This document shows, piece after piece, positions 1 to 64,000 of a stretch of 64,000 bases of DNA. Made by a program: the position numbers and the translations under genes. The notes beneath the pieces were generated by a model that did not search any database, had not been told where the DNA came from, and saw only the letters and a program-made list of their open reading frames with translations. The stretch's first letter is position 1. Every line of letters starts with the position of its first letter. This stretch comes from Azoarcus sp. CIB (GTDB lineage Bacteria > Pseudomonadota > Gammaproteobacteria > Burkholderiales > Rhodocyclaceae), in the NCBI RefSeq assembly GCF_001190925.1, contig NZ_CP011072.1:3038001-3102000 (forward strand), given 5' to 3'.

Positions 1-13
1 CGCCGCGCGCCCG

Positions 14-48
14 CTCAGTTGCCCCTCAAGTGGCCCCTCAGTTGCCCC
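14..48. repeat. Short tandem direct repeat at the end of the secretion operon
   Basis: CTCAGTTGCCCC occurs at 14-25 and 37-48 with a diverged middle copy (CTCAAGTGGCCC) between them. The last copy contains the stop codon of the sigma-54 activator gene. On the plus strand, 31-46 also reads TGGCCCCTCAGTTGCC, which matches a -24/-12 element (GG-N10-GC). It points antisense into the activator gene and may be chance. Confidence 0.4.
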
Positions 49-1339
49 CCTCGCCGCGCGAGGAATTCCCTTTGCGGAAGTCCTTCGAGTGGATGCCGTG
101 CTTCTTCAACAGCGTCTGCAGGTGCGACCGGTTCATGTCGCAGCGGCGGGCCAGTTCGGCCACCGTTCCGCCCACCTGCTCCAGCCCGCGTTCCAGGAAC
201 TGCTTCTCGGCTTCGTCGCTCGCGACCCGCTTGGCGTCGCTGAGCGAGATCGCTTCCGCCGCGGCGGCCACGCCGGCCACGGGGGCAGTCGCCGCTGGCG
301 ACACCGCGGGCGCGGGCCGGATGTCGGGCGGCAGGTGTTCGAGATCGGCCGTTTCGCCGGCGAGACAGGACAGGCGATAGATCAGATTGCGCAGCTCGCG
401 GATGTTGCCGGGATAGCGGTAGCGCAGCAGGAAGTCGCGCAAGCGCGACGACATCTTGATCGGCCGGCGCTTGAGCGCTTCCGCCGCCTCATCGCCGAAG
501 AAGGCGAACAGCAGCGGGATCTCGTCCCGGCGCTCGCGCAGCGGCGGCAGGGTCAGGTGGATGACGCTGAGGCGATAGAACAGGTCCTCGCGGAAGGTCC
601 CCTCCTCGCTCAGGCGCCGCAGGTTGCGGTTGGTCGCGGCGACGATGCGCGCGTCCACCGCGATCGGCTCGTCGGAACCGACGCGCTGGATCTCGTGCGA
701 TTCCAGCACCCGCAACAGCTTCACCTGCCCGGGCAACGGCAGTTCGCCGATCTCGTCGAGGAAGATGGTGCCGGTGTGGGCGCTCTCGAACTTGCCCTTG
801 CGGTCGCTGACGGCGCCCGTGAATGCGCCCTTGCGGTGGCCGAAGAGTTCGGATTCCAGCAGGTTTTCCGGAATTGCGCCGCAGTTCACCGAGATGTAGG
901 GCTTGTCCGGGCGCGAACCGTTGGCGTGGATGACCTTCGCCATCAACTCCTTGCCGGTGCCGCTCTCACCGTCGATCAGCACGGGCAGGTCGGTCGGCGC
1001 GGCCTTCTCGGCGATCTCCAGGGCTTCGAGGAGCTGCGGATTGTCGCCGAACGCGCCTTCGAATACGAAGCTGCGATCGAGCAAGGCGCGCCGCCGCGCA
1101 CCGGGCGCCAGATCCGCGGGCGCAGCCTCGGTCGCCGCCGCCTGCACGAAGCGTTCCTTGTGCGACAGCTGCATGACCTCGTCGCGCAGCGTGTTCGCCT
1201 GGCGCAGCAGTTTCTCGATCTCGGGCCGCGCAAGGGTCGACGCCCAGCGCAGCGTCGAGCGCAGGATCTCGATCTTCTCCAGCAGTCCCGCGTAGGAGAT
1301 CGCCGAACTGCCGCGCGAACCGGGGGCCAGGATCTTCAT
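38..1339 (-). CDS. Sigma-54-dependent transcriptional activator (AAA+ and Fis-type HTH, no receiver domain)
   Basis: This 433-residue protein is a bacterial enhancer-binding protein that would use ATP hydrolysis to open sigma-54 promoters. Visible motifs are Walker A GESGTGKE, the sigma-54 contact loop GAFTGA, a Walker B region ending FLDEIGELPLPGQ, the sensor stretch VAATNRNL, and a C-terminal Fis-like helix-turn-helix (VAELARRCDMNRSHLQTLLKK). The first about 85 residues are helical and contain no receiver, GAF or PAS domain that I recognise, so the input signal is unknown. The start at 1339 overlaps the stop of the upstream exporter gene as ATGA, which implies translational coupling. Being last in the peptide-export operon, it is the obvious candidate activator of the -24/-12 promoter at 13745-13760; that link is inference. 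Confidence 0.93.
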   Translation of the reverse strand: MKILAPGSRGSSAISYAGLLEKIEILRSTLRWASTLARPEIEKLLRQANTLRDEVMQLSHKERFVQAAATEAAPADLAPGARRRALLDRSFVFEGAFGDNPQLLEALEIAEKAAPTDLPVLIDGESGTGKELMAKVIHANGSRPDKPYISVNCGAIPENLLESELFGHRKGAFTGAVSDRKGKFESAHTGTIFLDEIGELPLPGQVKLLRVLESHEIQRVGSDEPIAVDARIVAATNRNLRRLSEEGTFREDLFYRLSVIHLTLPPLRERRDEIPLLFAFFGDEAAEALKRRPIKMSSRLRDFLLRYRYPGNIRELRNLIYRLSCLAGETADLEHLPPDIRPAPAVSPAATAPVAGVAAAAEAISLSDAKRVASDEAEKQFLERGLEQVGGTVAELARRCDMNRSHLQTLLKKHGIHSKDFRKGNSSRGEGGN

Positions 1340-4300
1340 GCCGCCGCCAGCTGTTTCTGCACCAGTTGGTAATACATGCCCTGGCGCGCGACAAGCTCGT
1401 CGTGCCGCCCCTGCTCGACGATTGCCCCTTCGTACAGCACCAGGATCTTGTCGGCGCGCATGATCGTCGACAGCCGGTGCGCGATGATCACCGCGGTGCG
1501 CCCCTTGAGGATCTCCTGCATGTTGCCGATGATGTTGCTTTCCGACTGGGTATCCAGGGCGGACGTCGCCTCGTCGAACACCAGCAGGCGGGGATCGTGG
1601 TACAGCGCGCGGGCGATGCACAGGCGCTGGATCTGCCCGCCCGAGAGCCCCATCCCGCGCTCGCCGACGATCTGCTCGTAGCCCAGCGGCAGCTTGCGGA
1701 TGAAGGCATGCGCATCGGCCATCTTCGCCACTTCCTCGATGCGCCGGCGGTCCGGGGTCTCGTCACCGCTGGCGATGTTCTCGGCAATGGTCCCCGAGAA
1801 CAGCAGGTTGCTCTGCATCACGTAGCCGACCTGGGCGCGGTAGTACTCCTTGTCGATCACGCTCATGTCGTAGCCGTCGACCACGATGCGCCCGTCCGAC
1901 GGCGGGTAGAAACCGACCAGCAGCTTCGCCAGGGTCGTCTTGCCCGAGCCGCTGCGGCCGACGATGGCGATCAGTTCGCCCGGCTTGATGTCGAAGCTGA
2001 TGTTCTCCAGCACGTAGGCCGTTTCGTTGCCGCCGTAGCGGAAATACACGCCTTCGAGGCTGATCTCGCCCTTCAGGTCGGGCAGCACGACGCGCGAGGC
2101 GACGTCCCCGGGACGCTGTTCGGGCTCGATGTCGAGCACGTCGCCGAGGCGCTCCATCGCAACCGCCGCGTCATTGACCTGGCTCCACAGCGCAACAAGG
2201 CCCATGAGTGGCGCCAGCACGCTGCCCATCATCGCGTTGAAGGCCATCAGCTGGCCGACCGTGAGTTCGTGCGCAAGGACCTGATTGGCGCCGACCCACA
2301 GGATCGTGATCGTGGTCGCCGAGTTGAGCAGCTGACTGACGAAGCCCACCCACACGTTGAACATCTTCGCCCGGTACTGCACCGCGAGCGCCTTGGCGTA
2401 TTTCTTCTCCCACTTCAGGCGCACCGGGCGTTCGATGCCCATGCCCTTGATCGTCTCGACCCCGCCGAGCGCCTCCATCAGGAAGGCTTGCGCTTCGGTC
2501 GAGGCGCTGAACATTTCCCGCGCGTAGTTCTTGACCTTGGGCGTGACGACCACCGTCAGCACCATGATCGGGATGACGAAGGCGATCAGCAGCAGCGTCA
2601 TCTTCACGTTGTAGAGGAACAGGATCGTGAAGTAGATGAACACCATCAGCAGGTTCAGCACCGTCGTGACCGTCGACTCGGTGAGGAAGGCGCGGATCGT
2701 CTGGTTTTCCTGGAAGCGCGCGAGGATGTCGCCGGTCTTGCGCTTGGCGAAGAAGGAGAACGGCAGCGACATCGTGTGCTTGAAGAACTGCGACATCATC
2801 GCGAAGTCCATGTTGCGCACCATGAAGTTCGCGAGAAACGCGCGGATCGTCGACATGAGGTGCGTCGACAGGTTGGTGATGATCAGCCCGGCGATCAGCA
2901 GGTGCAGCAGGCTCACGTTCTCATGCACGATCACGCCGTCGAGGATGTTCTGGATGATGAGCGGCGGCACGATGCCCAGCACCTGGATCACGAAGGTCGC
3001 CATCACCAGGTGGGCGAGGATCTTCTTGTAGGGGCGCAGGTAGCCGACGAAGCGAATCCACGGCGAGCGCGCCGCCGCCATCTGCACGAGGTTCTGTCCG
3101 GGGCTGAACAGCAGGCAGGTGCCGCTCCAGCCGCGCTCGAAGTCCTCGACGGCCATCTGCCGGAAGCCGAGCGCCGGATCGGCGACCCACACCTGCTTCT
3201 TCGATACGCCGTAGACGACGATGTAGTGGTAACCCTCCCAGTGCGCGATGAAGGGCAGCTCGAAGCCCTGCAGCGCGTCGAAGGTGCACTGCACGCCGCG
3301 CGTCGTGAAGCCGAGCGACTCGCCCGCGCGCGCGAGGCTCTCCAGCGTCGCGCCCTGCGTCGTGACGTTGGCGAGTTCGCGCAGCTTGCCCAGCGTCATC
3401 GGAATGTCGAAGTGGCGGCAGATCATCGCCAGGCAGGCGGCGCCGCAGTCCATCTCCTCGGCCTGCTCGACCAGCGGGAAGCGGCGGATCACCCGCTCGC
3501 CCATCTCCGGTTTCGACTGCAGGTCGAGCATGACCTTCAGCTTGCGTCGGTCCGCGAGCTTCTTCTGGCGCTCCAGCTCGCGTTCGACGAAGCGGATGCG
3601 CTCCTCCAGCACCTCGCGCAGCTTCGGGTTGCGCTCCAGGATCAGGTGCACCGATTTCTCCGGCACGACCAGCAGCGTCGTGTCGGTCGTCGCGATGACG
3701 GAGGCCATCTGCTCCTGACGCATCATGCAGGCCTTCTCGCCGAAGATCTCGCCGTGGCCCAGCGTCGCAAGCACGTATTCGTTGCCCTGCTCGCTGCGCA
3801 CGACGCGCACTTCGCCGTGGCGCACCACGTACAGGCGGCGGTCCTCGCGCCCGTCCTGCTTCAGGATCTCCTTGCCCGCGGCGACGCGCTTGACGCCGAC
3901 GCTGCGCACGAGCTCCTCGAGTTCCTTCTTGTCGACCTTGCCGCGCAGGTCGAAGAGCCGCGCGACCACGCCGCCCGCGGACCCGATCGCGACGTAGCTG
4001 GTGATGAAGGCCAGCGCGGCGGGGTTCTGCGCGATGATCGGTTCGATCGCCTTGCGCGGCACCAGCAGCAGCTCGGTCTTGGCCGAGGCGCGTGCCGAGA
4101 ATTCGTGGCGGTACTCGCGCAACATGGCCATCTCGGCGACGACCTCGCCCGTCTTGCGCACGCCGAGGCTCACTTCCTTGCCGTGCTCGTCGGCGAAGAC
4201 GCGCACCGAGCCGGAACGGATCACGAACACGCCCTCGGCCGCCTCGCCCGCGTTGCACACCGTCTCGCCGAAGGCCAGGAAGCGCGACTGGCACTGCTCG

Positions 4301-4407
4301 GCAAGCCGTTCGAGCTCGTCGCGCGTGAAGGGCGACAGCAGCTCGACGGACGCCAGGAAGTCGGCCAGCGATTCGGTTTGCGGGGGCGTTTTCGGGGGAG
4401 CGTCCAT
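1336..4407 (-). CDS. Peptidase-containing ABC exporter with two N-terminal cyclic-nucleotide-binding domains (HetC-like)
   Basis: This 1023-residue inner-membrane exporter would cleave and export double-glycine-leader peptides. Two cNMP-binding-like domains occupy about residues 20-145 and 165-275. In the second, the FGE motif is present (222-224) but the usual phosphate-binding Arg is not obvious. A C39 peptidase follows (about 305-435) with Gln315, Cys321 (MDCGAACLA), His394 and Asp410, so the catalytic set looks intact. The membrane domain spans about 455-760. The nucleotide-binding domain has Walker A GRSGSGKTT (817-825), signature LSGGQ (about 921) and Walker B LLVFDE (941-946). The architecture matches cyanobacterial HetC-type exporters. 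It lies 20 bp after the parvulin-like gene and overlaps the activator gene. Its likely substrates are the three GG peptides at 12716-13672. Confidence 0.94.
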   Translation of the reverse strand: MDAPPKTPPQTESLADFLASVELLSPFTRDELERLAEQCQSRFLAFGETVCNAGEAAEGVFVIRSGSVRVFADEHGKEVSLGVRKTGEVVAEMAMLREYRHEFSARASAKTELLLVPRKAIEPIIAQNPAALAFITSYVAIGSAGGVVARLFDLRGKVDKKELEELVRSVGVKRVAAGKEILKQDGREDRRLYVVRHGEVRVVRSEQGNEYVLATLGHGEIFGEKACMMRQEQMASVIATTDTTLLVVPEKSVHLILERNPKLREVLEERIRFVERELERQKKLADRRKLKVMLDLQSKPEMGERVIRRFPLVEQAEEMDCGAACLAMICRHFDIPMTLGKLRELANVTTQGATLESLARAGESLGFTTRGVQCTFDALQGFELPFIAHWEGYHYIVVYGVSKKQVWVADPALGFRQMAVEDFERGWSGTCLLFSPGQNLVQMAAARSPWIRFVGYLRPYKKILAHLVMATFVIQVLGIVPPLIIQNILDGVIVHENVSLLHLLIAGLIITNLSTHLMSTIRAFLANFMVRNMDFAMMSQFFKHTMSLPFSFFAKRKTGDILARFQENQTIRAFLTESTVTTVLNLLMVFIYFTILFLYNVKMTLLLIAFVIPIMVLTVVVTPKVKNYAREMFSASTEAQAFLMEALGGVETIKGMGIERPVRLKWEKKYAKALAVQYRAKMFNVWVGFVSQLLNSATTITILWVGANQVLAHELTVGQLMAFNAMMGSVLAPLMGLVALWSQVNDAAVAMERLGDVLDIEPEQRPGDVASRVVLPDLKGEISLEGVYFRYGGNETAYVLENISFDIKPGELIAIVGRSGSGKTTLAKLLVGFYPPSDGRIVVDGYDMSVIDKEYYRAQVGYVMQSNLLFSGTIAENIASGDETPDRRRIEEVAKMADAHAFIRKLPLGYEQIVGERGMGLSGGQIQRLCIARALYHDPRLLVFDEATSALDTQSESNIIGNMQEILKGRTAVIIAHRLSTIMRADKILVLYEGAIVEQGRHDELVARQGMYYQLVQKQLAAA

Positions 4408-4427
4408 GGTCTGCCGGCCTCGCGTGC

Positions 4428-5180
4428 TTAACGCACTTCGATGACGTGTTCCTGCGCCCGCACCGCCAGCCAGGCGTCGCGCAGCAGGCGCCGCACCTCG
4501 GCCGCGGTGTCGGCGTCGAGGCGTGCCGGGTTCTTCGCGTTCACGAGGAAGATCTCGAAGAACGAGCGGTCGGATGCGGCGAAGGGTCCGAGCAGGTCGC
4601 CGACGTTGGCGTTGAAGACCTTGGCCTCGATCTCGGTCTTGAGCGAGCCGCGCAACACCGTGCCGATGTAGCCGCCCTGCTCGCGGGTGTCGGCGATCGA
4701 GTGTTCGCGCGCCAACTCGCCGAAGCTGTCGGGGTCGTCCGCCAGCAGCGACATCATCTCCTTCGCCTGGCCTTCGTTCTCGAGCACGATATGGCTCACC
4801 TCGATGCTGTCAAAGCGCGGCGAATTGAGCTGGAAGAATTCCTCCACCGCCCGGTCGCTGCAGACGTGCTGCATCATCTTTTCCTGGTACAGGCCGTCGA
4901 TGATGAATTCCTCGAACTCGTCGAGGCTCACCCCCAGCGCGTCGAGGTAGCGATTCATGTCGGCCGCGCGGTGCAGGTTCAGCACGCGGCGGTACTGGTC
5001 CGCACGCTCCTGGATTTCCTCGGCCGACACCGGAATCCCCTGCTTCTTCGCCGCGTGCACGGCGACCCGGTCACGCACGATCTCGTCGACGAGACCCTCG
5101 AATCGTCCCGTCAGCTTCAGGATCCGCACGAATTCCTCGGTGCCGATGTTTTCATCATCGATTCGCACGATCGCCGTCAT
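4428..5180 (-). CDS. Parvulin-like (PpiC/SurA type) peptidyl-prolyl isomerase or chaperone without signal peptide
   Basis: The 250-residue product has a SurA-like N-terminal helical region (about 1-120) and a C-terminal parvulin-type domain (about 125-225). Recognisable elements are IEVSHIVL, FGELAREHSIADTREQGGYIG and the FNANVGDLLGPF stretch. Unlike SurA or PpiD there is no signal peptide or membrane anchor; the protein starts MTAIVRIDDENIG, so it should act in the cytoplasm. It sits between the HlyD adaptor (33 bp) and the exporter (20 bp), with a clear AAGGAG ribosome site. It may keep the precursor peptides unfolded or deliver them to the C39 exporter (inference). PPIase-like genes next to peptidase-containing exporters are seen in other GG-peptide clusters, but the function here is unproven. 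Confidence 0.85.
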   Translation of the reverse strand: MTAIVRIDDENIGTEEFVRILKLTGRFEGLVDEIVRDRVAVHAAKKQGIPVSAEEIQERADQYRRVLNLHRAADMNRYLDALGVSLDEFEEFIIDGLYQEKMMQHVCSDRAVEEFFQLNSPRFDSIEVSHIVLENEGQAKEMMSLLADDPDSFGELAREHSIADTREQGGYIGTVLRGSLKTEIEAKVFNANVGDLLGPFAASDRSFFEIFLVNAKNPARLDADTAAEVRRLLRDAWLAVRAQEHVIEVR

Positions 5181-5213
5181 GTCATGTGCTCCTTGAGGTA
5201 AACGCCTGTCGCA

Positions 5214-6602
5214 TCAACCGCTGATCTGGCGGAACGGGTCCAGCGCGAGGTCGATCACGCGACGCTCGCGCACCACGATCTCGGCGGTGGCCGTCATGCC
5301 GTAGCGGACCGGGTACTTGGTGTCCGAGACGAGGTAGTGATCGCGGGCGAGCGTCACGTGGCCCTCGTAGACCGGCTCCTTGGTCTTCGCCGACGCCGCC
5401 GTCGCGGGCGAGATGAATTCGAGCGTGCCGTCGATGAGGCCGTAGCGCTGGTACGGGAAGGCATTGAACTTCAGCTTCACCGGCAAGCCTTCGCGCAGGA
5501 AGGCGCGGTCGCGTTCGGCGATCTCCATCTTGATCACCGCGCGCGCGTCCTTCGGCGCGATGCCGCCGAGCGGCGTGTTCGCCTGGATCTTGTCGCCGGG
5601 CTGGGTCGAGCTGACATCGGTGACGACGCCGTCGACCGGCGCGAGGATCAGCAGGAAGTTGTCCTTGTCGATGTTCTCGAAACGGATCCGCTCGGCTGCC
5701 TGCGCCGCGAGGCGCGCCGTCTGCAATTGCAGCCGCAGCTTGTCCTCCTCCTTCGCGACTTCGCGCGAGGCCGCGTCATGCTCGATCCGCAGCCGCGTCA
5801 CTTCCTGATCGCTGCTTTCGAGTTCGGCGCTCGCCTTCGCGGTCTCCTGGCTCAAGCGGAAGTCCAGTTCGCCGAGCCGGGATTGCGCGACGCGCAAGGC
5901 ATTTTCCGCCGCGAGCCAGGCGGTCTTCTTCGTTTCGACCTGCAGCTGCGACACGCCCCCGCCGCCGGGCAGCGCGAACAGGCTCTGGTACTTGTCGAAC
6001 TCCAGCTTCGTCGCGTCGCGCGTCCGGCGCGCGTTGTCGAGCTCGCTGCGCGCCTGCTGCAGCTGCGCCTTCTGGCCCTCGGCGAGTTTGGTCGTGCCTT
6101 CGGCGATGCGCTTCTCATGCACGTGCAGGGCCGCCTCGATCTGCTGCTTCAACGCTTCGGCCTTGCGCTCGAGCAGCGCCTTGCGCTCGGGAAAGCGTTT
6201 CCATTCGCGCTCGGCATCCTCGAGCTTCAATTGCGCCTCCAGCGCATGCGTCGCAGCCTCGACCGCGCCACGGGCGTTGAGCCGCGCCAGCACGTCGCCC
6301 TTCGACACCGGCTGCCCCGGCTCCATGTAGACGTCCGCCAGCTCGCCGTCGATGGGCGCGTAGACGCGGCGGACTTCCGACTCGGGCGCAAGAATGCCGG
6401 GCGCCGTCACGATCACGTCGGCATGCCCGACGAAGGACCAGATCAGGGTGGCCACCACCAGGCCCAGCATCACGACGACGAGCGCCAGGCTCAGTCGCCC
6501 CGGCTCCGCCGTGAGGATCTCGATGCCCTCGGCGCTGTGATCCTCCAGGGCCTCGGTCAGCGGCCTGAGGTGACTTCCACTGAGGTGACCTTCATTCTTC
6601 AT
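5214..6602 (-). CDS. HlyD-family membrane fusion protein of a type I secretion system
   Basis: The 462-residue protein has a short cytoplasmic N-terminus, one transmembrane helix at about residues 38-58 and a biotinyl-lipoyl half-domain (ILAPESEVRRVYAPIDGELADVY region). A long alpha-hairpin coiled coil follows (about 115-300, rich in E, K, R, A and Q), then a beta-barrel and the second lipoyl half. This is the standard layout of the periplasmic adaptor joining an ABC exporter to a TolC-like channel. Its start overlaps the end of the FHA-membrane protein gene by 11 bp. The N-terminal repeat GHLSGSHL comes from a tandem CTGAGGTGAC duplication near 6565-6590. It should pair with the exporter at 1336-4407 and the outer-membrane factor at 9182-10588. 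Confidence 0.93.
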   Translation of the reverse strand: MKNEGHLSGSHLRPLTEALEDHSAEGIEILTAEPGRLSLALVVVMLGLVVATLIWSFVGHADVIVTAPGILAPESEVRRVYAPIDGELADVYMEPGQPVSKGDVLARLNARGAVEAATHALEAQLKLEDAEREWKRFPERKALLERKAEALKQQIEAALHVHEKRIAEGTTKLAEGQKAQLQQARSELDNARRTRDATKLEFDKYQSLFALPGGGGVSQLQVETKKTAWLAAENALRVAQSRLGELDFRLSQETAKASAELESSDQEVTRLRIEHDAASREVAKEEDKLRLQLQTARLAAQAAERIRFENIDKDNFLLILAPVDGVVTDVSSTQPGDKIQANTPLGGIAPKDARAVIKMEIAERDRAFLREGLPVKLKFNAFPYQRYGLIDGTLEFISPATAASAKTKEPVYEGHVTLARDHYLVSDTKYPVRYGMTATAEIVVRERRVIDLALDPFRQISG

Positions 6603-9072
6603 CGCTCCGACCTCCGATCAGCGCGAGCTTGGCCTTCAGCAAGCCGGGCTCCAGCACCATGTGCAGATCCCGCAACGAGCGGCGCTGCAGTTCGGTCTCC
6701 GTATCGATCTCGTCCGCGAGCGCGCTCCACTTCGCGGCGTCTGCGGCGTTCAGCAGCTGGTAGATGCGCATCGCCTGCTGCATGTCGGCGTGCGCTTCGG
6801 ACAGCAGGCGGGCCTGCGAGCGGAAGGCCCCCGAGATGCCGGATTCGAGCCGGTGCTCGCCGCCGATGCCGCCGTTGCTCCGGTACTGGCGCCACATCCC
6901 TTGCGCCCGGTTCAGCAGTTCGTTCGCCCGGCCCAGCGCCTTTTCGCGATAGACGCGCACGTCCGCTTCGGTCGCGCGGACGAACCAGCTGTCTTCGTCG
7001 GTATCGAGTGAACTGTAGAACGCCAGCAGCCGCTCGTCGTATCCCTTGCTGCCGCGCACCTGCTGCAGCTCCGTGAACTGCTGCTGCACGGCCTTGCGGT
7101 GCTCGAGCTGGCGTGCTGCCACGTCGGCCCACGGTCCGGTCGAGACCTGCTGCAGGGCAGCGAACGTCTGGTCCGCCTTGCCTTCACGCCATGCGGCGGA
7201 GGCCGCGCGATAGTGGCGCAGGAGATCCGCCGATGGCAGCCGGCTCGCCCCGAGCTTCGCGAACTGCGCCTGGAAGGGCGGTGTCGCGAACTTCAGCTTG
7301 TCGAGGACGGCGACGAGGGGCCCCAGCTTGCCCGCGCTCATTGCGCCATCGAGCGCGACGTACTGGCGCAAGTCCTCGCGCAGGGCGTCGATCCCAGCGA
7401 GTCGCGGGTACTTGTCGGCGTATTCGTTCAACACCGCGTCCAGCGCCTCCGGCCGGTCCTGCGCCAGTTCCTCCGTGATGCTCGCGTTCAGGCGCTCGAT
7501 CGCGGCGAGATAGACCGATTCGTCCCCTTCCAGCCTGCGCAGGTGGGTCAACGCTTCAGCATAGACGTCCTTGAACGCCGGCACGTGTGCCCCGATCAGG
7601 GCGAGCGCCCGCTGGTGCCCCTTGGCGTCGTCGTTCCAGCGCTGCAACAGGCCCCTGATCCGCTCCTCATCCGCATACATGCGGATCGGGGCAGCTGCGC
7701 CGCGCCGTTCACGCACGAACTGTTCGAGGGCCGCGATCCATTCGAGCTCACCGAGCAGTGCCTGCGCATCGGTATTGTGGCGAGCGCCCGTCTTCATGTC
7801 GGCGAGCACGGCCGTCGCCCGGTCGAAGCCGCCAGCGTGCAGGCTCTCGATCCACTCGGGGAGCTTCGCCTTCAACAAGGCCTCGGTGCCGAGTGCCTCC
7901 AGCGCCGCGTCGTCCGGGTTCCGGGCCAGGTATTCATCGGCGGCGGCGAGCGCCTGCGCATAGGCGCCATCGGCGATGAGATCCCTGATTTCCCGCTCGG
8001 TGGAGCCGATGAAATACACCCCGACCGCGATCGCCACGAGCAGCACCAGCCCGGGGATCCCCCAGCGCAGCGCACGCTGCTTCGCCGCGCGATCGTCACC
8101 CGCAAAGGCCTTGCCCAATTCGCGCACCAGGATCGCGGCCCGGCTGCGCTCGCGCTCCACCACCTGCGGTGGCGCTTCCTCGGCGCGCGCGTCGTCGTTG
8201 TTGAGTTCGTCCTGCGGGGCACCGGGATCGTTGCAGAAAATATCGAGGAAGGAGTCGGCTGCCGCGACGAAGGTCGTGCGGTCGGCATTGGCATGGGGAT
8301 CGGCGGCGACGGCGTCGACAGGGCTGAACGTGGTCAGCGTCGGATCGGTCTCGGGTTCGCGCTGCAGGCTGACCGTGTACACGAAATGACTGCCGGCAAA
8401 TCCCAGCACCGTGCCGTCGCGCAGTTCGACGGCATGCTCGTCGAGCCGCGTTCCGTCCACGAAGGTTCCGTTCGTACTGCCCAGGTCCTCGACGAAGGGC
8501 GCATTGCTCTTCAGGAAGATATGGGCATGGCGCCGCGACACATAATTCACCTGATGGGGGCTCGCCTCCTTGTAGCGCGCGAACACCTCGTCGGCCTTGC
8601 TGATCAGGAAGGGGAAACGGGCGATGACGATGGGCTGGAGCCCGAGGTCGTCGCGCACGGGCGTGAGCGTCAGGCTGAGCAGCGCGCCCGCACGCCGCGG
8701 TTTCGTCGTGCGCGGCGCGATCTTGACGCGATACGTCAGCGTTCCGCCCAGGCCGATCTCGTCGCGGTCGTACAGCCTGCACGGCTTCTCCTGCACGGCA
8801 ACGCCGTTCACGCTCGTGCCGTTCTTGCTGCCCAGGTCGGCGACGTAAAGCGCGCCGCCCTCCCAGAAGATCCGCGCATGGCGACGCGACAGCTCGGCGA
8901 CGAGCTCGCAGTCATACGACGCGAACGGCGACTCGTTGCGCCCGATCGCGAACAGGTTCTCCTCGATGAGGATCTCGCCCAGTTCCGGATGCGATTTGGG
9001 CTTGAGCCGAACATCGAAGTCCTGTTCGGCCGTTGCCTGCATCGCGGCGGAAAAGGCTTCGTCAGCGGTCAT
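6592..9072 (-). CDS. Membrane protein with two FHA domains and a large helical C-terminal region
   Basis: This 826-residue protein carries two FHA phospho-threonine-binding domains in the cytoplasmic part. FHA1 (about 22-116) has GRNES, LSRRHARI and DLGSKNGTSVNG; FHA2 (about 147-235) has VSRRHAHIF and DLGSTNGTFVDG. An acidic linker leads to one transmembrane helix at about 338-356. The remaining about 470 residues are predicted by eye to be helical and repeat-rich (TPR-like at first), presumably periplasmic. I do not recognise a catalytic domain. It lies upstream of and overlaps the hlyD-like gene. The likely role is a scaffold that senses kinase output and contacts the secretion machinery across the membrane. 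That is inference from FHA proteins in other secretion systems. Confidence 0.85.
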   Translation of the reverse strand: MTADEAFSAAMQATAEQDFDVRLKPKSHPELGEILIEENLFAIGRNESPFASYDCELVAELSRRHARIFWEGGALYVADLGSKNGTSVNGVAVQEKPCRLYDRDEIGLGGTLTYRVKIAPRTTKPRRAGALLSLTLTPVRDDLGLQPIVIARFPFLISKADEVFARYKEASPHQVNYVSRRHAHIFLKSNAPFVEDLGSTNGTFVDGTRLDEHAVELRDGTVLGFAGSHFVYTVSLQREPETDPTLTTFSPVDAVAADPHANADRTTFVAAADSFLDIFCNDPGAPQDELNNDDARAEEAPPQVVERERSRAAILVRELGKAFAGDDRAAKQRALRWGIPGLVLLVAIAVGVYFIGSTEREIRDLIADGAYAQALAAADEYLARNPDDAALEALGTEALLKAKLPEWIESLHAGGFDRATAVLADMKTGARHNTDAQALLGELEWIAALEQFVRERRGAAAPIRMYADEERIRGLLQRWNDDAKGHQRALALIGAHVPAFKDVYAEALTHLRRLEGDESVYLAAIERLNASITEELAQDRPEALDAVLNEYADKYPRLAGIDALREDLRQYVALDGAMSAGKLGPLVAVLDKLKFATPPFQAQFAKLGASRLPSADLLRHYRAASAAWREGKADQTFAALQQVSTGPWADVAARQLEHRKAVQQQFTELQQVRGSKGYDERLLAFYSSLDTDEDSWFVRATEADVRVYREKALGRANELLNRAQGMWRQYRSNGGIGGEHRLESGISGAFRSQARLLSEAHADMQQAMRIYQLLNAADAAKWSALADEIDTETELQRRSLRDLHMVLEPGLLKAKLALIGGRSDEE

Positions 9073-9110
9073 GTTGCGACACCAGGCTCATTCTTTTGGC
9101 GCCTCGGTTA

Positions 9111-9192
9111 TGTGCCTCAGTTGTGCGTCTTGCATGCGTGTCTTGCGTGCGTGTCGTGGTTAGGGCGCGCGCTTGTGTGCCTCAATTGCGCG
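9111..9192. repeat. Pair of 17-nt direct repeats flanking a GT-rich spacer
   Basis: TGTGCCTCAGTTGTGCG (9111-9127) and TGTGCCTCAATTGCGCG (9176-9192) are direct repeats with two mismatches. The second overlaps the stop codon of the outer-membrane-factor gene. Between them is a low-complexity GCGTGTCTTGCGTGCGTGTC stretch. The repeats resemble the CCTCAGTTG units at 14-48, at the other end of the operon. Function unknown. Confidence 0.4.
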
Positions 9193-10588
9193 CATTCGCC
9201 ACCCCCACCGTTGGCCAGCCACCGCCCAGCGCCTTGTAGAGGGTCACCGTATCGGCCAGGATCTGCTGGTGATTGGCGAGCAACGCAAGTTGCGCCGCCA
9301 GCAGGGTGCGTTCGGTCTCGAACACTTCCAGCTGCGATACCACGCCTTCCTTGAGCTGCCGTTCGGTCTGGGTCGCGACGACCTGCAGCTGGTCGATCGG
9401 CTGCTGCAATTCGGTTCTCTGCTGCTTGTGCGCATCGAGATTCACCAGCGCGTTCTCCACTTCCTCGAACGCGCCGATCACGACACGCTGGTAATCGTGC
9501 TCCACGACCTTGATCTGGGCCTCGCTGGTCTTCACGCGTGCCTTCACGCTCGGGTCCAGCAGCGGGATGTTGATGCTCGGCAGGAAGCCGAAGGTAAAGG
9601 ACTTCAGCAGGTCGCCGAGGGCGAAACTGGAGGTGCCGCCGCGCCCGGTCAGGCTGATCGACGGAAGCTGCGCGAGCTTGGCCTGCCCAACCAGGTTGTG
9701 CGCTTGAAGCACACGGAACTCCGCCGCAACGATGTCGGGCCGGCGCTCGAGCAACAAGGAAGGAAGGCCGGCCGGCACCGCCGGCAGCTGGACGCGGCCC
9801 TGCAGGCGCCCGACCGGCACCCTGAATTCGCCCGCCGGCACCCCGAGCAGGGTCGCGAGCGCGTTGCCGGCCAACTCGCGCGAGCGACGCAGATCCAGCA
9901 GATCGTGGGTCAGCTTGTTGATCTCGGCGCGCTGGCGCAGCACCTGCGTATTGGGCACGAGCCCGTGCTTGTGCATCGCCTCGTAGGTGGCGAGGATTTC
10001 CCGGTTCTTGGCGAGCGCGCGCTGCTGCTGGTCGATCTGCTCGTCCAGTTGCAGAATCTGAAAATAGGTCGTCGATACGTTGGCGACGAGCGTCAGGTAG
10101 CCGGCCCGCCAGTCGGCTTCGGACGCACGGTACTCGGCAGTCTGCGCCTGAACGCCCTTCTCCACCTTGCCCCAGATGTCGATTTCCCAGTTGAGCTGGG
10201 TGCCGAGGTTGTACTGCGTCACGGATTTCTGGCCGGTGCTTTTTTCGAAGCTCGCGCCGGCGCCGAGGTCCAGCGTCGGCAGCGCGCCGGCACGCGCCTC
10301 GCCGATCTGTGCGTTGGCGACCTGGATACGCGCGGCGAGGATCTTGACGTCGAAGTTCCCCGCAATCGCCTTGTTCACCAACTCGTCGAGATAGGGGTCA
10401 CGGAACTCCCGCCACCAGTCGGGCGCGATCGTGTCGGCCGCCGACACCGGCGGGCTCGACCACGCAGCCTTCGCGGGCGTGTCGGGACGGGCGTACTCGG
10501 TGATGCCCACATTGGCGCAACCGCCCGCGAGCACTGTGCTCACGCAGACAAGCAGCAAACGGGCGGCAATCAGGTTAATAGGTCTCAT
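9182..10588 (-). CDS. NodT/TolC-family outer-membrane efflux lipoprotein
   Basis: The protein of 468 residues is an outer-membrane factor of the NodT (RND/T1SS outer-membrane lipoprotein) family, forming the exit duct of a tripartite exporter. It has a signal peptide with a lipobox-like end (STVLAGGC) and two outer-membrane-efflux repeats (about 60-245 and 265-455). Family hallmarks include WWREFRDPYLDELV, NWEIDIWGKV, LLERRPDIVAAEF and the PSINIPLLD stretch. I chose the ATG at 10588 because GGAG lies about 8 nt upstream and the signal peptide begins there; an ATG 30 nt upstream is possible. Its place inside the peptide-export operon supports pairing with the HlyD-type protein and the C39 exporter. 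NodT proteins also serve RND pumps, but none is nearby. Confidence 0.92.
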   Translation of the reverse strand: MRPINLIAARLLLVCVSTVLAGGCANVGITEYARPDTPAKAAWSSPPVSAADTIAPDWWREFRDPYLDELVNKAIAGNFDVKILAARIQVANAQIGEARAGALPTLDLGAGASFEKSTGQKSVTQYNLGTQLNWEIDIWGKVEKGVQAQTAEYRASEADWRAGYLTLVANVSTTYFQILQLDEQIDQQQRALAKNREILATYEAMHKHGLVPNTQVLRQRAEINKLTHDLLDLRRSRELAGNALATLLGVPAGEFRVPVGRLQGRVQLPAVPAGLPSLLLERRPDIVAAEFRVLQAHNLVGQAKLAQLPSISLTGRGGTSSFALGDLLKSFTFGFLPSINIPLLDPSVKARVKTSEAQIKVVEHDYQRVVIGAFEEVENALVNLDAHKQQRTELQQPIDQLQVVATQTERQLKEGVVSQLEVFETERTLLAAQLALLANHQQILADTVTLYKALGGGWPTVGVANARN

Positions 10589-10661
10589 TCCACTTTCTCC
10601 CGCCGCCCGAAGTGCCAACCGTTCGACGACGACGCGTCTTGTGCTTTCGCGGACACGCGGA

Positions 10662-12587
10662 CTAGGCCGCGGCCCACACCTTCGATTCGACGAATACCCT
10701 GAAGAGCCGCGGATCGATGTGTCCCGCCCGACACTCCGCCTCCAGCAGATTCAGCGCCTCCGGAACCGGCACCGCCTTCTTGTAGGGACGGTCCCCCGCC
10801 GTCAGCGCGTCGTAGATGTCGCAGATCGTCAGAATGCGCGTCTGGACGCTGATCTGCCCGCCGCGCAGTCCCATCGGATAGCCCGATCCGTCCAGCTTCT
10901 CGTGGTGCCCGTGCGCGATGGCCGGCACCCCGGCCAGGTCATGCGTCCAAGGGATCAGGATCAGGAACGAATAGGTATCGGCGACGTGTGACTCGATCTG
11001 CGTGCGCTCCTCGGCGGTGAGACAGCCCTTCGATACACCGAGCGCCAAGTGCTCGTGCTGCTGCAACAGGGGCACGGCGGCACCGTCCGGTTCTCTGTAG
11101 GTATAGTCGAGAATTGCGTCGAGCTCGTGCGGGGCTTCGGTGTACGAGATCGCCGGCTCGTTGGCACGGCGAATGGCCGCGAGAAATTCGTCCAGGCGCC
11201 CGAACTCCGCGGCCAATTCCTCCTCGACCCGGCGCTTCTCCTCGCGAAACGCCGCAATGCCCAGCTCGTGCTCGCACTGCCGCTCCACCAGCTGTCGATA
11301 CGCCTGCCGCTCCAGGCACGCGCACGCATACTTGAAGCGCTGCTCGAGCAGTCGCATGTCGGCATGGTGCAGTTTCTTTTCCTTGCGCAATACGTGCTCG
11401 CGCACGCCTACCTTGCCGAAGTCGTGCAGCAAGGCGGCATAGCGGATCTCGCGCAGCTGGTCCTTGCTGAACACGACCTGCCGCAGTTCCGGCGCGTCGG
11501 CGCGATCCACCGCCAGGGCCAGGCCTTCCGCATAATGCGCGACGCGGAAGGAATGCCCCGCCGTGACCGGATCGCGCTCCTCGATCGCCTGCACCGAGGC
11601 GCGGACGAAGCCTTCCAGCAGGCGCTCGATATCCGAATACAGCTGGAAATTCTTCAGAGCGACCGCCGCTTCCGCGCACACCCCGCTCAGCATCTCGAGG
11701 TCCTGCCCCTTGAAGGCGTAGGGATCCGACGAGGTGTCGACCTGGATCAGACCCAGCACTTCACCCTCCAGCAGGAGCGGCACGCACATCACGCTGCGGA
11801 TCGCCTGCTGGACGATCGATTCCTGGGAACCGAAGCGTCGATCGGCCAGCGTGTCGACCGACAGGATCGACAATTTCTTCTCCAGCACCTCATCGACGAT
11901 GGTGCGCGAAAGCCGCAGCTTGTCGGCATCCTCGATCGGCCCGTCGCGCCGTCGCGCCGCCACCTGCACCGGCGCCTCGTCGCGGTTCTTCCGCAGCAGG
12001 ATGAAGGCCCGTTCGGCCAGCGGGAACAGGTCGAAGATCAGGTTCATGATCTTCTCGGTCAGGGTCTCGCTGTTCGTCACCGCGCCCACGGCGATGCCGA
12101 CCTGCGCCATCGCGTGCAGCTTGCGGATCGTGAGCTGCACGTCGCCTTGCGCCTGCGGTGTTGGCGCCGCGAGCGGGCGGGAATAGAGGGTCGCGTCGAC
12201 CGTCTGCTTGATCACCGTCGGCTTGCTCTCGGGCGGTGGCGCAAGCAGGGAATGGAACACGATGTGCGCCGCCGCGACGGAAAACTCGTCGCCATCGCGC
12301 AGCGGATGCCAGGCGCCCGGCTGCAGGCGCTTGCCCGAGACAAAGGTGCCGTTGAACGAGTGGAGATCCTCGACGAAATACGCGCCGTCACGCAGGCGGA
12401 TGCGCGCATGGCGGCGACTGACGGTGTGCTCCGGAATGCACAGGAAGCGGTCCGAGGCCAGCGAGTCCTGCGGATCGCGCCCGATGAGCACCTCATCGTG
12501 AAGGGGGAACACCTTGCCCGCTGCGGTCACTTCCAGGTAAGCCATCACTGGCGTCGCGGCCCCGGGAACGGATCTTGAGTTTTGCAT
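10662..12587 (-). CDS. FHA-GAF-HD-GYP protein (putative c-di-GMP phosphodiesterase)
   Basis: The 641-residue protein combines an FHA domain (about 32-112; LIGRDPQDS, VSRRHARI, SFNGTFVSG), a GAF domain (about 150-315) and an HD-GYP domain (about 330-635). The HD dyad is in LLHDFGK (387-392) and the GYP signature is HHEKLDGSGYP (561-571), so c-di-GMP hydrolysis is plausible. Unusually, about 120 residues (roughly 403-530), charged and coiled-coil-like, separate the HD and GYP halves. There is no membrane segment. The start at 12587 follows a strong GGGAGGAGAGGG ribosome site. It is the first gene after the peptide array and probably couples kinase output and c-di-GMP level to secretion (inference). 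Confidence 0.9.
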   Translation of the reverse strand: MQNSRSVPGAATPVMAYLEVTAAGKVFPLHDEVLIGRDPQDSLASDRFLCIPEHTVSRRHARIRLRDGAYFVEDLHSFNGTFVSGKRLQPGAWHPLRDGDEFSVAAAHIVFHSLLAPPPESKPTVIKQTVDATLYSRPLAAPTPQAQGDVQLTIRKLHAMAQVGIAVGAVTNSETLTEKIMNLIFDLFPLAERAFILLRKNRDEAPVQVAARRRDGPIEDADKLRLSRTIVDEVLEKKLSILSVDTLADRRFGSQESIVQQAIRSVMCVPLLLEGEVLGLIQVDTSSDPYAFKGQDLEMLSGVCAEAAVALKNFQLYSDIERLLEGFVRASVQAIEERDPVTAGHSFRVAHYAEGLALAVDRADAPELRQVVFSKDQLREIRYAALLHDFGKVGVREHVLRKEKKLHHADMRLLEQRFKYACACLERQAYRQLVERQCEHELGIAAFREEKRRVEEELAAEFGRLDEFLAAIRRANEPAISYTEAPHELDAILDYTYREPDGAAVPLLQQHEHLALGVSKGCLTAEERTQIESHVADTYSFLILIPWTHDLAGVPAIAHGHHEKLDGSGYPMGLRGGQISVQTRILTICDIYDALTAGDRPYKKAVPVPEALNLLEAECRAGHIDPRLFRVFVESKVWAAA

Positions 12588-12715
12588 CCCCTCTCCTCCC
12601 CCATGCACCGGACGGGCAATCCGATCTAAATTTGACATGACGCAGGAAGACCGGTTCCGGTTGGCATGCGACGCTCGCGGCGGCGGCCGTCTGCCCCCGC
12701 CGCGGGCCCGGGGAC

Positions 12716-12994
12716 TCAGAAGTGCACGTTGTTGCTGATGTCCGCGTTCTGCGTCGCGGTGACGGGTACGAAGGGCGAGGCGATCCCGCCCAGCACGGCG
12801 ACGTTGTTGCCGACGTTGGTCGCCACGCTCTGCCCCTGGTTGATCTGCTGCAGGGCACTGAACGATTCGTTGGTGACCGAGGCGTCGTAGCTGTACCACG
12901 GCGCGAAGTACATCATCCCGCCGCGCACTTCGCTCATCGCCTCGCGGCCCAGTTCTTCGGTCATCGGCAGGTCATTGATGGTCAGGGTTTTCAT
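12716..12994 (-). CDS. Double-glycine leader peptide, copy 1 (putative cargo of the C39 exporter)
   Basis: This 92-residue product starts MKTLTINDLPMTEELG and its leader ends in SEVRGG at residue 26. It matches the cleavage site used by C39 peptidases (hydrophobic and acidic pattern, Gly-Gly at -2/-1). The predicted mature peptide is 66 residues, rich in Asn, Gln, Val and Ala (INQGQSVATNVGNNVAVLGG), and ends in NNVHF. It has no Cys. The ribosome site AAGGAG precedes the ATG. It is about 97 percent identical by eye at DNA level to the next copy. No immunity-type gene adjoins it, so a bacteriocin role is not supported. The family is familiar as hypothetical proteins in betaproteobacteria; its function is unknown. 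Confidence 0.9.
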   Translation of the reverse strand: MKTLTINDLPMTEELGREAMSEVRGGMMYFAPWYSYDASVTNESFSALQQINQGQSVATNVGNNVAVLGGIASPFVPVTATQNADISNNVHF

Positions 12995-13030
12995 GATGAT
13001 TCTCCTTGGGGGTCGGGATCAGGGCATTAC

Positions 13031-13053
13031 CGCGGAGGCAGGCTGCCTCCGCG
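13031..13053. terminator. Strong hairpin between peptide genes 2 and 1 (no U tract)
   Basis: CGCGGAGGCA and TGCCTCCGCG form a perfect 10-bp inverted repeat with a 3-nt loop in the short spacer after the stop of the second peptide gene. No T run follows on either strand, so it is more likely an attenuator or mRNA-stabilising or processing hairpin than a classical terminator. It could set the relative yield of upstream peptide mRNA and downstream genes (inference). Confidence 0.5.
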
Positions 13054-13066
13054 CAGGGGTGCAGGA

Positions 13067-13345
13067 TCAGAAGCTGACGTCGTTGCTGATGTTGGCGTTC
13101 TGCGTCGCGGTGACGGGGACGAAGGGCGAGGCGAACCCGCCCAGCACGGCGACGTTGTTGCCGACGTTGGTCGCCACGCTCTGCCCCTGGTTGATCTGCT
13201 GCAGGGCACTGAACGATTCGTTGGTGACCGAGGCGTCGTAGCCGTACCACGGCGCGAAGCACATCATCCCGCCGCGCACTTCGCTCATCGCCTCGCGGCC
13301 CAGTTCTTCGGTCATCGGCAGGTCATTGATGGTCAGGGTTTTCAT
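13067..13345 (-). CDS. Double-glycine leader peptide, copy 2
   Basis: This 92-residue near-twin of the downstream peptide has an identical 26-residue leader ending SEVRGG. The mature part begins MMCFAPWYGY and ends ISNDVSF. It differs from copy 1 at a few positions, including a single Cys at residue 29 where copy 1 has Tyr, and Ile to Phe after the VLGG motif. A single Cys could allow disulfide dimerisation or may be incidental. It has the same AAGGAG ribosome site. The predicted route is cleavage and export by the C39 ABC exporter, the HlyD-type adaptor and the NodT-type duct. Confidence 0.9.
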   Translation of the reverse strand: MKTLTINDLPMTEELGREAMSEVRGGMMCFAPWYGYDASVTNESFSALQQINQGQSVATNVGNNVAVLGGFASPFVPVTATQNANISNDVSF

Positions 13346-13378
13346 GATGATTCTCCTTGGGGGTCGGGATCAGGCGGT

Positions 13379-13672
13379 TCAGAAGCTGACGTGGTTGTTG
13401 ATGTTGGCGTTCTGCGTCGCGGTGACCGGCACCGACGGGGAGGCGATGCCGCCCAGCACCGCGACGTTGTTGCCGACGTTGGTCACCACGCTCTGGCCCT
13501 GGTTGATCAACTGCGCGGCGTTGAACGAGGCGTTGCTGGTCGAGGTATCGACGTATCCGCCCCAGTAGAAGGGCGTGTAGTACATGTCGTGCATGCCGCC
13601 GCGCACTGCGCTCATGGCCTCGCAGCCCAGTTCTTCGGTCATCGGCAGGTCGTTGATGGTCAGGGTTTTCAT
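13379..13672 (-). CDS. Double-glycine leader peptide, copy 3 (promoter-proximal)
   Basis: The first gene after the -24/-12 promoter encodes 97 residues. The leader is MKTLTINDLPMTEELGCEAM followed by SAVRGG, differing from the other copies by a Cys and an Ala. The mature peptide of 71 residues starts MHDMYYTPFYWGGYVDTS, has a longer aromatic-rich N-terminus, and then shares the core INQGQSVVTNVGNNVAVLGG and the C-terminal INNHVSF. The conserved core and variable N-terminus suggest one structural fold with diversified surfaces. A ribosome site (AAGGAG) precedes the ATG. The untranslated leader from the predicted transcription start is about 60 nt. Confidence 0.9.
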   Translation of the reverse strand: MKTLTINDLPMTEELGCEAMSAVRGGMHDMYYTPFYWGGYVDTSTSNASFNAAQLINQGQSVVTNVGNNVAVLGGIASPSVPVTATQNANINNHVSF

Positions 13673-13744
13673 GATGGCTCTCCTTGGGTTTCAGTCTTTG
13701 GTCGGTGATTTGTTTCGAGCACTTTCGCCGCTCGACACTCCTAT

Positions 13745-13760
13745 CGCAGGGACCGTGCCA
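13745..13760 (-). promoter_or_regulatory. Sigma-54 (-24/-12) promoter of the GG-peptide operon
   Basis: On the minus strand 13760-13745 reads TGGCACGGTCCCTGCG. It matches the TGGCACG-N4-TTGC consensus in the whole -24 block and in the -12 TGC, with exact GG-N10-GC spacing. The predicted start of transcription is about 13733, roughly 60 nt before the first peptide ATG. A sigma-54 activator is encoded at the end of the same operon. Confidence 0.75.
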
Positions 13761-13781
13761 GAGTCGCACCCGCGCTCAGCC

Positions 13782-13800
13782 AACAATTCAAGCCATTGTT
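13782..13800. promoter_or_regulatory. Inverted repeat AACAAT-N7-ATTGTT upstream of the sigma-54 promoter
   Basis: A perfect 6-bp inverted repeat with a 7-nt spacer lies about 22-40 bp upstream of the -24 element on the peptide side. It could bind the Fis-type HTH of the operon-encoded activator or another dimeric regulator. The position is closer than most activator sites of sigma-54 promoters, so the assignment is tentative. Confidence 0.4.
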
Positions 13801-14177
13801 AACTTTATGTTTTTCTCAAAATAGCGCAAAACCGAGTGGATCTGATGACGCCACCTTGACGTCGACTGATGGGTGGCGACCAACAGCTCGCCCGAACACT
13901 GTCTGCCGGAGGGCAACACCTTCCCCAAGAACCCTTCGCGAGCGTGCCTGCGCCCCTGCGCCCGAACACGGTGCACGCCCGCCAAGCGCATGGATATGGG
14001 CTATATTTTTCTTGAAAGGTCCGATTGGGGAATTTTGCGCAGTCGCGCTCCCTGGCCGAATCGGCACCTCGATGCGCGCCCATCGATCAACCCGCAACAG
14101 CGCCTGGTACATCCTCGCAGGCCGGACCGAGCGAGAACGTGACACCCCGAGACTCGTGGCCAACAGAGGGGAAGCGG

Positions 14178-16247
14178 ATGGCTACTCTTTCGCACGCGAT
14201 TCACGCCTTTCAGGCCGGGGGTTTGTCCAGCAATGAGTTCTTGGCGCAAGTCGACCGCGTTCTGTCGGCTGACAAGACCGACTACACCCAGCTCATGGAA
14301 GTCCTCAGCGAGGAGCACACCAAGTTTCCGCTGCCGCCGGAGGTGTACGCGGAAGTTCACCGCCGTATCGAGCACCTCGCGGAACCCGAACCGCAGAAGG
14401 GTGCCGCTGCCGCCGACCAGACCCGCATGCTCATCAATCCCAGCGCCATCTTTCCGCCGGGAGATGCAGCTTCGCCCTCCCCGCCGGACGGCGAACCGGA
14501 GCGGCTCAAGGGAGTCGGCGAGACGATCAAGGGACGCTTCCGCCTCGAGGAATGCATCGGCTTCGGCGGCATGGGCACGGTTTACAAGGCACTCGACCTG
14601 CGCAAACTGGAGGCCGCCGACCGCAACCCCTACATCGCCATCAAGATCCTGAACGTCCAGTTCCGTGGCCATCCGAAGTCGCTGATCGCCCTGCAGCGCG
14701 AAGCCAAGAAGGCGCAGACGCTCGCGCACCCGAACATCGTCACGGTGTATGACTTCGACCGCGATGGGCCGATGGTGTACCTGACGATGGAGTACCTGTC
14801 GGGGCAACCGCTGAGTCGCCTGCTGCACGCGCCGGATTTTCGCGGCATGCCTTACGCGGACGCGCTGCGAATCTTCACCGGCATGGCGAATGCGCTGTCC
14901 TATGCGCACGAACGCGGCTTCGTGCATTGCGACTTCAAGCCCGCCAATGTCTTCCTGACCGACAAGGGCCAGGTCAAGATCATCGACTTTGGCATCGCGC
15001 GCGTCTTCCGCCGCTCCGAGGAGGAAGTCGAAGCGACGGTTTTCGATGCGGGCAGCCTGGGTGGCCTGACGCCGGCCTATGCCAGCCCCGAGATCCTCGA
15101 ACACGTCGAACCCGACCCGCGCGATGACGTTTACGCCCTTGCCTGCATCACCTACGAATTGCTGACCGGCACGCATCCGTTCGGACGCCTGCCGGCGACA
15201 CAGGCGCGCAATGCCGGTCTGCGGCCGCAGCGCCCGAAAAACCTCCCCACCTTGCAGTGGCGGGCGCTCAAGAGCGCACTATCGTTCGATCGCGACGCAC
15301 GAACCCCCAGCGTGGCCCAGTTCCTCCACGGGATGAAAGGCGAACGCCAGCTCGCGATGCCCCTGGCGCTTGGCGTCGCAGGCGTCGCGACGGCGGCACT
15401 GCTGGCGGTCGCAGTGATCTCGTACTGGGAACCGTCCGAGCGCCCCGAACCGCTGCCCGCCAGCCCCGATCGCTCTGCGGCGGTCCCTGCGCCGACGCCG
15501 CAGCAGGAAGCACCGCCGCCCGCGGCACCCGCCCAGCCCGCGGCACCTGCGACACCGCAGCCTCGTCCCGTCCTCTCGCTTGGGGCGGTCACCCCCGTGC
15601 TCGCGCAGGTGCCCTGCTCCGCCCTGACTGCGTCGGTCAGCGGACCGACGCTGCAGGTGCAGGGCTACGTCCCCGAGCGTTTCGGCATCGCCCGCTTCAA
15701 GGAATCCCTGAGTGCCATCCCCGGCGTGACGACCCTGAAGACGGACGTGCAGCAGGTGAGCGACGACAAATGCAGCGTCATCGAAACGCTGGCCCCCTAC
15801 TGGGTCAGGAACCGGCAAGCCGGACGGCTCGCCTCGATTCAGATGCGCGGCACCGGCACGGACCTGACGGAGGGCGATTCCCTCATCGTCGACGTCTCGA
15901 CGCCCGGATACGAGTCCTACGTGCATGTCGACTATCACGTCCTCGACGGCAGCGTCGTCCACCTCGTACCGAGCCGACGGGCCAGGGCCCATCAGGCGCC
16001 GCCCAACTACTCGGCGACCATCGGGACCCTTGCGGGGTGGACGATTTCGAAGCCGTTCGGCTCCGAACTGATCGCGCTGCTGGTCACCCCGGTACCGCTT
16101 TTCGACACCCTGCGGCCCGAATCGGAATCGAGAGGGGACTACCTGCGTGCGGTCGAATTGCGACTGCGCGAGATCGCGGCGAAATACGGACAGGATCGCA
16201 TCGCCGTGGATCTGGTCCAGATCACCACGCACGCGCGGGGACGGTGA
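14178..16247 (+). CDS. Membrane-anchored Ser/Thr protein kinase with periplasmic DUF4384-like domain
   Basis: The 689-residue protein has a bacterial eukaryote-type kinase domain at about 120-385. It shows a Gly-rich loop IGFGGMGTVYKA, the ATP-binding Lys156 (IAIK), a catalytic loop HCDFKPAN (250-257, with Cys replacing the usual Arg of HRD) and DFG (270-272). One transmembrane helix lies at about 395-416, then a Pro/Ala-rich linker and a C-terminal domain resembling DUF4384 (GDSLIVDVSTPGYESYVHVD). An N-terminal Thr in DQTRML (82) resembles an FHA-binding phosphosite. I chose the ATG at 14178, which follows GAGGGGAAG; upstream in-frame starts lack a ribosome site. Divergent from the peptide operon, it is the likely source of the phospho-threonine read by the FHA proteins (inference). 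Confidence 0.9.
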   Translation: MATLSHAIHAFQAGGLSSNEFLAQVDRVLSADKTDYTQLMEVLSEEHTKFPLPPEVYAEVHRRIEHLAEPEPQKGAAAADQTRMLINPSAIFPPGDAASPSPPDGEPERLKGVGETIKGRFRLEECIGFGGMGTVYKALDLRKLEAADRNPYIAIKILNVQFRGHPKSLIALQREAKKAQTLAHPNIVTVYDFDRDGPMVYLTMEYLSGQPLSRLLHAPDFRGMPYADALRIFTGMANALSYAHERGFVHCDFKPANVFLTDKGQVKIIDFGIARVFRRSEEEVEATVFDAGSLGGLTPAYASPEILEHVEPDPRDDVYALACITYELLTGTHPFGRLPATQARNAGLRPQRPKNLPTLQWRALKSALSFDRDARTPSVAQFLHGMKGERQLAMPLALGVAGVATAALLAVAVISYWEPSERPEPLPASPDRSAAVPAPTPQQEAPPPAAPAQPAAPATPQPRPVLSLGAVTPVLAQVPCSALTASVSGPTLQVQGYVPERFGIARFKESLSAIPGVTTLKTDVQQVSDDKCSVIETLAPYWVRNRQAGRLASIQMRGTGTDLTEGDSLIVDVSTPGYESYVHVDYHVLDGSVVHLVPSRRARAHQAPPNYSATIGTLAGWTISKPFGSELIALLVTPVPLFDTLRPESESRGDYLRAVELRLREIAAKYGQDRIAVDLVQITTHARGR

Positions 16248-16271
16248 CAGCCCCGTCCGCGCGCCCCGGCG

Positions 16272-17399
16272 CTATTTCGCATCCCGCACCACGCGGAATC
16301 CGTTCTGTGAATGACGCACACTGGCGCCGTACTTGAAACGCGTCGAGGCCAACATGTAGTCCGCCCCGTCACGCCAGGATCCGCCGCGAATCACACGAAC
16401 CGAGCAGTTTGCGTCCTCCCATGAACGACCGTCGTCGGGTGCCCCCTTGTAGGAGTTGTGCCAGCAGTCGCTGACCCACTCCCAGACGCTTCCGTTCATG
16501 TCATGCAGGCCATACGGATTGGCCGCAAAGGAACCCACGTTGGCGGGGCCGTCCGGACGCCACGGTTCACCGCAGTCCTTGCAGTTCGCATTGCCGTTGC
16601 GCATCTGGCTGCCCCACCAATATCGCGTCGCCGTGCCGCCGCGCAACGCGTACTCCCATTCCGCCTCCGTCGGCAATCGATAGGACTTGCCGTTGCTCTT
16701 GCTCAACCACTGGACGTATTGCCGCGCGTCATCCCAGCTCAGGTCGCGCACCGGCGCATTCTTCACGCTGTTCGCCTCGCTGCCCAGGCGCGGGCATGCG
16801 CCCGCATCGACGCAGGCGCTCCATTGCTCGTTGGTGACTTCGTATTTCCCGATCGCAAAGGGTTGCGCGATCGATACCCGATGCGCCGGCCGTTCCGTCG
16901 GATCGTCCGTGTTGCTCCCCATCACGAATTCACCCGGCGGCAGCCCCACCATGACCGGACAGGCGGGGCAATCCCTGGTTTCGCCGAGCGCGGCGACGGC
17001 GCCCGCGGATACCGCCGCTGCCGGCGCAGCCGATGGCGCGGGGCGCGGGCGCTCGGGCGCGGCTGGTGCCGCCGGGCGCGCCCGCTCGGCAGCAGGTGGT
17101 GGAGCGGGAGCGGGCGCAGGTGCGCGCGGCGCCGGCGCCACCACCTTGGGCGATGGCGTCTCGACCTTCGGTGCCGCGGCGCGCAGCCGCTCGATGCGCG
17201 CCCGGGCGAGCGCCGCGAAACGTCCGTTCGGGTACGCCTTCAGGTAGGCCTCGTAGTCGCTGGCGTGCTGGCTGTCCTTCACCGAATCCCAGAACGTGAG
17301 TTCGTATTGCTCGGCGCTGTCCTTCGGCAGGACCCCGGCCTGGACACCCGCCGAAGCGCACGCCCCCAACACCGCAACGATGAGAAGATTTCGCCACAC
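16272..17399 (-). CDS. Secreted formylglycine-generating-enzyme (SUMF1/FGE-sulfatase) domain protein
   Basis: From the GTG at 17399 this is a 375-residue protein with a signal peptide ([21 protein letters not shown]). A short helical region with [22 protein letters not shown] follows, then a Pro/Ala-rich linker and a C-terminal FGE-sulfatase domain (about 165-373). Family motifs are [41 protein letters not shown] and RVIRGGSW. Many such domains are non-catalytic or modify proteins and occur beside Ser/Thr kinases. An ATG at 17453 would add 18 basic residues and remains possible. The gene converges on the kinase gene with a 24-bp gap, so the two are probably functionally linked, but the role in secretion is unknown. 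Confidence 0.85.
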
Positions 17400-17633
17400 G
17401 TCCGCACCCCGTTTGCTTTTTAGTTGAGCGTACGGCCTCCCCCGGAATCGCATCTTTCCGGCGCCGCTGGCGCCTTCGACGAGCCCCATCGGGCGGTCGC
17501 GCGGGGGAAGAAGACATAGCCGAACCGTGCAGCTTTCGCACGGGATTTCGACCGGCGCGGTCGGGCCATATCTCAATCCATTATATGTATCTTTCCGCCA
17601 AGTTCCGTCCTAATGTGTAGTGAGAATCAGTTC

Positions 17634-17649
17634 TGGCCGGTCGGACGCA
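17634..17649 (+). promoter_or_regulatory. Possible -24/-12 element upstream of the DUF4399 pair
   Basis: The plus strand reads TGGCCGGTCGGACGCA with exact GG-N10-GC spacing, TGGC at -24 and GC at -12, about 57 bp before the chosen ATG. The match is weaker than that at 13745-13760 and could be coincidental. Confidence 0.3.
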
Positions 17650-17705
17650 TCCTGCGATCGCGTCCGTGTATGTGCATCGGATTCATGGCAGGGAGGGCGC
17701 GCAGC

Positions 17706-18128
17706 ATGTTGCGAGAAATCACTCTTGCCGCGCTGACGACGGCAACTCTGACACTTGCGCCCGCGATCTCGGCGGGAACCCCCTCACCGCCGAACGCCGA
17801 GGCCTACATCCTGTGGCCACCCGACGGAGCGGTCATCGTCGGGGGCAAGCTCTGGGTGCGGATGGGCCTGCGCAACATGGGTGTTGCGCCGAAAGGCGTC
17901 GAGATGCCCAATGTCGGCCACCATCACCTGCTCATCGACACGGAATTGACGACCGAGGGCGAGATTCCGTCCGACCGGAATCACCTTCATTTCGGCGCCG
18001 GCGAGACCGAGGCGCGCATCGAACTGCCGCCGGGAAAGCACACGCTGCAGATGCTCCTGGGCGATCACAGGCACGTCCCGCACGAGCCGCCGGTGCATTC
18101 GAAAAAGATCACGATCACCGTGCGTTGA
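17706..18128 (+). CDS. DUF4399-type periplasmic protein, copy 1
   Basis: This 140-residue protein has a signal peptide (MLREITLAALTTATLTLAPA then ISAG) and a small beta-rich domain. The domain carries the conserved GHHHLLIDTEL motif, SDRNHLHFGAGETEA, a GKHTLQMLLGDHRHVPH stretch and C-terminal VHSKKITITVR. This matches the DUF4399 family, whose His-rich pattern suggests metal binding; no function is established as far as I know. The start at 17706 has GGGAGGG upstream and gives exactly the same length as the paralogue that follows after 70 bp. An in-frame ATG further upstream would destroy the signal peptide. The proteins differ mainly at the N-terminus and in the linker. Confidence 0.85.
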   Translation: MLREITLAALTTATLTLAPAISAGTPSPPNAEAYILWPPDGAVIVGGKLWVRMGLRNMGVAPKGVEMPNVGHHHLLIDTELTTEGEIPSDRNHLHFGAGETEARIELPPGKHTLQMLLGDHRHVPHEPPVHSKKITITVR

Positions 18129-18198
18129 ACAGGCGGCCCAACCACGTCGCGGCAGCTTAGGTTTCAACATCACGCAGTAAGGAACTGGGAGCGAATCC

Positions 18199-18621
18199 AT
18201 GTACAAGCCGTTCGTTGCCGCCATCGCGGCCTTGCTGCTATCGGATTTCGCGCTCGCCGGCAGCACGCCCGCCCCGGCGAATGCTTATCTTTACATCGGC
18301 TGGCCGGTCGACGGCCAGGTCATGCCGGCCGGAAAACCGTTCAAGGTGTGGTTCGGGCTGCGCAACATGGGTGTTGCGCCGAAAGGCGTCGTATTCCCCA
18401 ATACGGGCCACCACCACCTGCTGATCGACACGGAGCTGCCAGCGGCGGACCAGGAAATCCCATCGGACCGGAACCACCTGCATTTCGGCTCGGGTGAGAC
18501 CGAGGCCATGGTGGAACTGGCGCCGGGCAAGCACACGCTGCAGTTGTTGATGGGCGACGACAAGCACGTTCCCCACAACCCTCCGGTTCACTCGAAGAAG
18601 ATCTCGATCACCGTGCGGTGA
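18199..18621 (+). CDS. DUF4399-type periplasmic protein, copy 2
   Basis: This 140-residue paralogue of the upstream gene has a signal peptide ending DFALAG and the same GHHHLLIDTEL, SDRNHLHFGSGETEA, KHVPHNPPVHSKK and SITVR motifs. A 34-nt run (17868-17901 and 18358-18391) is identical between the copies, suggesting recent duplication or gene conversion. It probably forms an operon with copy 1. The conserved His cluster suggests a metal or small-ligand site (inference). The relation to the peptide system is only by proximity. Confidence 0.87.
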   Translation: MYKPFVAAIAALLLSDFALAGSTPAPANAYLYIGWPVDGQVMPAGKPFKVWFGLRNMGVAPKGVVFPNTGHHHLLIDTELPAADQEIPSDRNHLHFGSGETEAMVELAPGKHTLQLLMGDDKHVPHNPPVHSKKISITVR

Positions 18622-18631
18622 GGGATTCTCC

Positions 18632-20422
18632 TCAGAAAGCAGCCGCATCGAACGCGGCCACCGCCCCCCCTGCCTCGCGCACCGTGCGGCCGTACGCTGC
18701 GGCCTGCGGCGCGGAACTCGCCATATAGAAACGCGCAAGGTCGATGAGACTCGCGTGATAGCACGCATCGCCCTCCCCGGCAGCCATCCTGCGTCGTGCC
18801 GCGAGCGCCATACGCGCCATCTGCCAGCTCCCGCAGACGGTGCCGAGCAGGTGCAGGAAAGGCACCGCGCCGGCGAGGACGTCGCCGAATCGATCCTTCC
18901 CGGTCGCAAGCAGCCAGTGGGTCGTCTCGTTGAGCGAGGCGATGTTTTCGGCGAGCGCGTCGGCGATGGCGCCGAATCCCGCCTCGCCCCGCAAGCTCGT
19001 GACGGTCTCGCGCAACTCGGCGATCAGCTCGAACAGCGTCTCGCCGCCTTCGCGCAGGATCTTGCGGCCGACCAGGTCGTTCGCCTGGATGCCGGTCGTG
19101 CCCTCGTAGATCGTGATGATGCGCGAATCGCGCGCGAACTGCGCGATGCCGGTCTCCTCGACGAAGCCCATGCCGCCGAACACCTGGATCGCGTCCCAGC
19201 AGGCCTGCTGGCCGACCTCGGTGCACCAGCCCTTCGCGACCGGCATCAGCAGGTCGACGTAGCGCTGCGCCTTGCCCGCGACCGCCGCGTCCGGGTGATG
19301 GTGGGCGGTGTCGAACCACGCCGCCGCCGTATACAGCAGCGCACGCATCGCCATCACCCGCGCGCGCAGGGACAGCAGCATGCGCTTGACGTCGGGATGG
19401 CACAGGATGGGCTTGCCGGCCTCGCCGGTGATCGCGTCGCGCCCCTGCACGCGTTCGCGCGCATAGGCGAGCGCCATCTGGTAGGCGCGCTCGGCAAGGC
19501 CCGCGCCTTGCACACCGACGCCGAAGCGGGCCTCGTTCATCATGATGAACATGGTTTCCAGCCCGCGATTCGGCTCGCCGACCAGCCAGCCGACCGCCCC
19601 GCCCGCATCGCCGTAGCTCATCGTGCACGTCGGGCTGCCGTGGATGCCCATCTTGTGCTCGATCGAAATGCAACGCACGTCGTTCTTGGCGCCGGGCCTG
19701 CCGTCGGCGTCGAGCAGGTATTTCGGCACCAGGAACAGCGACAGCCCCTTCACGCCCGCCGGCGCATCCGGCAGGCGGGCGAGCACGAGGTGGACGATGT
19801 TTTCCGTCAGCTCGTGCTCACCCCAGGAGATGAAGATCTTCTGGCCGAAGACACGGTACGTGCCGTCCGCCACCGGCTCGGCGCGGGCGCGCGTCGCCGC
19901 GAGGTCGGAACCCGCCTGCGGTTCGGTGAGGTTCATGGTGCTGCCCCACTCGCCGCTCACGACCTTGGGCAGCCAGGTCTGCTTCAGTGCGTCGCTCGCG
20001 GCGATGCGCAGCGCTTCGGCCTGGCTCACGTTGAGCTGCGGCAGCATCGTGAAGGCCATGTTGGTGGAGAACCACATTTCCCACACGGGCGTGGACACCA
20101 GCTTGGGTAGCCCCTGCCCGCCGTGCTCGACCGGCAGCGACAGCCCGATCCAACCGGCCTCGACGTACTGTTGCCACGCCTCCTTCCAGCCGTCCGGGGT
20201 CGTCACGCGCCCGTCCACCTCCAGCCGGCAGCCCTGCAGATCGCCGGCACGGTTGATCGGTGCGAGCACGCCGGCGGCGAACTTGCCCGCCTCCTCCAGG
20301 ATCGCCTCGACGACGTCGGGCGTCGCCTCCTCGCAGCCCGGCAGCGCGGTGACGGCGTCGAGCCCCGCGAGCTCACGCAGGATGAAGTGCATGTCGCGCA
20401 AGGGCGCGGCGTAGTCGGTCAT
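18632..20422 (-). CDS. Acyl-CoA dehydrogenase (long DmdC-like subfamily)
   Basis: A 596-residue FAD-dependent acyl-CoA dehydrogenase that would introduce the alpha,beta double bond into an acyl-CoA. It shows the N-terminal helical domain, the middle domain with MNLTEPQAGSDLAATR and the FAD/substrate loop FGQKIFISWGEHE, and the C-terminal domain with VFGGMGFVEETGIAQFARDS and IYEGTTGIQANDLVGRK. A further about 120-residue C-terminal extension is typical of the 3-methylmercaptopropionyl-CoA dehydrogenase-like group. It is the last gene of the catabolic operon, so the substrate is probably the arylpropionyl- or acyl-CoA formed by the ligase at 23516 (inference). The gene converges on the DUF4399 pair with only 10 bp between stops. 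Confidence 0.93.
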   Translation of the reverse strand: MTDYAAPLRDMHFILRELAGLDAVTALPGCEEATPDVVEAILEEAGKFAAGVLAPINRAGDLQGCRLEVDGRVTTPDGWKEAWQQYVEAGWIGLSLPVEHGGQGLPKLVSTPVWEMWFSTNMAFTMLPQLNVSQAEALRIAASDALKQTWLPKVVSGEWGSTMNLTEPQAGSDLAATRARAEPVADGTYRVFGQKIFISWGEHELTENIVHLVLARLPDAPAGVKGLSLFLVPKYLLDADGRPGAKNDVRCISIEHKMGIHGSPTCTMSYGDAGGAVGWLVGEPNRGLETMFIMMNEARFGVGVQGAGLAERAYQMALAYARERVQGRDAITGEAGKPILCHPDVKRMLLSLRARVMAMRALLYTAAAWFDTAHHHPDAAVAGKAQRYVDLLMPVAKGWCTEVGQQACWDAIQVFGGMGFVEETGIAQFARDSRIITIYEGTTGIQANDLVGRKILREGGETLFELIAELRETVTSLRGEAGFGAIADALAENIASLNETTHWLLATGKDRFGDVLAGAVPFLHLLGTVCGSWQMARMALAARRRMAAGEGDACYHASLIDLARFYMASSAPQAAAYGRTVREAGGAVAAFDAAAF

Positions 20423-20445
20423 GCTTCAGTCTCCGGATGCATCTC

Positions 20446-20476
20446 GTAGGGCGGGAGGAGCGAAGCGCATCCCGCC
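20446..20476 (+). repeat. REP-like hairpin repeat, copy 1
   Basis: GTAGGGCGGGAGGAGCGAAG plus CGCATCCCGCC forms a hairpin through GGCGGGA and TCCCGCC. It lies between the dehydrogenase start and the SDR stop. Related copies are at 21342-21374 and 21409-21439. Such dispersed intergenic repeats are common in this group of bacteria. Confidence 0.7.
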
Positions 20477-20550
20477 ACACAACAGTCCAGCAACCCCAGT
20501 CGCCAGCTTCATTGGAACACTCAACCCGCGACTCGATGGTTCATGCGATT

Positions 20551-21318
20551 TCAGCGCGGTGCGAGCCGGATCGCCCCATCCAGCCGGATCGTCTCGCCGT
20601 TGAGCATCGCATTCTCGACGATGGAGCGCGCAAGTTGCGCATACTCGGCCGGCTCGCCCAGCCGCGGCGGGAAGGGCACGGACTCTCCGAGCGACTTCTG
20701 CACGTCCTCGGGCAGCCCTTTCATCATCGGCGTCAGGAACAGGCCCGGCGCGATCGTCACGACACGGATGCCGAAACGCGCCAGTTCGCGCGCGATCGGC
20801 AGGGTCATCGACACGATGCCGCCCTTCGACGCCGCGTAGCCGGCCTGCCCGATCTGACCGTCGTAGGCCGCGACCGATGCGGTGTTGATGATCACGCCAC
20901 GCTCGCCGCCGGCGTTCGCCGCGCCCTTCGCCATCGCGTCGGAGGCGATGCGGATCATGTTGAAGGTGCCGACGAGGTTGATGTTCACGATGCGGCTGAA
21001 GGCGTCGAGCGGATGCGGGCCATCCTTGCCCAGCACCTTCGCGGCCGTGCCGATGCCGGCGCAGTTGATGAGCCCCTGCAGCGCGCCGAAGCGTGACACG
21101 GCGAGTTCCACGCAGCCGCGCGCGTCGGTCTCGGAGGAGACGTCGGTGCGATGGAAGGCCGCGCGCGCGCCGAGTTCGTCGGCGAGCTTCTCGCCTGCCG
21201 CGGCGTTGAGGTCGGCGATGACCACGTTGGCGCCGGCGGCGTGGAAGGCGCGCGCGGTCGCTTCACCGAGGCCGGAAGCGCCGCCGGTGACGATGAAGGT
21301 GCTGTTTTCGAGTTGCAT
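20551..21318 (-). CDS. Short-chain dehydrogenase (3-hydroxyacyl-CoA dehydrogenase-like, HSD10 type)
   Basis: This 255-residue classical SDR has the NAD-binding [10 protein letters not shown] motif, an Asp in VIADLNAA that indicates NAD preference, NCAGIG, and the catalytic Ser-Tyr-Lys set in [21 protein letters not shown]. It most resembles type II 3-hydroxyacyl-CoA dehydrogenases, which oxidise the 3-hydroxyacyl-CoA made by enoyl-CoA hydratase. Its place between thiolase and acyl-CoA dehydrogenase genes fits the third step of beta-oxidation. The start at 21318 ([13 protein letters not shown]) places the Rossmann motif correctly; a longer frame upstream runs into the REP-like repeat and is unlikely. 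Confidence 0.92.
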
Positions 21319-21341
21319 GCAATAGTCCCTGATTCGCTTTC

Positions 21342-21374
21342 GTAGGGCGGGAGGAGCCGAAGGCGTATCCCGCC
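21342..21374 (+). repeat. REP-like hairpin repeat, copy 2
   Basis: A slightly longer variant of the 20446-20476 unit (GAGGAGCCGAAGGCGTATCC centre), located 24 bp upstream of the SDR start. With the inverted copy at 21409-21439 it forms a large potential stem. Confidence 0.65.
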
Positions 21375-21408
21375 AGTTCAACCGTGCTCGCCGGTACAAC
21401 CGCTGTAT

Positions 21409-21439
21409 GGCGGGATGCGCTTCGCTCCTCCCGCCCTAC
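21409..21439 (-). repeat. REP-like hairpin repeat, copy 3 (contains the thiolase stop codon)
   Basis: This is the same 31-nt unit as copy 1, on the minus strand. The TAG at its start (GTAGGGCGGG) is the thiolase stop codon (21438-21436), so the repeat is fused to the 3' end of the gene. Confidence 0.7.
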
Positions 21440-22698
21440 GCGTTGCCGTTCTCGACGACGATCGCCACGCCCTGCCCGCCGCCGCAGCAGGCCGACGACA
21501 CACCGAACTGCAGCCCGGCCTCGCGCAGCTCGCGCGCCACCGTCGTCGTCAGGCGCACGCCCGACGCGCCGAGCGGATGCCCGATCGCGATCGCGCCGCC
21601 ATGCACGTTGGTCTTGTCGCGGTCGAGCCCGAGCTCCCGCTCGCACGCGAGATACTGCGCGCCGAAGGCCTCGTTGATCTCGACGCGCCCCAGATCGCCC
21701 ACTTTCAGCCCGGCCCGTGCCGCGGCCACGCGGATCGACGGCGCCGGCCCGATGCCCATGATCTCCGGCGGCACCGCGACCGACGCGCCGGCGACGATGC
21801 GCGCCAGCGGCTTCACGCCGTGTGCCCGCACCCAGTCGCCGTGCGCGACGATCACCGCCGCCGCGCCGTCGACGATCGCCGAGCTGTTGCCGCCGGTCTG
21901 CACGCCGCCGAATGCCGGCTTCAGTTTCTGCAGGGTTTCCAGCGAGGTCGGACGCACGTGGCCGTCGCGATCCACGCACTCGACGCGGTCGGCGAGCTTC
22001 AGCGCGCGCGGGTTGTAGCCCGGAAGCACCCAGTTGGAATTGACGACCGACGCGACCTCGCCGGCGAAATACCCCGAATCCCACGCCGCACACGCGCGTG
22101 CGAAGCTCTGCGCGGCGAAGTGGTCGACCTCTTCGCGCGAGATGCCGTAGCGCTTGGCGAGATTCTCGGCGGTGTCGCCCATGCTGTCGCCCGGTGCGGT
22201 GTCCTTGGTCGCCTCCCACAGGAAGTCGCGGAAGTCGAGCTGCCCCATGCGGAAGCCCGCGCGGTGCGTGTAGGCGGCGATCGGGTTGCGCGACATCGAC
22301 TCGGTGCCCACGCACAGCGCGACCTTCGCCTTGCCCAGCGTGATCTGGTCGGCGGCGGCGAGGATGGTCTCGAAGCCGGTGCCGCACAGTCGCTGCACCA
22401 GCAGCGCCGGCACGGCCGGATTCACGCCCGCATACAGGCCGATGTGGCGCGGCAGGAAATAGGCATCGAAGCTCGCCTGCGCCATGTTGCCGGCGACGAT
22501 CGCATCGACCTCGCCCGCGGGGATGCCGCTGCGCTCGAACAGCGCGCGCGCGGCGAAGATGCCCAGGTCGGTCGGCGACACGTCGCGCAGCGGGCCGTTG
22601 TAGTCGGCAAACGGCGTGCGCTGCCCCGCCACCAGCCAGATGTCGTCGTAGGCGCGCGCTTGCGCCGCGGCTTCGGATGCTGCGTAAGGATTCGTCAT
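21436..22698 (-). CDS. Acetyl-CoA acyltransferase (thiolase)
   Basis: A 420-residue thiolase that cleaves 3-oxoacyl-CoA with CoA to release acetyl-CoA. The nucleophilic Cys105 is in VQRLCGTGFE; the other active-site blocks are INEAFGAQ, AIAIGHPLGASG and the C-terminal SACCGGGQG. The gene starts in a 4-bp ATGA overlap with the stop of the enoyl-CoA hydratase gene, indicating coupled translation, and it ends inside a REP-like repeat. It provides the last beta-oxidation step of the cluster. The degradative rather than biosynthetic role is inferred from context. Confidence 0.94.
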   Translation of the reverse strand: MTNPYAASEAAAQARAYDDIWLVAGQRTPFADYNGPLRDVSPTDLGIFAARALFERSGIPAGEVDAIVAGNMAQASFDAYFLPRHIGLYAGVNPAVPALLVQRLCGTGFETILAAADQITLGKAKVALCVGTESMSRNPIAAYTHRAGFRMGQLDFRDFLWEATKDTAPGDSMGDTAENLAKRYGISREEVDHFAAQSFARACAAWDSGYFAGEVASVVNSNWVLPGYNPRALKLADRVECVDRDGHVRPTSLETLQKLKPAFGGVQTGGNSSAIVDGAAAVIVAHGDWVRAHGVKPLARIVAGASVAVPPEIMGIGPAPSIRVAAARAGLKVGDLGRVEINEAFGAQYLACERELGLDRDKTNVHGGAIAIGHPLGASGVRLTTTVARELREAGLQFGVSSACCGGGQGVAIVVENGNA

Positions 22699-23465
22699 CG
22701 CTGCGGTCCCTGTCCCTTGCGTTGCAGGAAATGCCCGATGCGCTCGGCGACTTCCGGGCTGGTCTGTGTCAGTGCGGCGGTCAGCGACTCGACGAAGAGG
22801 CCGTCGTCGCTCGCCAGGTTATCGATGCGCGCGACGGCCGTGACCATCGCCCAGTTCGCCATCGGCGCGTTCTCGGCGATGCGGCGCGCGAGCTGCTGCG
22901 CCTTCGCCAGCGCCTCGCCGGGGCCGACGAGGTAGTGCGACAGGCCGAGGCGCTGCCCCTCGTCGGATTCGAGGATGCGTCCAGTCAGCATCATTTCGCA
23001 CATGCGCCCTGCACCGATGAGCTTCGCGACGCGCACCGAAGCGCCCCCGCCGACGAAGATCCCGTGGCGCCCTTCGGGCAGCTGGTAGATCGTGTTCGGC
23101 TCCGCAACGCGTACGTGGGTCGCCGTCGCCAACTCCAGCCCGCCGCCGATCACCGCGCCGTGCAGCGCCGCGACGACCGGGATGCCGCCGTTCTGGACGC
23201 GGTCGAACACGCGGTGCCAGCTGCGCGAGTGCTGCATCACGCCGAAGGGGTCGCGGTGCTGGTGCTCCGTGAGATCCAGCCCGGCGCAGAAGTGAGCCCC
23301 CTCGCCGCCGAGGACGATGGCCCGCGTCCCTTCGGGTACGGCCGCGAAAGCGGCATCGATCGCGTTGAGCAGACCGTCGCTGATGGCGTTGCGCTTCGCA
23401 GGCCGCGCCAGCATCACCGTGTAGATGTTGTTTTCGAATGAGGTCTTAACCAGTTCTTCGCTCAT
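22695..23465 (-). CDS. Enoyl-CoA hydratase/isomerase family protein (crotonase)
   Basis: This 256-residue crotonase-fold protein has the first oxyanion-hole region HFCAGLDL, the second region VIGGGLELA, and acidic residues in LPEGRHGIFVGGGA and CEMMLTG where hydratases carry their catalytic Glu pair. It would hydrate a 2-enoyl-CoA such as cinnamoyl- or coumaroyl-CoA. The start at 23465 was chosen because MSEELVKTSF aligns with family N-termini; the frame continues upstream over the ligase gene without support. It is followed by the overlapping thiolase gene. Confidence 0.92.
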   Translation of the reverse strand: MSEELVKTSFENNIYTVMLARPAKRNAISDGLLNAIDAAFAAVPEGTRAIVLGGEGAHFCAGLDLTEHQHRDPFGVMQHSRSWHRVFDRVQNGGIPVVAALHGAVIGGGLELATATHVRVAEPNTIYQLPEGRHGIFVGGGASVRVAKLIGAGRMCEMMLTGRILESDEGQRLGLSHYLVGPGEALAKAQQLARRIAENAPMANWAMVTAVARIDNLASDDGLFVESLTAALTQTSPEVAERIGHFLQRKGQGPQR

Positions 23466-23515
23466 GGGGCGATCCTTTCCACTTGTCGTGCCGCCTTTGA
23501 CCGGGCGGCTCCGGT

Positions 23516-25384
23516 TCATGCAGTGACGACGGTCTTGTCCGGCATTTCCGCGTATAGGACCTCGACGAGATCCTTGCGCCGCGTCAGCACCGCACGCTGA
23601 TTGATGTAGCCCTTGTCGGTGATCTCGCCCGCCTCTACCGACGGCGGTTCCGCCATCAGCAGCGCGCGCGTCGGCACCGTCGAGGATCCGCCGCCGCCCT
23701 GCGCCAGCGCCGCCATGCCCAAGCGCACCCGCGCCAGCACCGCCGGATTCGTCAGCACCTGCTCGACCGGCGCATCGGCCGGCAGGCCGGGGCACAGCGA
23801 GCGGCATTCGGAGACGTTCGGGAACACGAGGAAACCGATCTCGTCGCGATCGTGTCCGGTCACGACGATGTCCTGGGCGACCGGTTTCAGGGCGTCGATG
23901 CCCTTCACGCGCAGCGAACCCACATGCACCCAGGTGCCGGTCAGCAGCTTGAAGTCCTCGCCCACGCGGCCATCGAACAGCAAACCCTGCTCCGGCTGCG
24001 CCGGATCGACGAACTCGACCGCGTCGCCGATCAGGTAGAAGCCTTCGTCATCGAAGGACTTGGCGGTGAGTTCGGGCTGTTTCCAGTACCCCGGGAACAC
24101 GTTCGGTCCGCGCACGCGCACTTCCAGCTTGTCCGCCGACGGCACGAGTTTCAGTTCGACGCCCGGCACCGGCACGCCGATCACCCCCGAGCGCACCGCC
24201 TGGAAATGGCAGTCGGTCGCGAGCGGCGCGGTCTCGGTCGAACCCCACGACGACACCATCGTGACGCGGCGGCCGGTGGATTCCTCCGAGAGGTTCTCCA
24301 GCTCCGCCCACAGGTGCTGCGGCAGCGCCGCGCCGGCGTAGAAGATCAGCTTCAGGCGTCCGAAGAAGGCCTCGCGCAGTTGCGCGTCGCGGCGCAGTTC
24401 GGGCACCAGCATGTCGTAGGCACGCGGCACGCTGAAGTAGATCGTCGGCGACACGTCCTTGAGGTTGCGCAACGTCTTGCCCAGCAGCGCCGGCACCGGC
24501 TTGCCGTCGTCGATGTAGAGGCTGCCGCCGCAACGCAGCACCATGTTCAGGTTGTGGTTGCTGCCGAAGGTGTGGCTCCACGGCAGCCAGTCCACCAGCA
24601 CCGGCGGCTCGTCCTTGAGGAAGGGCCACACCAGCTCCTTCGCGAGCTGGCTCGCGCACAGCATGCGCTGCGTGTTGATGACGGCCTTGGGCGTACCGAC
24701 CGACCCCGACGTGAACAGGAACTTGGCCGTCGTGTCCGGCGTGATGCGATCAAAGGCGCGCATCACCGCGGCTTCGTCGCCGCTTGCCTCGCCACCACTT
24801 GCCTCGATATCCGCGAACGCGATGCAACCCGCCGCCTGTCCGCTGCGCCGGCCCGCCACCACGACGCCATCGTGCAGCGGCGCGATCGCATCAATCGCCG
24901 CGGCGAATCGCGCCACGTCATCCGCATAGACGACGCCCGGCCGCATCAGCTCGATGTTGCCCTTGAGCTTGACGAAATCCTTCGACATCAGCGAGTTGCC
25001 GGTCGAGATCGCGCACGAAGGCACGCCGACATGCATCGCCGCGTACATCAGCAGCGCATGCTCGATGGAGTTGTCGGAAAGGATAACGACCGGCCGCTCC
25101 GCGGACAGGTTCTGCCCCAGCAGCCAGGTCGCGATCGCGACCACGCGCCGGCGCGCCTCGCCGTAGCTCACCCGGTCCCACTCGCCCGCCGCGTTGCGCT
25201 CGGCGAGGAAGACGCGCTCCGGCGCCACGCGCGCCCAGTGCTCCAGCCACTCGCCGACGCAGCGCGCATAGGTCTGCGGCAGCGGGATGCCCGAGCGCAG
25301 GATGCGGCTGCCGTCGGGCCGTTCTTCGACATTGACGACCGGGCGCGCGAACATCGCGTCGGTCTCGTTGATCGCAGTGCTCAT
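23516..25384 (-). CDS. AMP-forming acyl-CoA ligase, feruloyl-CoA synthetase-like
   Basis: A 622-residue ANL-superfamily ligase that activates a carboxylic acid to its CoA thioester via an acyl-adenylate. Motifs are FLFTSGSVGTPKAVINTQ (P-loop), WLPWSHTFGSNHN, the SSWGSTETAPLA adenylate-binding loop and DGRVGEDFKLLTGTWVH in the hinge. The overall pattern and length match the feruloyl-CoA synthetase/phenylpropanoid-CoA ligase family rather than fatty-acyl ligases. Being the first enzyme gene after the solute-binding protein, it should trap the imported acid. The likely substrates are cinnamate-, p-coumarate- or phenylpropionate-like acids; the exact one cannot be read from sequence. Confidence 0.9.
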   Translation of the reverse strand: MSTAINETDAMFARPVVNVEERPDGSRILRSGIPLPQTYARCVGEWLEHWARVAPERVFLAERNAAGEWDRVSYGEARRRVVAIATWLLGQNLSAERPVVILSDNSIEHALLMYAAMHVGVPSCAISTGNSLMSKDFVKLKGNIELMRPGVVYADDVARFAAAIDAIAPLHDGVVVAGRRSGQAAGCIAFADIEASGGEASGDEAAVMRAFDRITPDTTAKFLFTSGSVGTPKAVINTQRMLCASQLAKELVWPFLKDEPPVLVDWLPWSHTFGSNHNLNMVLRCGGSLYIDDGKPVPALLGKTLRNLKDVSPTIYFSVPRAYDMLVPELRRDAQLREAFFGRLKLIFYAGAALPQHLWAELENLSEESTGRRVTMVSSWGSTETAPLATDCHFQAVRSGVIGVPVPGVELKLVPSADKLEVRVRGPNVFPGYWKQPELTAKSFDDEGFYLIGDAVEFVDPAQPEQGLLFDGRVGEDFKLLTGTWVHVGSLRVKGIDALKPVAQDIVVTGHDRDEIGFLVFPNVSECRSLCPGLPADAPVEQVLTNPAVLARVRLGMAALAQGGGGSSTVPTRALLMAEPPSVEAGEITDKGYINQRAVLTRRKDLVEVLYAEMPDKTVVTA

Positions 25385-25406
25385 GAATCGTCCCCGCGTG
25401 CGCTGC

Positions 25407-26546
25407 TTACTTGATCAGCTTGTAGTTGCCGCTGTCGATCTTCACCAGCACGTGCGAGCGCTCGTCCAGGCCGAAATGGTCGTTGGCGTTCATGTTGTAG
25501 ACGCCGTGGCTTGCGATGACCTCCTTGTTCCCCTCGAGCGCGTCGCGCAGGGCCGCGCGGAATTCCGGGGTGCCCGGCTTGGCGCTCTTCAGCGCGACCG
25601 GCACCGCCTGCTCGATCAGCCGCCACGCATCGAAGGCATGGCCGGCGAAGGACGAGAACGAGCCGGCGCCATACTTTTCCTCGTACTTCGTCACGAGGCT
25701 CTTGCCCATCGCCTTGGACGGGTGCGAATCGGCAATCTGGTCCACCACCACGACCGGCCCCACCGGGATGATCACGCCGTCGGCCGCCTTGCCCGCGACC
25801 TTGAGGAAGGCCTGGTTCGCGACCGCGTGGGTCTGGTAGACCTGCCCCTTGTAGCCGCGCTCGACCAGCGTGGTCTGCGGCAGGGCGGCGGGGCTGCCGG
25901 AGCCCGCGACGAGAACCGCGTCGGGCCGCGCCGATACCAGCTTCAACACCTGGCCGCTCACCGAGGTGTCCGCACGTGCAAAGCGCTCGGTCGCGACCAG
26001 CTTGATCCCGGCCGCTTCGGCCTTGGCGGTCACCGAAGTCAGCCAGTCCTCGCCATAGGCATCCGAGAAGCCGATGAAGCCGAGCGTCTTCACCCCGTTC
26101 TGCTTCATGTGCCCGATCACCGCAGCGGCCATCACGCTGTTTTGCTGCGGGGTGCGGAACACCCACTTGTTGCGCTCTGCCGGCAGCGACACCGGGCTGA
26201 TCGTGACCTGCGGCGTGGCGCTCTCGTTGGCCACCTCGGCCATCGCGGCGGTCGCCGGCGTCGTCGAGGAGCCGATCAGTACATCCACCTTGTCCTCGCT
26301 GACCAGCCTGCGAGCGTTCTTGGTGGCCATGGTGGGATCGGTCGCATCGTCGAGTACGATGAAATTGACCTTCTCGCCACCGATCTGCGCCGGCAGCAGC
26401 GCGAACACGTTCTTCTCCGGAATCCCGAGCGAAGCGCCCGGTCCGGTTGCCGACAACGAGATGCCGATCGTGATGTCGGCCAAGGCCGGCGAAACGTACG
26501 AGGCGGCGGCCAGCGAGCACAGCACTGCGAGTTTCTTGACCTGCAT
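25407..26546 (-). CDS. Periplasmic solute-binding protein of a Liv/HAAT-type ABC transporter
   Basis: The 379-residue protein has a signal peptide (MQVKKLAVLCSLAAASYVSP then ALAD) and the two-lobed type I periplasmic binding fold typical of branched-chain amino acid/aromatic acid binding proteins (DITIGISLSATGPGASLG, GSSTTPATAAM, GFSDAYGEDW, SGSPAALPQ). The ATG at 26546 is 9 nt after AGGAG; an upstream GTG at 26552 is too close to the ribosome site. It should bind the aromatic or acyl acid used by the downstream enzymes and hand it to the LivHMGF-like importer encoded further upstream. It has its own promoter with an operator (26653-26704). Confidence 0.93.
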   Translation of the reverse strand: MQVKKLAVLCSLAAASYVSPALADITIGISLSATGPGASLGIPEKNVFALLPAQIGGEKVNFIVLDDATDPTMATKNARRLVSEDKVDVLIGSSTTPATAAMAEVANESATPQVTISPVSLPAERNKWVFRTPQQNSVMAAAVIGHMKQNGVKTLGFIGFSDAYGEDWLTSVTAKAEAAGIKLVATERFARADTSVSGQVLKLVSARPDAVLVAGSGSPAALPQTTLVERGYKGQVYQTHAVANQAFLKVAGKAADGVIIPVGPVVVVDQIADSHPSKAMGKSLVTKYEEKYGAGSFSSFAGHAFDAWRLIEQAVPVALKSAKPGTPEFRAALRDALEGNKEVIASHGVYNMNANDHFGLDERSHVLVKIDSGNYKLIK

Positions 26547-26652
26547 GTTCACTCACTCCTTTGGTGTCTTTGCGCCCGACGGTGTCGGGTCGATTGGGTG
26601 GCGGTTCGGGCCGCTCTGTCGCCGAAGCTCGCGGGGAGCCGGCATGGTGTGA

Positions 26653-26704
26653 AAGTTAGCAGCGCTATTGTCACTTGTCAAACACTTGTTCGACTAGTTT
26701 GTTA
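26653..26704 (-). promoter_or_regulatory. Sigma-70 promoter with overlapping repressor operator for the catabolic genes
   Basis: On the minus strand there is TTGACA (26681-26676), a 17-nt spacer and TAACTT (26658-26653). The operator core ACTTGTCAAACACTTG (26673-26688) overlaps the -35 box and continues into the imperfect palindrome ACTTGTTCGACTAGT (26684-26698). The same core occurs at 31901-31916. It is the likely binding site of the TetR regulator at 32050, which would repress the binding-protein/ligase operon until the CoA-ester inducer appears. Confidence 0.65.
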
Positions 26705-26775
26705 ACTTCCTTGCGCACAGCCGCGCGCGGTGCTCCGGCAAGCGGAAATCCGCAGCCGGAACACCCGCGAGATCG

Positions 26776-27819
26776 TTAGAAACTGTGCCGCATGCCGACG
26801 CCGATCAACCTCGTCGCCCCGCCACGCTCGGCCAGCCCGTTATAGACGCTGCGCGCCACCGCGTCGTCGTTGTCGGCACGGATCACCCGCCCGTACAGCG
26901 CCGTGCGCTTCGAAAGATCATGGCTGTAGCCGAGGGCCCAGGAACGCGAATCCGACTGGCTCGCATCCGACCTGTACGCAGCGTAGGCGACCTGCACGTT
27001 GCCCGCCGCGCCCACGGGAATGCGCGCGCCGAGGTTCCACAGCCGCGCCTCCGCCGCCACGTCGCCGTCCAGCGTCTGGTAGCTGCCGATCACCTTCACG
27101 ACCTTGAAGTCGTAGGAGGCCCCGAGCATGTGCTCGCGCTGCCGCCGGTCCACGATGGGCGCGGCGACGGTGCTGGTGTCGAGGCGATGGAACACGTAGC
27201 CGACCGACAGCGGGCCGTTCGCATAGTTGATGCTCGCGCCGGCGAACTCGCCCGCGTTGCGGTTCACCGTGCTCTCCTGCCCCACGCCGTACATCGCGCT
27301 GACCGTCAGCCCGCCCCAGTTCGGCGAGTTGTAGTTGATCGAGTTGTTCACCCGCCCCGGGCCGGTCGACACGACGCTCATGCTCCCCTGCGCCGCGAGC
27401 GCGGTGACCGGCGAGAACGGCCCGCCCATCAGCGCGTCGTAACGCAGCAGCGACATCCAGTACCCCGGCGAGTGCTGGCGCCCCGCCGTGACGGTGCCGA
27501 AGCCGCCCTGCAGGCCGACGAAGGACTGCCGGCTGAACAGCACGCCCGGCGGCACGGTGCCACCGGTATCGGCGGCGATGCCGCTTTCCAGCCGGAACAG
27601 CGCCTTCAGGCCGTTACCCAGATCCTCGGTGCCGTGAAAGCCGATGCGGCTCGGCTCCAGGCCGCCGCTGTCGACCACGGTGAGGCTCTTGTGCTCCCCA
27701 CGCGCCTGGCCCACGAACATGTCCATCGCACCGTAGATCGTGACGTTCGACTGTGCGAACACAGGTCCGGCAACCACCCCCAGCGCGGCAAACCCTGCAA
27801 CGATTCGAAAACCCTTCAT
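26776..27819 (-). CDS. Gram-negative porin (general betaproteobacterial type)
   Basis: A 347-residue outer-membrane porin with signal peptide (MKGFRIVAGFAALGVVAG then PVFAQ) and the typical first strand SNVTIYGAMDMFVG. It has the loop 3 signature region FSRQSFVGLQGGFGTVTAGR and a C-terminal strand ending in Phe (GVGMRHSF) for BAM recognition. The AAAGGAGGAGG ribosome site is very strong. Its position between the ATPase gene and the binding-protein gene suggests a substrate-selective pore for the same acid. A small AT-rich stretch before it (27836-27852) may hold its own promoter, but no convincing -35 was found. Confidence 0.92.
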   Translation of the reverse strand: MKGFRIVAGFAALGVVAGPVFAQSNVTIYGAMDMFVGQARGEHKSLTVVDSGGLEPSRIGFHGTEDLGNGLKALFRLESGIAADTGGTVPPGVLFSRQSFVGLQGGFGTVTAGRQHSPGYWMSLLRYDALMGGPFSPVTALAAQGSMSVVSTGPGRVNNSINYNSPNWGGLTVSAMYGVGQESTVNRNAGEFAGASINYANGPLSVGYVFHRLDTSTVAAPIVDRRQREHMLGASYDFKVVKVIGSYQTLDGDVAAEARLWNLGARIPVGAAGNVQVAYAAYRSDASQSDSRSWALGYSHDLSKRTALYGRVIRADNDDAVARSVYNGLAERGGATRLIGVGMRHSF

Positions 27820-27921
27820 GCCTCCTCCTTTGCCATATCAATATATTTATGAGCGGACGACGGGCACTGCACAGCCCCGCCCGCGTCGTCCGGCGCAGGC
27901 GGTCACAAGCGAAAACGGGGA

Positions 27922-28740
27922 TCAGGCAGCGAGCCTGTCCTGGTGCTTCCCACCCAGCCCCAGATACGCCTCGATCACCCGCGGATCATCGGCAAGCTGC
28001 TTGGCCGGCCCTTCCATCGAGATCTCGCCGGTCTCGAGCACGTAGGCGTAGTCGGCAACCTGCAGCGCCGCGCGCGCGTTCTGCTCGACCAGCAGGATCG
28101 ACACCCCGCGCCGGCGCAGCTCGCCGATGATGCGGAAGATCTCGCGCACGATCAGCGGGGCGAGGCCCAGGCTCGGTTCATCGAGCATCAGCAGCTTCGG
28201 CTTGGCCATCAGCGCGCGCCCCACCGCCAGCATCTGGCGCTCGCCGCCGGAGAGCGTGCCGGCGAGCTGCGCCTTGCGCTCCTTGAGGCGCGGGAAGAGG
28301 TGATACACCTCTTCCATCGTCTCGGCGTGATCGCGCTTGCCCATGCGGTAGCGCTGGAAGGCGCCCAGCAGCAGGTTGTCCTCGACGCTCATCTCGGCGA
28401 AGAGCTCGCGTTTTTCCGGGACGAGGTTCATGCCGCGCGCGACCATGCGCTCCACCCGCGGCACGTACTCGGCCTCGCCGTCGAAGGTGACCTGCCCGCG
28501 CGACTCCAACAGGCCCATGATCGCCGACAGCATGGTCGTCTTGCCCGCGCCGTTGGGGCCGATCACGGTGACGATCTGCCCTTCACCGACGCGGATGTTG
28601 GCGTTCGACAAGGCCTCGACCTTGCCGTAGGCGACACACAGGTCGCGCACCTCGAGCACCGTGCGCGGGGGATTGGGGGCGTTGGGGGCGGTGTCGATGG
28701 TCTGCTCGATCACGTTGATCTCCACGCTCATGCCGTTCAT
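27922..28740 (-). CDS. LivF-like ATP-binding protein of a HAAT ABC importer
   Basis: This 272-residue ATPase has Walker A GPNGAGKTT, signature LSGGERQ, Walker B LLMLDEPSLGLAP and the LivF-type end VIEAYLG. An extra about 25 residues precede the usual start. It overlaps the livM-livG fusion gene by 4 bp (ATGA). It energises uptake together with the LivG domain of the fusion, the LivH-like permease and the binding protein at 25407-26546. Confidence 0.93.
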   Translation of the reverse strand: MNGMSVEINVIEQTIDTAPNAPNPPRTVLEVRDLCVAYGKVEALSNANIRVGEGQIVTVIGPNGAGKTTMLSAIMGLLESRGQVTFDGEAEYVPRVERMVARGMNLVPEKRELFAEMSVEDNLLLGAFQRYRMGKRDHAETMEEVYHLFPRLKERKAQLAGTLSGGERQMLAVGRALMAKPKLLMLDEPSLGLAPLIVREIFRIIGELRRRGVSILLVEQNARAALQVADYAYVLETGEISMEGPAKQLADDPRVIEAYLGLGGKHQDRLAA

Positions 28741-30539
28741 TCCACACCTCCGAGATAGGCTTCGAGCACCGCCGGGTTCTGCTGCACTTCCTCGGGCAGG
28801 CCCTCGGCGATCTTCTGGCCGAACTCCATCACGACGACGCGATCGACCAGTCCCATCACGAAGTCCATGTCGTGCTCGACCAGCAGGATGCCCATGCCTT
28901 CGCCCCGGAGCTTCCTGAGGAGCTCGGCGAGCGCCTGCTTCTCCTTGAAGCGCAGGCCCGCGGCCGGCTCGTCGAGGAGCAAGAGGCAGGGGTCAGCGGC
29001 GAGTGCGCGGGCGATCTCGAGGATGCGCTGCTGGCCCAGCGCGAGGCTGCCGGCGGCGTCGAACATGTGCTCGGCCAGCCCCACGCGTTCGATCTGGCGC
29101 GCGGCTTCGTTGAGGAGCCGCGCTTCCTCGGCGCGGTCGAGGCGCCATGCGGCGGGGAACACGCCCTTGTCGCCGCGCATGTGCGCGCCGATGGCGACGT
29201 TCTCAAGCACGCTCATGGTCGGCAGCAGCTTCACGTGCTGGAAGGTGCGGCTCATGCCCATGCGGGCGATCGCGCGCGAGCCGCGCCCGGCGACCGGTTT
29301 GCCGAGGAACAGCACGTCGCCCGAGGTCGGGGTGTCGACGCCCGAGATCTGGTTGAACATGGTGCTTTTGCCCGCGCCGTTGGGGCCGATCAGCGCGAGG
29401 ATCTCGCCCGCCTTGACGGTGAGGCTCATGGCGTTGTTGGCGACGAGACCACCGAACTTGCGCGTGACCTCCTTCGCTTCGAGGATCACGTCCCCGCGCG
29501 CGGGCAGCGGCTTTCTCGGCAGCGGCTCGGCCGCGGCATCGAGCGTGCGTTGGGTCGCCTTCACCGGCACGAAGCGGGCGAACAAGGGCCACAGGCCTTC
29601 GCGCGCGCGCTGCAGGATGATGATCATCATCAGGCCGAAGAAGATCACCTCGAAGTTGCCGCTCTGGCCGAAGATGCGGGGCAGGATGTCCTGCAGCCAC
29701 TGCTTGGCGATGGTGATGACGCCCGCGCCGAGGAGCGCGCCCCACACCTGGCCGGCGCCACCGACCACCGCCATGAAGAGGTACTCGATGCCGATGTGGA
29801 GTCCAAAGGGGGTGGGGTTCACAAAGCGCTGCATGTGCGCGTAGAGCCAGCCCGAGGCGCAGGCGTGGAGTGCGGCGATGACGAAGATCACCATGCGCGC
29901 GCGCGCGGTATCCACCCCCATCGCCTCGGCCATCACCATGCCGCCCTTCAAGGCCCGGATCGCGCGGCCTTCGCGCGAGTCGAGCAGGTTCTGGGTGGTG
30001 AACACCGCCAAGAGCAGGAAGGCCCAGATGAGGTAGAAGATCTGGCTGCCGTCGGTGAGTTCATAGCCGAAGATCGCGATCGGCGGGATGCCGGTGAGTC
30101 CCGTATGGCCGCCCAGCGTTTCGAGGGTGCCGAAGAGGAAGTACAGGCTGATGCCCCACGCGATGGTGCCCAGCGGCAGGTAGTGGCCCGACAGGCGCAG
30201 CGTGAGCGAGCCGAGGACGAACGCGACGGTGGCGGTGAACGCCAGGCCGACGAAGAGGGCCAGCCACGGCGAGCCGCCCGCCCACGCGAGCCACGCGGGC
30301 AAGTCGGTCGCGGTGGTGAGCACCGCGGTGGTGTAGGCGCCGAGGCCCACGAAGGCGGCCTGGCCGAAGCTCGTGAGGCCGCCGACGCCGGTGAGCAGCA
30401 CGAGGCCGAGGGCGACCAGCGCATACAGGCCGATGTAGTTGAGCAGCGTGACGTAGAAGGGCGGCATCACGAGCGGCGCCACCAGCAGCAGCGCGAGGAA
30501 GCTGCCCAGGACGGACCGGGCGGACAGTGCGGGCTTCAT
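28737..30539 (-). CDS. Fused LivM-like permease and LivG-like ATPase
   Basis: A single 600-residue frame carries an inner-membrane permease domain (about 1-320, with [20 protein letters not shown] and the EAA-like [23 protein letters not shown] region). After a short linker, a complete ATPase domain (about 350-600) follows with [35 protein letters not shown] and the LivG-type end AVLEAYLGG. No stop or frameshift separates the two. Such LivM-LivG fusions are known in some HAAT transporters and fix the permease-ATPase stoichiometry. The gene starts in an ATGA overlap with the livH-like gene. Confidence 0.93.
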
Positions 30540-31573
30540 TCCTCTTCCTCCACGTGGTGGCTGGTGAACGAACGCCACAAGAGCACCGGGATGATGAGCG
30601 TGAACACGATGACTTCCTTGTAGGCGCTGGCCCAGAAGGAGCTGAAGGCTTCGAGCAGGCCGACGAGCACGGCGCCGGCGGCGGCGATCGGGTAGCTGGC
30701 GAGTCCGCCGACGATGGCGGCCACGAAGCCCTTCAAGCCGATGAGGAAGCCGGTGTCGTAGTAGATGGTGGTGATCGGGGCGATCAGCACGCCGGACAAG
30801 GCGCCGATGAGCGCCGCGAGCAGGAAGGTGAGGCGCCCGGCGAGCGCGGGAGAGATGCCCATCAGGCGCGCGCCGTTGCGGTTCATCGCGGTCGCGCGCA
30901 GCGCCTTGCCATAGATCGTGCGACCGAAGAACAGGTAGAGCGCGACGATGAGCACGATGGAGGCGGCGATGACCCAGATCGTCTGGCCGTTCACCAGCAT
31001 CGGCCCAAGCTCGAAACGTGCTTCCGAGAAGGCCGGGGTGCGGGAACCCTCGGCGCCGAAGAACAGCAGCCCGAGCCCGACCATGCCCACGTGCACGGCG
31101 ACCGAGACGATCAGCAGGATCAGCACCGGGGCGGCGGCGATCGGCTGGTAGATCAGGCGGTACATCAGCGGGCCCATCGGCACCACCACGAGGAGCGCCA
31201 GCAGCACCTGCAGCGGCAGCGCGAGGGTCGTGAGCGGCAGCCCGTACAGCAGCGCCGCGAGCAGCGCGGGGTAGCCGACGTTCCACGCCAGCACGCCCGC
31301 GAGGCGCCCCTTCTGGCCGCTATGCAGCGCGCCGCGCGCATCGACCGCCGCGGCGAGCACGCCCGCGCCGAGCAAGAGCCACAGCGTCGCCGGTACCGTG
31401 CCGGCCTGGATCATGACGAGAGTCAGCGCGCCATAGGCGACGAACTCCCCCTGCGGAATGAAGATCACCCGCGTCACGGCAAACACCAACACCAGCGCGA
31501 GCGCGAGCAGCGCGTAGATCGCACCGTTGGTGATGCCGTCCTGTGCGAGCAACAGCGCTATCTGGAAATCCAT
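30536..31573 (-). CDS. LivH-like permease of a HAAT ABC importer
   Basis: The 345-residue hydrophobic protein has about eight to nine membrane segments and LivH-family stretches ([49 protein letters not shown] as the ATPase-contact loop). It is first in the transporter operon and is followed by the livMG fusion and livF genes with overlapping stops and starts. The promoter and operator at 31881-31932 lie about 310 bp upstream, leaving a long untranslated leader with only a weak ribosome site before the ATG. Confidence 0.92.
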
Positions 31574-32049
31574 GGACGAACCCCGGCCGTCCGCGCCTTT
31601 GGCGCGGAAACACTAGAGATGAAAGGGAAGAAGCCGCGCGTCCGCGGCGGCTGGCTCGACGTCAGGGACGCGGCGCCAGAACTCCGGGTAAGGGAATCGC
31701 CGGGGGAACGGATCGGGAGGTCGGGGGCTCGCCGGCACGCGGCGCGGCAGCGACAGGTGTGGTGGTCATTGCGTCTTGTCTCCGTTCTTGGCCGCCCCGA
31801 AGCGGGTACGGCGGGTGGCAGCCTGGTTGGCCGCTCTCGAGTCTTGCTCCCGCAGGCGCATGCCCTGACGGTGCCCGATTAAGCTACAGATACAAAACAG
31901 ACTTGTCAAACACTTGGTCAAGTAGTCTAATCATCAACAGGGGATACGCCGAACAGCTGCCGGCGTCCGGCGCCCCCCGCCCCGGACATGCAGCCCGGCG
32001 CCCTGCACGTTATGATTTCGACCGACAACCGCTTCCAGCCACCTTCCTG
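31574..32049. other. Divergent region between livH-like and tetR genes
   Basis: A 476-bp stretch without a supported gene. It contains the divergent operator/promoter block at 31881-31932 and a long GC-rich leader toward livH. A plus-strand frame beginning near 31619 has no recognisable product. A plus-strand TTGTCA (31904) with TAATCA (31928) could serve tetR itself, implying autoregulation. Confidence 0.5.
31881..31932 (-). promoter_or_regulatory. Sigma-70 promoter with operator upstream of the transporter operon (divergent to tetR)
   Basis: The minus strand shows TTGACA (31909-31904), 17 nt, and TAGCTT (31886-31881). The operator core ACTTGTCAAACACTTG (31901-31916) is identical to that at 26673-26688, and ACTTGGTCAAGT (31912-31923) is a palindrome with 5-bp arms. 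Same geometry as the binding-protein promoter, consistent with one TetR repressor controlling both and itself. Confidence 0.68.
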
Positions 32050-32946
32050 ATGACATCCGCTTCAGCCGCCGCTCACGACGATTCGCATTTTTTCTCGACC
32101 GAGGCCGAGATCCTGCGGCTGTCGCGCGAGGAACCCGAGCTCGGCCAGGCCGCCGTGGCGGATCGCCTGCGCCGCGCCGGCCTGACGATTTCCCCTTCCG
32201 GCGTGCGCTACATCTGGCAGAAACACGGTCTGGAGACCACCGCCAAGCGCCTGCAGGCGCTGGTGGACGCCACCCCGGAAGGCCTCGCCACGCTCACCGA
32301 CAACCAGCGCGAGCTCCTCGAACGCGGCACGCTCAGCGCGCAGCTCGCAACGTCGGCGGTCGACGGTTCGGGCGACAAGGACGAACCGCTCGATCGCCGC
32401 CAGATCATCCTCAACGCTGCTGCCGAACTCTTTTCCGAGCAGGGTTACGATCGCAGCTCCATCCGCGACATCGCACGCAAGGTCGGCCTGCTGCCCGGCT
32501 CGGTCTACCATCACTTCGCCTCCAAGGACGAGCTCTACCTCGCCGTCCACCGCGAAGGCTTCCAGCGCGTGATGAGCACGATCACGACCGAGATCGAAGC
32601 GCTTTCCGACCCCTGGGAGCGCCTGCGCCGCGCCTGCGAGGTGCACGTCGCCCAGATGATCGAAGGCCCGGCGGTCGAGCGCATCACGGGGCACAACCTC
32701 GCGCTCATCGGCAACCAGGAACTGCTCGCCAAGATCCAGCCCGCGCGCGAGGCCTACGAACAGCTGTTCCGCGGCCTCGTCGACGCCCTGCCCGTGGCCG
32801 CCGGCACCGACCGCTCCCTGCTGCGTCTCTTCCTGCTCGGCGGCATGAACTGGGTGTACCTGTGGTACCGCGAAGGCCGCCGCACCCCGCAGCAGATCGC
32901 CGACGCGATGGTCGAGATGGTGCGCCGCGGCGTCGCGCCGTCCTGA
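32050..32946 (+). CDS. TetR-family regulator with an additional N-terminal helix-turn-helix domain
   Basis: The 298-residue protein is longer than usual TetR repressors (about 200). Residues about 117-163 form the TetR DNA-binding domain (LNAAAELFSEQGYDRSSIRD then LPGSVYHHFASKDELY), followed by a helical ligand-binding domain. Residues about 18-72 form a second helix-turn-helix of the type seen in IS481/IS3-like transposase N-termini (EILRLSREEPELGQAAVADR, SGVRYIWQKHGLETTAKRL). It is divergent from the transporter operon, and the shared operator at 31901-31932 and 26673-26704 suggests it represses the whole regulon, probably relieved by an acyl-CoA. The start follows a weak ribosome site. Confidence 0.88.
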   Translation: MTSASAAAHDDSHFFSTEAEILRLSREEPELGQAAVADRLRRAGLTISPSGVRYIWQKHGLETTAKRLQALVDATPEGLATLTDNQRELLERGTLSAQLATSAVDGSGDKDEPLDRRQIILNAAAELFSEQGYDRSSIRDIARKVGLLPGSVYHHFASKDELYLAVHREGFQRVMSTITTEIEALSDPWERLRRACEVHVAQMIEGPAVERITGHNLALIGNQELLAKIQPAREAYEQLFRGLVDALPVAAGTDRSLLRLFLLGGMNWVYLWYREGRRTPQQIADAMVEMVRRGVAPS

Positions 32947-33031
32947 ACCGAAGCCCGCCGGGGCCAGAGCCCCGTTTCCTTGCCTTTCCGCCGCGATCCG
33001 CCATAACTGAAATGAATGATCGGAGACGGCC

Positions 33032-33679
33032 ATGTTCAAGGACAGGGAAGACGCCGCGCGTCAGCTCGCGGCGAAGCTCAAGGGGCACCCGCTGAAGGAT
33101 CCGCTGGTGCTGGCGATTCCGCGCGGCGGCGTCGTCACCGGGGCCGTGCTCGCGCGCGAGCTCGGCGCGGAACTTGACGTCGTGCTCGCCCGCAAGCTGC
33201 GCGCCCGCCACGACCCGGAGCTCGCGGTCGGCGCGATCGGCGAGGATGGCGAGGAATACCTGGCGGACTACGCGCGTTCGGTGGTCGGCGTCGATGACGA
33301 CTACCTCGAACGTGAACGCGCCCACCAGATCGCCGAGATCGACCGCCGCAAGGAACGTTTTCGCGCCGTGCGCCCCGCGGCCGAGATCGCCGGACGCTCT
33401 GTCATCGTCACCGACGACGGGGTGGCGACCGGTGCGACGATGCTTGCGGCGCTGCACGTGATCCGCGCGAAGCAGCCGTACGAGCTGATCGTCGCCGTCC
33501 CGGTCGCGCCGCCCGACACGCTGGACACCCTCGCCCGCCACTGCGACCACGTCGAATGCGTGCTGAAGCCGACCTGGCTGGGCGGCATCAGCGGCTTCTA
33601 CGGCGACTTCACGCAGGTCGAGGACGACGAGGCGCTGCGCCTGCTGCGCGACTACCGCCGCCCGGCGCCCGGTCCGTAG
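33032..33679 (+). CDS. Phosphoribosyltransferase-family protein
   Basis: The 215-residue protein has a type I PRTase fold: N-terminal PRGGVVTGAVLARELGAELD with ARKLRARHDPELAVGA, and the PRPP-binding loop VIVTDDGVATGATMLAAL. This resembles the stand-alone 'phosphoribosyltransferase' family often linked to stress or hydrolase genes, and the substrate base is unknown. It is preceded by GGAGACGGCC. It lies tail to tail with the P-type ATPase gene (29-bp gap). No operon partner is evident. Confidence 0.85.
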   Translation: MFKDREDAARQLAAKLKGHPLKDPLVLAIPRGGVVTGAVLARELGAELDVVLARKLRARHDPELAVGAIGEDGEEYLADYARSVVGVDDDYLERERAHQIAEIDRRKERFRAVRPAAEIAGRSVIVTDDGVATGATMLAALHVIRAKQPYELIVAVPVAPPDTLDTLARHCDHVECVLKPTWLGGISGFYGDFTQVEDDEALRLLRDYRRPAPGP

Positions 33680-33708
33680 GCCTATCCCGCCCGCACCGCG
33701 TGCTGCGG

Positions 33709-36405
33709 CTACCGGCACGCCCGTCGCCGCAGCCACGCCTTGCGCCCCTCCTCCAGCGCCACCATCGCAAGCGCCAGCGGCAGCATCCACAGCCAGGTTT
33801 CGGCGTCGAGCGGCGCGGTGCCGAAGATGGCGTTGCCAACTGGCAGATAGACGATCGCCGCGATCAGCGCCAACTCGAATCCCAGCCCCCACAGCAGCAG
33901 CGGATTGGCCGCCAGCCGCGGAGGCCAGGCCGGCAGGCGCGCATCGCGGCACAGGAACAGGTTCGCGACCTGCATCACGACGATCGTCGCCAGGCAGGCC
34001 GTGGTCGCCTCCAGGTACAGCGGATCCAGCCTGCCGAGCGCTTCTCCGCGCACCCAGCCCCCCGCCGCGAGCACGCCGAAAAACATGGCGAGCGACGCAG
34101 CCGACTCCAGCACGCCGAGGAAGAGGTAAGCCCGCGCGATCAGCGCCCCGTCCACCAGACGTGCGCTGCGCGGGCGGGGCGGCCGCTTCATCAGTCCCGG
34201 CGACGGCGGCTCGGCACCGAGCGCGAGCGCGGGCAGCATGTCGGTGCCGAGGTCGACGGCCAGGATCTGGATCACCGTCAGCGGCAGGGGCACGCGCAGC
34301 AACACGAACACCAGGCACGGGACCACCTCGGGGATGTTGGACGTGAGGATGTAGGTCAGGAACTTGCGCAGGTTCTCGAACACCGCGCGCCCCTCCTCGA
34401 TGGCGCTGACGATGGTCGCGAAGTGGTCGTCCAGCAGCACCATGTCGGCCGCCTCCTTCGCCACGTCGGTGCCGCTGCGCCCCATCGCAATGCCGATGTC
34501 CGCCGCCCGCAGTGCCGGCGCGTCGTTCACGCCGTCGCCCGTCACCGCGACCACCTCGCCACGCTGCTGCAAGGCCTGAACGACGCGTAGCTTGTGCTCG
34601 GCGGTGACGCGCGCGCAGATCACCTGCGGGCTCTCGAGCGCCAGCGCGAGCTGCGCCACATTCATGCGTGCGACGTCCTCGCCGCGCAGCACCCGCGGCG
34701 CATCGCCGTTCAGGCCGATCTCGCGCCCGATCGCGACGGCCGTCGCCGGGTAGTCCCCCGTCACCATGATCACGCGGATGCCCGCCTCGCGGCAGCGCGC
34801 CACCGCCTCGCGCACGTCCGGTCGCGGCGGATCCTCGATGCCGGCCAGCCCTTCGAGGATCAGGTCGCGCTCGGCCTCGTCTTCAGCCCTATCATCGGCC
34901 ACGGTCTCGCCGGCATCGAGCTGCCGCCGCGCGAACGCGATCACCCGCAAGCCCCGACGCGCCATCGCATCGAGCTCGCCATGGATGGCGTCCTCGTCCA
35001 CCGCCACTGTCCCGCCGTCGGGTGCGCGCTGCAGCACGCAGCGCGGCACGACGACCTCCGGCGCCCCCTTGCACAGCAGCCATACGGCGCCGCCATCCGC
35101 TACCGCCACCGACATGCGGTTGCGCCCCGTCTCGAACGGCAGCTCGCCGACCCGCGTGCCCGACTCGCGCACGCCCCATGCCGCCGCACACTCGACCAGC
35201 GCGACCTCCATCGGATCGCCCGCATAGCCGCCTTCGCCATCCGGATCGAGCCGCAGGCCGTGGCACCCCGCGGCGACGGCGAGCAGGCCCGCCAGCGCGG
35301 GCGTCGCGCCCGCCTCATTTGCCCCCTCCACCCGCTCGGGGCGCGGCATCCACGCCCTCCCCCCCGCCATCAGGCTGACGACACGCATGCGGTTCTCGGT
35401 CAGCGTCCCGGTCTTGTCGGTGCAGATCACCGTCGTCGCGCCCAGCGTCTCGACCGCCGGCAGGTGGCGCACCAGGGCATTGCGCCGCGCCATGCGCTGC
35501 GTCGCCATCGCGAGCGACAAGGTCACGGTCGGCAGCAGGCCCTCGGGCACGTTTGCGACGATGATCGCGATCGCGAACAGCGCGCTGTCCCAGAAAGGCA
35601 CGCCGATCGCACGACCGACGAAGAAGAAGACCGCGCCCAGCGCCGTTGCCGCCAGCGCGACCAGCCGCGACAGACGGGCGATCTCCAGCGCCAGCGGCGA
35701 CGGCCGCTCCTCCGTGTGCTGGCTCAGGTGCGCGATGCGGCCGAACTCGGTGTGCATGCCGGTCGCGAACACCACCGCCTGCGCATGCCCGGCGACCACC
35801 GAAGTCCCCGCGAGCAACAGGTTGCGTGCGTCCTCCACCCCCACCGCCTCCACCGGCTCCGCCACCCGCCCCACCGGCCGCGATTCGCCCGTCACCGTCG
35901 CGGCATTGACGCGCAGGCCACGGGCCTCGATCACGCGGCAATCGGCCGGCACGTTGTCGCCCGCCTCCAGCGCAATCACGTCGCCCGGCACGAGATCCTG
36001 CGCCAGCAACGCATCCAGCCTTCCGTCGCGGCACGCCAGCGCGCGCTGCGGCAGCAACGCCGCCAGCGCCTCGACCGCCCGCTCCGCCCGGTACTCCTGC
36101 CAGAACGAGAAGCAGCCATTCACAAAGATCACGCCGACGATCACCGCTGCCAACGCGCCCATGCCCTGACCCGGATCGAAGCGGTCGGCAATCAGCGCGA
36201 GCGCCGCGGCGACCCACAGGACGATCGCGAAGAAGTGGGTGAATTCGCGCGCGAAACGCAGCGCAAGCAGCTGTCGCGGACGGGTCTCGACGCGGTTGAG
36301 GCCGAAGGTCGCAAGCCGGCGCACGGCCTCGACGGTCGACAGCCCCTCGCGGCCCGTTCCCAGCCCTGCCAGCACCTCGTCGACCTGCCCGCGCCAGATA
36401 TCCAT
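33709..36405 (-). CDS. P-type cation-transporting ATPase with Na,K-ATPase-like ion-site motifs
   Basis: This 898-residue type II P-ATPase has an N-terminal cation-ATPase domain, TGES (172-175), the phosphorylated Asp330 in CTDKTGTLTEN, MVTGDYPATA and VTGDGVNDAPAL. The ion-site segments are strikingly like animal Na,K-ATPase: IVANVPEGLLPTVTLSLA in TM4, LTSNIPEVVP in TM5 and ILAVDLGTDMLPALALGAE in TM6, all with the Glu/Asn/Asp ligands retained. The Ser before Asn in TM5 is Na,K-like rather than the Lys of H,K-ATPase. The start at 36405 follows GGAGATAGGG. Bacterial members of this IIC-like group are known but poorly characterised; Na, K or other cations remain possible. Confidence 0.88.
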   Translation of the reverse strand: MDIWRGQVDEVLAGLGTGREGLSTVEAVRRLATFGLNRVETRPRQLLALRFAREFTHFFAIVLWVAAALALIADRFDPGQGMGALAAVIVGVIFVNGCFSFWQEYRAERAVEALAALLPQRALACRDGRLDALLAQDLVPGDVIALEAGDNVPADCRVIEARGLRVNAATVTGESRPVGRVAEPVEAVGVEDARNLLLAGTSVVAGHAQAVVFATGMHTEFGRIAHLSQHTEERPSPLALEIARLSRLVALAATALGAVFFFVGRAIGVPFWDSALFAIAIIVANVPEGLLPTVTLSLAMATQRMARRNALVRHLPAVETLGATTVICTDKTGTLTENRMRVVSLMAGGRAWMPRPERVEGANEAGATPALAGLLAVAAGCHGLRLDPDGEGGYAGDPMEVALVECAAAWGVRESGTRVGELPFETGRNRMSVAVADGGAVWLLCKGAPEVVVPRCVLQRAPDGGTVAVDEDAIHGELDAMARRGLRVIAFARRQLDAGETVADDRAEDEAERDLILEGLAGIEDPPRPDVREAVARCREAGIRVIMVTGDYPATAVAIGREIGLNGDAPRVLRGEDVARMNVAQLALALESPQVICARVTAEHKLRVVQALQQRGEVVAVTGDGVNDAPALRAADIGIAMGRSGTDVAKEAADMVLLDDHFATIVSAIEEGRAVFENLRKFLTYILTSNIPEVVPCLVFVLLRVPLPLTVIQILAVDLGTDMLPALALGAEPPSPGLMKRPPRPRSARLVDGALIARAYLFLGVLESAASLAMFFGVLAAGGWVRGEALGRLDPLYLEATTACLATIVVMQVANLFLCRDARLPAWPPRLAANPLLLWGLGFELALIAAIVYLPVGNAIFGTAPLDAETWLWMLPLALAMVALEEGRKAWLRRRACR

Positions 36406-36728
36406 CCCTATCTCCGGTCCGCGCCCCGCTTCTGGCGCCCCCTTGGCCGGACCGCATCCCCCCGGCGGCCCGCGACCTGTTCTCAGCATGGATCGCAATG
36501 GCCATTGCGCAATGACGGCGAGGCCGGAGCGTGCGTGAAAATTGCACACTTCAACAAAACAAGCCCCAAAGTGATCCGAGGCAACTCTGCGTAGACGGCT
36601 AATATTCGGTTACTATCACTTACAGCTAATAGTCCGAGAACGGTGCCCCTGAGGCGCCCCCGGGCGAAGTGCGCAGGCTGCAGTACCCATCACGGACAGT
36701 GCGATTCGGCGATCGAATAATCCGACCA
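36406..36728. other. Divergent intergenic region between P-type ATPase and HDOD kinase genes
   Basis: About 320 bp with no supported gene. An AT-rich stretch at about 36600-36632 with repeated CTAATA (36598 and 36625 regions) is the likeliest promoter area for the HDOD kinase gene, but no clear -35/-10 pair could be assigned. Confidence 0.4.
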
Positions 36729-38885
36729 ATGCGCGATCTACAGCTTCCGCAAACCGTCACGGTTGCAATCGAAGGCGCGAACGTCCCTCCGCTGCCTCAG
36801 GTGCTGCTGCGCCTGATTCAGCAACTGGACGACGAATCCTCGACGATCGAATCCCTCGCCGCGATCGTGAGCCAGGATCCCGCGCTCAGCGCGCGCATCC
36901 TGACCGCCGCCAATTCGGCCGCGTTCTACCGCAGCACCCCTGCGGGCGACATCAAGTCCTGCGTCTCGCTGCTCGGAACCCGCATGGTGCGCTCCATGGC
37001 CACCTGCCTTGCGGTGAAGCGGCTGTTCGACGCCGATCCCGGAACCGTGTCCGTCGATCTCACCGACTTCTGGCGCCATTCGCTGCTCGTCGCCGAGACG
37101 AGCCGGGCGATGGCGTCCGCGACCGGCTATCCGCACCCCGGCGAGGCCTTTCTCGCGGGACTCCTGCACGATATCGGCCAGCTCGTGCTCATGTCCGCGC
37201 TGGGGGAACAATATGCGTGGCTGCTCTCGCAGACCGGCGATGAAGACAAGCTGATCGAGCTCGAGCGCACCAGCCTGTCCACCGATCACTGCGAGGTGGG
37301 CACCTGGCTTGCCGACCAGTGGCGCCTCGACAGCGGACTCGCCGATGCGCTCCTGTTCCACCACGCGAGCGCGGAAGAAATCGCCACCGCCTCGAACCTG
37401 CCTCGCCTGGTGTGGTTCTCCGACGCGCTCGCGCGCGGCGTGCCGGGCCTCGCGCCCTTCGAGGAGCTCGCCGCGACGCTCTTCGGCACCGATTCGAGTT
37501 TCGATGCGGGACGCATCCTGACCCGCGCCCTCGACCATGTGCAGGTCATCGCCACCGCCATGGGGGTCGCAGCACGGCCGGAGGCGGACGACGCCTCGCC
37601 GCAGCGCACACTCCCCAACGTCACGATCCTGGCCCCAGCCAATGCGCCGCACGAAGCGGACCGCGCGTTGGCCGAGCGCATCTGCGACATGGCGGTCATG
37701 CACCCGCTGCAGCAGGACCTGTTCGAACTCGCGAGCGAAACCGAACTGCTGAATGCCCTGCGCGAATCCGCGCGCATCCTGTTCGAACTGCCGCGCATGG
37801 GCTTCCTGCTCATCGACCGCGAATCGGGCGAGCTGAGCGGCGGCGAGATCGCCGGTCAGGCCGCCATCTTCCGCCAGACACGCGTCGCGCGCGGCACCGA
37901 CGCCGGGCTCGCGACGCGCGCGATCGCCGAGCGCGAGGTCCGCAGCAGCTTCGATGACGTCCGGCCGCCGCGGGAATCCCTGCTCGATCGCCAGCTCGCG
38001 CGCGCATTCGACAGTGAAGGCATCCTCGCGGTGCCGATGGTCGGCAAGCGCCGCACCGTCGGCGTGATGCTGTTCGCCCTCGGCCACGCAGACCACGCGC
38101 GGCTCAAGCGCCGCACCCCCTGGCTGCTCAATTTCGGCCGCATCGGCGGCTTGAGCGTCGAGGCGTGGCAGGACGCAACCACCTCTCGCAAGCAGGCCGG
38201 GGACGAAGCGGCCGCGGCCTTCCGCCGTCAGGCACGGCGCATCGCGCACGAGGTGGGCAACCCACTGGGGATCATCAAGAGCTACCTGCGCATCCTCGAC
38301 CAGAAGCTGCCGGAAAACAGCGACGTACGACACGAGATCGACGTATTGCGCGACGAGATCGACCGCGTCGCCGGCATCGTGCGGCGCATGAACGAGGTGC
38401 CGACGCCAGCCGCCGCCGCGACCTCCGTGGCCGTCAACGCGCTCGTGCGCGAACTGCTTGCCCTGTATGGCGCGCCGCTCTTCGGCGACAAGGGCATCGC
38501 CGTCACCAGCCGGCTCGGCGACGACGCCGAACGCGCGGCGTGTGACCCCGACAGCCTGAAACAAATTCTCGTTAACCTGTGGAAGAACGCCGCCGAGGCG
38601 ACGCCCCGAGGTGGGCGCTTCGAAATCTCGGTGCTCGACGGTGTCGTGCAGAATGGGCGGCGACACGTCGAGATCCGCATGGAAGACAGTGGTTCCGGGA
38701 TGCCCGACGAGGCGATCCGCAACCTGTCCTTCCCGGATCAGGCGCACAGCAGTGCCGATCGCGGTCACGGCCTGTCCATCGTGGGCAGCATCGCCGCACG
38801 GATCGGCTGCAAAATTTCATGCCGCAGCAAGGCAGGCGTGGGCACGACGCTCTCGCTCCTGCTGCCGTGTGTCCAGGTTTCATGA
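36729..38885 (+). CDS. HDOD-GAF-histidine kinase hybrid sensor
   Basis: A soluble 718-residue protein. It begins with an HDOD domain (about 15-210; SQDPALSARILTAANSAAFY, LLHDIGQLVL, STDHCEVGTWLADQW), then a GAF-like domain (about 320-470), and ends with a histidine kinase core. The core has an H-box IAHEVGNPLGIIK, N-box VNLWKNAAEA, and ATP-lid motifs DSGSGMP and GHGLSIVGS. The start is uncertain: the ATG at 36729 lacks a good ribosome site and an in-frame GTG at 36669 is an alternative. The next gene, 47 bp on, encodes a receiver-GGDEF-EAL protein that is its probable phosphorylation partner. Confidence 0.87.
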   Translation: MRDLQLPQTVTVAIEGANVPPLPQVLLRLIQQLDDESSTIESLAAIVSQDPALSARILTAANSAAFYRSTPAGDIKSCVSLLGTRMVRSMATCLAVKRLFDADPGTVSVDLTDFWRHSLLVAETSRAMASATGYPHPGEAFLAGLLHDIGQLVLMSALGEQYAWLLSQTGDEDKLIELERTSLSTDHCEVGTWLADQWRLDSGLADALLFHHASAEEIATASNLPRLVWFSDALARGVPGLAPFEELAATLFGTDSSFDAGRILTRALDHVQVIATAMGVAARPEADDASPQRTLPNVTILAPANAPHEADRALAERICDMAVMHPLQQDLFELASETELLNALRESARILFELPRMGFLLIDRESGELSGGEIAGQAAIFRQTRVARGTDAGLATRAIAEREVRSSFDDVRPPRESLLDRQLARAFDSEGILAVPMVGKRRTVGVMLFALGHADHARLKRRTPWLLNFGRIGGLSVEAWQDATTSRKQAGDEAAAAFRRQARRIAHEVGNPLGIIKSYLRILDQKLPENSDVRHEIDVLRDEIDRVAGIVRRMNEVPTPAAAATSVAVNALVRELLALYGAPLFGDKGIAVTSRLGDDAERAACDPDSLKQILVNLWKNAAEATPRGGRFEISVLDGVVQNGRRHVEIRMEDSGSGMPDEAIRNLSFPDQAHSSADRGHGLSIVGSIAARIGCKISCRSKAGVGTTLSLLLPCVQVS

Positions 38886-38932
38886 TGCTTGCGAGCCAAC
38901 GCGATGCGTGACACTCGCTCCGGAGAACTTCC

Positions 38933-41116
38933 ATGGAGATTGGCAAGAGCCTGTTCTTGGCAGGCAAGGCCGGACCCGCCGCGCAGACCGTAGCGCGGGT
39001 GCTGATCGTCGACGACGAACCGCGCATACGTGAGGCCTACGGCGCCCTGCTCGCTGCGGAAGGGCGCGAGATCCTTACCTGCGCCAACGGCGCCGACGCG
39101 ATCGCACGCCTCGGCAACACCGAGATCGACGTCATGGTGCTGGACCTGCACCTGCCCGACATGCATGGCACCGAGATCATGGCGTGGATGGGCGAGGCCG
39201 GCATCGACACCGCCGTGGTGGTCTTCAGCGGCGACGACGCGATCGACTCCGCGATCCTGGCGCTGCGGCGCGGCGCGTGCGAGTTCATCCGCAAGCACGC
39301 CGACCCGGAAGAGCTGATCCGGACCGTCGACAAGGCCATCAGCCGACGCCGCCTCGAACGCGAGAACGCGCGCATGACCGCGCGCCTCGAAGAGTCCGAG
39401 CGCCTGCACCGCTTCCTCGTCGAATACTCGCCCGACATCATCTACACGCTCGACCCGGAAGGCCGCTTTGTCTTCCTCAACCGCCGCATCGAATCCCTGC
39501 TCGGCTACAACCGCGGCGAACTCATCGGCAAGCATTACTCGCTGATCGTGCACCCGATGGACCTGGAGCAGGCGCGCAGCGCCTTCGCCGAACGCCGGGT
39601 CGGCCTGCGCGCAACGACCAACCAGGAAATCCGGCTGCGCTGCCGCAACCTCGACGTGCGCAGTTTCGAAAACCGCACCATCGTCGCGATGCTGAGCTCG
39701 CAGGGCATCTACCAGCAGGAAATCGACGAGGGCGATGCGAAGCGCTTCGTCGGCACCGCCGGTGTCCTGCGCGACATCACCGAGCGCAAGCACGCCGAAG
39801 AGACGATCAGCTACCAGACCTACCACGACCTCCTCACCGGCCTGCCCAACCGCGTGCTGTTCCGCGACCGCCTCAACCTCGCGATCAGCCAGGCACGCCG
39901 CCGCGGCGAAGTGGTCGGGCTGATGTACATCGACCTCGACCGCTTCAAGCTCGTGAACGACACCCACGGCCAGCTCGAGGGCGACGAACTGCTCAAGGGC
40001 TTCGCCCGTCGCGTGCGCGAATGCCTGCGCGCCGGGGACACGATGTCGCGCCAGAGCGGCGACGAGTTCACGATCCTGCTGCCGGACATCGCCGACGCGG
40101 AGGCCGTTCGCACGATCGCGGAAAAGATCACTACGGCGCTGAAGACGCCATTCATCGTGGGCGGTCGCGACTTCCGCTGCACGGCGAGCATCGGCATCGC
40201 GGTGTTCCCCGACGACGCCGAAACGCCGGACCACCTGCTGCGTGACGCGGACATCGCGATGTGCCAGGTCAAGGTCCAGGGCAAGAACGGATTCCTGCGC
40301 TACACGGAGGAGATGAGCCGCAACCACAGCGAACGCGTGGATCTCGACAACGAGCTGCGCATCGCGATCGAAACCGGCCAGCTCACACTGCACTACCAGC
40401 CGCAGGTCGACATCCGCCGCGGCCGCGTCACCGGCGTCGAGGCCTTGGTGCGCTGGGAACATCCCGAGCGCGGCATGCTCGGGCCCAACACTTTCATCCC
40501 GCTCGCCGAGGAAGGCGGCCTGATCTTCGCGATCAGCGACTGGGTCCTCAACGAGGCCTGCCGCCAGCAGGCGATCTGGATCAAGCGCGGCGTCACCGAC
40601 CTGAAGGTCGCCGTGAACATCTCGCCGCTCGAATTTACCCGCGCCGACATCGTCGAGCGCATCCTGCAGCCGATCCGCACTCACCAGCTGCCGCCCGAAA
40701 GCATCGAGATCGAGATCACCGAAAACATGCTGATGGATGACGCCGAAACCGTCATTGCGAAGGTGCAGGAGTTGCGCACGCATGGCCTGCGCATCTCGAT
40801 AGACGACTTCGGCACGCGCTTCTCGTCGCTGAATTACCTGCGCCGCTTCCCCGTCAATACCATCAAGATCGACCAATCCTTCGTCCGCGACCTCGAGACC
40901 ACCGGCAGCCAGTCGCCGGTGATCAGCGCGATCGTCGGCATCGCCCGCGGCTTCGGGCTCAGCGTGCTGGCCGAAGGCGTGGAGACGGAAAACCAGATCG
41001 ACGCACTGCGGCTGCACGGCTGCGATGTGATGCAGGGCTTCCGCTTCAGCCGGCCGGTGCCGGCCGACGACGTGATGCGCTACATCGCGGCGCACCATGC
41101 GCTGGAAACCAGCTGA
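38933..41116 (+). CDS. Response regulator with PAS, GGDEF and EAL domains
   Basis: The 727-residue protein carries a receiver domain (about 22-138; VLIVDDEPR, phospho-acceptor Asp71 in MVLDLHLPDMHG, conserved Lys), a PAS domain (about 165-290), a GGDEF domain (about 300-460) and an EAL domain (about 480-720). The cyclase motif is SGDEF, a variant that can be active or only regulatory. EALVRWEHP, ENMLMDDAE and IDDFGTRFSS indicate an intact phosphodiesterase site. So net c-di-GMP degradation, or switching by phosphorylation, is plausible. It is co-transcribed with the HDOD kinase gene upstream. Confidence 0.92.
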   Translation: MEIGKSLFLAGKAGPAAQTVARVLIVDDEPRIREAYGALLAAEGREILTCANGADAIARLGNTEIDVMVLDLHLPDMHGTEIMAWMGEAGIDTAVVVFSGDDAIDSAILALRRGACEFIRKHADPEELIRTVDKAISRRRLERENARMTARLEESERLHRFLVEYSPDIIYTLDPEGRFVFLNRRIESLLGYNRGELIGKHYSLIVHPMDLEQARSAFAERRVGLRATTNQEIRLRCRNLDVRSFENRTIVAMLSSQGIYQQEIDEGDAKRFVGTAGVLRDITERKHAEETISYQTYHDLLTGLPNRVLFRDRLNLAISQARRRGEVVGLMYIDLDRFKLVNDTHGQLEGDELLKGFARRVRECLRAGDTMSRQSGDEFTILLPDIADAEAVRTIAEKITTALKTPFIVGGRDFRCTASIGIAVFPDDAETPDHLLRDADIAMCQVKVQGKNGFLRYTEEMSRNHSERVDLDNELRIAIETGQLTLHYQPQVDIRRGRVTGVEALVRWEHPERGMLGPNTFIPLAEEGGLIFAISDWVLNEACRQQAIWIKRGVTDLKVAVNISPLEFTRADIVERILQPIRTHQLPPESIEIEITENMLMDDAETVIAKVQELRTHGLRISIDDFGTRFSSLNYLRRFPVNTIKIDQSFVRDLETTGSQSPVISAIVGIARGFGLSVLAEGVETENQIDALRLHGCDVMQGFRFSRPVPADDVMRYIAAHHALETS

Positions 41117-41146
41117 AGGGCAGCGCCCAAGGCCGTGCCGTCCACC

Positions 41147-41470
41147 TCAGCGCGCGGACGCCGCGGCAACCTGCACGACGCCGGCCTCCACACGCACCGC
41201 AAACGTCACAACGGGCTCGCAGGCGGGCGGCGTCAGTGCGGCGCCGGTGACCAGGGAGAAGCGCGCGCCGTGGCGCGGACAGATCACCTCGTCGCCCTCG
41301 ACGACGCCCCACGACAAGGCCTCTTCCTCGTGGCTGCAGCGGTCCTCGATCGCGTAATAGCGTCCGCCCACATTGAACACCGCCACCTCGCGGCCGTCCT
41401 CCAGCACCACGACGCGCACCGTCCCGTCGGTGAAATCGTCGACCTTCGCGACATCGACCCAGTCCGCCAT
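41147..41470 (-). CDS. Small Rieske-type [2Fe-2S] protein of the suf operon
   Basis: A 107-residue single-domain Rieske ferredoxin with the cluster ligands RCSHEE and ICPRHGARF (CxH and CxxH). It is the last gene of the suf operon and starts at the stop of the SufT-like gene (TGATG). It may act as an electron donor for cluster assembly or simply be a client; such proteins are often found at the end of suf operons. The length matches non-haem dioxygenase ferredoxin components, but no dioxygenase genes adjoin. Confidence 0.9.
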   Translation of the reverse strand: MADWVDVAKVDDFTDGTVRVVVLEDGREVAVFNVGGRYYAIEDRCSHEEEALSWGVVEGDEVICPRHGARFSLVTGAALTPPACEPVVTFAVRVEAGVVQVAAASAR

Positions 41471-41844
41471 CACAGCAGCCCCAGTTCGAGTCGCGCCGCT
41501 TCGCTCATCTGCGCGGCCGACCACGGCGGATCCCACACCAACTCGACGCTCGCCTCGCTGACGCCAGAGACCTCCTCGACCGCACACTGCACGGTACCCG
41601 GAAACGTCTCCGCGACCGGGCAGCCGGGTGCCGTGAGGGTCATGCGCACGGCGACCTTGCCGGACTCCTCATCGACATCGAGTCCGTAGATCAGCCCCAG
41701 GTCGTAGATGTTCACCGGAATTTCCGGGTCGTACACGGTGCGCAGCGCCGCGATGACGTCTGCCCGCAGTCCGCTCGCCGGCGGCGCCGGCCCTTCCTCG
41801 GCCTTCAGCTTCTCGGCGCGGTGCAGCCAATCGAAGATGCTCAT
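41470..41844 (-). CDS. sufT: SufT-like DUF59/MIP18 Fe-S assembly protein
   Basis: A 124-residue DUF59-domain protein with the motifs VYDPEIPVNIYDLGLIYGL and MTLTAPGCPVAETF, the Cys being the conserved one of the family. SufT proteins assist Fe-S cluster delivery to target proteins. The start at 41844 follows AGAGGTGAC. It lies between sufU and the Rieske gene, one base overlapping the latter. Confidence 0.9.
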   Translation of the reverse strand: MSIFDWLHRAEKLKAEEGPAPPASGLRADVIAALRTVYDPEIPVNIYDLGLIYGLDVDEESGKVAVRMTLTAPGCPVAETFPGTVQCAVEEVSGVSEASVELVWDPPWSAAQMSEAARLELGLL

Positions 41845-41872
41845 GTCACCTCTCTTCCCCTTCCTTTCCCGC

Positions 41873-42373
41873 TTATCCATCTGCCGCCCGTCCCGTGCTG
41901 TCGGGCACCGCTCCCCCCTGTTCGTCCTGCTCGGTGCTCACCGGTGCGGACTGGTCGCGCAGCGCCGCGAGCAGCGTGTGCCACGCGAGCGTCGCGCACT
42001 TCACGCGCGCGGGGAATTCCGCGACGCCGGCCAGCACCTCAAGCTTGCCGAGCGGCGGGTCCTCCACCGTACCGTGGCCAGTGACCAGCGCATGGAAACC
42101 GTCGAACAAGGCCTGCGCCTCGGCCTCGGTCCTGCCCTTCAAGGCCTCGCTCATCAGCGACGCCGACGCGGTCGAGATCGCGCAGCCGGTGCCCTCGAAG
42201 CGCACGTCCTCGATCACCCCGTCGCGCGTCTTCACGAACAGCGTGATGCGGTCGCCGCACAGCGGGTTGAAACCCTCGGCGGTGTGATTCGCATCCGCGA
42301 GCGCGCCAAAATTGCGCGGCCGCCGGCCGTGGTCGAGGATGAGTTCCTGGTACAGGTCGCGCAGCTCAGGCAT
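41873..42373 (-). CDS. sufU: SufU-like Fe-S scaffold/sulfur-transfer protein
   Basis: This 166-residue IscU/SufU-type protein has conserved Cys39 and Asp41 (NPLCGDRI), Cys64 (GTGCAIS) and Cys126 (VKCATLAW), plus the about 18-residue SufU-type insertion before the last Cys. It would accept sulfur from SufS. It overlaps the sufS stop by 8 bp. The final about 25 residues are a poorly conserved acidic tail. Confidence 0.92.
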   Translation of the reverse strand: MPELRDLYQELILDHGRRPRNFGALADANHTAEGFNPLCGDRITLFVKTRDGVIEDVRFEGTGCAISTASASLMSEALKGRTEAEAQALFDGFHALVTGHGTVEDPPLGKLEVLAGVAEFPARVKCATLAWHTLLAALRDQSAPVSTEQDEQGGAVPDSTGRAADG

Positions 42374-43646
42374 CGCCGAACACCTCCCGCACCTTCTCCA
42401 GCGCGGCGAACAGCGCCGCGACGTCGGCGTGCGTGTTGTACAGCGCGAACGACGCGCGCACGGTCGCGGCAACGCCGAAACGCTCCATCAGCGGCATCGC
42501 GCAGTGGTGCCCGGTGCGCACGGCCACCCCCTCGTGGTCGAGGATGGAGCCGACGTCGTGCGCATGCACGTCCGCGAGCACGAAGGACAGGATCGCGGCC
42601 TTCTCACGCGCCGTGCCGATGAGGCGCAGGCCGGGGAAGGCCCGCGCGCGCTCGGTCGCATCGCGCAGCAGCGCGCCTTCGTGCGCCGCGATCGCGTCGA
42701 AGCCGACATCGCGCACATAGCGCATCGCCTCGCCGAGCGCGATCGCACCGGCGATGTTCGGGGTGCCGGCCTCGAACTTGTACGGCAGGTCGTTATAGGT
42801 CGTGCGCGCAAAACTCACCTGCCGGATCATGTCGCCGCCGCCCTGCCACGGCGGCATCGCCTCCAGCAGCGCGCGCCGCCCGTACAGCACGCCGGTGCCG
42901 GTGGGCCCGTACAGCTTGTGCCCCGAAAAAGCGTAGAAGTCGCAATCGAGCGCCTGCACGTCGATCGCCAGATGCGGCACCGCCTGCGCGCCGTCGAGCA
43001 ACACCGGCACGCCGCGCGCATGCGCCAGCGCGGTCAGCTCGCGCACCGGGTTGATCGTGCCCAGCGCGTTCGACACGTGCGTCAGCCCGATGATGCGCGT
43101 GCGCGGCGACAGCAGCGCCGCGAAGGCCGCCACGTCGAGCTCGCCGTCGTCGGCGACCGGCACCACCTTCAGCACGGCCCCGCTGCGCTCGCACGCGAGC
43201 TGCCACGGCACGATGTTGGAGTGGTGCTCCATGCCGGTGATCAGGATCTCGTCGCCGGCGCGGAAACGGGCGCCGAAGCTGTTGGCGACAAGATTGATCG
43301 CCTCGGTGGTGCCGCGCACGAACACGATCTCCTCGCGCTGCGCGGCGTTGATGAACGCCTGCGCCGTGTCGCGCGCGGCTTCGTAGGCATCGGTCGCCTC
43401 CTGGCTCAGGCGATGCACGCCGCGGTGCACGTTCGCATTGAGGTGCTCGTAGTAATGCGCCTCGGCATCGATCACGCACTGTGGCTTCTGGCTCGTCGCG
43501 CCATTGTCCAGATACACCAGCGGCCGGTCATTCACCGTGCGCGCGAGGATCGGGAAGTCCGCCCGCCGACGCAGGATGTCGCTCGCAGCGCCCGTACCCG
43601 CCGCCCTGCCCAGCGCCGCACGTTCCTTGGGGTCGTCGCGCATCAT
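42366..43646 (-). CDS. sufS: Cysteine desulfurase SufS
   Basis: A 426-residue PLP-dependent group II cysteine desulfurase that provides sulfane sulfur for Fe-S clusters. Motifs are TTEAINLVANSFG, the PLP Lys in FSGHKLYGPTGTGVLYG, and the catalytic Cys in VRTGHHCAMPLMERFG. An N-terminal extension of about 20 residues precedes the usual start; GGGAGGAGG lies just upstream of the chosen ATG. It sits between sufD and sufU. Confidence 0.95.
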   Translation of the reverse strand: MMRDDPKERAALGRAAGTGAASDILRRRADFPILARTVNDRPLVYLDNGATSQKPQCVIDAEAHYYEHLNANVHRGVHRLSQEATDAYEAARDTAQAFINAAQREEIVFVRGTTEAINLVANSFGARFRAGDEILITGMEHHSNIVPWQLACERSGAVLKVVPVADDGELDVAAFAALLSPRTRIIGLTHVSNALGTINPVRELTALAHARGVPVLLDGAQAVPHLAIDVQALDCDFYAFSGHKLYGPTGTGVLYGRRALLEAMPPWQGGGDMIRQVSFARTTYNDLPYKFEAGTPNIAGAIALGEAMRYVRDVGFDAIAAHEGALLRDATERARAFPGLRLIGTAREKAAILSFVLADVHAHDVGSILDHEGVAVRTGHHCAMPLMERFGVAATVRASFALYNTHADVAALFAALEKVREVFGDA

Positions 43647-43664
43647 CGACCTCCTCCCATCGCC

Positions 43665-44980
43665 TCAAGCCGCCTCGGGCAGCGCGCCCGGCAGCAGCGA
43701 TTCGAGCCGCGCCCGCAACGGGCCGTGTTCGATGCCCGCGAGCGCATCCACCGCGAAGGCGCGGATCAGCAGCGCCCGCGCATCGCCTTCCGCGATTCCG
43801 CGCGCACGCAGGTAGTGCAGCTGGTCCGCGTCGAGCTGCCCGACGGTGGCGCCGTGCGCGCACTTCACGTCGTCGGCCCAGATCTCGAGCTGCGGCTTGG
43901 TGTCGACTTCGGCGTCCTCGGAGAGCAGCAGGTTGCGGTTCGACTGCAGCGCGTCGGTGCGCTGCGCATCCGGCCGCACGATCACGCGGCCGTTGAACAC
44001 CGCCCGCGCCGCCTCGTCGAGCACGCCCTTGTACAGCTCGCGGCTGGTGCCGCGCGGCGCGGCGTGGTCGATGCAGGTGTGGTGGTCGATGTGCTGGCGC
44101 CCGCTCCCGACGTACAGGCCCGCGAGTTTCGCGTCGCAGCCTTCGGCGCCGAACCGGGTCGCGATCGCGGCGCGCGAAAGCTGCCCGCCGAAAGCAAGCG
44201 CGTGCGACACGAAGGCGCTGTCCCGCCCCTGCTCGGCGGCGACGTTCGCGACATGAAATGCCTTTCTGCCCTCCTGCTGCAGTTTCGTATGCGCAATGCG
44301 CGCGCCGCGGCCGAGGACGATACGCGTCACCGTGTCGCTCAGATAACCCGCACCGTCCGGCCCGACATGATGCTCGATCACCGTCGCACTCGCGCCCGCG
44401 CCGGCGCGGATCAGGTTGCGCGGAAAGCTCGCGCTGTCGCTGCGCGTCGTGACGAAAAGCAGATGCACCGGCGCTTCGATCGCAACGCCCGCGGCAAGGT
44501 CGATCCACGCACCGTCGCTCCACAGCGCGGCATTCAAGGCCGCAAACCCGTCCGCCGCGTCACCGGCAGCAGCAAACAGGGGCTCCACGTCATCCGCCCA
44601 CGCCTCGACCGCCTGCGCCAGACTGCCGACCCTCGCACCCTCAGGCAACGTTGCCGGCAACGACAGCCCCGGCACGAAATGTCCATCGACGAACACCATC
44701 CGGTGCGTGCCCTCGATCGCGTGACGAAGCACCACCGCGCGCACCTCGTCCGACACTTCGATCGCTGCATCCACGCGGAATACCCGCCGCGCGATGGCCG
44801 CGACGCTGGTGTATTTCCAGTCCTCGTCGCGCGTCGTCGGCAGGCCCAGCGCGGCAAACCGTTCGAACGCCTCGTCGCGGCTACGCTTCAGCCACGGCAA
44901 CGCCGCCCCCGGAAGCTGCGCCGCCAGCGACGGATACGCCGATAGGAATCCCGGCACGCAGGGTTCTTCCGGACCGATTC

Positions 44981-44984
<4 letters not shown>
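43665..44984 (-). CDS. sufD: Fe-S cluster assembly protein SufD
   Basis: A 439-residue SufD, the partner of SufB in the SufBC2D scaffold. Its C-terminal beta-helix region contains HHVGPDGAGYLSDTVTRIVL, HIDHHTCIDHAAPRGTSREL, NRNLLLSEDAEVDTKPQLEI and CAHGATVGQLDADQLHYL, all typical. It overlaps the sufC stop by 4 bp (ATGA). Confidence 0.95.
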
Positions 44985-45763
<779 letters not shown>

Positions 45764-45772
45764 GGCGCCCCC

Positions 45773-47221
<1,449 letters not shown>

Positions 47222-47431
47222 CCTGCGATCCTCCACGTTCGGAGCGCATTCCCGTTCCGCTCTTTTACGACCCGGCCACCGCCGTTTCGTTCCTCGCCGC
47301 GGCGACGCAGCCGGCATGACACGCGCACCGATGAGAACAAATGTCTCGCAAAGAGCCGCTGCATCCAGTCTAATCTCACGAGAAGCACCGGGAATCCGGA
47401 ACGAATATCTGGATGCAGGAGAACAACAGCG

Positions 47432-49879
47432 ATGCCCGTCATCCCTCCGCTCGAGCCGCAGCAGTTGTGCACCCGCTGCGACCCCGAGCTGCTCGACTTC
47501 AAGACCACCGAAACCCTGCCCGCACCCGACGAGATCTTCGGCCAGGGACGCGCCGTCGAGGCCGTACGTGTGGCACTGGAGATCGACGCCCCCGGCTACA
47601 ACCTCTTCGTCCTCGGCGAACCGGGCGGCGGTCGCCACGCCGCCGTGCGGCGCCTGCTGGAAACCCACGCGGCCACCCGGCCTTCGCCCGGCGACTGGAT
47701 CTACATCAACAACTTCGCCGAACCGAACTATCCGCACGCGCTGCAGCTGCCGCCCGGCCGCGGCGCCCAGTTCCGCGACGACATGCAGCAATTCGTCTCC
47801 GAGCTCGGCCAGGCCATCGCCGCCGGCTTCGACAGCGACGAATACCGCGCACGCGTCGAATCGATCCAGGACGAATTCAAGCAACGCGAGGAAAGCGCCC
47901 TGCGCGCGCTGGGCGACGAGGCGAGCGACAAGAGCATCGCCTTCCTGCGCACCCCCCAGGGTTTCGCCTTCGTGCCCATGAAGGGCGAAGAGAGCCTCGA
48001 CCCCGAGGCCTTCAGCGCGCTGCCCGAGGACGAGCGCGAGCGCATCGGCAAGCTCATCGAAGGCCTGCGCGAGAAGCTGCACAAGCTGCTGCAACAGTTC
48101 CCGCGCCAGCGCCGCGAGATGCAGGGGCGCATGCGCGAAGCCAGCCGCGAGACGCTGGAGCTCGCGGTCGGCCACCTCATCGAGGATCTGAAGGAGCGCC
48201 ACGCCGACATGCCCGCGATCCAGACCTTCCTCGACAAGGTCCTGCGCGACGTCGTCGAAGTGGGCCAGGAGCTGCGCGAACAGGCGAGCAAGAGCGATTC
48301 GTCCGGTCCGAGCGAGGGTGGCATCTCGGCGCAGCGCTACCAGGTCAACCTGCTGGTCGACCAGGATGGGCGCAAGAGTGCGCCTATCGTGTTCGAGGAC
48401 CACCCGACCTTCCCCAACCTCGTCGGCCGCGTCGACCAGATCGCCCACATGGGCACCCTGGTCACCAATTTCACGCTGATCCGCGCCGGCGCCCTGCATC
48501 GCGCCAACGGCGGCTACCTGATCCTCGACGCCGAAAAAGTGCTGACCCAGGCATATGCGTGGGAAGGCCTCAAGCGCTCGCTGAAGTCCGGACAAGTGCG
48601 CATCGAGTCGCTCGCCCAGGTCTTCGGCTGGGTCGGCTCCCTGCCGCTGGAGCCCGATCCGATTCCGCTCTCCGTGAAGGTGGTCCTCGTCGGCCTGCGC
48701 CGCCACTACTACCTGCTGAAGGCCCTCGATACCGAATTCGATGAACTCTTCAAGATCGGCGCCGACTTCGAGGACGTCGTCGAGCGCAATCCCGACAACA
48801 CGCGCCACTACCTGCGCAAGGCCGCGGCACTCGCCCGCCAGCAGGGCCTGCTGCCGCTCGACCGCGACGCTGCCGGCCGCCTCGTCGAATACGCCTCGCG
48901 CCTCGCCGAAGACGCCGGCAAGCTCTCGACGCACACGCGCGAGCTCGCCGACCTGCTGCGCGAAGCCGATCACGTCGCACGCGCCGCTGGGCACCCCGCC
49001 ATGCAACGCCGCGACATCGAGTCCGCCCTGGCCGCCCGCATTGAGCGCGCCGACCGTCTGCGCGACGCCGTGCACGATGCCGTCCTGCGCGACACCCTGC
49101 TGATCTCGACCACCGGCGCCGAAGTGGGCCAGATCAACGGTCTTGCGGTCATCGACCTCGGCGACTTCATGTTCGGCCGACCCACGCGCATCACCGCCAC
49201 CGCCCGCCTCGGCGACGGCGACGTCGTCGACATCGAACGCAAGGCCGAACTCGGCCGCTCCATCCACACCAAGGGCGTGATGATCCTGTCGGCCTGTCTC
49301 GCGTCGCGCTACGCGCAGAACCGGCCCCTGCCGCTGTCGGCGAGCCTCGTATTCGAACAGTCCTACGGTCCTGTCGAAGGCGACAGCGCCTCGCTCGCCG
49401 AACTGTGCGCGCTGCTGTCCGCATTGTCGGGCGTGCCGATTCGCCAGTCGCTCGCGATCACCGGCTCGATCAACCAGCACGGCAAGGTCCAAGCGATCGG
49501 CGGCGTGAACGAAAAGATCGAGGGCTTCTTCGACATCTGCAAGGCGCGCGGCCTCACCGGCGACCAAGGCGTCCTGATCCCCTCCTCCAACGTCAAGCAC
49601 CTGATGCTGCGCGACGACGTCGTGCAGGCGGCCGCTGAAGGACGCTTCCACATCCATCCCGTGACCACCGTCGACGAGGCGGTCACGCTCCTCACCGGCG
49701 TCGCGGCGGGCGAACCCGATGCAAAGGGCGCCTACCCCAAAGGCAGCGTGAACCACCGCATCGAAGCCCGCATCAACGAACTCATCGCCCTGCGCAAGGA
49801 ATTCGCCGTCGGCAAGCGCAACGCGAAGGACAACGGCAAGAGCACGCGGACGCAGGAGCCGAACGGGGGTCTAAAGTGA
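47432..49879 (+). CDS. Lon-like ATP-dependent protease (AAA_32 / Lon C-terminal type)
   Basis: The 815-residue protein has an N-terminal AAA part and a C-terminal Lon-type Ser-Lys protease domain. The catalytic Ser652 is in [17 protein letters not shown] and Lys695 in [18 protein letters not shown]. The Walker A position reads [13 protein letters not shown], with Arg-His instead of Lys-Ser/Thr, as in several members of this Lon-like family, so ATPase activity may be weak or different. A long coiled-coil insertion lies at about 120-290. The start follows AGGAGAAC. The gene is divergent from the suf operon. Substrates are unknown. Confidence 0.9.
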
Positions 49880-49904
49880 AGACGTAGAACACCGGAGGTG
49901 CCCG

Positions 49905-50513
49905 ATGCAAAGCTCCGCCGCCGCACCGATCACCCTGCAGCCCGGCGATGCACTGGTCATCGTCGACGTGCAGAACGACTTCCTCCCGGGGGGCAGCCTC
50001 GCCGTGCCGCAGGGCGATCAAGTCGTCGCGCCCCTGAACGCCCTGATCGCACGCTGCACGACGTTCCGCCTGCCCGTCGTCGCCACGCGCGACTGGCACC
50101 CGCCAGAGCACTGCTCCTTTAGTGACCGCGGCGGTCCGTGGCCCCCGCACTGCATCGCGGGCACGCCCGGCGCGGCCTTCGCGCCGACCCTCGCCCTGCC
50201 CGCATCCACCACCATCGTCTCCAAGGCCGTCACTGCCGACCTCGACGCCTACTCGGGTTTCGGCGGAACCGATCTGCACGACCGGCTGAGGGCTGCGGGC
50301 GTGCGCCGCCTGCTGGTCGGCGGCCTCGCGACCGACTATTGCGTCCTGAACACCGTGCGCGACGGCCTCGCCCACGGCTACGACGTGGTCCTGCTCACCG
50401 ACGCGATCCGCGCCGTGGACGTCACGCCCGGCGACGGCCAGCGCGCCATCGACGACATGACACGCCTCGGCGCACGTGCGATCGCGTCCGCCGACATCGG
50501 GGATCCCGCATGA
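49905..50513 (+). CDS. pncA: Nicotinamidase PncA
   Basis: A 202-residue nicotinamidase/isochorismatase-like enzyme hydrolysing nicotinamide to nicotinate for NAD salvage. It shows Asp21 in VIVDVQNDFLPGGSL, the metal-binding TRDWHPPEHCSF, the catalytic Lys in TTIVSKAV and the nucleophile in GGLATDYCVLNT. It overlaps the next gene, nicotinate phosphoribosyltransferase, by ATGA, giving a two-gene salvage unit. Confidence 0.95.
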   Translation: MQSSAAAPITLQPGDALVIVDVQNDFLPGGSLAVPQGDQVVAPLNALIARCTTFRLPVVATRDWHPPEHCSFSDRGGPWPPHCIAGTPGAAFAPTLALPASTTIVSKAVTADLDAYSGFGGTDLHDRLRAAGVRRLLVGGLATDYCVLNTVRDGLAHGYDVVLLTDAIRAVDVTPGDGQRAIDDMTRLGARAIASADIGDPA

Positions 50514-51859
50514 CCCCGTCCGCCCCCGCACTGCTCACCGACCTCTACCAGCTCACGATGCTGCAGGCCTATTTCGACGGCGGCATGACGAAGACGGCAT
50601 CGTTCGAGTTTTTCGTGCGGCGGCTACCCGAGAGCCGCAACTTCCTGCTCGCCGCCGGCCTCGAACAGGTCCTCGACTACCTCGAGACCCTGCGCTTCAG
50701 CGACGAGGAGCTCGCATGGCTCGCGGATTGCGGGCGTTTCCACCGCCGCTTCGTCGACTGGCTCGCGACGCTGCGCTTCACCGGCGACGTCGACGCGATG
50801 CCCGAAGGCACGGTGTTCTTCGCCGACGAACCCATCCTGCGCGTCACCGCCCCGCTGCCGCAGGCCCAGTTCGTCGAGACCCGCATCATCAACCTGCTGC
50901 AGTTCCAGACCATGGTCGCCTCCAAGGCCGCGCGCTGCACCCTCGCCGCGCCAGGCCGCCTGCTGGTCGATTTCGGCCTGCGCCGCGCACACGGCGCCGA
51001 GGCGGGGCTGCTCTCGGCGCGCGCAAGCCATCTCGCCGGCTTCGACGGCACCGCGACGGTCGCGGCCGGCATGCAATGGGGCATCCCGCTCTACGGCACG
51101 ATGGCCCACTCCTTCATCCAGGCCCACGACGACGAAGTCGCCGCCTTCGAGCACTTCGCCCGCTCGCAACCCGCGGCCAACACGATGCTCATCGACACCT
51201 ACGACACCGAATCCGCCGCGCGCAAGCTCGCGGACCTCGCCGCCCGCCTCGCGCCCGACGGCATCACGATCCAGGCCGTGCGCATCGACAGCGGCGACCT
51301 CGCCGAACACGCCCGCCGCGTGCGCACGATCCTCGACGGCGAAGGCCTGCCCCGGGTGCGCATCTTCGTCAGCGGAAATCTCGACGAATACGCCATGCGC
51401 GATCTGGTCGCCTCGGGTGCGCCGATCGACGGCTTCGGCGTCGGCACGCGCATGAACACCTCCGCGGACCAGCCCTGGCTGGATTGCGCCTACAAGCTAC
51501 AGGAATACGACGGTCAGCCGCGCCGCAAACGCTCGGAAGGCAAGGGGACGTGGCCCGGCCGCAAGCAGGTATACCGGCACCGCGACGCCGACGGCCACCT
51601 CGCAGGCGACCTGCTCACGACCACGGACGATCCCGCGGACGGAGAATCCCTGCTCGTCCCGGTGATGCGCGCCGGCAAACGCCTCGCCGCATCACCACCG
51701 CTCGCCGCGGTGCGCGCCCATGCCGCCGCGAACCTTGCGACGCTGCCGCCCCGCCTGCGACAGGTCGCCCCCGCCGAAGCACCGCCGGTCACCGTTTCCA
51801 ATGCGCTGCGCGAGCTCGCGGAAACCGTCGACCGGCGGCAAACGGCGTTCCGCCGGTAA
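50510..51859 (+). CDS. pncB: Nicotinate phosphoribosyltransferase
   Basis: A 449-residue NAPRTase converting nicotinate and PRPP to nicotinate mononucleotide. Features are [70 protein letters not shown], and [16 protein letters not shown] with [14 protein letters not shown] in the phosphate-binding part. The start is set by the ATGA overlap with pncA. Confidence 0.94.
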
Positions 51860-51882
51860 CGACGGCCGGCCGCCCCTGACGC

Positions 51883-52623
51883 TCAGGAAGTGCGACAGAC
51901 CTCCTCGAGGACGCGGCGCACCCGCATCATCGCCTCCTGCAGCACCACCTCGATGCTGCTGAACTGGATCCCGGTCTCGCTCGCGCCGCGACCGGCAGCG
52001 AAGTTCGCCACCACGTTGATCGCCGCGTAAGGCAGGTTCAGCTCGCGCGCCAGCGCCGCCTCGGGCATGCCCGTCATGCCGACCAGATCGGCACCGTCGC
52101 GCTCCAGGCGATTGATCTCGGCCGCCGTCTCGAGACGCGGCCCCTGCGTCGCGGCATACACGCCGCCGTCGTACATCGCTTCGCCCACCGCAGCCGCGGC
52201 CGCGAGGATGCGCTGACGCAGCGGCTCGTCGTAGGGGTGGGTGAAATCGATGTGATGCACCGCCGACTCGCCGCCCTCGAAAAAGGTGCTCTTGCGGCCC
52301 CACGTGTAGTCGATGATCTGGTTCGGCACCACCATCGCCCCCGGCCCGAATTCCGCAGGGATGCCGCCCACCGACGCGACCGACACGATCGCCGACACCT
52401 TCGCATGCTTCAGCGCCCAGATGTTGGCGCGGTAATTCACCTGGTGCGGCGGAATCGTGTGGCCGTAGCCGTGGCGCGCCAGGAACACCACCGGCTTCTC
52501 CGCCAGCTTGCCGAAGGTGAGCGCGCCCGACGGTTCGCCGTAAGGCGTGCGCGCAACCTCGCGCCGGGTGATTTCGAGCGTCGAAAGCTGGGTGAGTCCG
52601 GTCCCGCCGATAATCGCGAGCAT
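51883..52623 (-). CDS. S-methyl-5'-thioinosine/thioadenosine phosphorylase
   Basis: A 246-residue purine nucleoside phosphorylase family protein beginning [15 protein letters not shown]. It has the phosphate and ribose loops [20 protein letters not shown] and [15 protein letters not shown], and [20 protein letters not shown]. The loop substitutions and length fit the S-methyl-5'-thioinosine phosphorylase group common in Pseudomonas-like bacteria rather than MtnP, but the distinction is not certain. It takes part in methylthio-nucleoside salvage. Divergent from typA. Confidence 0.9.
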
Positions 52624-52786
52624 GAAGCCTGTCTCCTTGAAAAACGGCGCCGATTCTAGCACGCAGCCGCACAGCCCCCCTCGACAGCATGGCGACGGTT
52701 GCCCGCCCGCTACCCCCACGACATCTGCCCCGCCGGCAACGCAGCCTCCAATCGCACGACGATCCATGCTGCGACGCCGCACCGCG

Positions 52787-52795
52787 TGCTAAAAT
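52787..52795 (+). promoter_or_regulatory. Extended -10 promoter upstream of typA
   Basis: TGCTAAAAT, an extended -10 box, lies 30 bp before the typA ATG in an otherwise GC-rich spacer. No good -35 (TGCTGC at the expected place) is present, which is tolerated by extended -10 promoters. Confidence 0.4.
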
Positions 52796-52825
52796 TAAAA
52801 ACTTTTCAAAGACTTCCGGCCCCAC

Positions 52826-54643
<1,818 letters not shown>

Positions 54644-54683
54644 AGCTGACAGCGACCGCCGGGTTCAATCCGGCGGGTCGACC

Positions 54684-54716
54684 AAAAAAAGGCGCTGCAT
54701 CTGCAGCGCCTTTTTT
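54684..54716. terminator. Bidirectional rho-independent terminator between typA and galU
   Basis: GGCGCTGCA-TC-TGCAGCGCC (54691-54710) is a perfect 9-bp stem, flanked by seven A on the left and six T on the right, so it can terminate both convergent genes. Confidence 0.95.
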
Positions 54717-54747
54717 CTTTTCCGACCGCCCATCAGGGCGGTCAGGA

Positions 54748-55620
54748 TTACTTACGATCCGCCAGATACGCCGCGAAGTCCGTGCCGACTTCCGGATGAC
54801 GCAAGCCGAGTTCGACTGTCGCCTTCAGATAGCCGAGCTTCGAGCCACAGTCGTAACGCACGCCCTGGAACTGGTAGGACAGCACCGCCTCTTCCTTGAG
54901 CAAGGATGCGATCGCGTCGGTCAGCTGCAGTTCGCCGCCAGCACCCGGCTTGATCGAACGCAGGTGGTCGAAGATATGCGGGGTCAGGATGTAACGCCCG
55001 ACCACTGCCTGCGTCGTCGGCGCATCCTCGGGCTTCGGCTTCTCGACGATGCCGGTCACGCGCTGCACGTCGCCCTGTTGGCTCTCGGTGCTGACAATAC
55101 CGTACTGGCGGGTGTCTTCGCGCGGCACGTTCATCGTACCCAGTACCGAACAGCGGTTGTAGTTATACACGCCGACCATCTGCTGCATGATCGGCTCTGC
55201 GCCGTAGTTGTCCAGCAGGTCATCGGCGAGGATCACCGCGAAAGGCTCGTCGCCGACAACCGGCGCGGCGCACAGCACCGCGTGCCCCAGACCAAGCGCT
55301 TCGGACTGCCGGATGTAGATGCAGTTCACGCCCTTGGGCACCGTCCGCTGCACCAGCGCCAGCAACTCCTTCTTGCCTCGCGCTTCGAGTTCCGTTTCCA
55401 GCTCGTAGGCCTTGTCGAAATGGTCCTCGATCGAGCGCTTGGTGCGCCCGGTGATGAAGATCATGTCGGTGATGCCGGCGGCGACTGCCTCTTCGACCGC
55501 GTACTGGATCAGCGGCTTGTCGACGATCGGCAGCATTTCCTTCGGGCTGGCCTTGGTGGCCGGCAGGAAGCGCGTGCCCATGCCGGCAACCGGGAATACC
55601 GCCTTGGTGACCTTTTTCAT
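54748..55620 (-). CDS. galU: UTP-glucose-1-phosphate uridylyltransferase
   Basis: A 290-residue enzyme making UDP-glucose for envelope polysaccharides. It contains [20 protein letters not shown], the catalytic [41 protein letters not shown] and the C-terminal [18 protein letters not shown]. The start at 55620 has GGGAGAG upstream. It follows ligA on the same strand with 61 bp between. Confidence 0.96.
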
Positions 55621-55681
55621 TGGATGACTCTCCCTTGTTTCATCTTTTGCTTCAGCCCGGCGTCTGGTCCGTGCCATATCT

Positions 55682-58806
<3,125 letters not shown>

Positions 58807-58919
58807 CTTCCTTCCCGTTGTCGGTCCCGCCGCATCGCGCAGCGAACCTCGCAATTCTCTGGGCTTCGCAATCCACCTTGCCGCAGCGCCCCCGTTCCAG
58901 GGCGCGGCGGCGCTCATGT

Positions 58920-61900
58920 TCAGGCCGCTGCCGGCTCCGCCAAGCGCAACGCCTCTTCCATATCGACTTCCACCACGCGCGAGACGCCCTGTTCCTGCAT
59001 CGTCACCCCCACGAGCTGCTGCGCGATCTCCATCGTGATCTTGCTGTGGCTGATGAAGATGAACTGCGTCTGCGATGACATGCGCTTCACCATCTGGCAA
59101 TAACGCTCGGTATTCGTATCGTCCAGCGGCGCGTCCACCTCGTCAAGCATGCAGAACGGCGCAGGATTCAGCTGGAACATCGAGAACACCAGCGCGATCG
59201 CCGTCAGCGCCTTCTCGCCGCCCGACAGCAGGTGGATCGAGGTGTTCTTCTTCCCGGGCGGCTGGGCGACGATCTGGATCCCCGCGTCGAGGATCTCGTC
59301 GCCGGTGAGCACCAGCCGCGCCTGCCCGCCACCGAAGAGCTGCGGGAAGAGCGTGCCGAAATGCTGCGTCACGGTATTGTAGGTGTCCTGCAGCTGCTCG
59401 CGCGTCTCGCGGTCGATGCGGCGGATGGCATCCTCCAGCGTGTCGATCGCCTGCATCAGGTCGTCGAACTGCGCGTCGAGATAGCCCTTGCGCTCCTGCG
59501 CGCTGCGCAATTCATCCAATGCCGCCAGGTTGACCTGGCCCAGTTCCGCGATTTCGCGCGCCAGCCGCCCGACTTCCCGCACCAACGAACCCTCGCGCAG
59601 GTCGGGCGCGAGCAGCGGCTGCAGCGCCGCCTCGTCGGCCTGCGCCTCGACCAGCCGCTCGTCGAACTGCGCCGCCGCGAGTTCCGCCGCCTGCACGGCG
59701 AGCCGCAATTCGGCAACCCGTCCGCGTGCGGGCGCTGCCTCCTGCTCGGTGCGCAGGCGCAGCTCCTCGGTCTGCCTGAGCCGCATCGCTGCTGTTTCCA
59801 GCGCGTCGCGTCGCGCCGCCAGCGCCGTCTCGCGGCTCGCGCGCAGTTCCAGCGCCTCCTGCAGCGCGTCGCGGCTGCGGCCGCTGTCGGTCGCGTCGAG
59901 CTCGTGCCGGCGCGCCTCGGTTTCCGTTGCGATCCGCCCCAGCTGTTCGCCAGCCAGCTGCAGGTTGCGCGCGATGTCGTCGAGCTTGCCCGCGCACTCG
60001 CGCTCCGAAAAGCGCGCCTCCTGCAATTCGCGCGCGAGGGCTTGCTCGAGCGAGCGCGTCTCGCGCAGCACGTTGTCGCGCTCCGCCAGCACCTCCTGCG
60101 CGCCGTCGAGGCGCTCGCGCTGCAGCTCGGCCAGCTCCGCCGCGCGCGCCTGCTCCATCTCCGCACGGGCGAGGTGTTCGCGTTCGGTGGATTCGAGATG
60201 GACGATGTCCTCGAGGTCGCGCGCGAGCTGCGCCCGGCGCTCCTCTGCGCGCTGCCGCGCCTGCGTGAGCTTCAGGAGCTCGACCTGCTCGGCATGCACC
60301 TGCTGCTGTGCCGCCTGCAGCTCGCGCCGCAGCACATTGCCGCGATCCTGCAGCTCGGCCGCCACCCCCTCGGCCGCAGTCAGCGCTTCATGGGCGATAT
60401 GGGCCTCCATTTCGAGCCCGTGCTGCTGTTCCGCCAGACCGTCGATCTCGCGCTGACGCTCCATGACGCCGTGCGTGCGGCTGTCCGGCGCGTAATGCAC
60501 CAGGGCGTGCCGTGTAAGGATCTGCCCGCGCGGTCCGACGAGGCATTGGTGCGCAGCGAGTTCCCCGCGCCGCTCGACCCACGGCTCCAGGCCGTCGGTG
60601 GCCAGGCAGCCGCACAGCCAGTCGGCGACGATCGGCCGGAGCCCTTCATCCACAAACGAGATCTTGTCCATCAGCGCGAACGTACCGGGCAGCGCCGCAG
60701 GCTCGGCGGCCGCCTCCACCCCGTCGCCGAAGGCGAGCGCGAAGGATCCCGGCGGCGCGTCGTCGAACATCGCGCGCGCCGCTTCACTCACGTCGCCGGT
60801 CAGCGCCGCCAGCCGCTCGCGCAGCACGGCCTCGACCGCCCTCTCCCAGCCCGGCTCGACCCGCAGGTCGCGCCACAGCGGCGGCAGCTCGGACAGCTTG
60901 TGGCGCTTCAACCAGTCACCGAGCTGTCCCTGCGATTGCACCTTGGCCTGCAACTGCACGAGCGCATCGCGCCGCGCCCGCAGTTCGGTGAGGCGCCGCT
61001 GCACCTGCCGTTCGTGCTCGAGCGCGGCCTTCAGCGCGGCCTGCGCCTCGGGCAGGCGCATCTGGACGGCGGCGAGTTCTTCCTGATGACCTTCCTGCGC
61101 CTCGCGCAGGGCTTCGAGCCGCGCCTCCTGCTGGGCGACGACGGCCTCGTCCGGACCTTCGATGCCGCCCGATTCACCCGCCAGACGCCCGCGACGCTGG
61201 TTCAATGCATCCATCGCGCGCACGGCGCTCGCGCGGTTCGCCTCTTCGACGCGCAGCTGCTGCTCGGTCTGCGCGAGTTCGCGGCGCGCCGCGGCAACCG
61301 TGGTATCGGCAGCCTGCCGGGCAGCCTCCGCCTCGGGCAGGCGCTCTGCGATCTCGGCATGGCGCGCCTCGGCCTGCTCGGCGCGCATCGCCGCATTGTC
61401 GAGCAGACCGGTCCAGCGCTCGCGCTCCGCCTCCAGCGCCGTCTGGCGCTCCTGCCAGTGCGCCTCGTCGGTCGCGAGCTGTGCGAGCCGTGCCTCCAGC
61501 CGCTTGCGCGCGTCGTCGAGATGGCGCAGTTCGGCCTCCAGCCGCGTCACCTCCGCCGACACGGCGAAGAGGTCCGACTGCGCGGCATGCGTCGCCTCGG
61601 ACGCCTCGAAGTGCCCCGCGCGCGCTTCCTCGACGGCGTTTTCCAGTTCCTGCAGGCGGGCGCTGTCAGCCTCCATCTTCGACGACAGCTGATTCAGTTC
61701 GCCCTCGACCCGCGCCTGCTCGGCCCGCGCTTCGTTGCGTTTGAGCAGCCACAATAGCTGCTGGCGCTGCGTGTGCGCGGCGTTCAGGTCGCGGTAGCGC
61801 GCGGCGATCTCCGCCTGCACTTCCAGGTGGCCGATACGCTCGCCCAGCTCCATGCGGATGTCATCGAGGCGAGCGAGGTTGTCGCGCGCATCGGACAGCC

Positions 61901-62447
61901 GACCTTCGGTCTCACGGCGGCGCTCGCGATACTTGGTAACGCCCGCGGCCTCCTCGAGGAAGCCGCGCACCTCCTCGGGACGCGCCTCGATGATGCGCGA
62001 GATCATGCCCTGCTCGATGATCGCGTAAGCGCGCGGCCCGAGACCGGTGCCGAGGAAGAGGTCGATCACGTCCTTGCGCCGGACCTGGACGTTGTTGAGG
62101 AAGTAGGTCGACTCGCCGCTGCGGTCGAGCACGCGCTTGACCGAGATTTCCGCATAGCGCGACCACTGCCCTGCGGCGCGACCCTCGGCGTTGTCGAACA
62201 CCAGCTCGACGCTCGCGCGCGACACCGGCTTGCGCGTCGTCGAGCCGTTGAAGATCACGTCCTGCATCGACTCGCCGCGCAGCGCGCTCGCGCGCGTCTC
62301 GCCCAGCACCCAGCGCACGGCATCGATGATGTTCGACTTGCCGCAGCCGTTCGGCCCCACCACGCCGACGAGATTGCCGGGGGTGAGGACGGTGGTCGGA
62401 TCGACGAAGGTCTTGAAACCGGCGAGTTTGAGCTTGGAGAGACGCAC
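58920..62447 (-). CDS. smc: Chromosome segregation protein SMC
   Basis: A 1175-residue SMC. The N-terminal ATPase part has FKTFVDPTTVLTPGNL and GPNGCGKSN. Two long coiled coils flank a hinge (about 500-660), and the C-terminal part has LLSGGEKALTAIALVFSMFQ and CMLDEVDAPLDDTN. I chose the GTG at 62447, which gives the family N-terminus (RLSKLKLAGFKTF); an ATG at 62525 would add 26 Arg-rich residues and cannot be excluded. Divergent from dapC. Confidence 0.95.
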   Translation of the reverse strand: MRLSKLKLAGFKTFVDPTTVLTPGNLVGVVGPNGCGKSNIIDAVRWVLGETRASALRGESMQDVIFNGSTTRKPVSRASVELVFDNAEGRAAGQWSRYAEISVKRVLDRSGESTYFLNNVQVRRKDVIDLFLGTGLGPRAYAIIEQGMISRIIEARPEEVRGFLEEAAGVTKYRERRRETEGRLSDARDNLARLDDIRMELGERIGHLEVQAEIAARYRDLNAAHTQRQQLLWLLKRNEARAEQARVEGELNQLSSKMEADSARLQELENAVEEARAGHFEASEATHAAQSDLFAVSAEVTRLEAELRHLDDARKRLEARLAQLATDEAHWQERQTALEAERERWTGLLDNAAMRAEQAEARHAEIAERLPEAEAARQAADTTVAAARRELAQTEQQLRVEEANRASAVRAMDALNQRRGRLAGESGGIEGPDEAVVAQQEARLEALREAQEGHQEELAAVQMRLPEAQAALKAALEHERQVQRRLTELRARRDALVQLQAKVQSQGQLGDWLKRHKLSELPPLWRDLRVEPGWERAVEAVLRERLAALTGDVSEAARAMFDDAPPGSFALAFGDGVEAAAEPAALPGTFALMDKISFVDEGLRPIVADWLCGCLATDGLEPWVERRGELAAHQCLVGPRGQILTRHALVHYAPDSRTHGVMERQREIDGLAEQQHGLEMEAHIAHEALTAAEGVAAELQDRGNVLRRELQAAQQQVHAEQVELLKLTQARQRAEERRAQLARDLEDIVHLESTEREHLARAEMEQARAAELAELQRERLDGAQEVLAERDNVLRETRSLEQALARELQEARFSERECAGKLDDIARNLQLAGEQLGRIATETEARRHELDATDSGRSRDALQEALELRASRETALAARRDALETAAMRLRQTEELRLRTEQEAAPARGRVAELRLAVQAAELAAAQFDERLVEAQADEAALQPLLAPDLREGSLVREVGRLAREIAELGQVNLAALDELRSAQERKGYLDAQFDDLMQAIDTLEDAIRRIDRETREQLQDTYNTVTQHFGTLFPQLFGGGQARLVLTGDEILDAGIQIVAQPPGKKNTSIHLLSGGEKALTAIALVFSMFQLNPAPFCMLDEVDAPLDDTNTERYCQMVKRMSSQTQFIFISHSKITMEIAQQLVGVTMQEQGVSRVVEVDMEEALRLAEPAAA

Positions 62448-62601
62448 TTCGGGACGGAGCCGGGTCGAATCGGAGCTGGAGTTGTGTCGGGCGCGGGCCG
62501 GCCGGGGCCGGCGAAAGCGCGTCATGATAACATCGCGCGCTCAATGCCCTTGCCTTCAGGCACAGGCGCATGCCCATCGAAACAAGCCGAAACAGTCCGC
62601 C

Positions 62602-63795
62602 GTGAATCCGAACCTCGACCGCCTCCAGCCCTATCCCTTCGAAAAACTGCGCGCGCTGCTCGACGGCGTCGTTCCCCCGGCCGACCTGAAACTGATCCGC
62701 CTGTCGATCGGCGAACCCCAGCACCCGACTCCGCCCTTCATCATGCAGGCCCTCACGGACAATCTGCAGGGGCTCGCGAACTACCCCGCGACGATCGGCG
62801 GCGACCCGCTACGCGTGGCGATCGCCGGCTGGCTGGAACGCCGCTTCGGCCTGCCCAGGGTCGATCCGGCGACCCAGGTGCTGCCGGTCAACGGCTCGCG
62901 CGAAGCGCTGTTCGCCTTCGCCCAGGCGGTAATCGACGGCAGCCGCCCCGGCGCCAAGGTGCTGAGCCCGAACCCGTTCTACCAGATCTACGAAGGCGCG
63001 GCCCTGCTCGCCGGCGCCGAGCCGGTGTTCCTCAACAACCTGCCGGAAAACGGTTTCGGCTCGGATTTCGACAGCATTCCCGATGCGGTGTGGCGCGACG
63101 TCCAGCTGGTGTTCGTGTGCTCGCCGGGAAATCCGACCGGCCGCATGCTCTCGCAGGCGGAATGGGCGCGCCTGTTCGAGCTGTCGGACCGCTACGGCTT
63201 CGTGATCGCCGCCGACGAGTGCTACTCGGAGATCTACTTCGACGACGACGCGCCCCCGGTCGGTGCGATGCAGGCCGCCCACGCCCTCGGGCGCAGCGAC
63301 TTCCGCAACCTCGTGATGTTCTCCAGCCTGTCCAAGCGCTCGAACGTGCCGGGCATGCGCTCGGGCTTCGTCGCCGGCGACGCGAAGGTGCTGAAGGGCT
63401 TTCTGCGCTACCGCACCTACCACGGCTGCGCAATGAGTCTGCCGATCCAGGCCGCCTCGGTGGCCGCGTGGAACGACGAGGCGCACGTCGTCGAGAACCG
63501 CCGCCTGTACCGCGAGAAGTTCGACCGCGCGATGCCGATCATCGCGAAGCACCTGAAAGTGCAGCGTCCCGACGCCGGTTTCTACCTCTGGGCGCAGACC
63601 CCCATCGGCGACACCGAGTTCGCCCGCCGCCTGCAGGCTGCATATAATGTGACGGTTCTGCCGGGCAGCTTCCTCGCCCGGGAATCGAACGGCGTCAATC
63701 CGGGCGCCGGGTTCGTGCGAATCGCACTCGTAGCCGAAACTGCAGAATGCGTCGAGGCCGCCGAGCGCATCGCCGCATTCTGCCAAACTCTTTGA
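62602..63795 (+). CDS. dapC: Succinyldiaminopimelate aminotransferase
   Basis: A 397-residue class I/II PLP aminotransferase of the DapC type acting in lysine/peptidoglycan precursor synthesis. Motifs are [47 protein letters not shown] and the PLP Lys in [20 protein letters not shown]. The GTG start at 62602 gives the conserved [17 protein letters not shown]-terminus. dapD follows after 20 bp, supporting the assignment. Confidence 0.94.
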
Positions 63796-63815
63796 AATAC
63801 AAACGGAAACCCCCC

Positions 63816-64000
63816 ATGCAAGACCTGCAAAAGATCATCGACGAAGCCTTCGAGAACCGCGCCAGCCTGTCGCCCTCTTCGGCCCCCGTAATCGTGCGCG
63901 ACGCCGTTGCCACCGTCATCGACGGACTGGACAGCGGCAAGCTGCGCGTCGCCGAGAAGATCGACGGCACCTGGACCGTCAACCAGTGGATCAAGAAGGC
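63816..64000 (+). CDS. dapD: Tetrahydrodipicolinate N-succinyltransferase, 5' part
   Basis: The first 61 codons are present, cut by the window edge: [20 protein letters not shown] and then the [20 protein letters not shown] segment typical of proteobacterial DapD N-termini. It forms an operon with dapC in the succinylase branch of lysine synthesis. Confidence 0.93.

Follow-up and report, generated by a model that had tools for sequence, protein, structure and literature searches.

That a sigma-54 operon carries the gene of its own activator is a known principle. The enhancer-binding proteins PspF and HrpRS have no cis-regulatory domain and are controlled by trans-acting proteins, and activators of sigma-54 promoters bind about 100-150 bp upstream, with IHF aiding the formation of the loop (excerpt of PMC7057263). 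The promoter described here is built like those of the NtrC/NifA type as presented in that excerpt, with upstream dyads at about 100-150 bp, an IHF-like site in between and a -24/-12 element (PMC7057263). The activator encoded at the same locus resembles PspF and HrpR/HrpS, again as excerpted, in that an AAA+ domain carrying GAFTGA is joined to a DNA-binding part and a cis-acting sensor domain is not recognised, for which reason control in trans is to be expected and is, by analogy, probable (PMC7057263). It differs from them in having about 90 extra N-terminal residues, with two modelled helices, and in that its gene ends a peptide-exporter operon. The dyad, TGTTGG-N7-CCAACA (i.e., TGT-N13-ACA), differs from the sites of NtrC and of NifA, the latter being TGT-N10-ACA.

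Peptidase-containing ABC exporters of double-glycine peptides work with HlyD and TolC-type partners. The present locus shares with this class a C39 domain with invariant Q, C, H and D, an HlyD protein, an outer-membrane channel and peptides with GG leaders. Unlike the class, it has two N-terminal cNMP-binding domains on the exporter, control of the sigma-54 type, PpiC, FHA, GAF and HD proteins or domains within the operon, and a linked Ser/Thr kinase and PP2C phosphatase. A leader-peptidase ABC exporter together with an HlyD-like protein is also found in NHLP bacteriocin systems; this assignment was rejected, as the scores fall under the curated cut-offs (564 against 853 bits for TIGR03796, 83 against 156 bits for TIGR03794). 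Among the matches listed, the titles and abstract beginnings of open-licence papers yielded nothing on this promoter, activator or peptide family, and the words bacteriocin, HlyD and FHA do not occur in the excerpt of a sigma-54 regulon survey (PMC3162934). As far as the literature searched goes, the regulon is undescribed. Its promoter, enhancer sites, activator and targets make it testable, and the exporter that it concerns has peptides without any Pfam match (six were scanned); it also offers a handle for finding the conditions of peptide production.

The peptide-export locus

The window, i.e., the whole 64,000-nucleotide stretch of DNA that was analysed, carries on its minus strand ten genes which lead from three peptides to the activator, with a kinase gene diverging from them (Table 1). 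The sequence itself establishes which elements are present, that they are conserved and in what order the genes stand. Our overall reading, which we consider likely, is that peptides and exporter constitute an RpoN-dependent regulon that would be driven by its own activator, with feedback.

Table 1. Features of the peptide-export locus, in window coordinates
Feature	Position	Strand	Basis
-24/-12 (sigma-54 type) promoter element TGGCACGGTCCCTGCG, 16-mer	13745..13760	minus	GG-N10-GC exact; T at 13760, last G at 13745
IHF-like site TAACAATGGCTTG, between dyads and promoter	13789..13801	minus	one mismatch to WATCAANNNNTTR
Proximal upstream dyad TGTTGGTCGCCACCCATCA, putative activator-binding site	13867..13885	minus	motif score 19.0; -125 from T of TGG
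Distal upstream dyad TGTTGCCCTCCGGCAGACA	13900..13918	minus	motif score 14.6; -158 from T of TGG
Peptide gene 1, 97 aa, leader ending VRGG	13379..13672	minus	ORF; no Pfam or NCBIfam match
Peptide gene 2, 92 aa	13067..13345	minus	ORF; no Pfam match
Peptide gene 3, 92 aa	12716..12994	minus	ORF; no Pfam or NCBIfam match
FHA-GAF-HD protein, start codon uncertain	10662..12638	minus	PF00498, PF01590, PF13487
Outer-membrane efflux channel (NodT type)	9182..10618	minus	PF02321 x2; TIGR01845 304 bits vs cut-off 210
Two-FHA-domain protein	6592..9072	minus	PF00498 x2
HlyD-type membrane fusion protein	5214..6602	minus	PF13437
PpiC-type peptidyl-prolyl isomerase	4428..5180	minus	PF00639; TIGR04500 78 bits, under cut-off 180
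Exporter: two cNMP-binding domains, C39 leader peptidase, ABC permease/ATPase	1336..4407	minus	PF00027 x2, PF03412, PF00664, PF00005
Sigma-54 activator (bEBP): N-terminal part short and helical, AAA+ domain with GAFTGA, putative Fis-like helices at the C-terminus	38..1339	minus	PF00158; alignments
Divergent Ser/Thr protein kinase, part of locus	14178..16247	plus	PF00069 3e-42

The three peptides have the leader MKTLTINDLPMTEEL...VRGG in common. Their mature parts (12716-13672) show, when aligned, a shared Q-x-Q-N...N-x-G-N-N-x-A pattern, which to us recalls curli repeats. In the exporter, Q315, C321, H394 and D410, which we take to be the C39 catalytic positions, are invariant in nine aligned sequences (own included), and by its predicted domains the protein classes as a double-glycine peptide exporter (C39 ABC). 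It was also observed that two cNMP-binding domains precede the C39 peptidase (1336-4407), a possible second-messenger gate. The PpiC protein was considered as a TIGR04500 peptide maturation protein and this was rejected, since its score does not reach the cut-off. No convincing -24/-12 promoter was found for the kinase; the plus strand from 13761 to 14177 holds two TGG-N10-GC matches (13837 and 14026), neither of them TGG[CT]A.

The promoter element

The first-pass annotation had proposed a sigma-54 promoter with exact GG-N10-GC spacing some 73 bp before the first peptide start codon. Position and spacing are confirmed, the strand being minus, and 72 bp separate the 3' end of TGGCACGGTCCCTGCG from the ATG of peptide gene 1 at 13672; counted from the T of TGG the distance is 88 nt, which compares with 87-94 nt in the other Aromatoleum peptide promoters. 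Read directly, the two boxes are TGGCAY and YTGC-like, and the -24/-12 position predicts a transcription start at about 13734. The sigma-54 consensus is YTGGCACG-N4-TTGCW, from which TGGCACGGTCCCTGCG departs at two positions (CTGC for TTGC, then G). It should be noted that the motif by itself is not significant: TGGCAY-N6-TGC occurs once in the window, against a mean of 1.67 in dinucleotide shuffles (79 of 100 shuffles had at least one), i.e., its count is that of chance. The significance of the promoter derives instead from the conservation of its position and of its upstream elements in relatives. Backed by the conserved -24/-12 element, the upstream dyads, IHF-like sites in a third of the promoters and an rpoN gene (one match in the genome, PF04552, 225 bits), the site is almost certainly part of a sigma-54 promoter, and its predicted polymerase is that of RpoN.

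Upstream dyads and the IHF-like site

Palindromic motif discovery with 120 random seeds per width in 72 non-redundant upstream regions returned TGTTGG-N7-CCAACA with a score of 645, compared with 125-163 in five runs on shuffled sequences. Matches to it pile up around positions -160 and -127 relative to the -24 element and form a third peak around -115, and the commonest spacings of dyad pairs are 32 bp (40 pairs) and 33 bp (31 pairs). The two dyads of the window, TGTTGGTCGCCACCCATCA and TGTTGCCCTCCGGCAGACA, lie 33 bp apart, or about three helical turns. At least one dyad above 5.5 bits is present in all 102 promoters collected from relatives, and a pair spaced by 31-35 bp at the same threshold in 74. 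This pair was found in 66 of 68 promoters outside the APW-type second operons and in just 8 of the 34 promoters of second operons that begin with an APW-type peptide; in the latter, mostly from Paraburkholderia, the usual picture is a single strong dyad around -115, often accompanied by a second at about -205 to -230. As a predicted binding arrangement, the tandem pair is typical of the exporter operon and, in Aromatoleum, of the second operon as well; it is not a feature of every target.

A dyad model trained on Burkholderiaceae only recovered the pair in 14 of 16 promoters from other groups (7 of 8 in Aromatoleum), the shuffled controls giving a mean of 0.02 and a maximum of 1. Training in the reverse direction, on the 16 non-Burkholderiaceae promoters, gave an A-tract instead of the dyad. 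Searched with up to three mismatches, a tandem-dyad pattern built from Aromatoleum promoters matched two places in the 5.26-Mb genome, both of them peptide operons, and the reversed control none; more divergent targets may escape a pattern of this origin. The exact TGT-N13-ACA pair was dropped as a marker across loci because it is too rare, 80 loci yielding three pairs at 31-35 bp, four at 41-45 bp and none in three other spacing ranges. Sites with at most one mismatch to WATCAANNNNTTR, which we take as the IHF consensus, were present on either strand in 25 of the 72 non-redundant promoters and in 4.2% of shuffles. An IHF site between enhancer and promoter is common at sigma-54 promoters without being a requirement.

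Conservation among relatives

An exporter of at least 88% identity is encoded in 10 of the 17 genomes of the genus, probably Aromatoleum, own counted, and a -24/-12 element stands ahead of the orthologous operon in all ten of these Aromatoleum genomes. The wider comparison used the best 80 of 260 loci encoding a relative in the genome collection (exporter identity 78-99%), which by their titles belong to Aromatoleum, Paraburkholderia, Burkholderia sp., Caballeronia, Cupriavidus, Ralstonia, Trinickia, Noviherbaspirillum, Herbaspirillum, Paucimonas, Duganella, Massilia and an Oxalobacteraceae bin; most "Burkholderia sp." loci were counted as Paraburkholderia in the genus grouping. L044, L046 and L047 (copies of L054, L055 and L056) and peptide genes with fewer than 260 nt upstream were left out. 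Related loci share descent, and the counts are not independent.

Peptide genes in the relatives were found by a leader-pattern search. Of these genes, 102, spread over 66 of 89 loci, are preceded by the strict form TGGCAY-N6-TGC at a distance of 30-130 nt; the background is 157 sites in 3.86 Mb on both strands (88 loci), equal to 0.0041 per 100 nt. A further 37 peptide genes that were taken as first in their cluster have no strict -24/-12 element: seven were rejected because the leader pattern had matched falsely within the activator gene (L096, L101, L105, L108, L111, L114 and L117), eight lie further inside the second operon of Aromatoleum, 16 are peptide genes of Caballeronia second operons (including L085, which is titled Burkholderia sp.), and the other six are in L057, L063, L071, L112 and, twice, L131.

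Exporter and activator stand in one collinear array with the HlyD and FHA genes in 67 of the best 80 loci (of 260), and 65 of these 67 operons are headed by a composite promoter, meaning a -24/-12 element plus a dyad pair 31-35 bp apart with both dyads above 5.5 bits. The relaxed form TGGYAY-N6-TGC is found within 1.7 kb upstream in 66 of the 67. The two operons outside the 65 are those of L102, in which the search found nothing, and of L115, whose contig begins too close to the operon. Nine of the 80 loci (L058, L059, L060, L066, L067, L071, L088, L113 and L131) have the PpiC, exporter and activator genes apart and no composite promoter ahead of them, three showing a loose GG-N10-GC match within 1.2 kb without dyads; there the activator seems, from this arrangement, to lie outside the control of its own promoter. 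Four of the 80 loci are cut too near the exporter for the promoter to be judged. The 65 presumably looped and the nine unlooped loci provide a natural comparison of two wirings of the same activator.

Four Aromatoleum relatives (L048, L049, L050 and L052) were missed by the composite scan. Peptide gene 1, ahead of the FHA-GAF-HD gene, has decayed to remnants there, as read by eye, while the -24/-12 element and a distal dyad of 11.4-15.2 bits are kept and the proximal dyad is weak or absent (5.0 bits or less). We read the putative promoter of these loci as kept for the exporter and the activator. Two more distant loci were also inspected: L136 contains within 20 kb a single tandem TGT-N13-ACA pair, with 31-bp spacing and placed before a -24/-12 element and the exporter operon, and L137 has neither dyad pair nor -24/-12 element ahead of its exporter operon.

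The second peptide operon

Another peptide operon lies 2.2 kb past the left edge of the window (L043:9832-11992), facing the first and convergent with the activator gene. It comprises a near-identical peptide gene, further leader-peptide genes and a PP2C phosphatase gene (PF13672, 3.5e-11), in that order. Its promoter, CTGGCACGCCCCCTGCAA, is located 89 nt before the ATG, compared with 88 nt in the window, and two dyads occupy the same places as in the window, at -158 and -125 from the T of TGG. When CTGGCACGNNCCCTGCRATAGGAG was searched in the genome with up to three mismatches, three places were found, the two peptide operons with none and a third with three. This third match (G000:C1:4470033-4470056, L141) stands ahead of another gene, presumably for an acetone carboxylase, and has no dyad pair. 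The acetone-carboxylase-like promoter serves as a control, being predicted to be of the same promoter type with another enhancer.

The co-encoded activator

The AAA+ domain matches PF00158 with E=1.9e-69 (233 bits); in the alignments the Walker motif GESGTGKE is invariant and GAFTGA conserved, A172 being near-invariant in one of them. Residues 1-96 contain no Pfam family, which bears out the earlier description of a GAFTGA activator without a receiver. Assignment as an NtrC-class response regulator was rejected, there being no receiver and all 25 NCBIfam models listed, of 27, scoring below cut-off. The first 90 or so residues are conserved among 35 aligned sequences and include the modelled helices 16-31 and 38-69. 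The C-terminus has no Pfam HTH match; alignments to the NorR, NtrC and NifA models reach residues 411-418 and helices are predicted at 375-413. The AlphaFold models of the activator and of peptide 1 are too poor for a fold search, the mean pLDDT being 51.8 for the activator (near 80 at residues 21-50, lower beyond, with most of the AAA+ part poor) and 51.0 for the peptide. Among 274 genomes of the class, three encode the N-terminal part of the activator, and these three, of which the present genome is one, are also the ones that encode that of the exporter. Four records in a plasmid search carry the activator; the one stretch that was inspected has no annotated feature.

The co-encoded activator very probably acts at the TGGCACGGTCCCTGCG promoter, with the dyads as its putative binding sites. 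The first-pass annotation had likewise named this gene as the likely activator, and the proposal is well supported, if by circumstantial evidence: the gene follows that of the exporter in all of the best 80 loci of 260 (the L107 copy being cut by a contig end), the two proteins co-occur as above, and the dyads travel along.

Alternative explanations and operon structure

The -24/-12 match could be due to chance, with the operon using a promoter of the sigma-70 type. This would fit the motif count in the window, which is that of chance; against it, 65 of 67 collinear loci, as well as the second operon, conserve sequence, spacing and dyads, and a sigma-70 promoter scan of the window found no sigma-70-like site ahead of the peptide genes, so that we regard this explanation as scarcely credible. 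It is improbable, too, that the sigma-54 promoter is driven by another activator of the genome while the co-encoded one regulates something else. There are candidates, 24 further places in the genome matching the activator, most of them over the AAA+ part. Tandem dyads, as detected with the Aromatoleum-derived pattern, nevertheless occur in this genome at the two peptide operons only, dyads and co-encoded activator recur together across genera, and activator and exporter co-occur. The helix MNRSHLQ.LLKKHG is near invariant in two alignments and in L136, though L137, whose locus lacks the promoter, reads MNRSHVWTLLKKHE at this helix.

More weight belongs to the question of whether the promoter serves mainly the peptide genes, with exporter and activator transcribed mostly from other promoters and no real feedback. 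Positive feedback had been proposed earlier on the ground that the operon which the activator would turn on ends in the activator's own gene. The gene order fits, with the activator last, overlapping the exporter gene by 4 nt, and a composite promoter in 65 of 67 loci; the distance of 13.7 kb given for it holds for the end of the gene, its start being 12.4 kb from the promoter. The same overlap is seen in 44 of the best 80 loci (of 260), and in 77 of them the two genes either overlap or leave no more than 4 nt between the exporter stop and the activator start, the start codons in this count having been chosen by script. Gene order is, at the same time, the sole basis of the feedback proposal, and the nine loci of 80 without a composite promoter, as well as the need of basal activator for some source, speak for separate transcription. 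So does a sigma-70-like match inside the PpiC gene (10/12; 4813-4786, minus strand), which could feed exporter and activator separately; it was the only one in the scan, 1.5 being expected, a number consistent with chance. A stable hairpin after peptide gene 2 (12996-13070, z -2.28, no T-run) also counts on this side and might stabilise the peptide mRNA or damp read-through. Against separate transcription, four relatives keep the -24/-12 element and the distal dyad despite a decayed peptide gene, and in L120 and L130 the 286-301 nt from the promoter to the channel-gene match contain no recognised leader peptide. The terminator scan (8 found, 9.0 expected) found no terminator-like site between the peptide genes and the FHA-GAF-HD gene and one on the operon strand, a weak one inside that gene (12394-12381). 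On balance, an operon without real feedback is rather unlikely, and effective feedback through read-through, which would have to extend over 12 kb, is somewhat favoured.

Proposed mechanism

In the feedback reading, the -24/-12 element would serve the ten-gene peptide-export operon and hold RpoN-polymerase there in the closed state. Oligomers of the activator would bind the two 19-bp dyads of the TGTTGG-N7-CCAACA type, whose centres are 116 and 149 bp upstream of -24 and would be on the same face of the DNA; the IHF-like site between dyads and promoter may aid the loop, and the AAA+ GAFTGA ring would open the promoter. The same activator would switch on the convergent operon for peptides and PP2C phosphatase outside the window, and activation of the first operon would yield more activator. 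Its activity would be set in trans, perhaps via the kinase, the phosphatase, the FHA proteins or the exporter itself. A bolder extension, which we hold to be doubtful, is that a sensor-less activator at the end of an exporter operon makes a self-sustaining on-state in a Betaproteobacteria-wide secretion regulon whose input comes from inside the system, with the Ser/Thr kinase, the PP2C phosphatase, the FHA proteins and the cNMP-binding exporter as candidate inputs. If this were true, the cell would make peptide production depend on the condition of its own exporter, and the secreted Q/N/G-rich peptides might serve as matrix outside the cell or as signals.

Further observations in relatives

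Tandem units of promoter plus peptide gene are present in L113 (Duganella aceris, 15475-19443), most with their own -24/-12 element 78-79 nt from the ATG. Five loci (L096, L109, L110, L120 and L129, at about 15.8-17.5 kb on the plus strand) contain a further gene divergent from the second peptide operon with a -24/-12-like site ahead of it, and dyads lie between the two divergent start sites. The product has an LRAT domain in L129 (PF04970, 5.4e-24) and looks alike by eye in the other four. At L058:21998, on the plus strand (Noviherbaspirillum), a -24/-12-like site and a dyad pair were found about 240 nt before a Ser/Thr kinase gene, and this kinase may belong to the regulon in L058.
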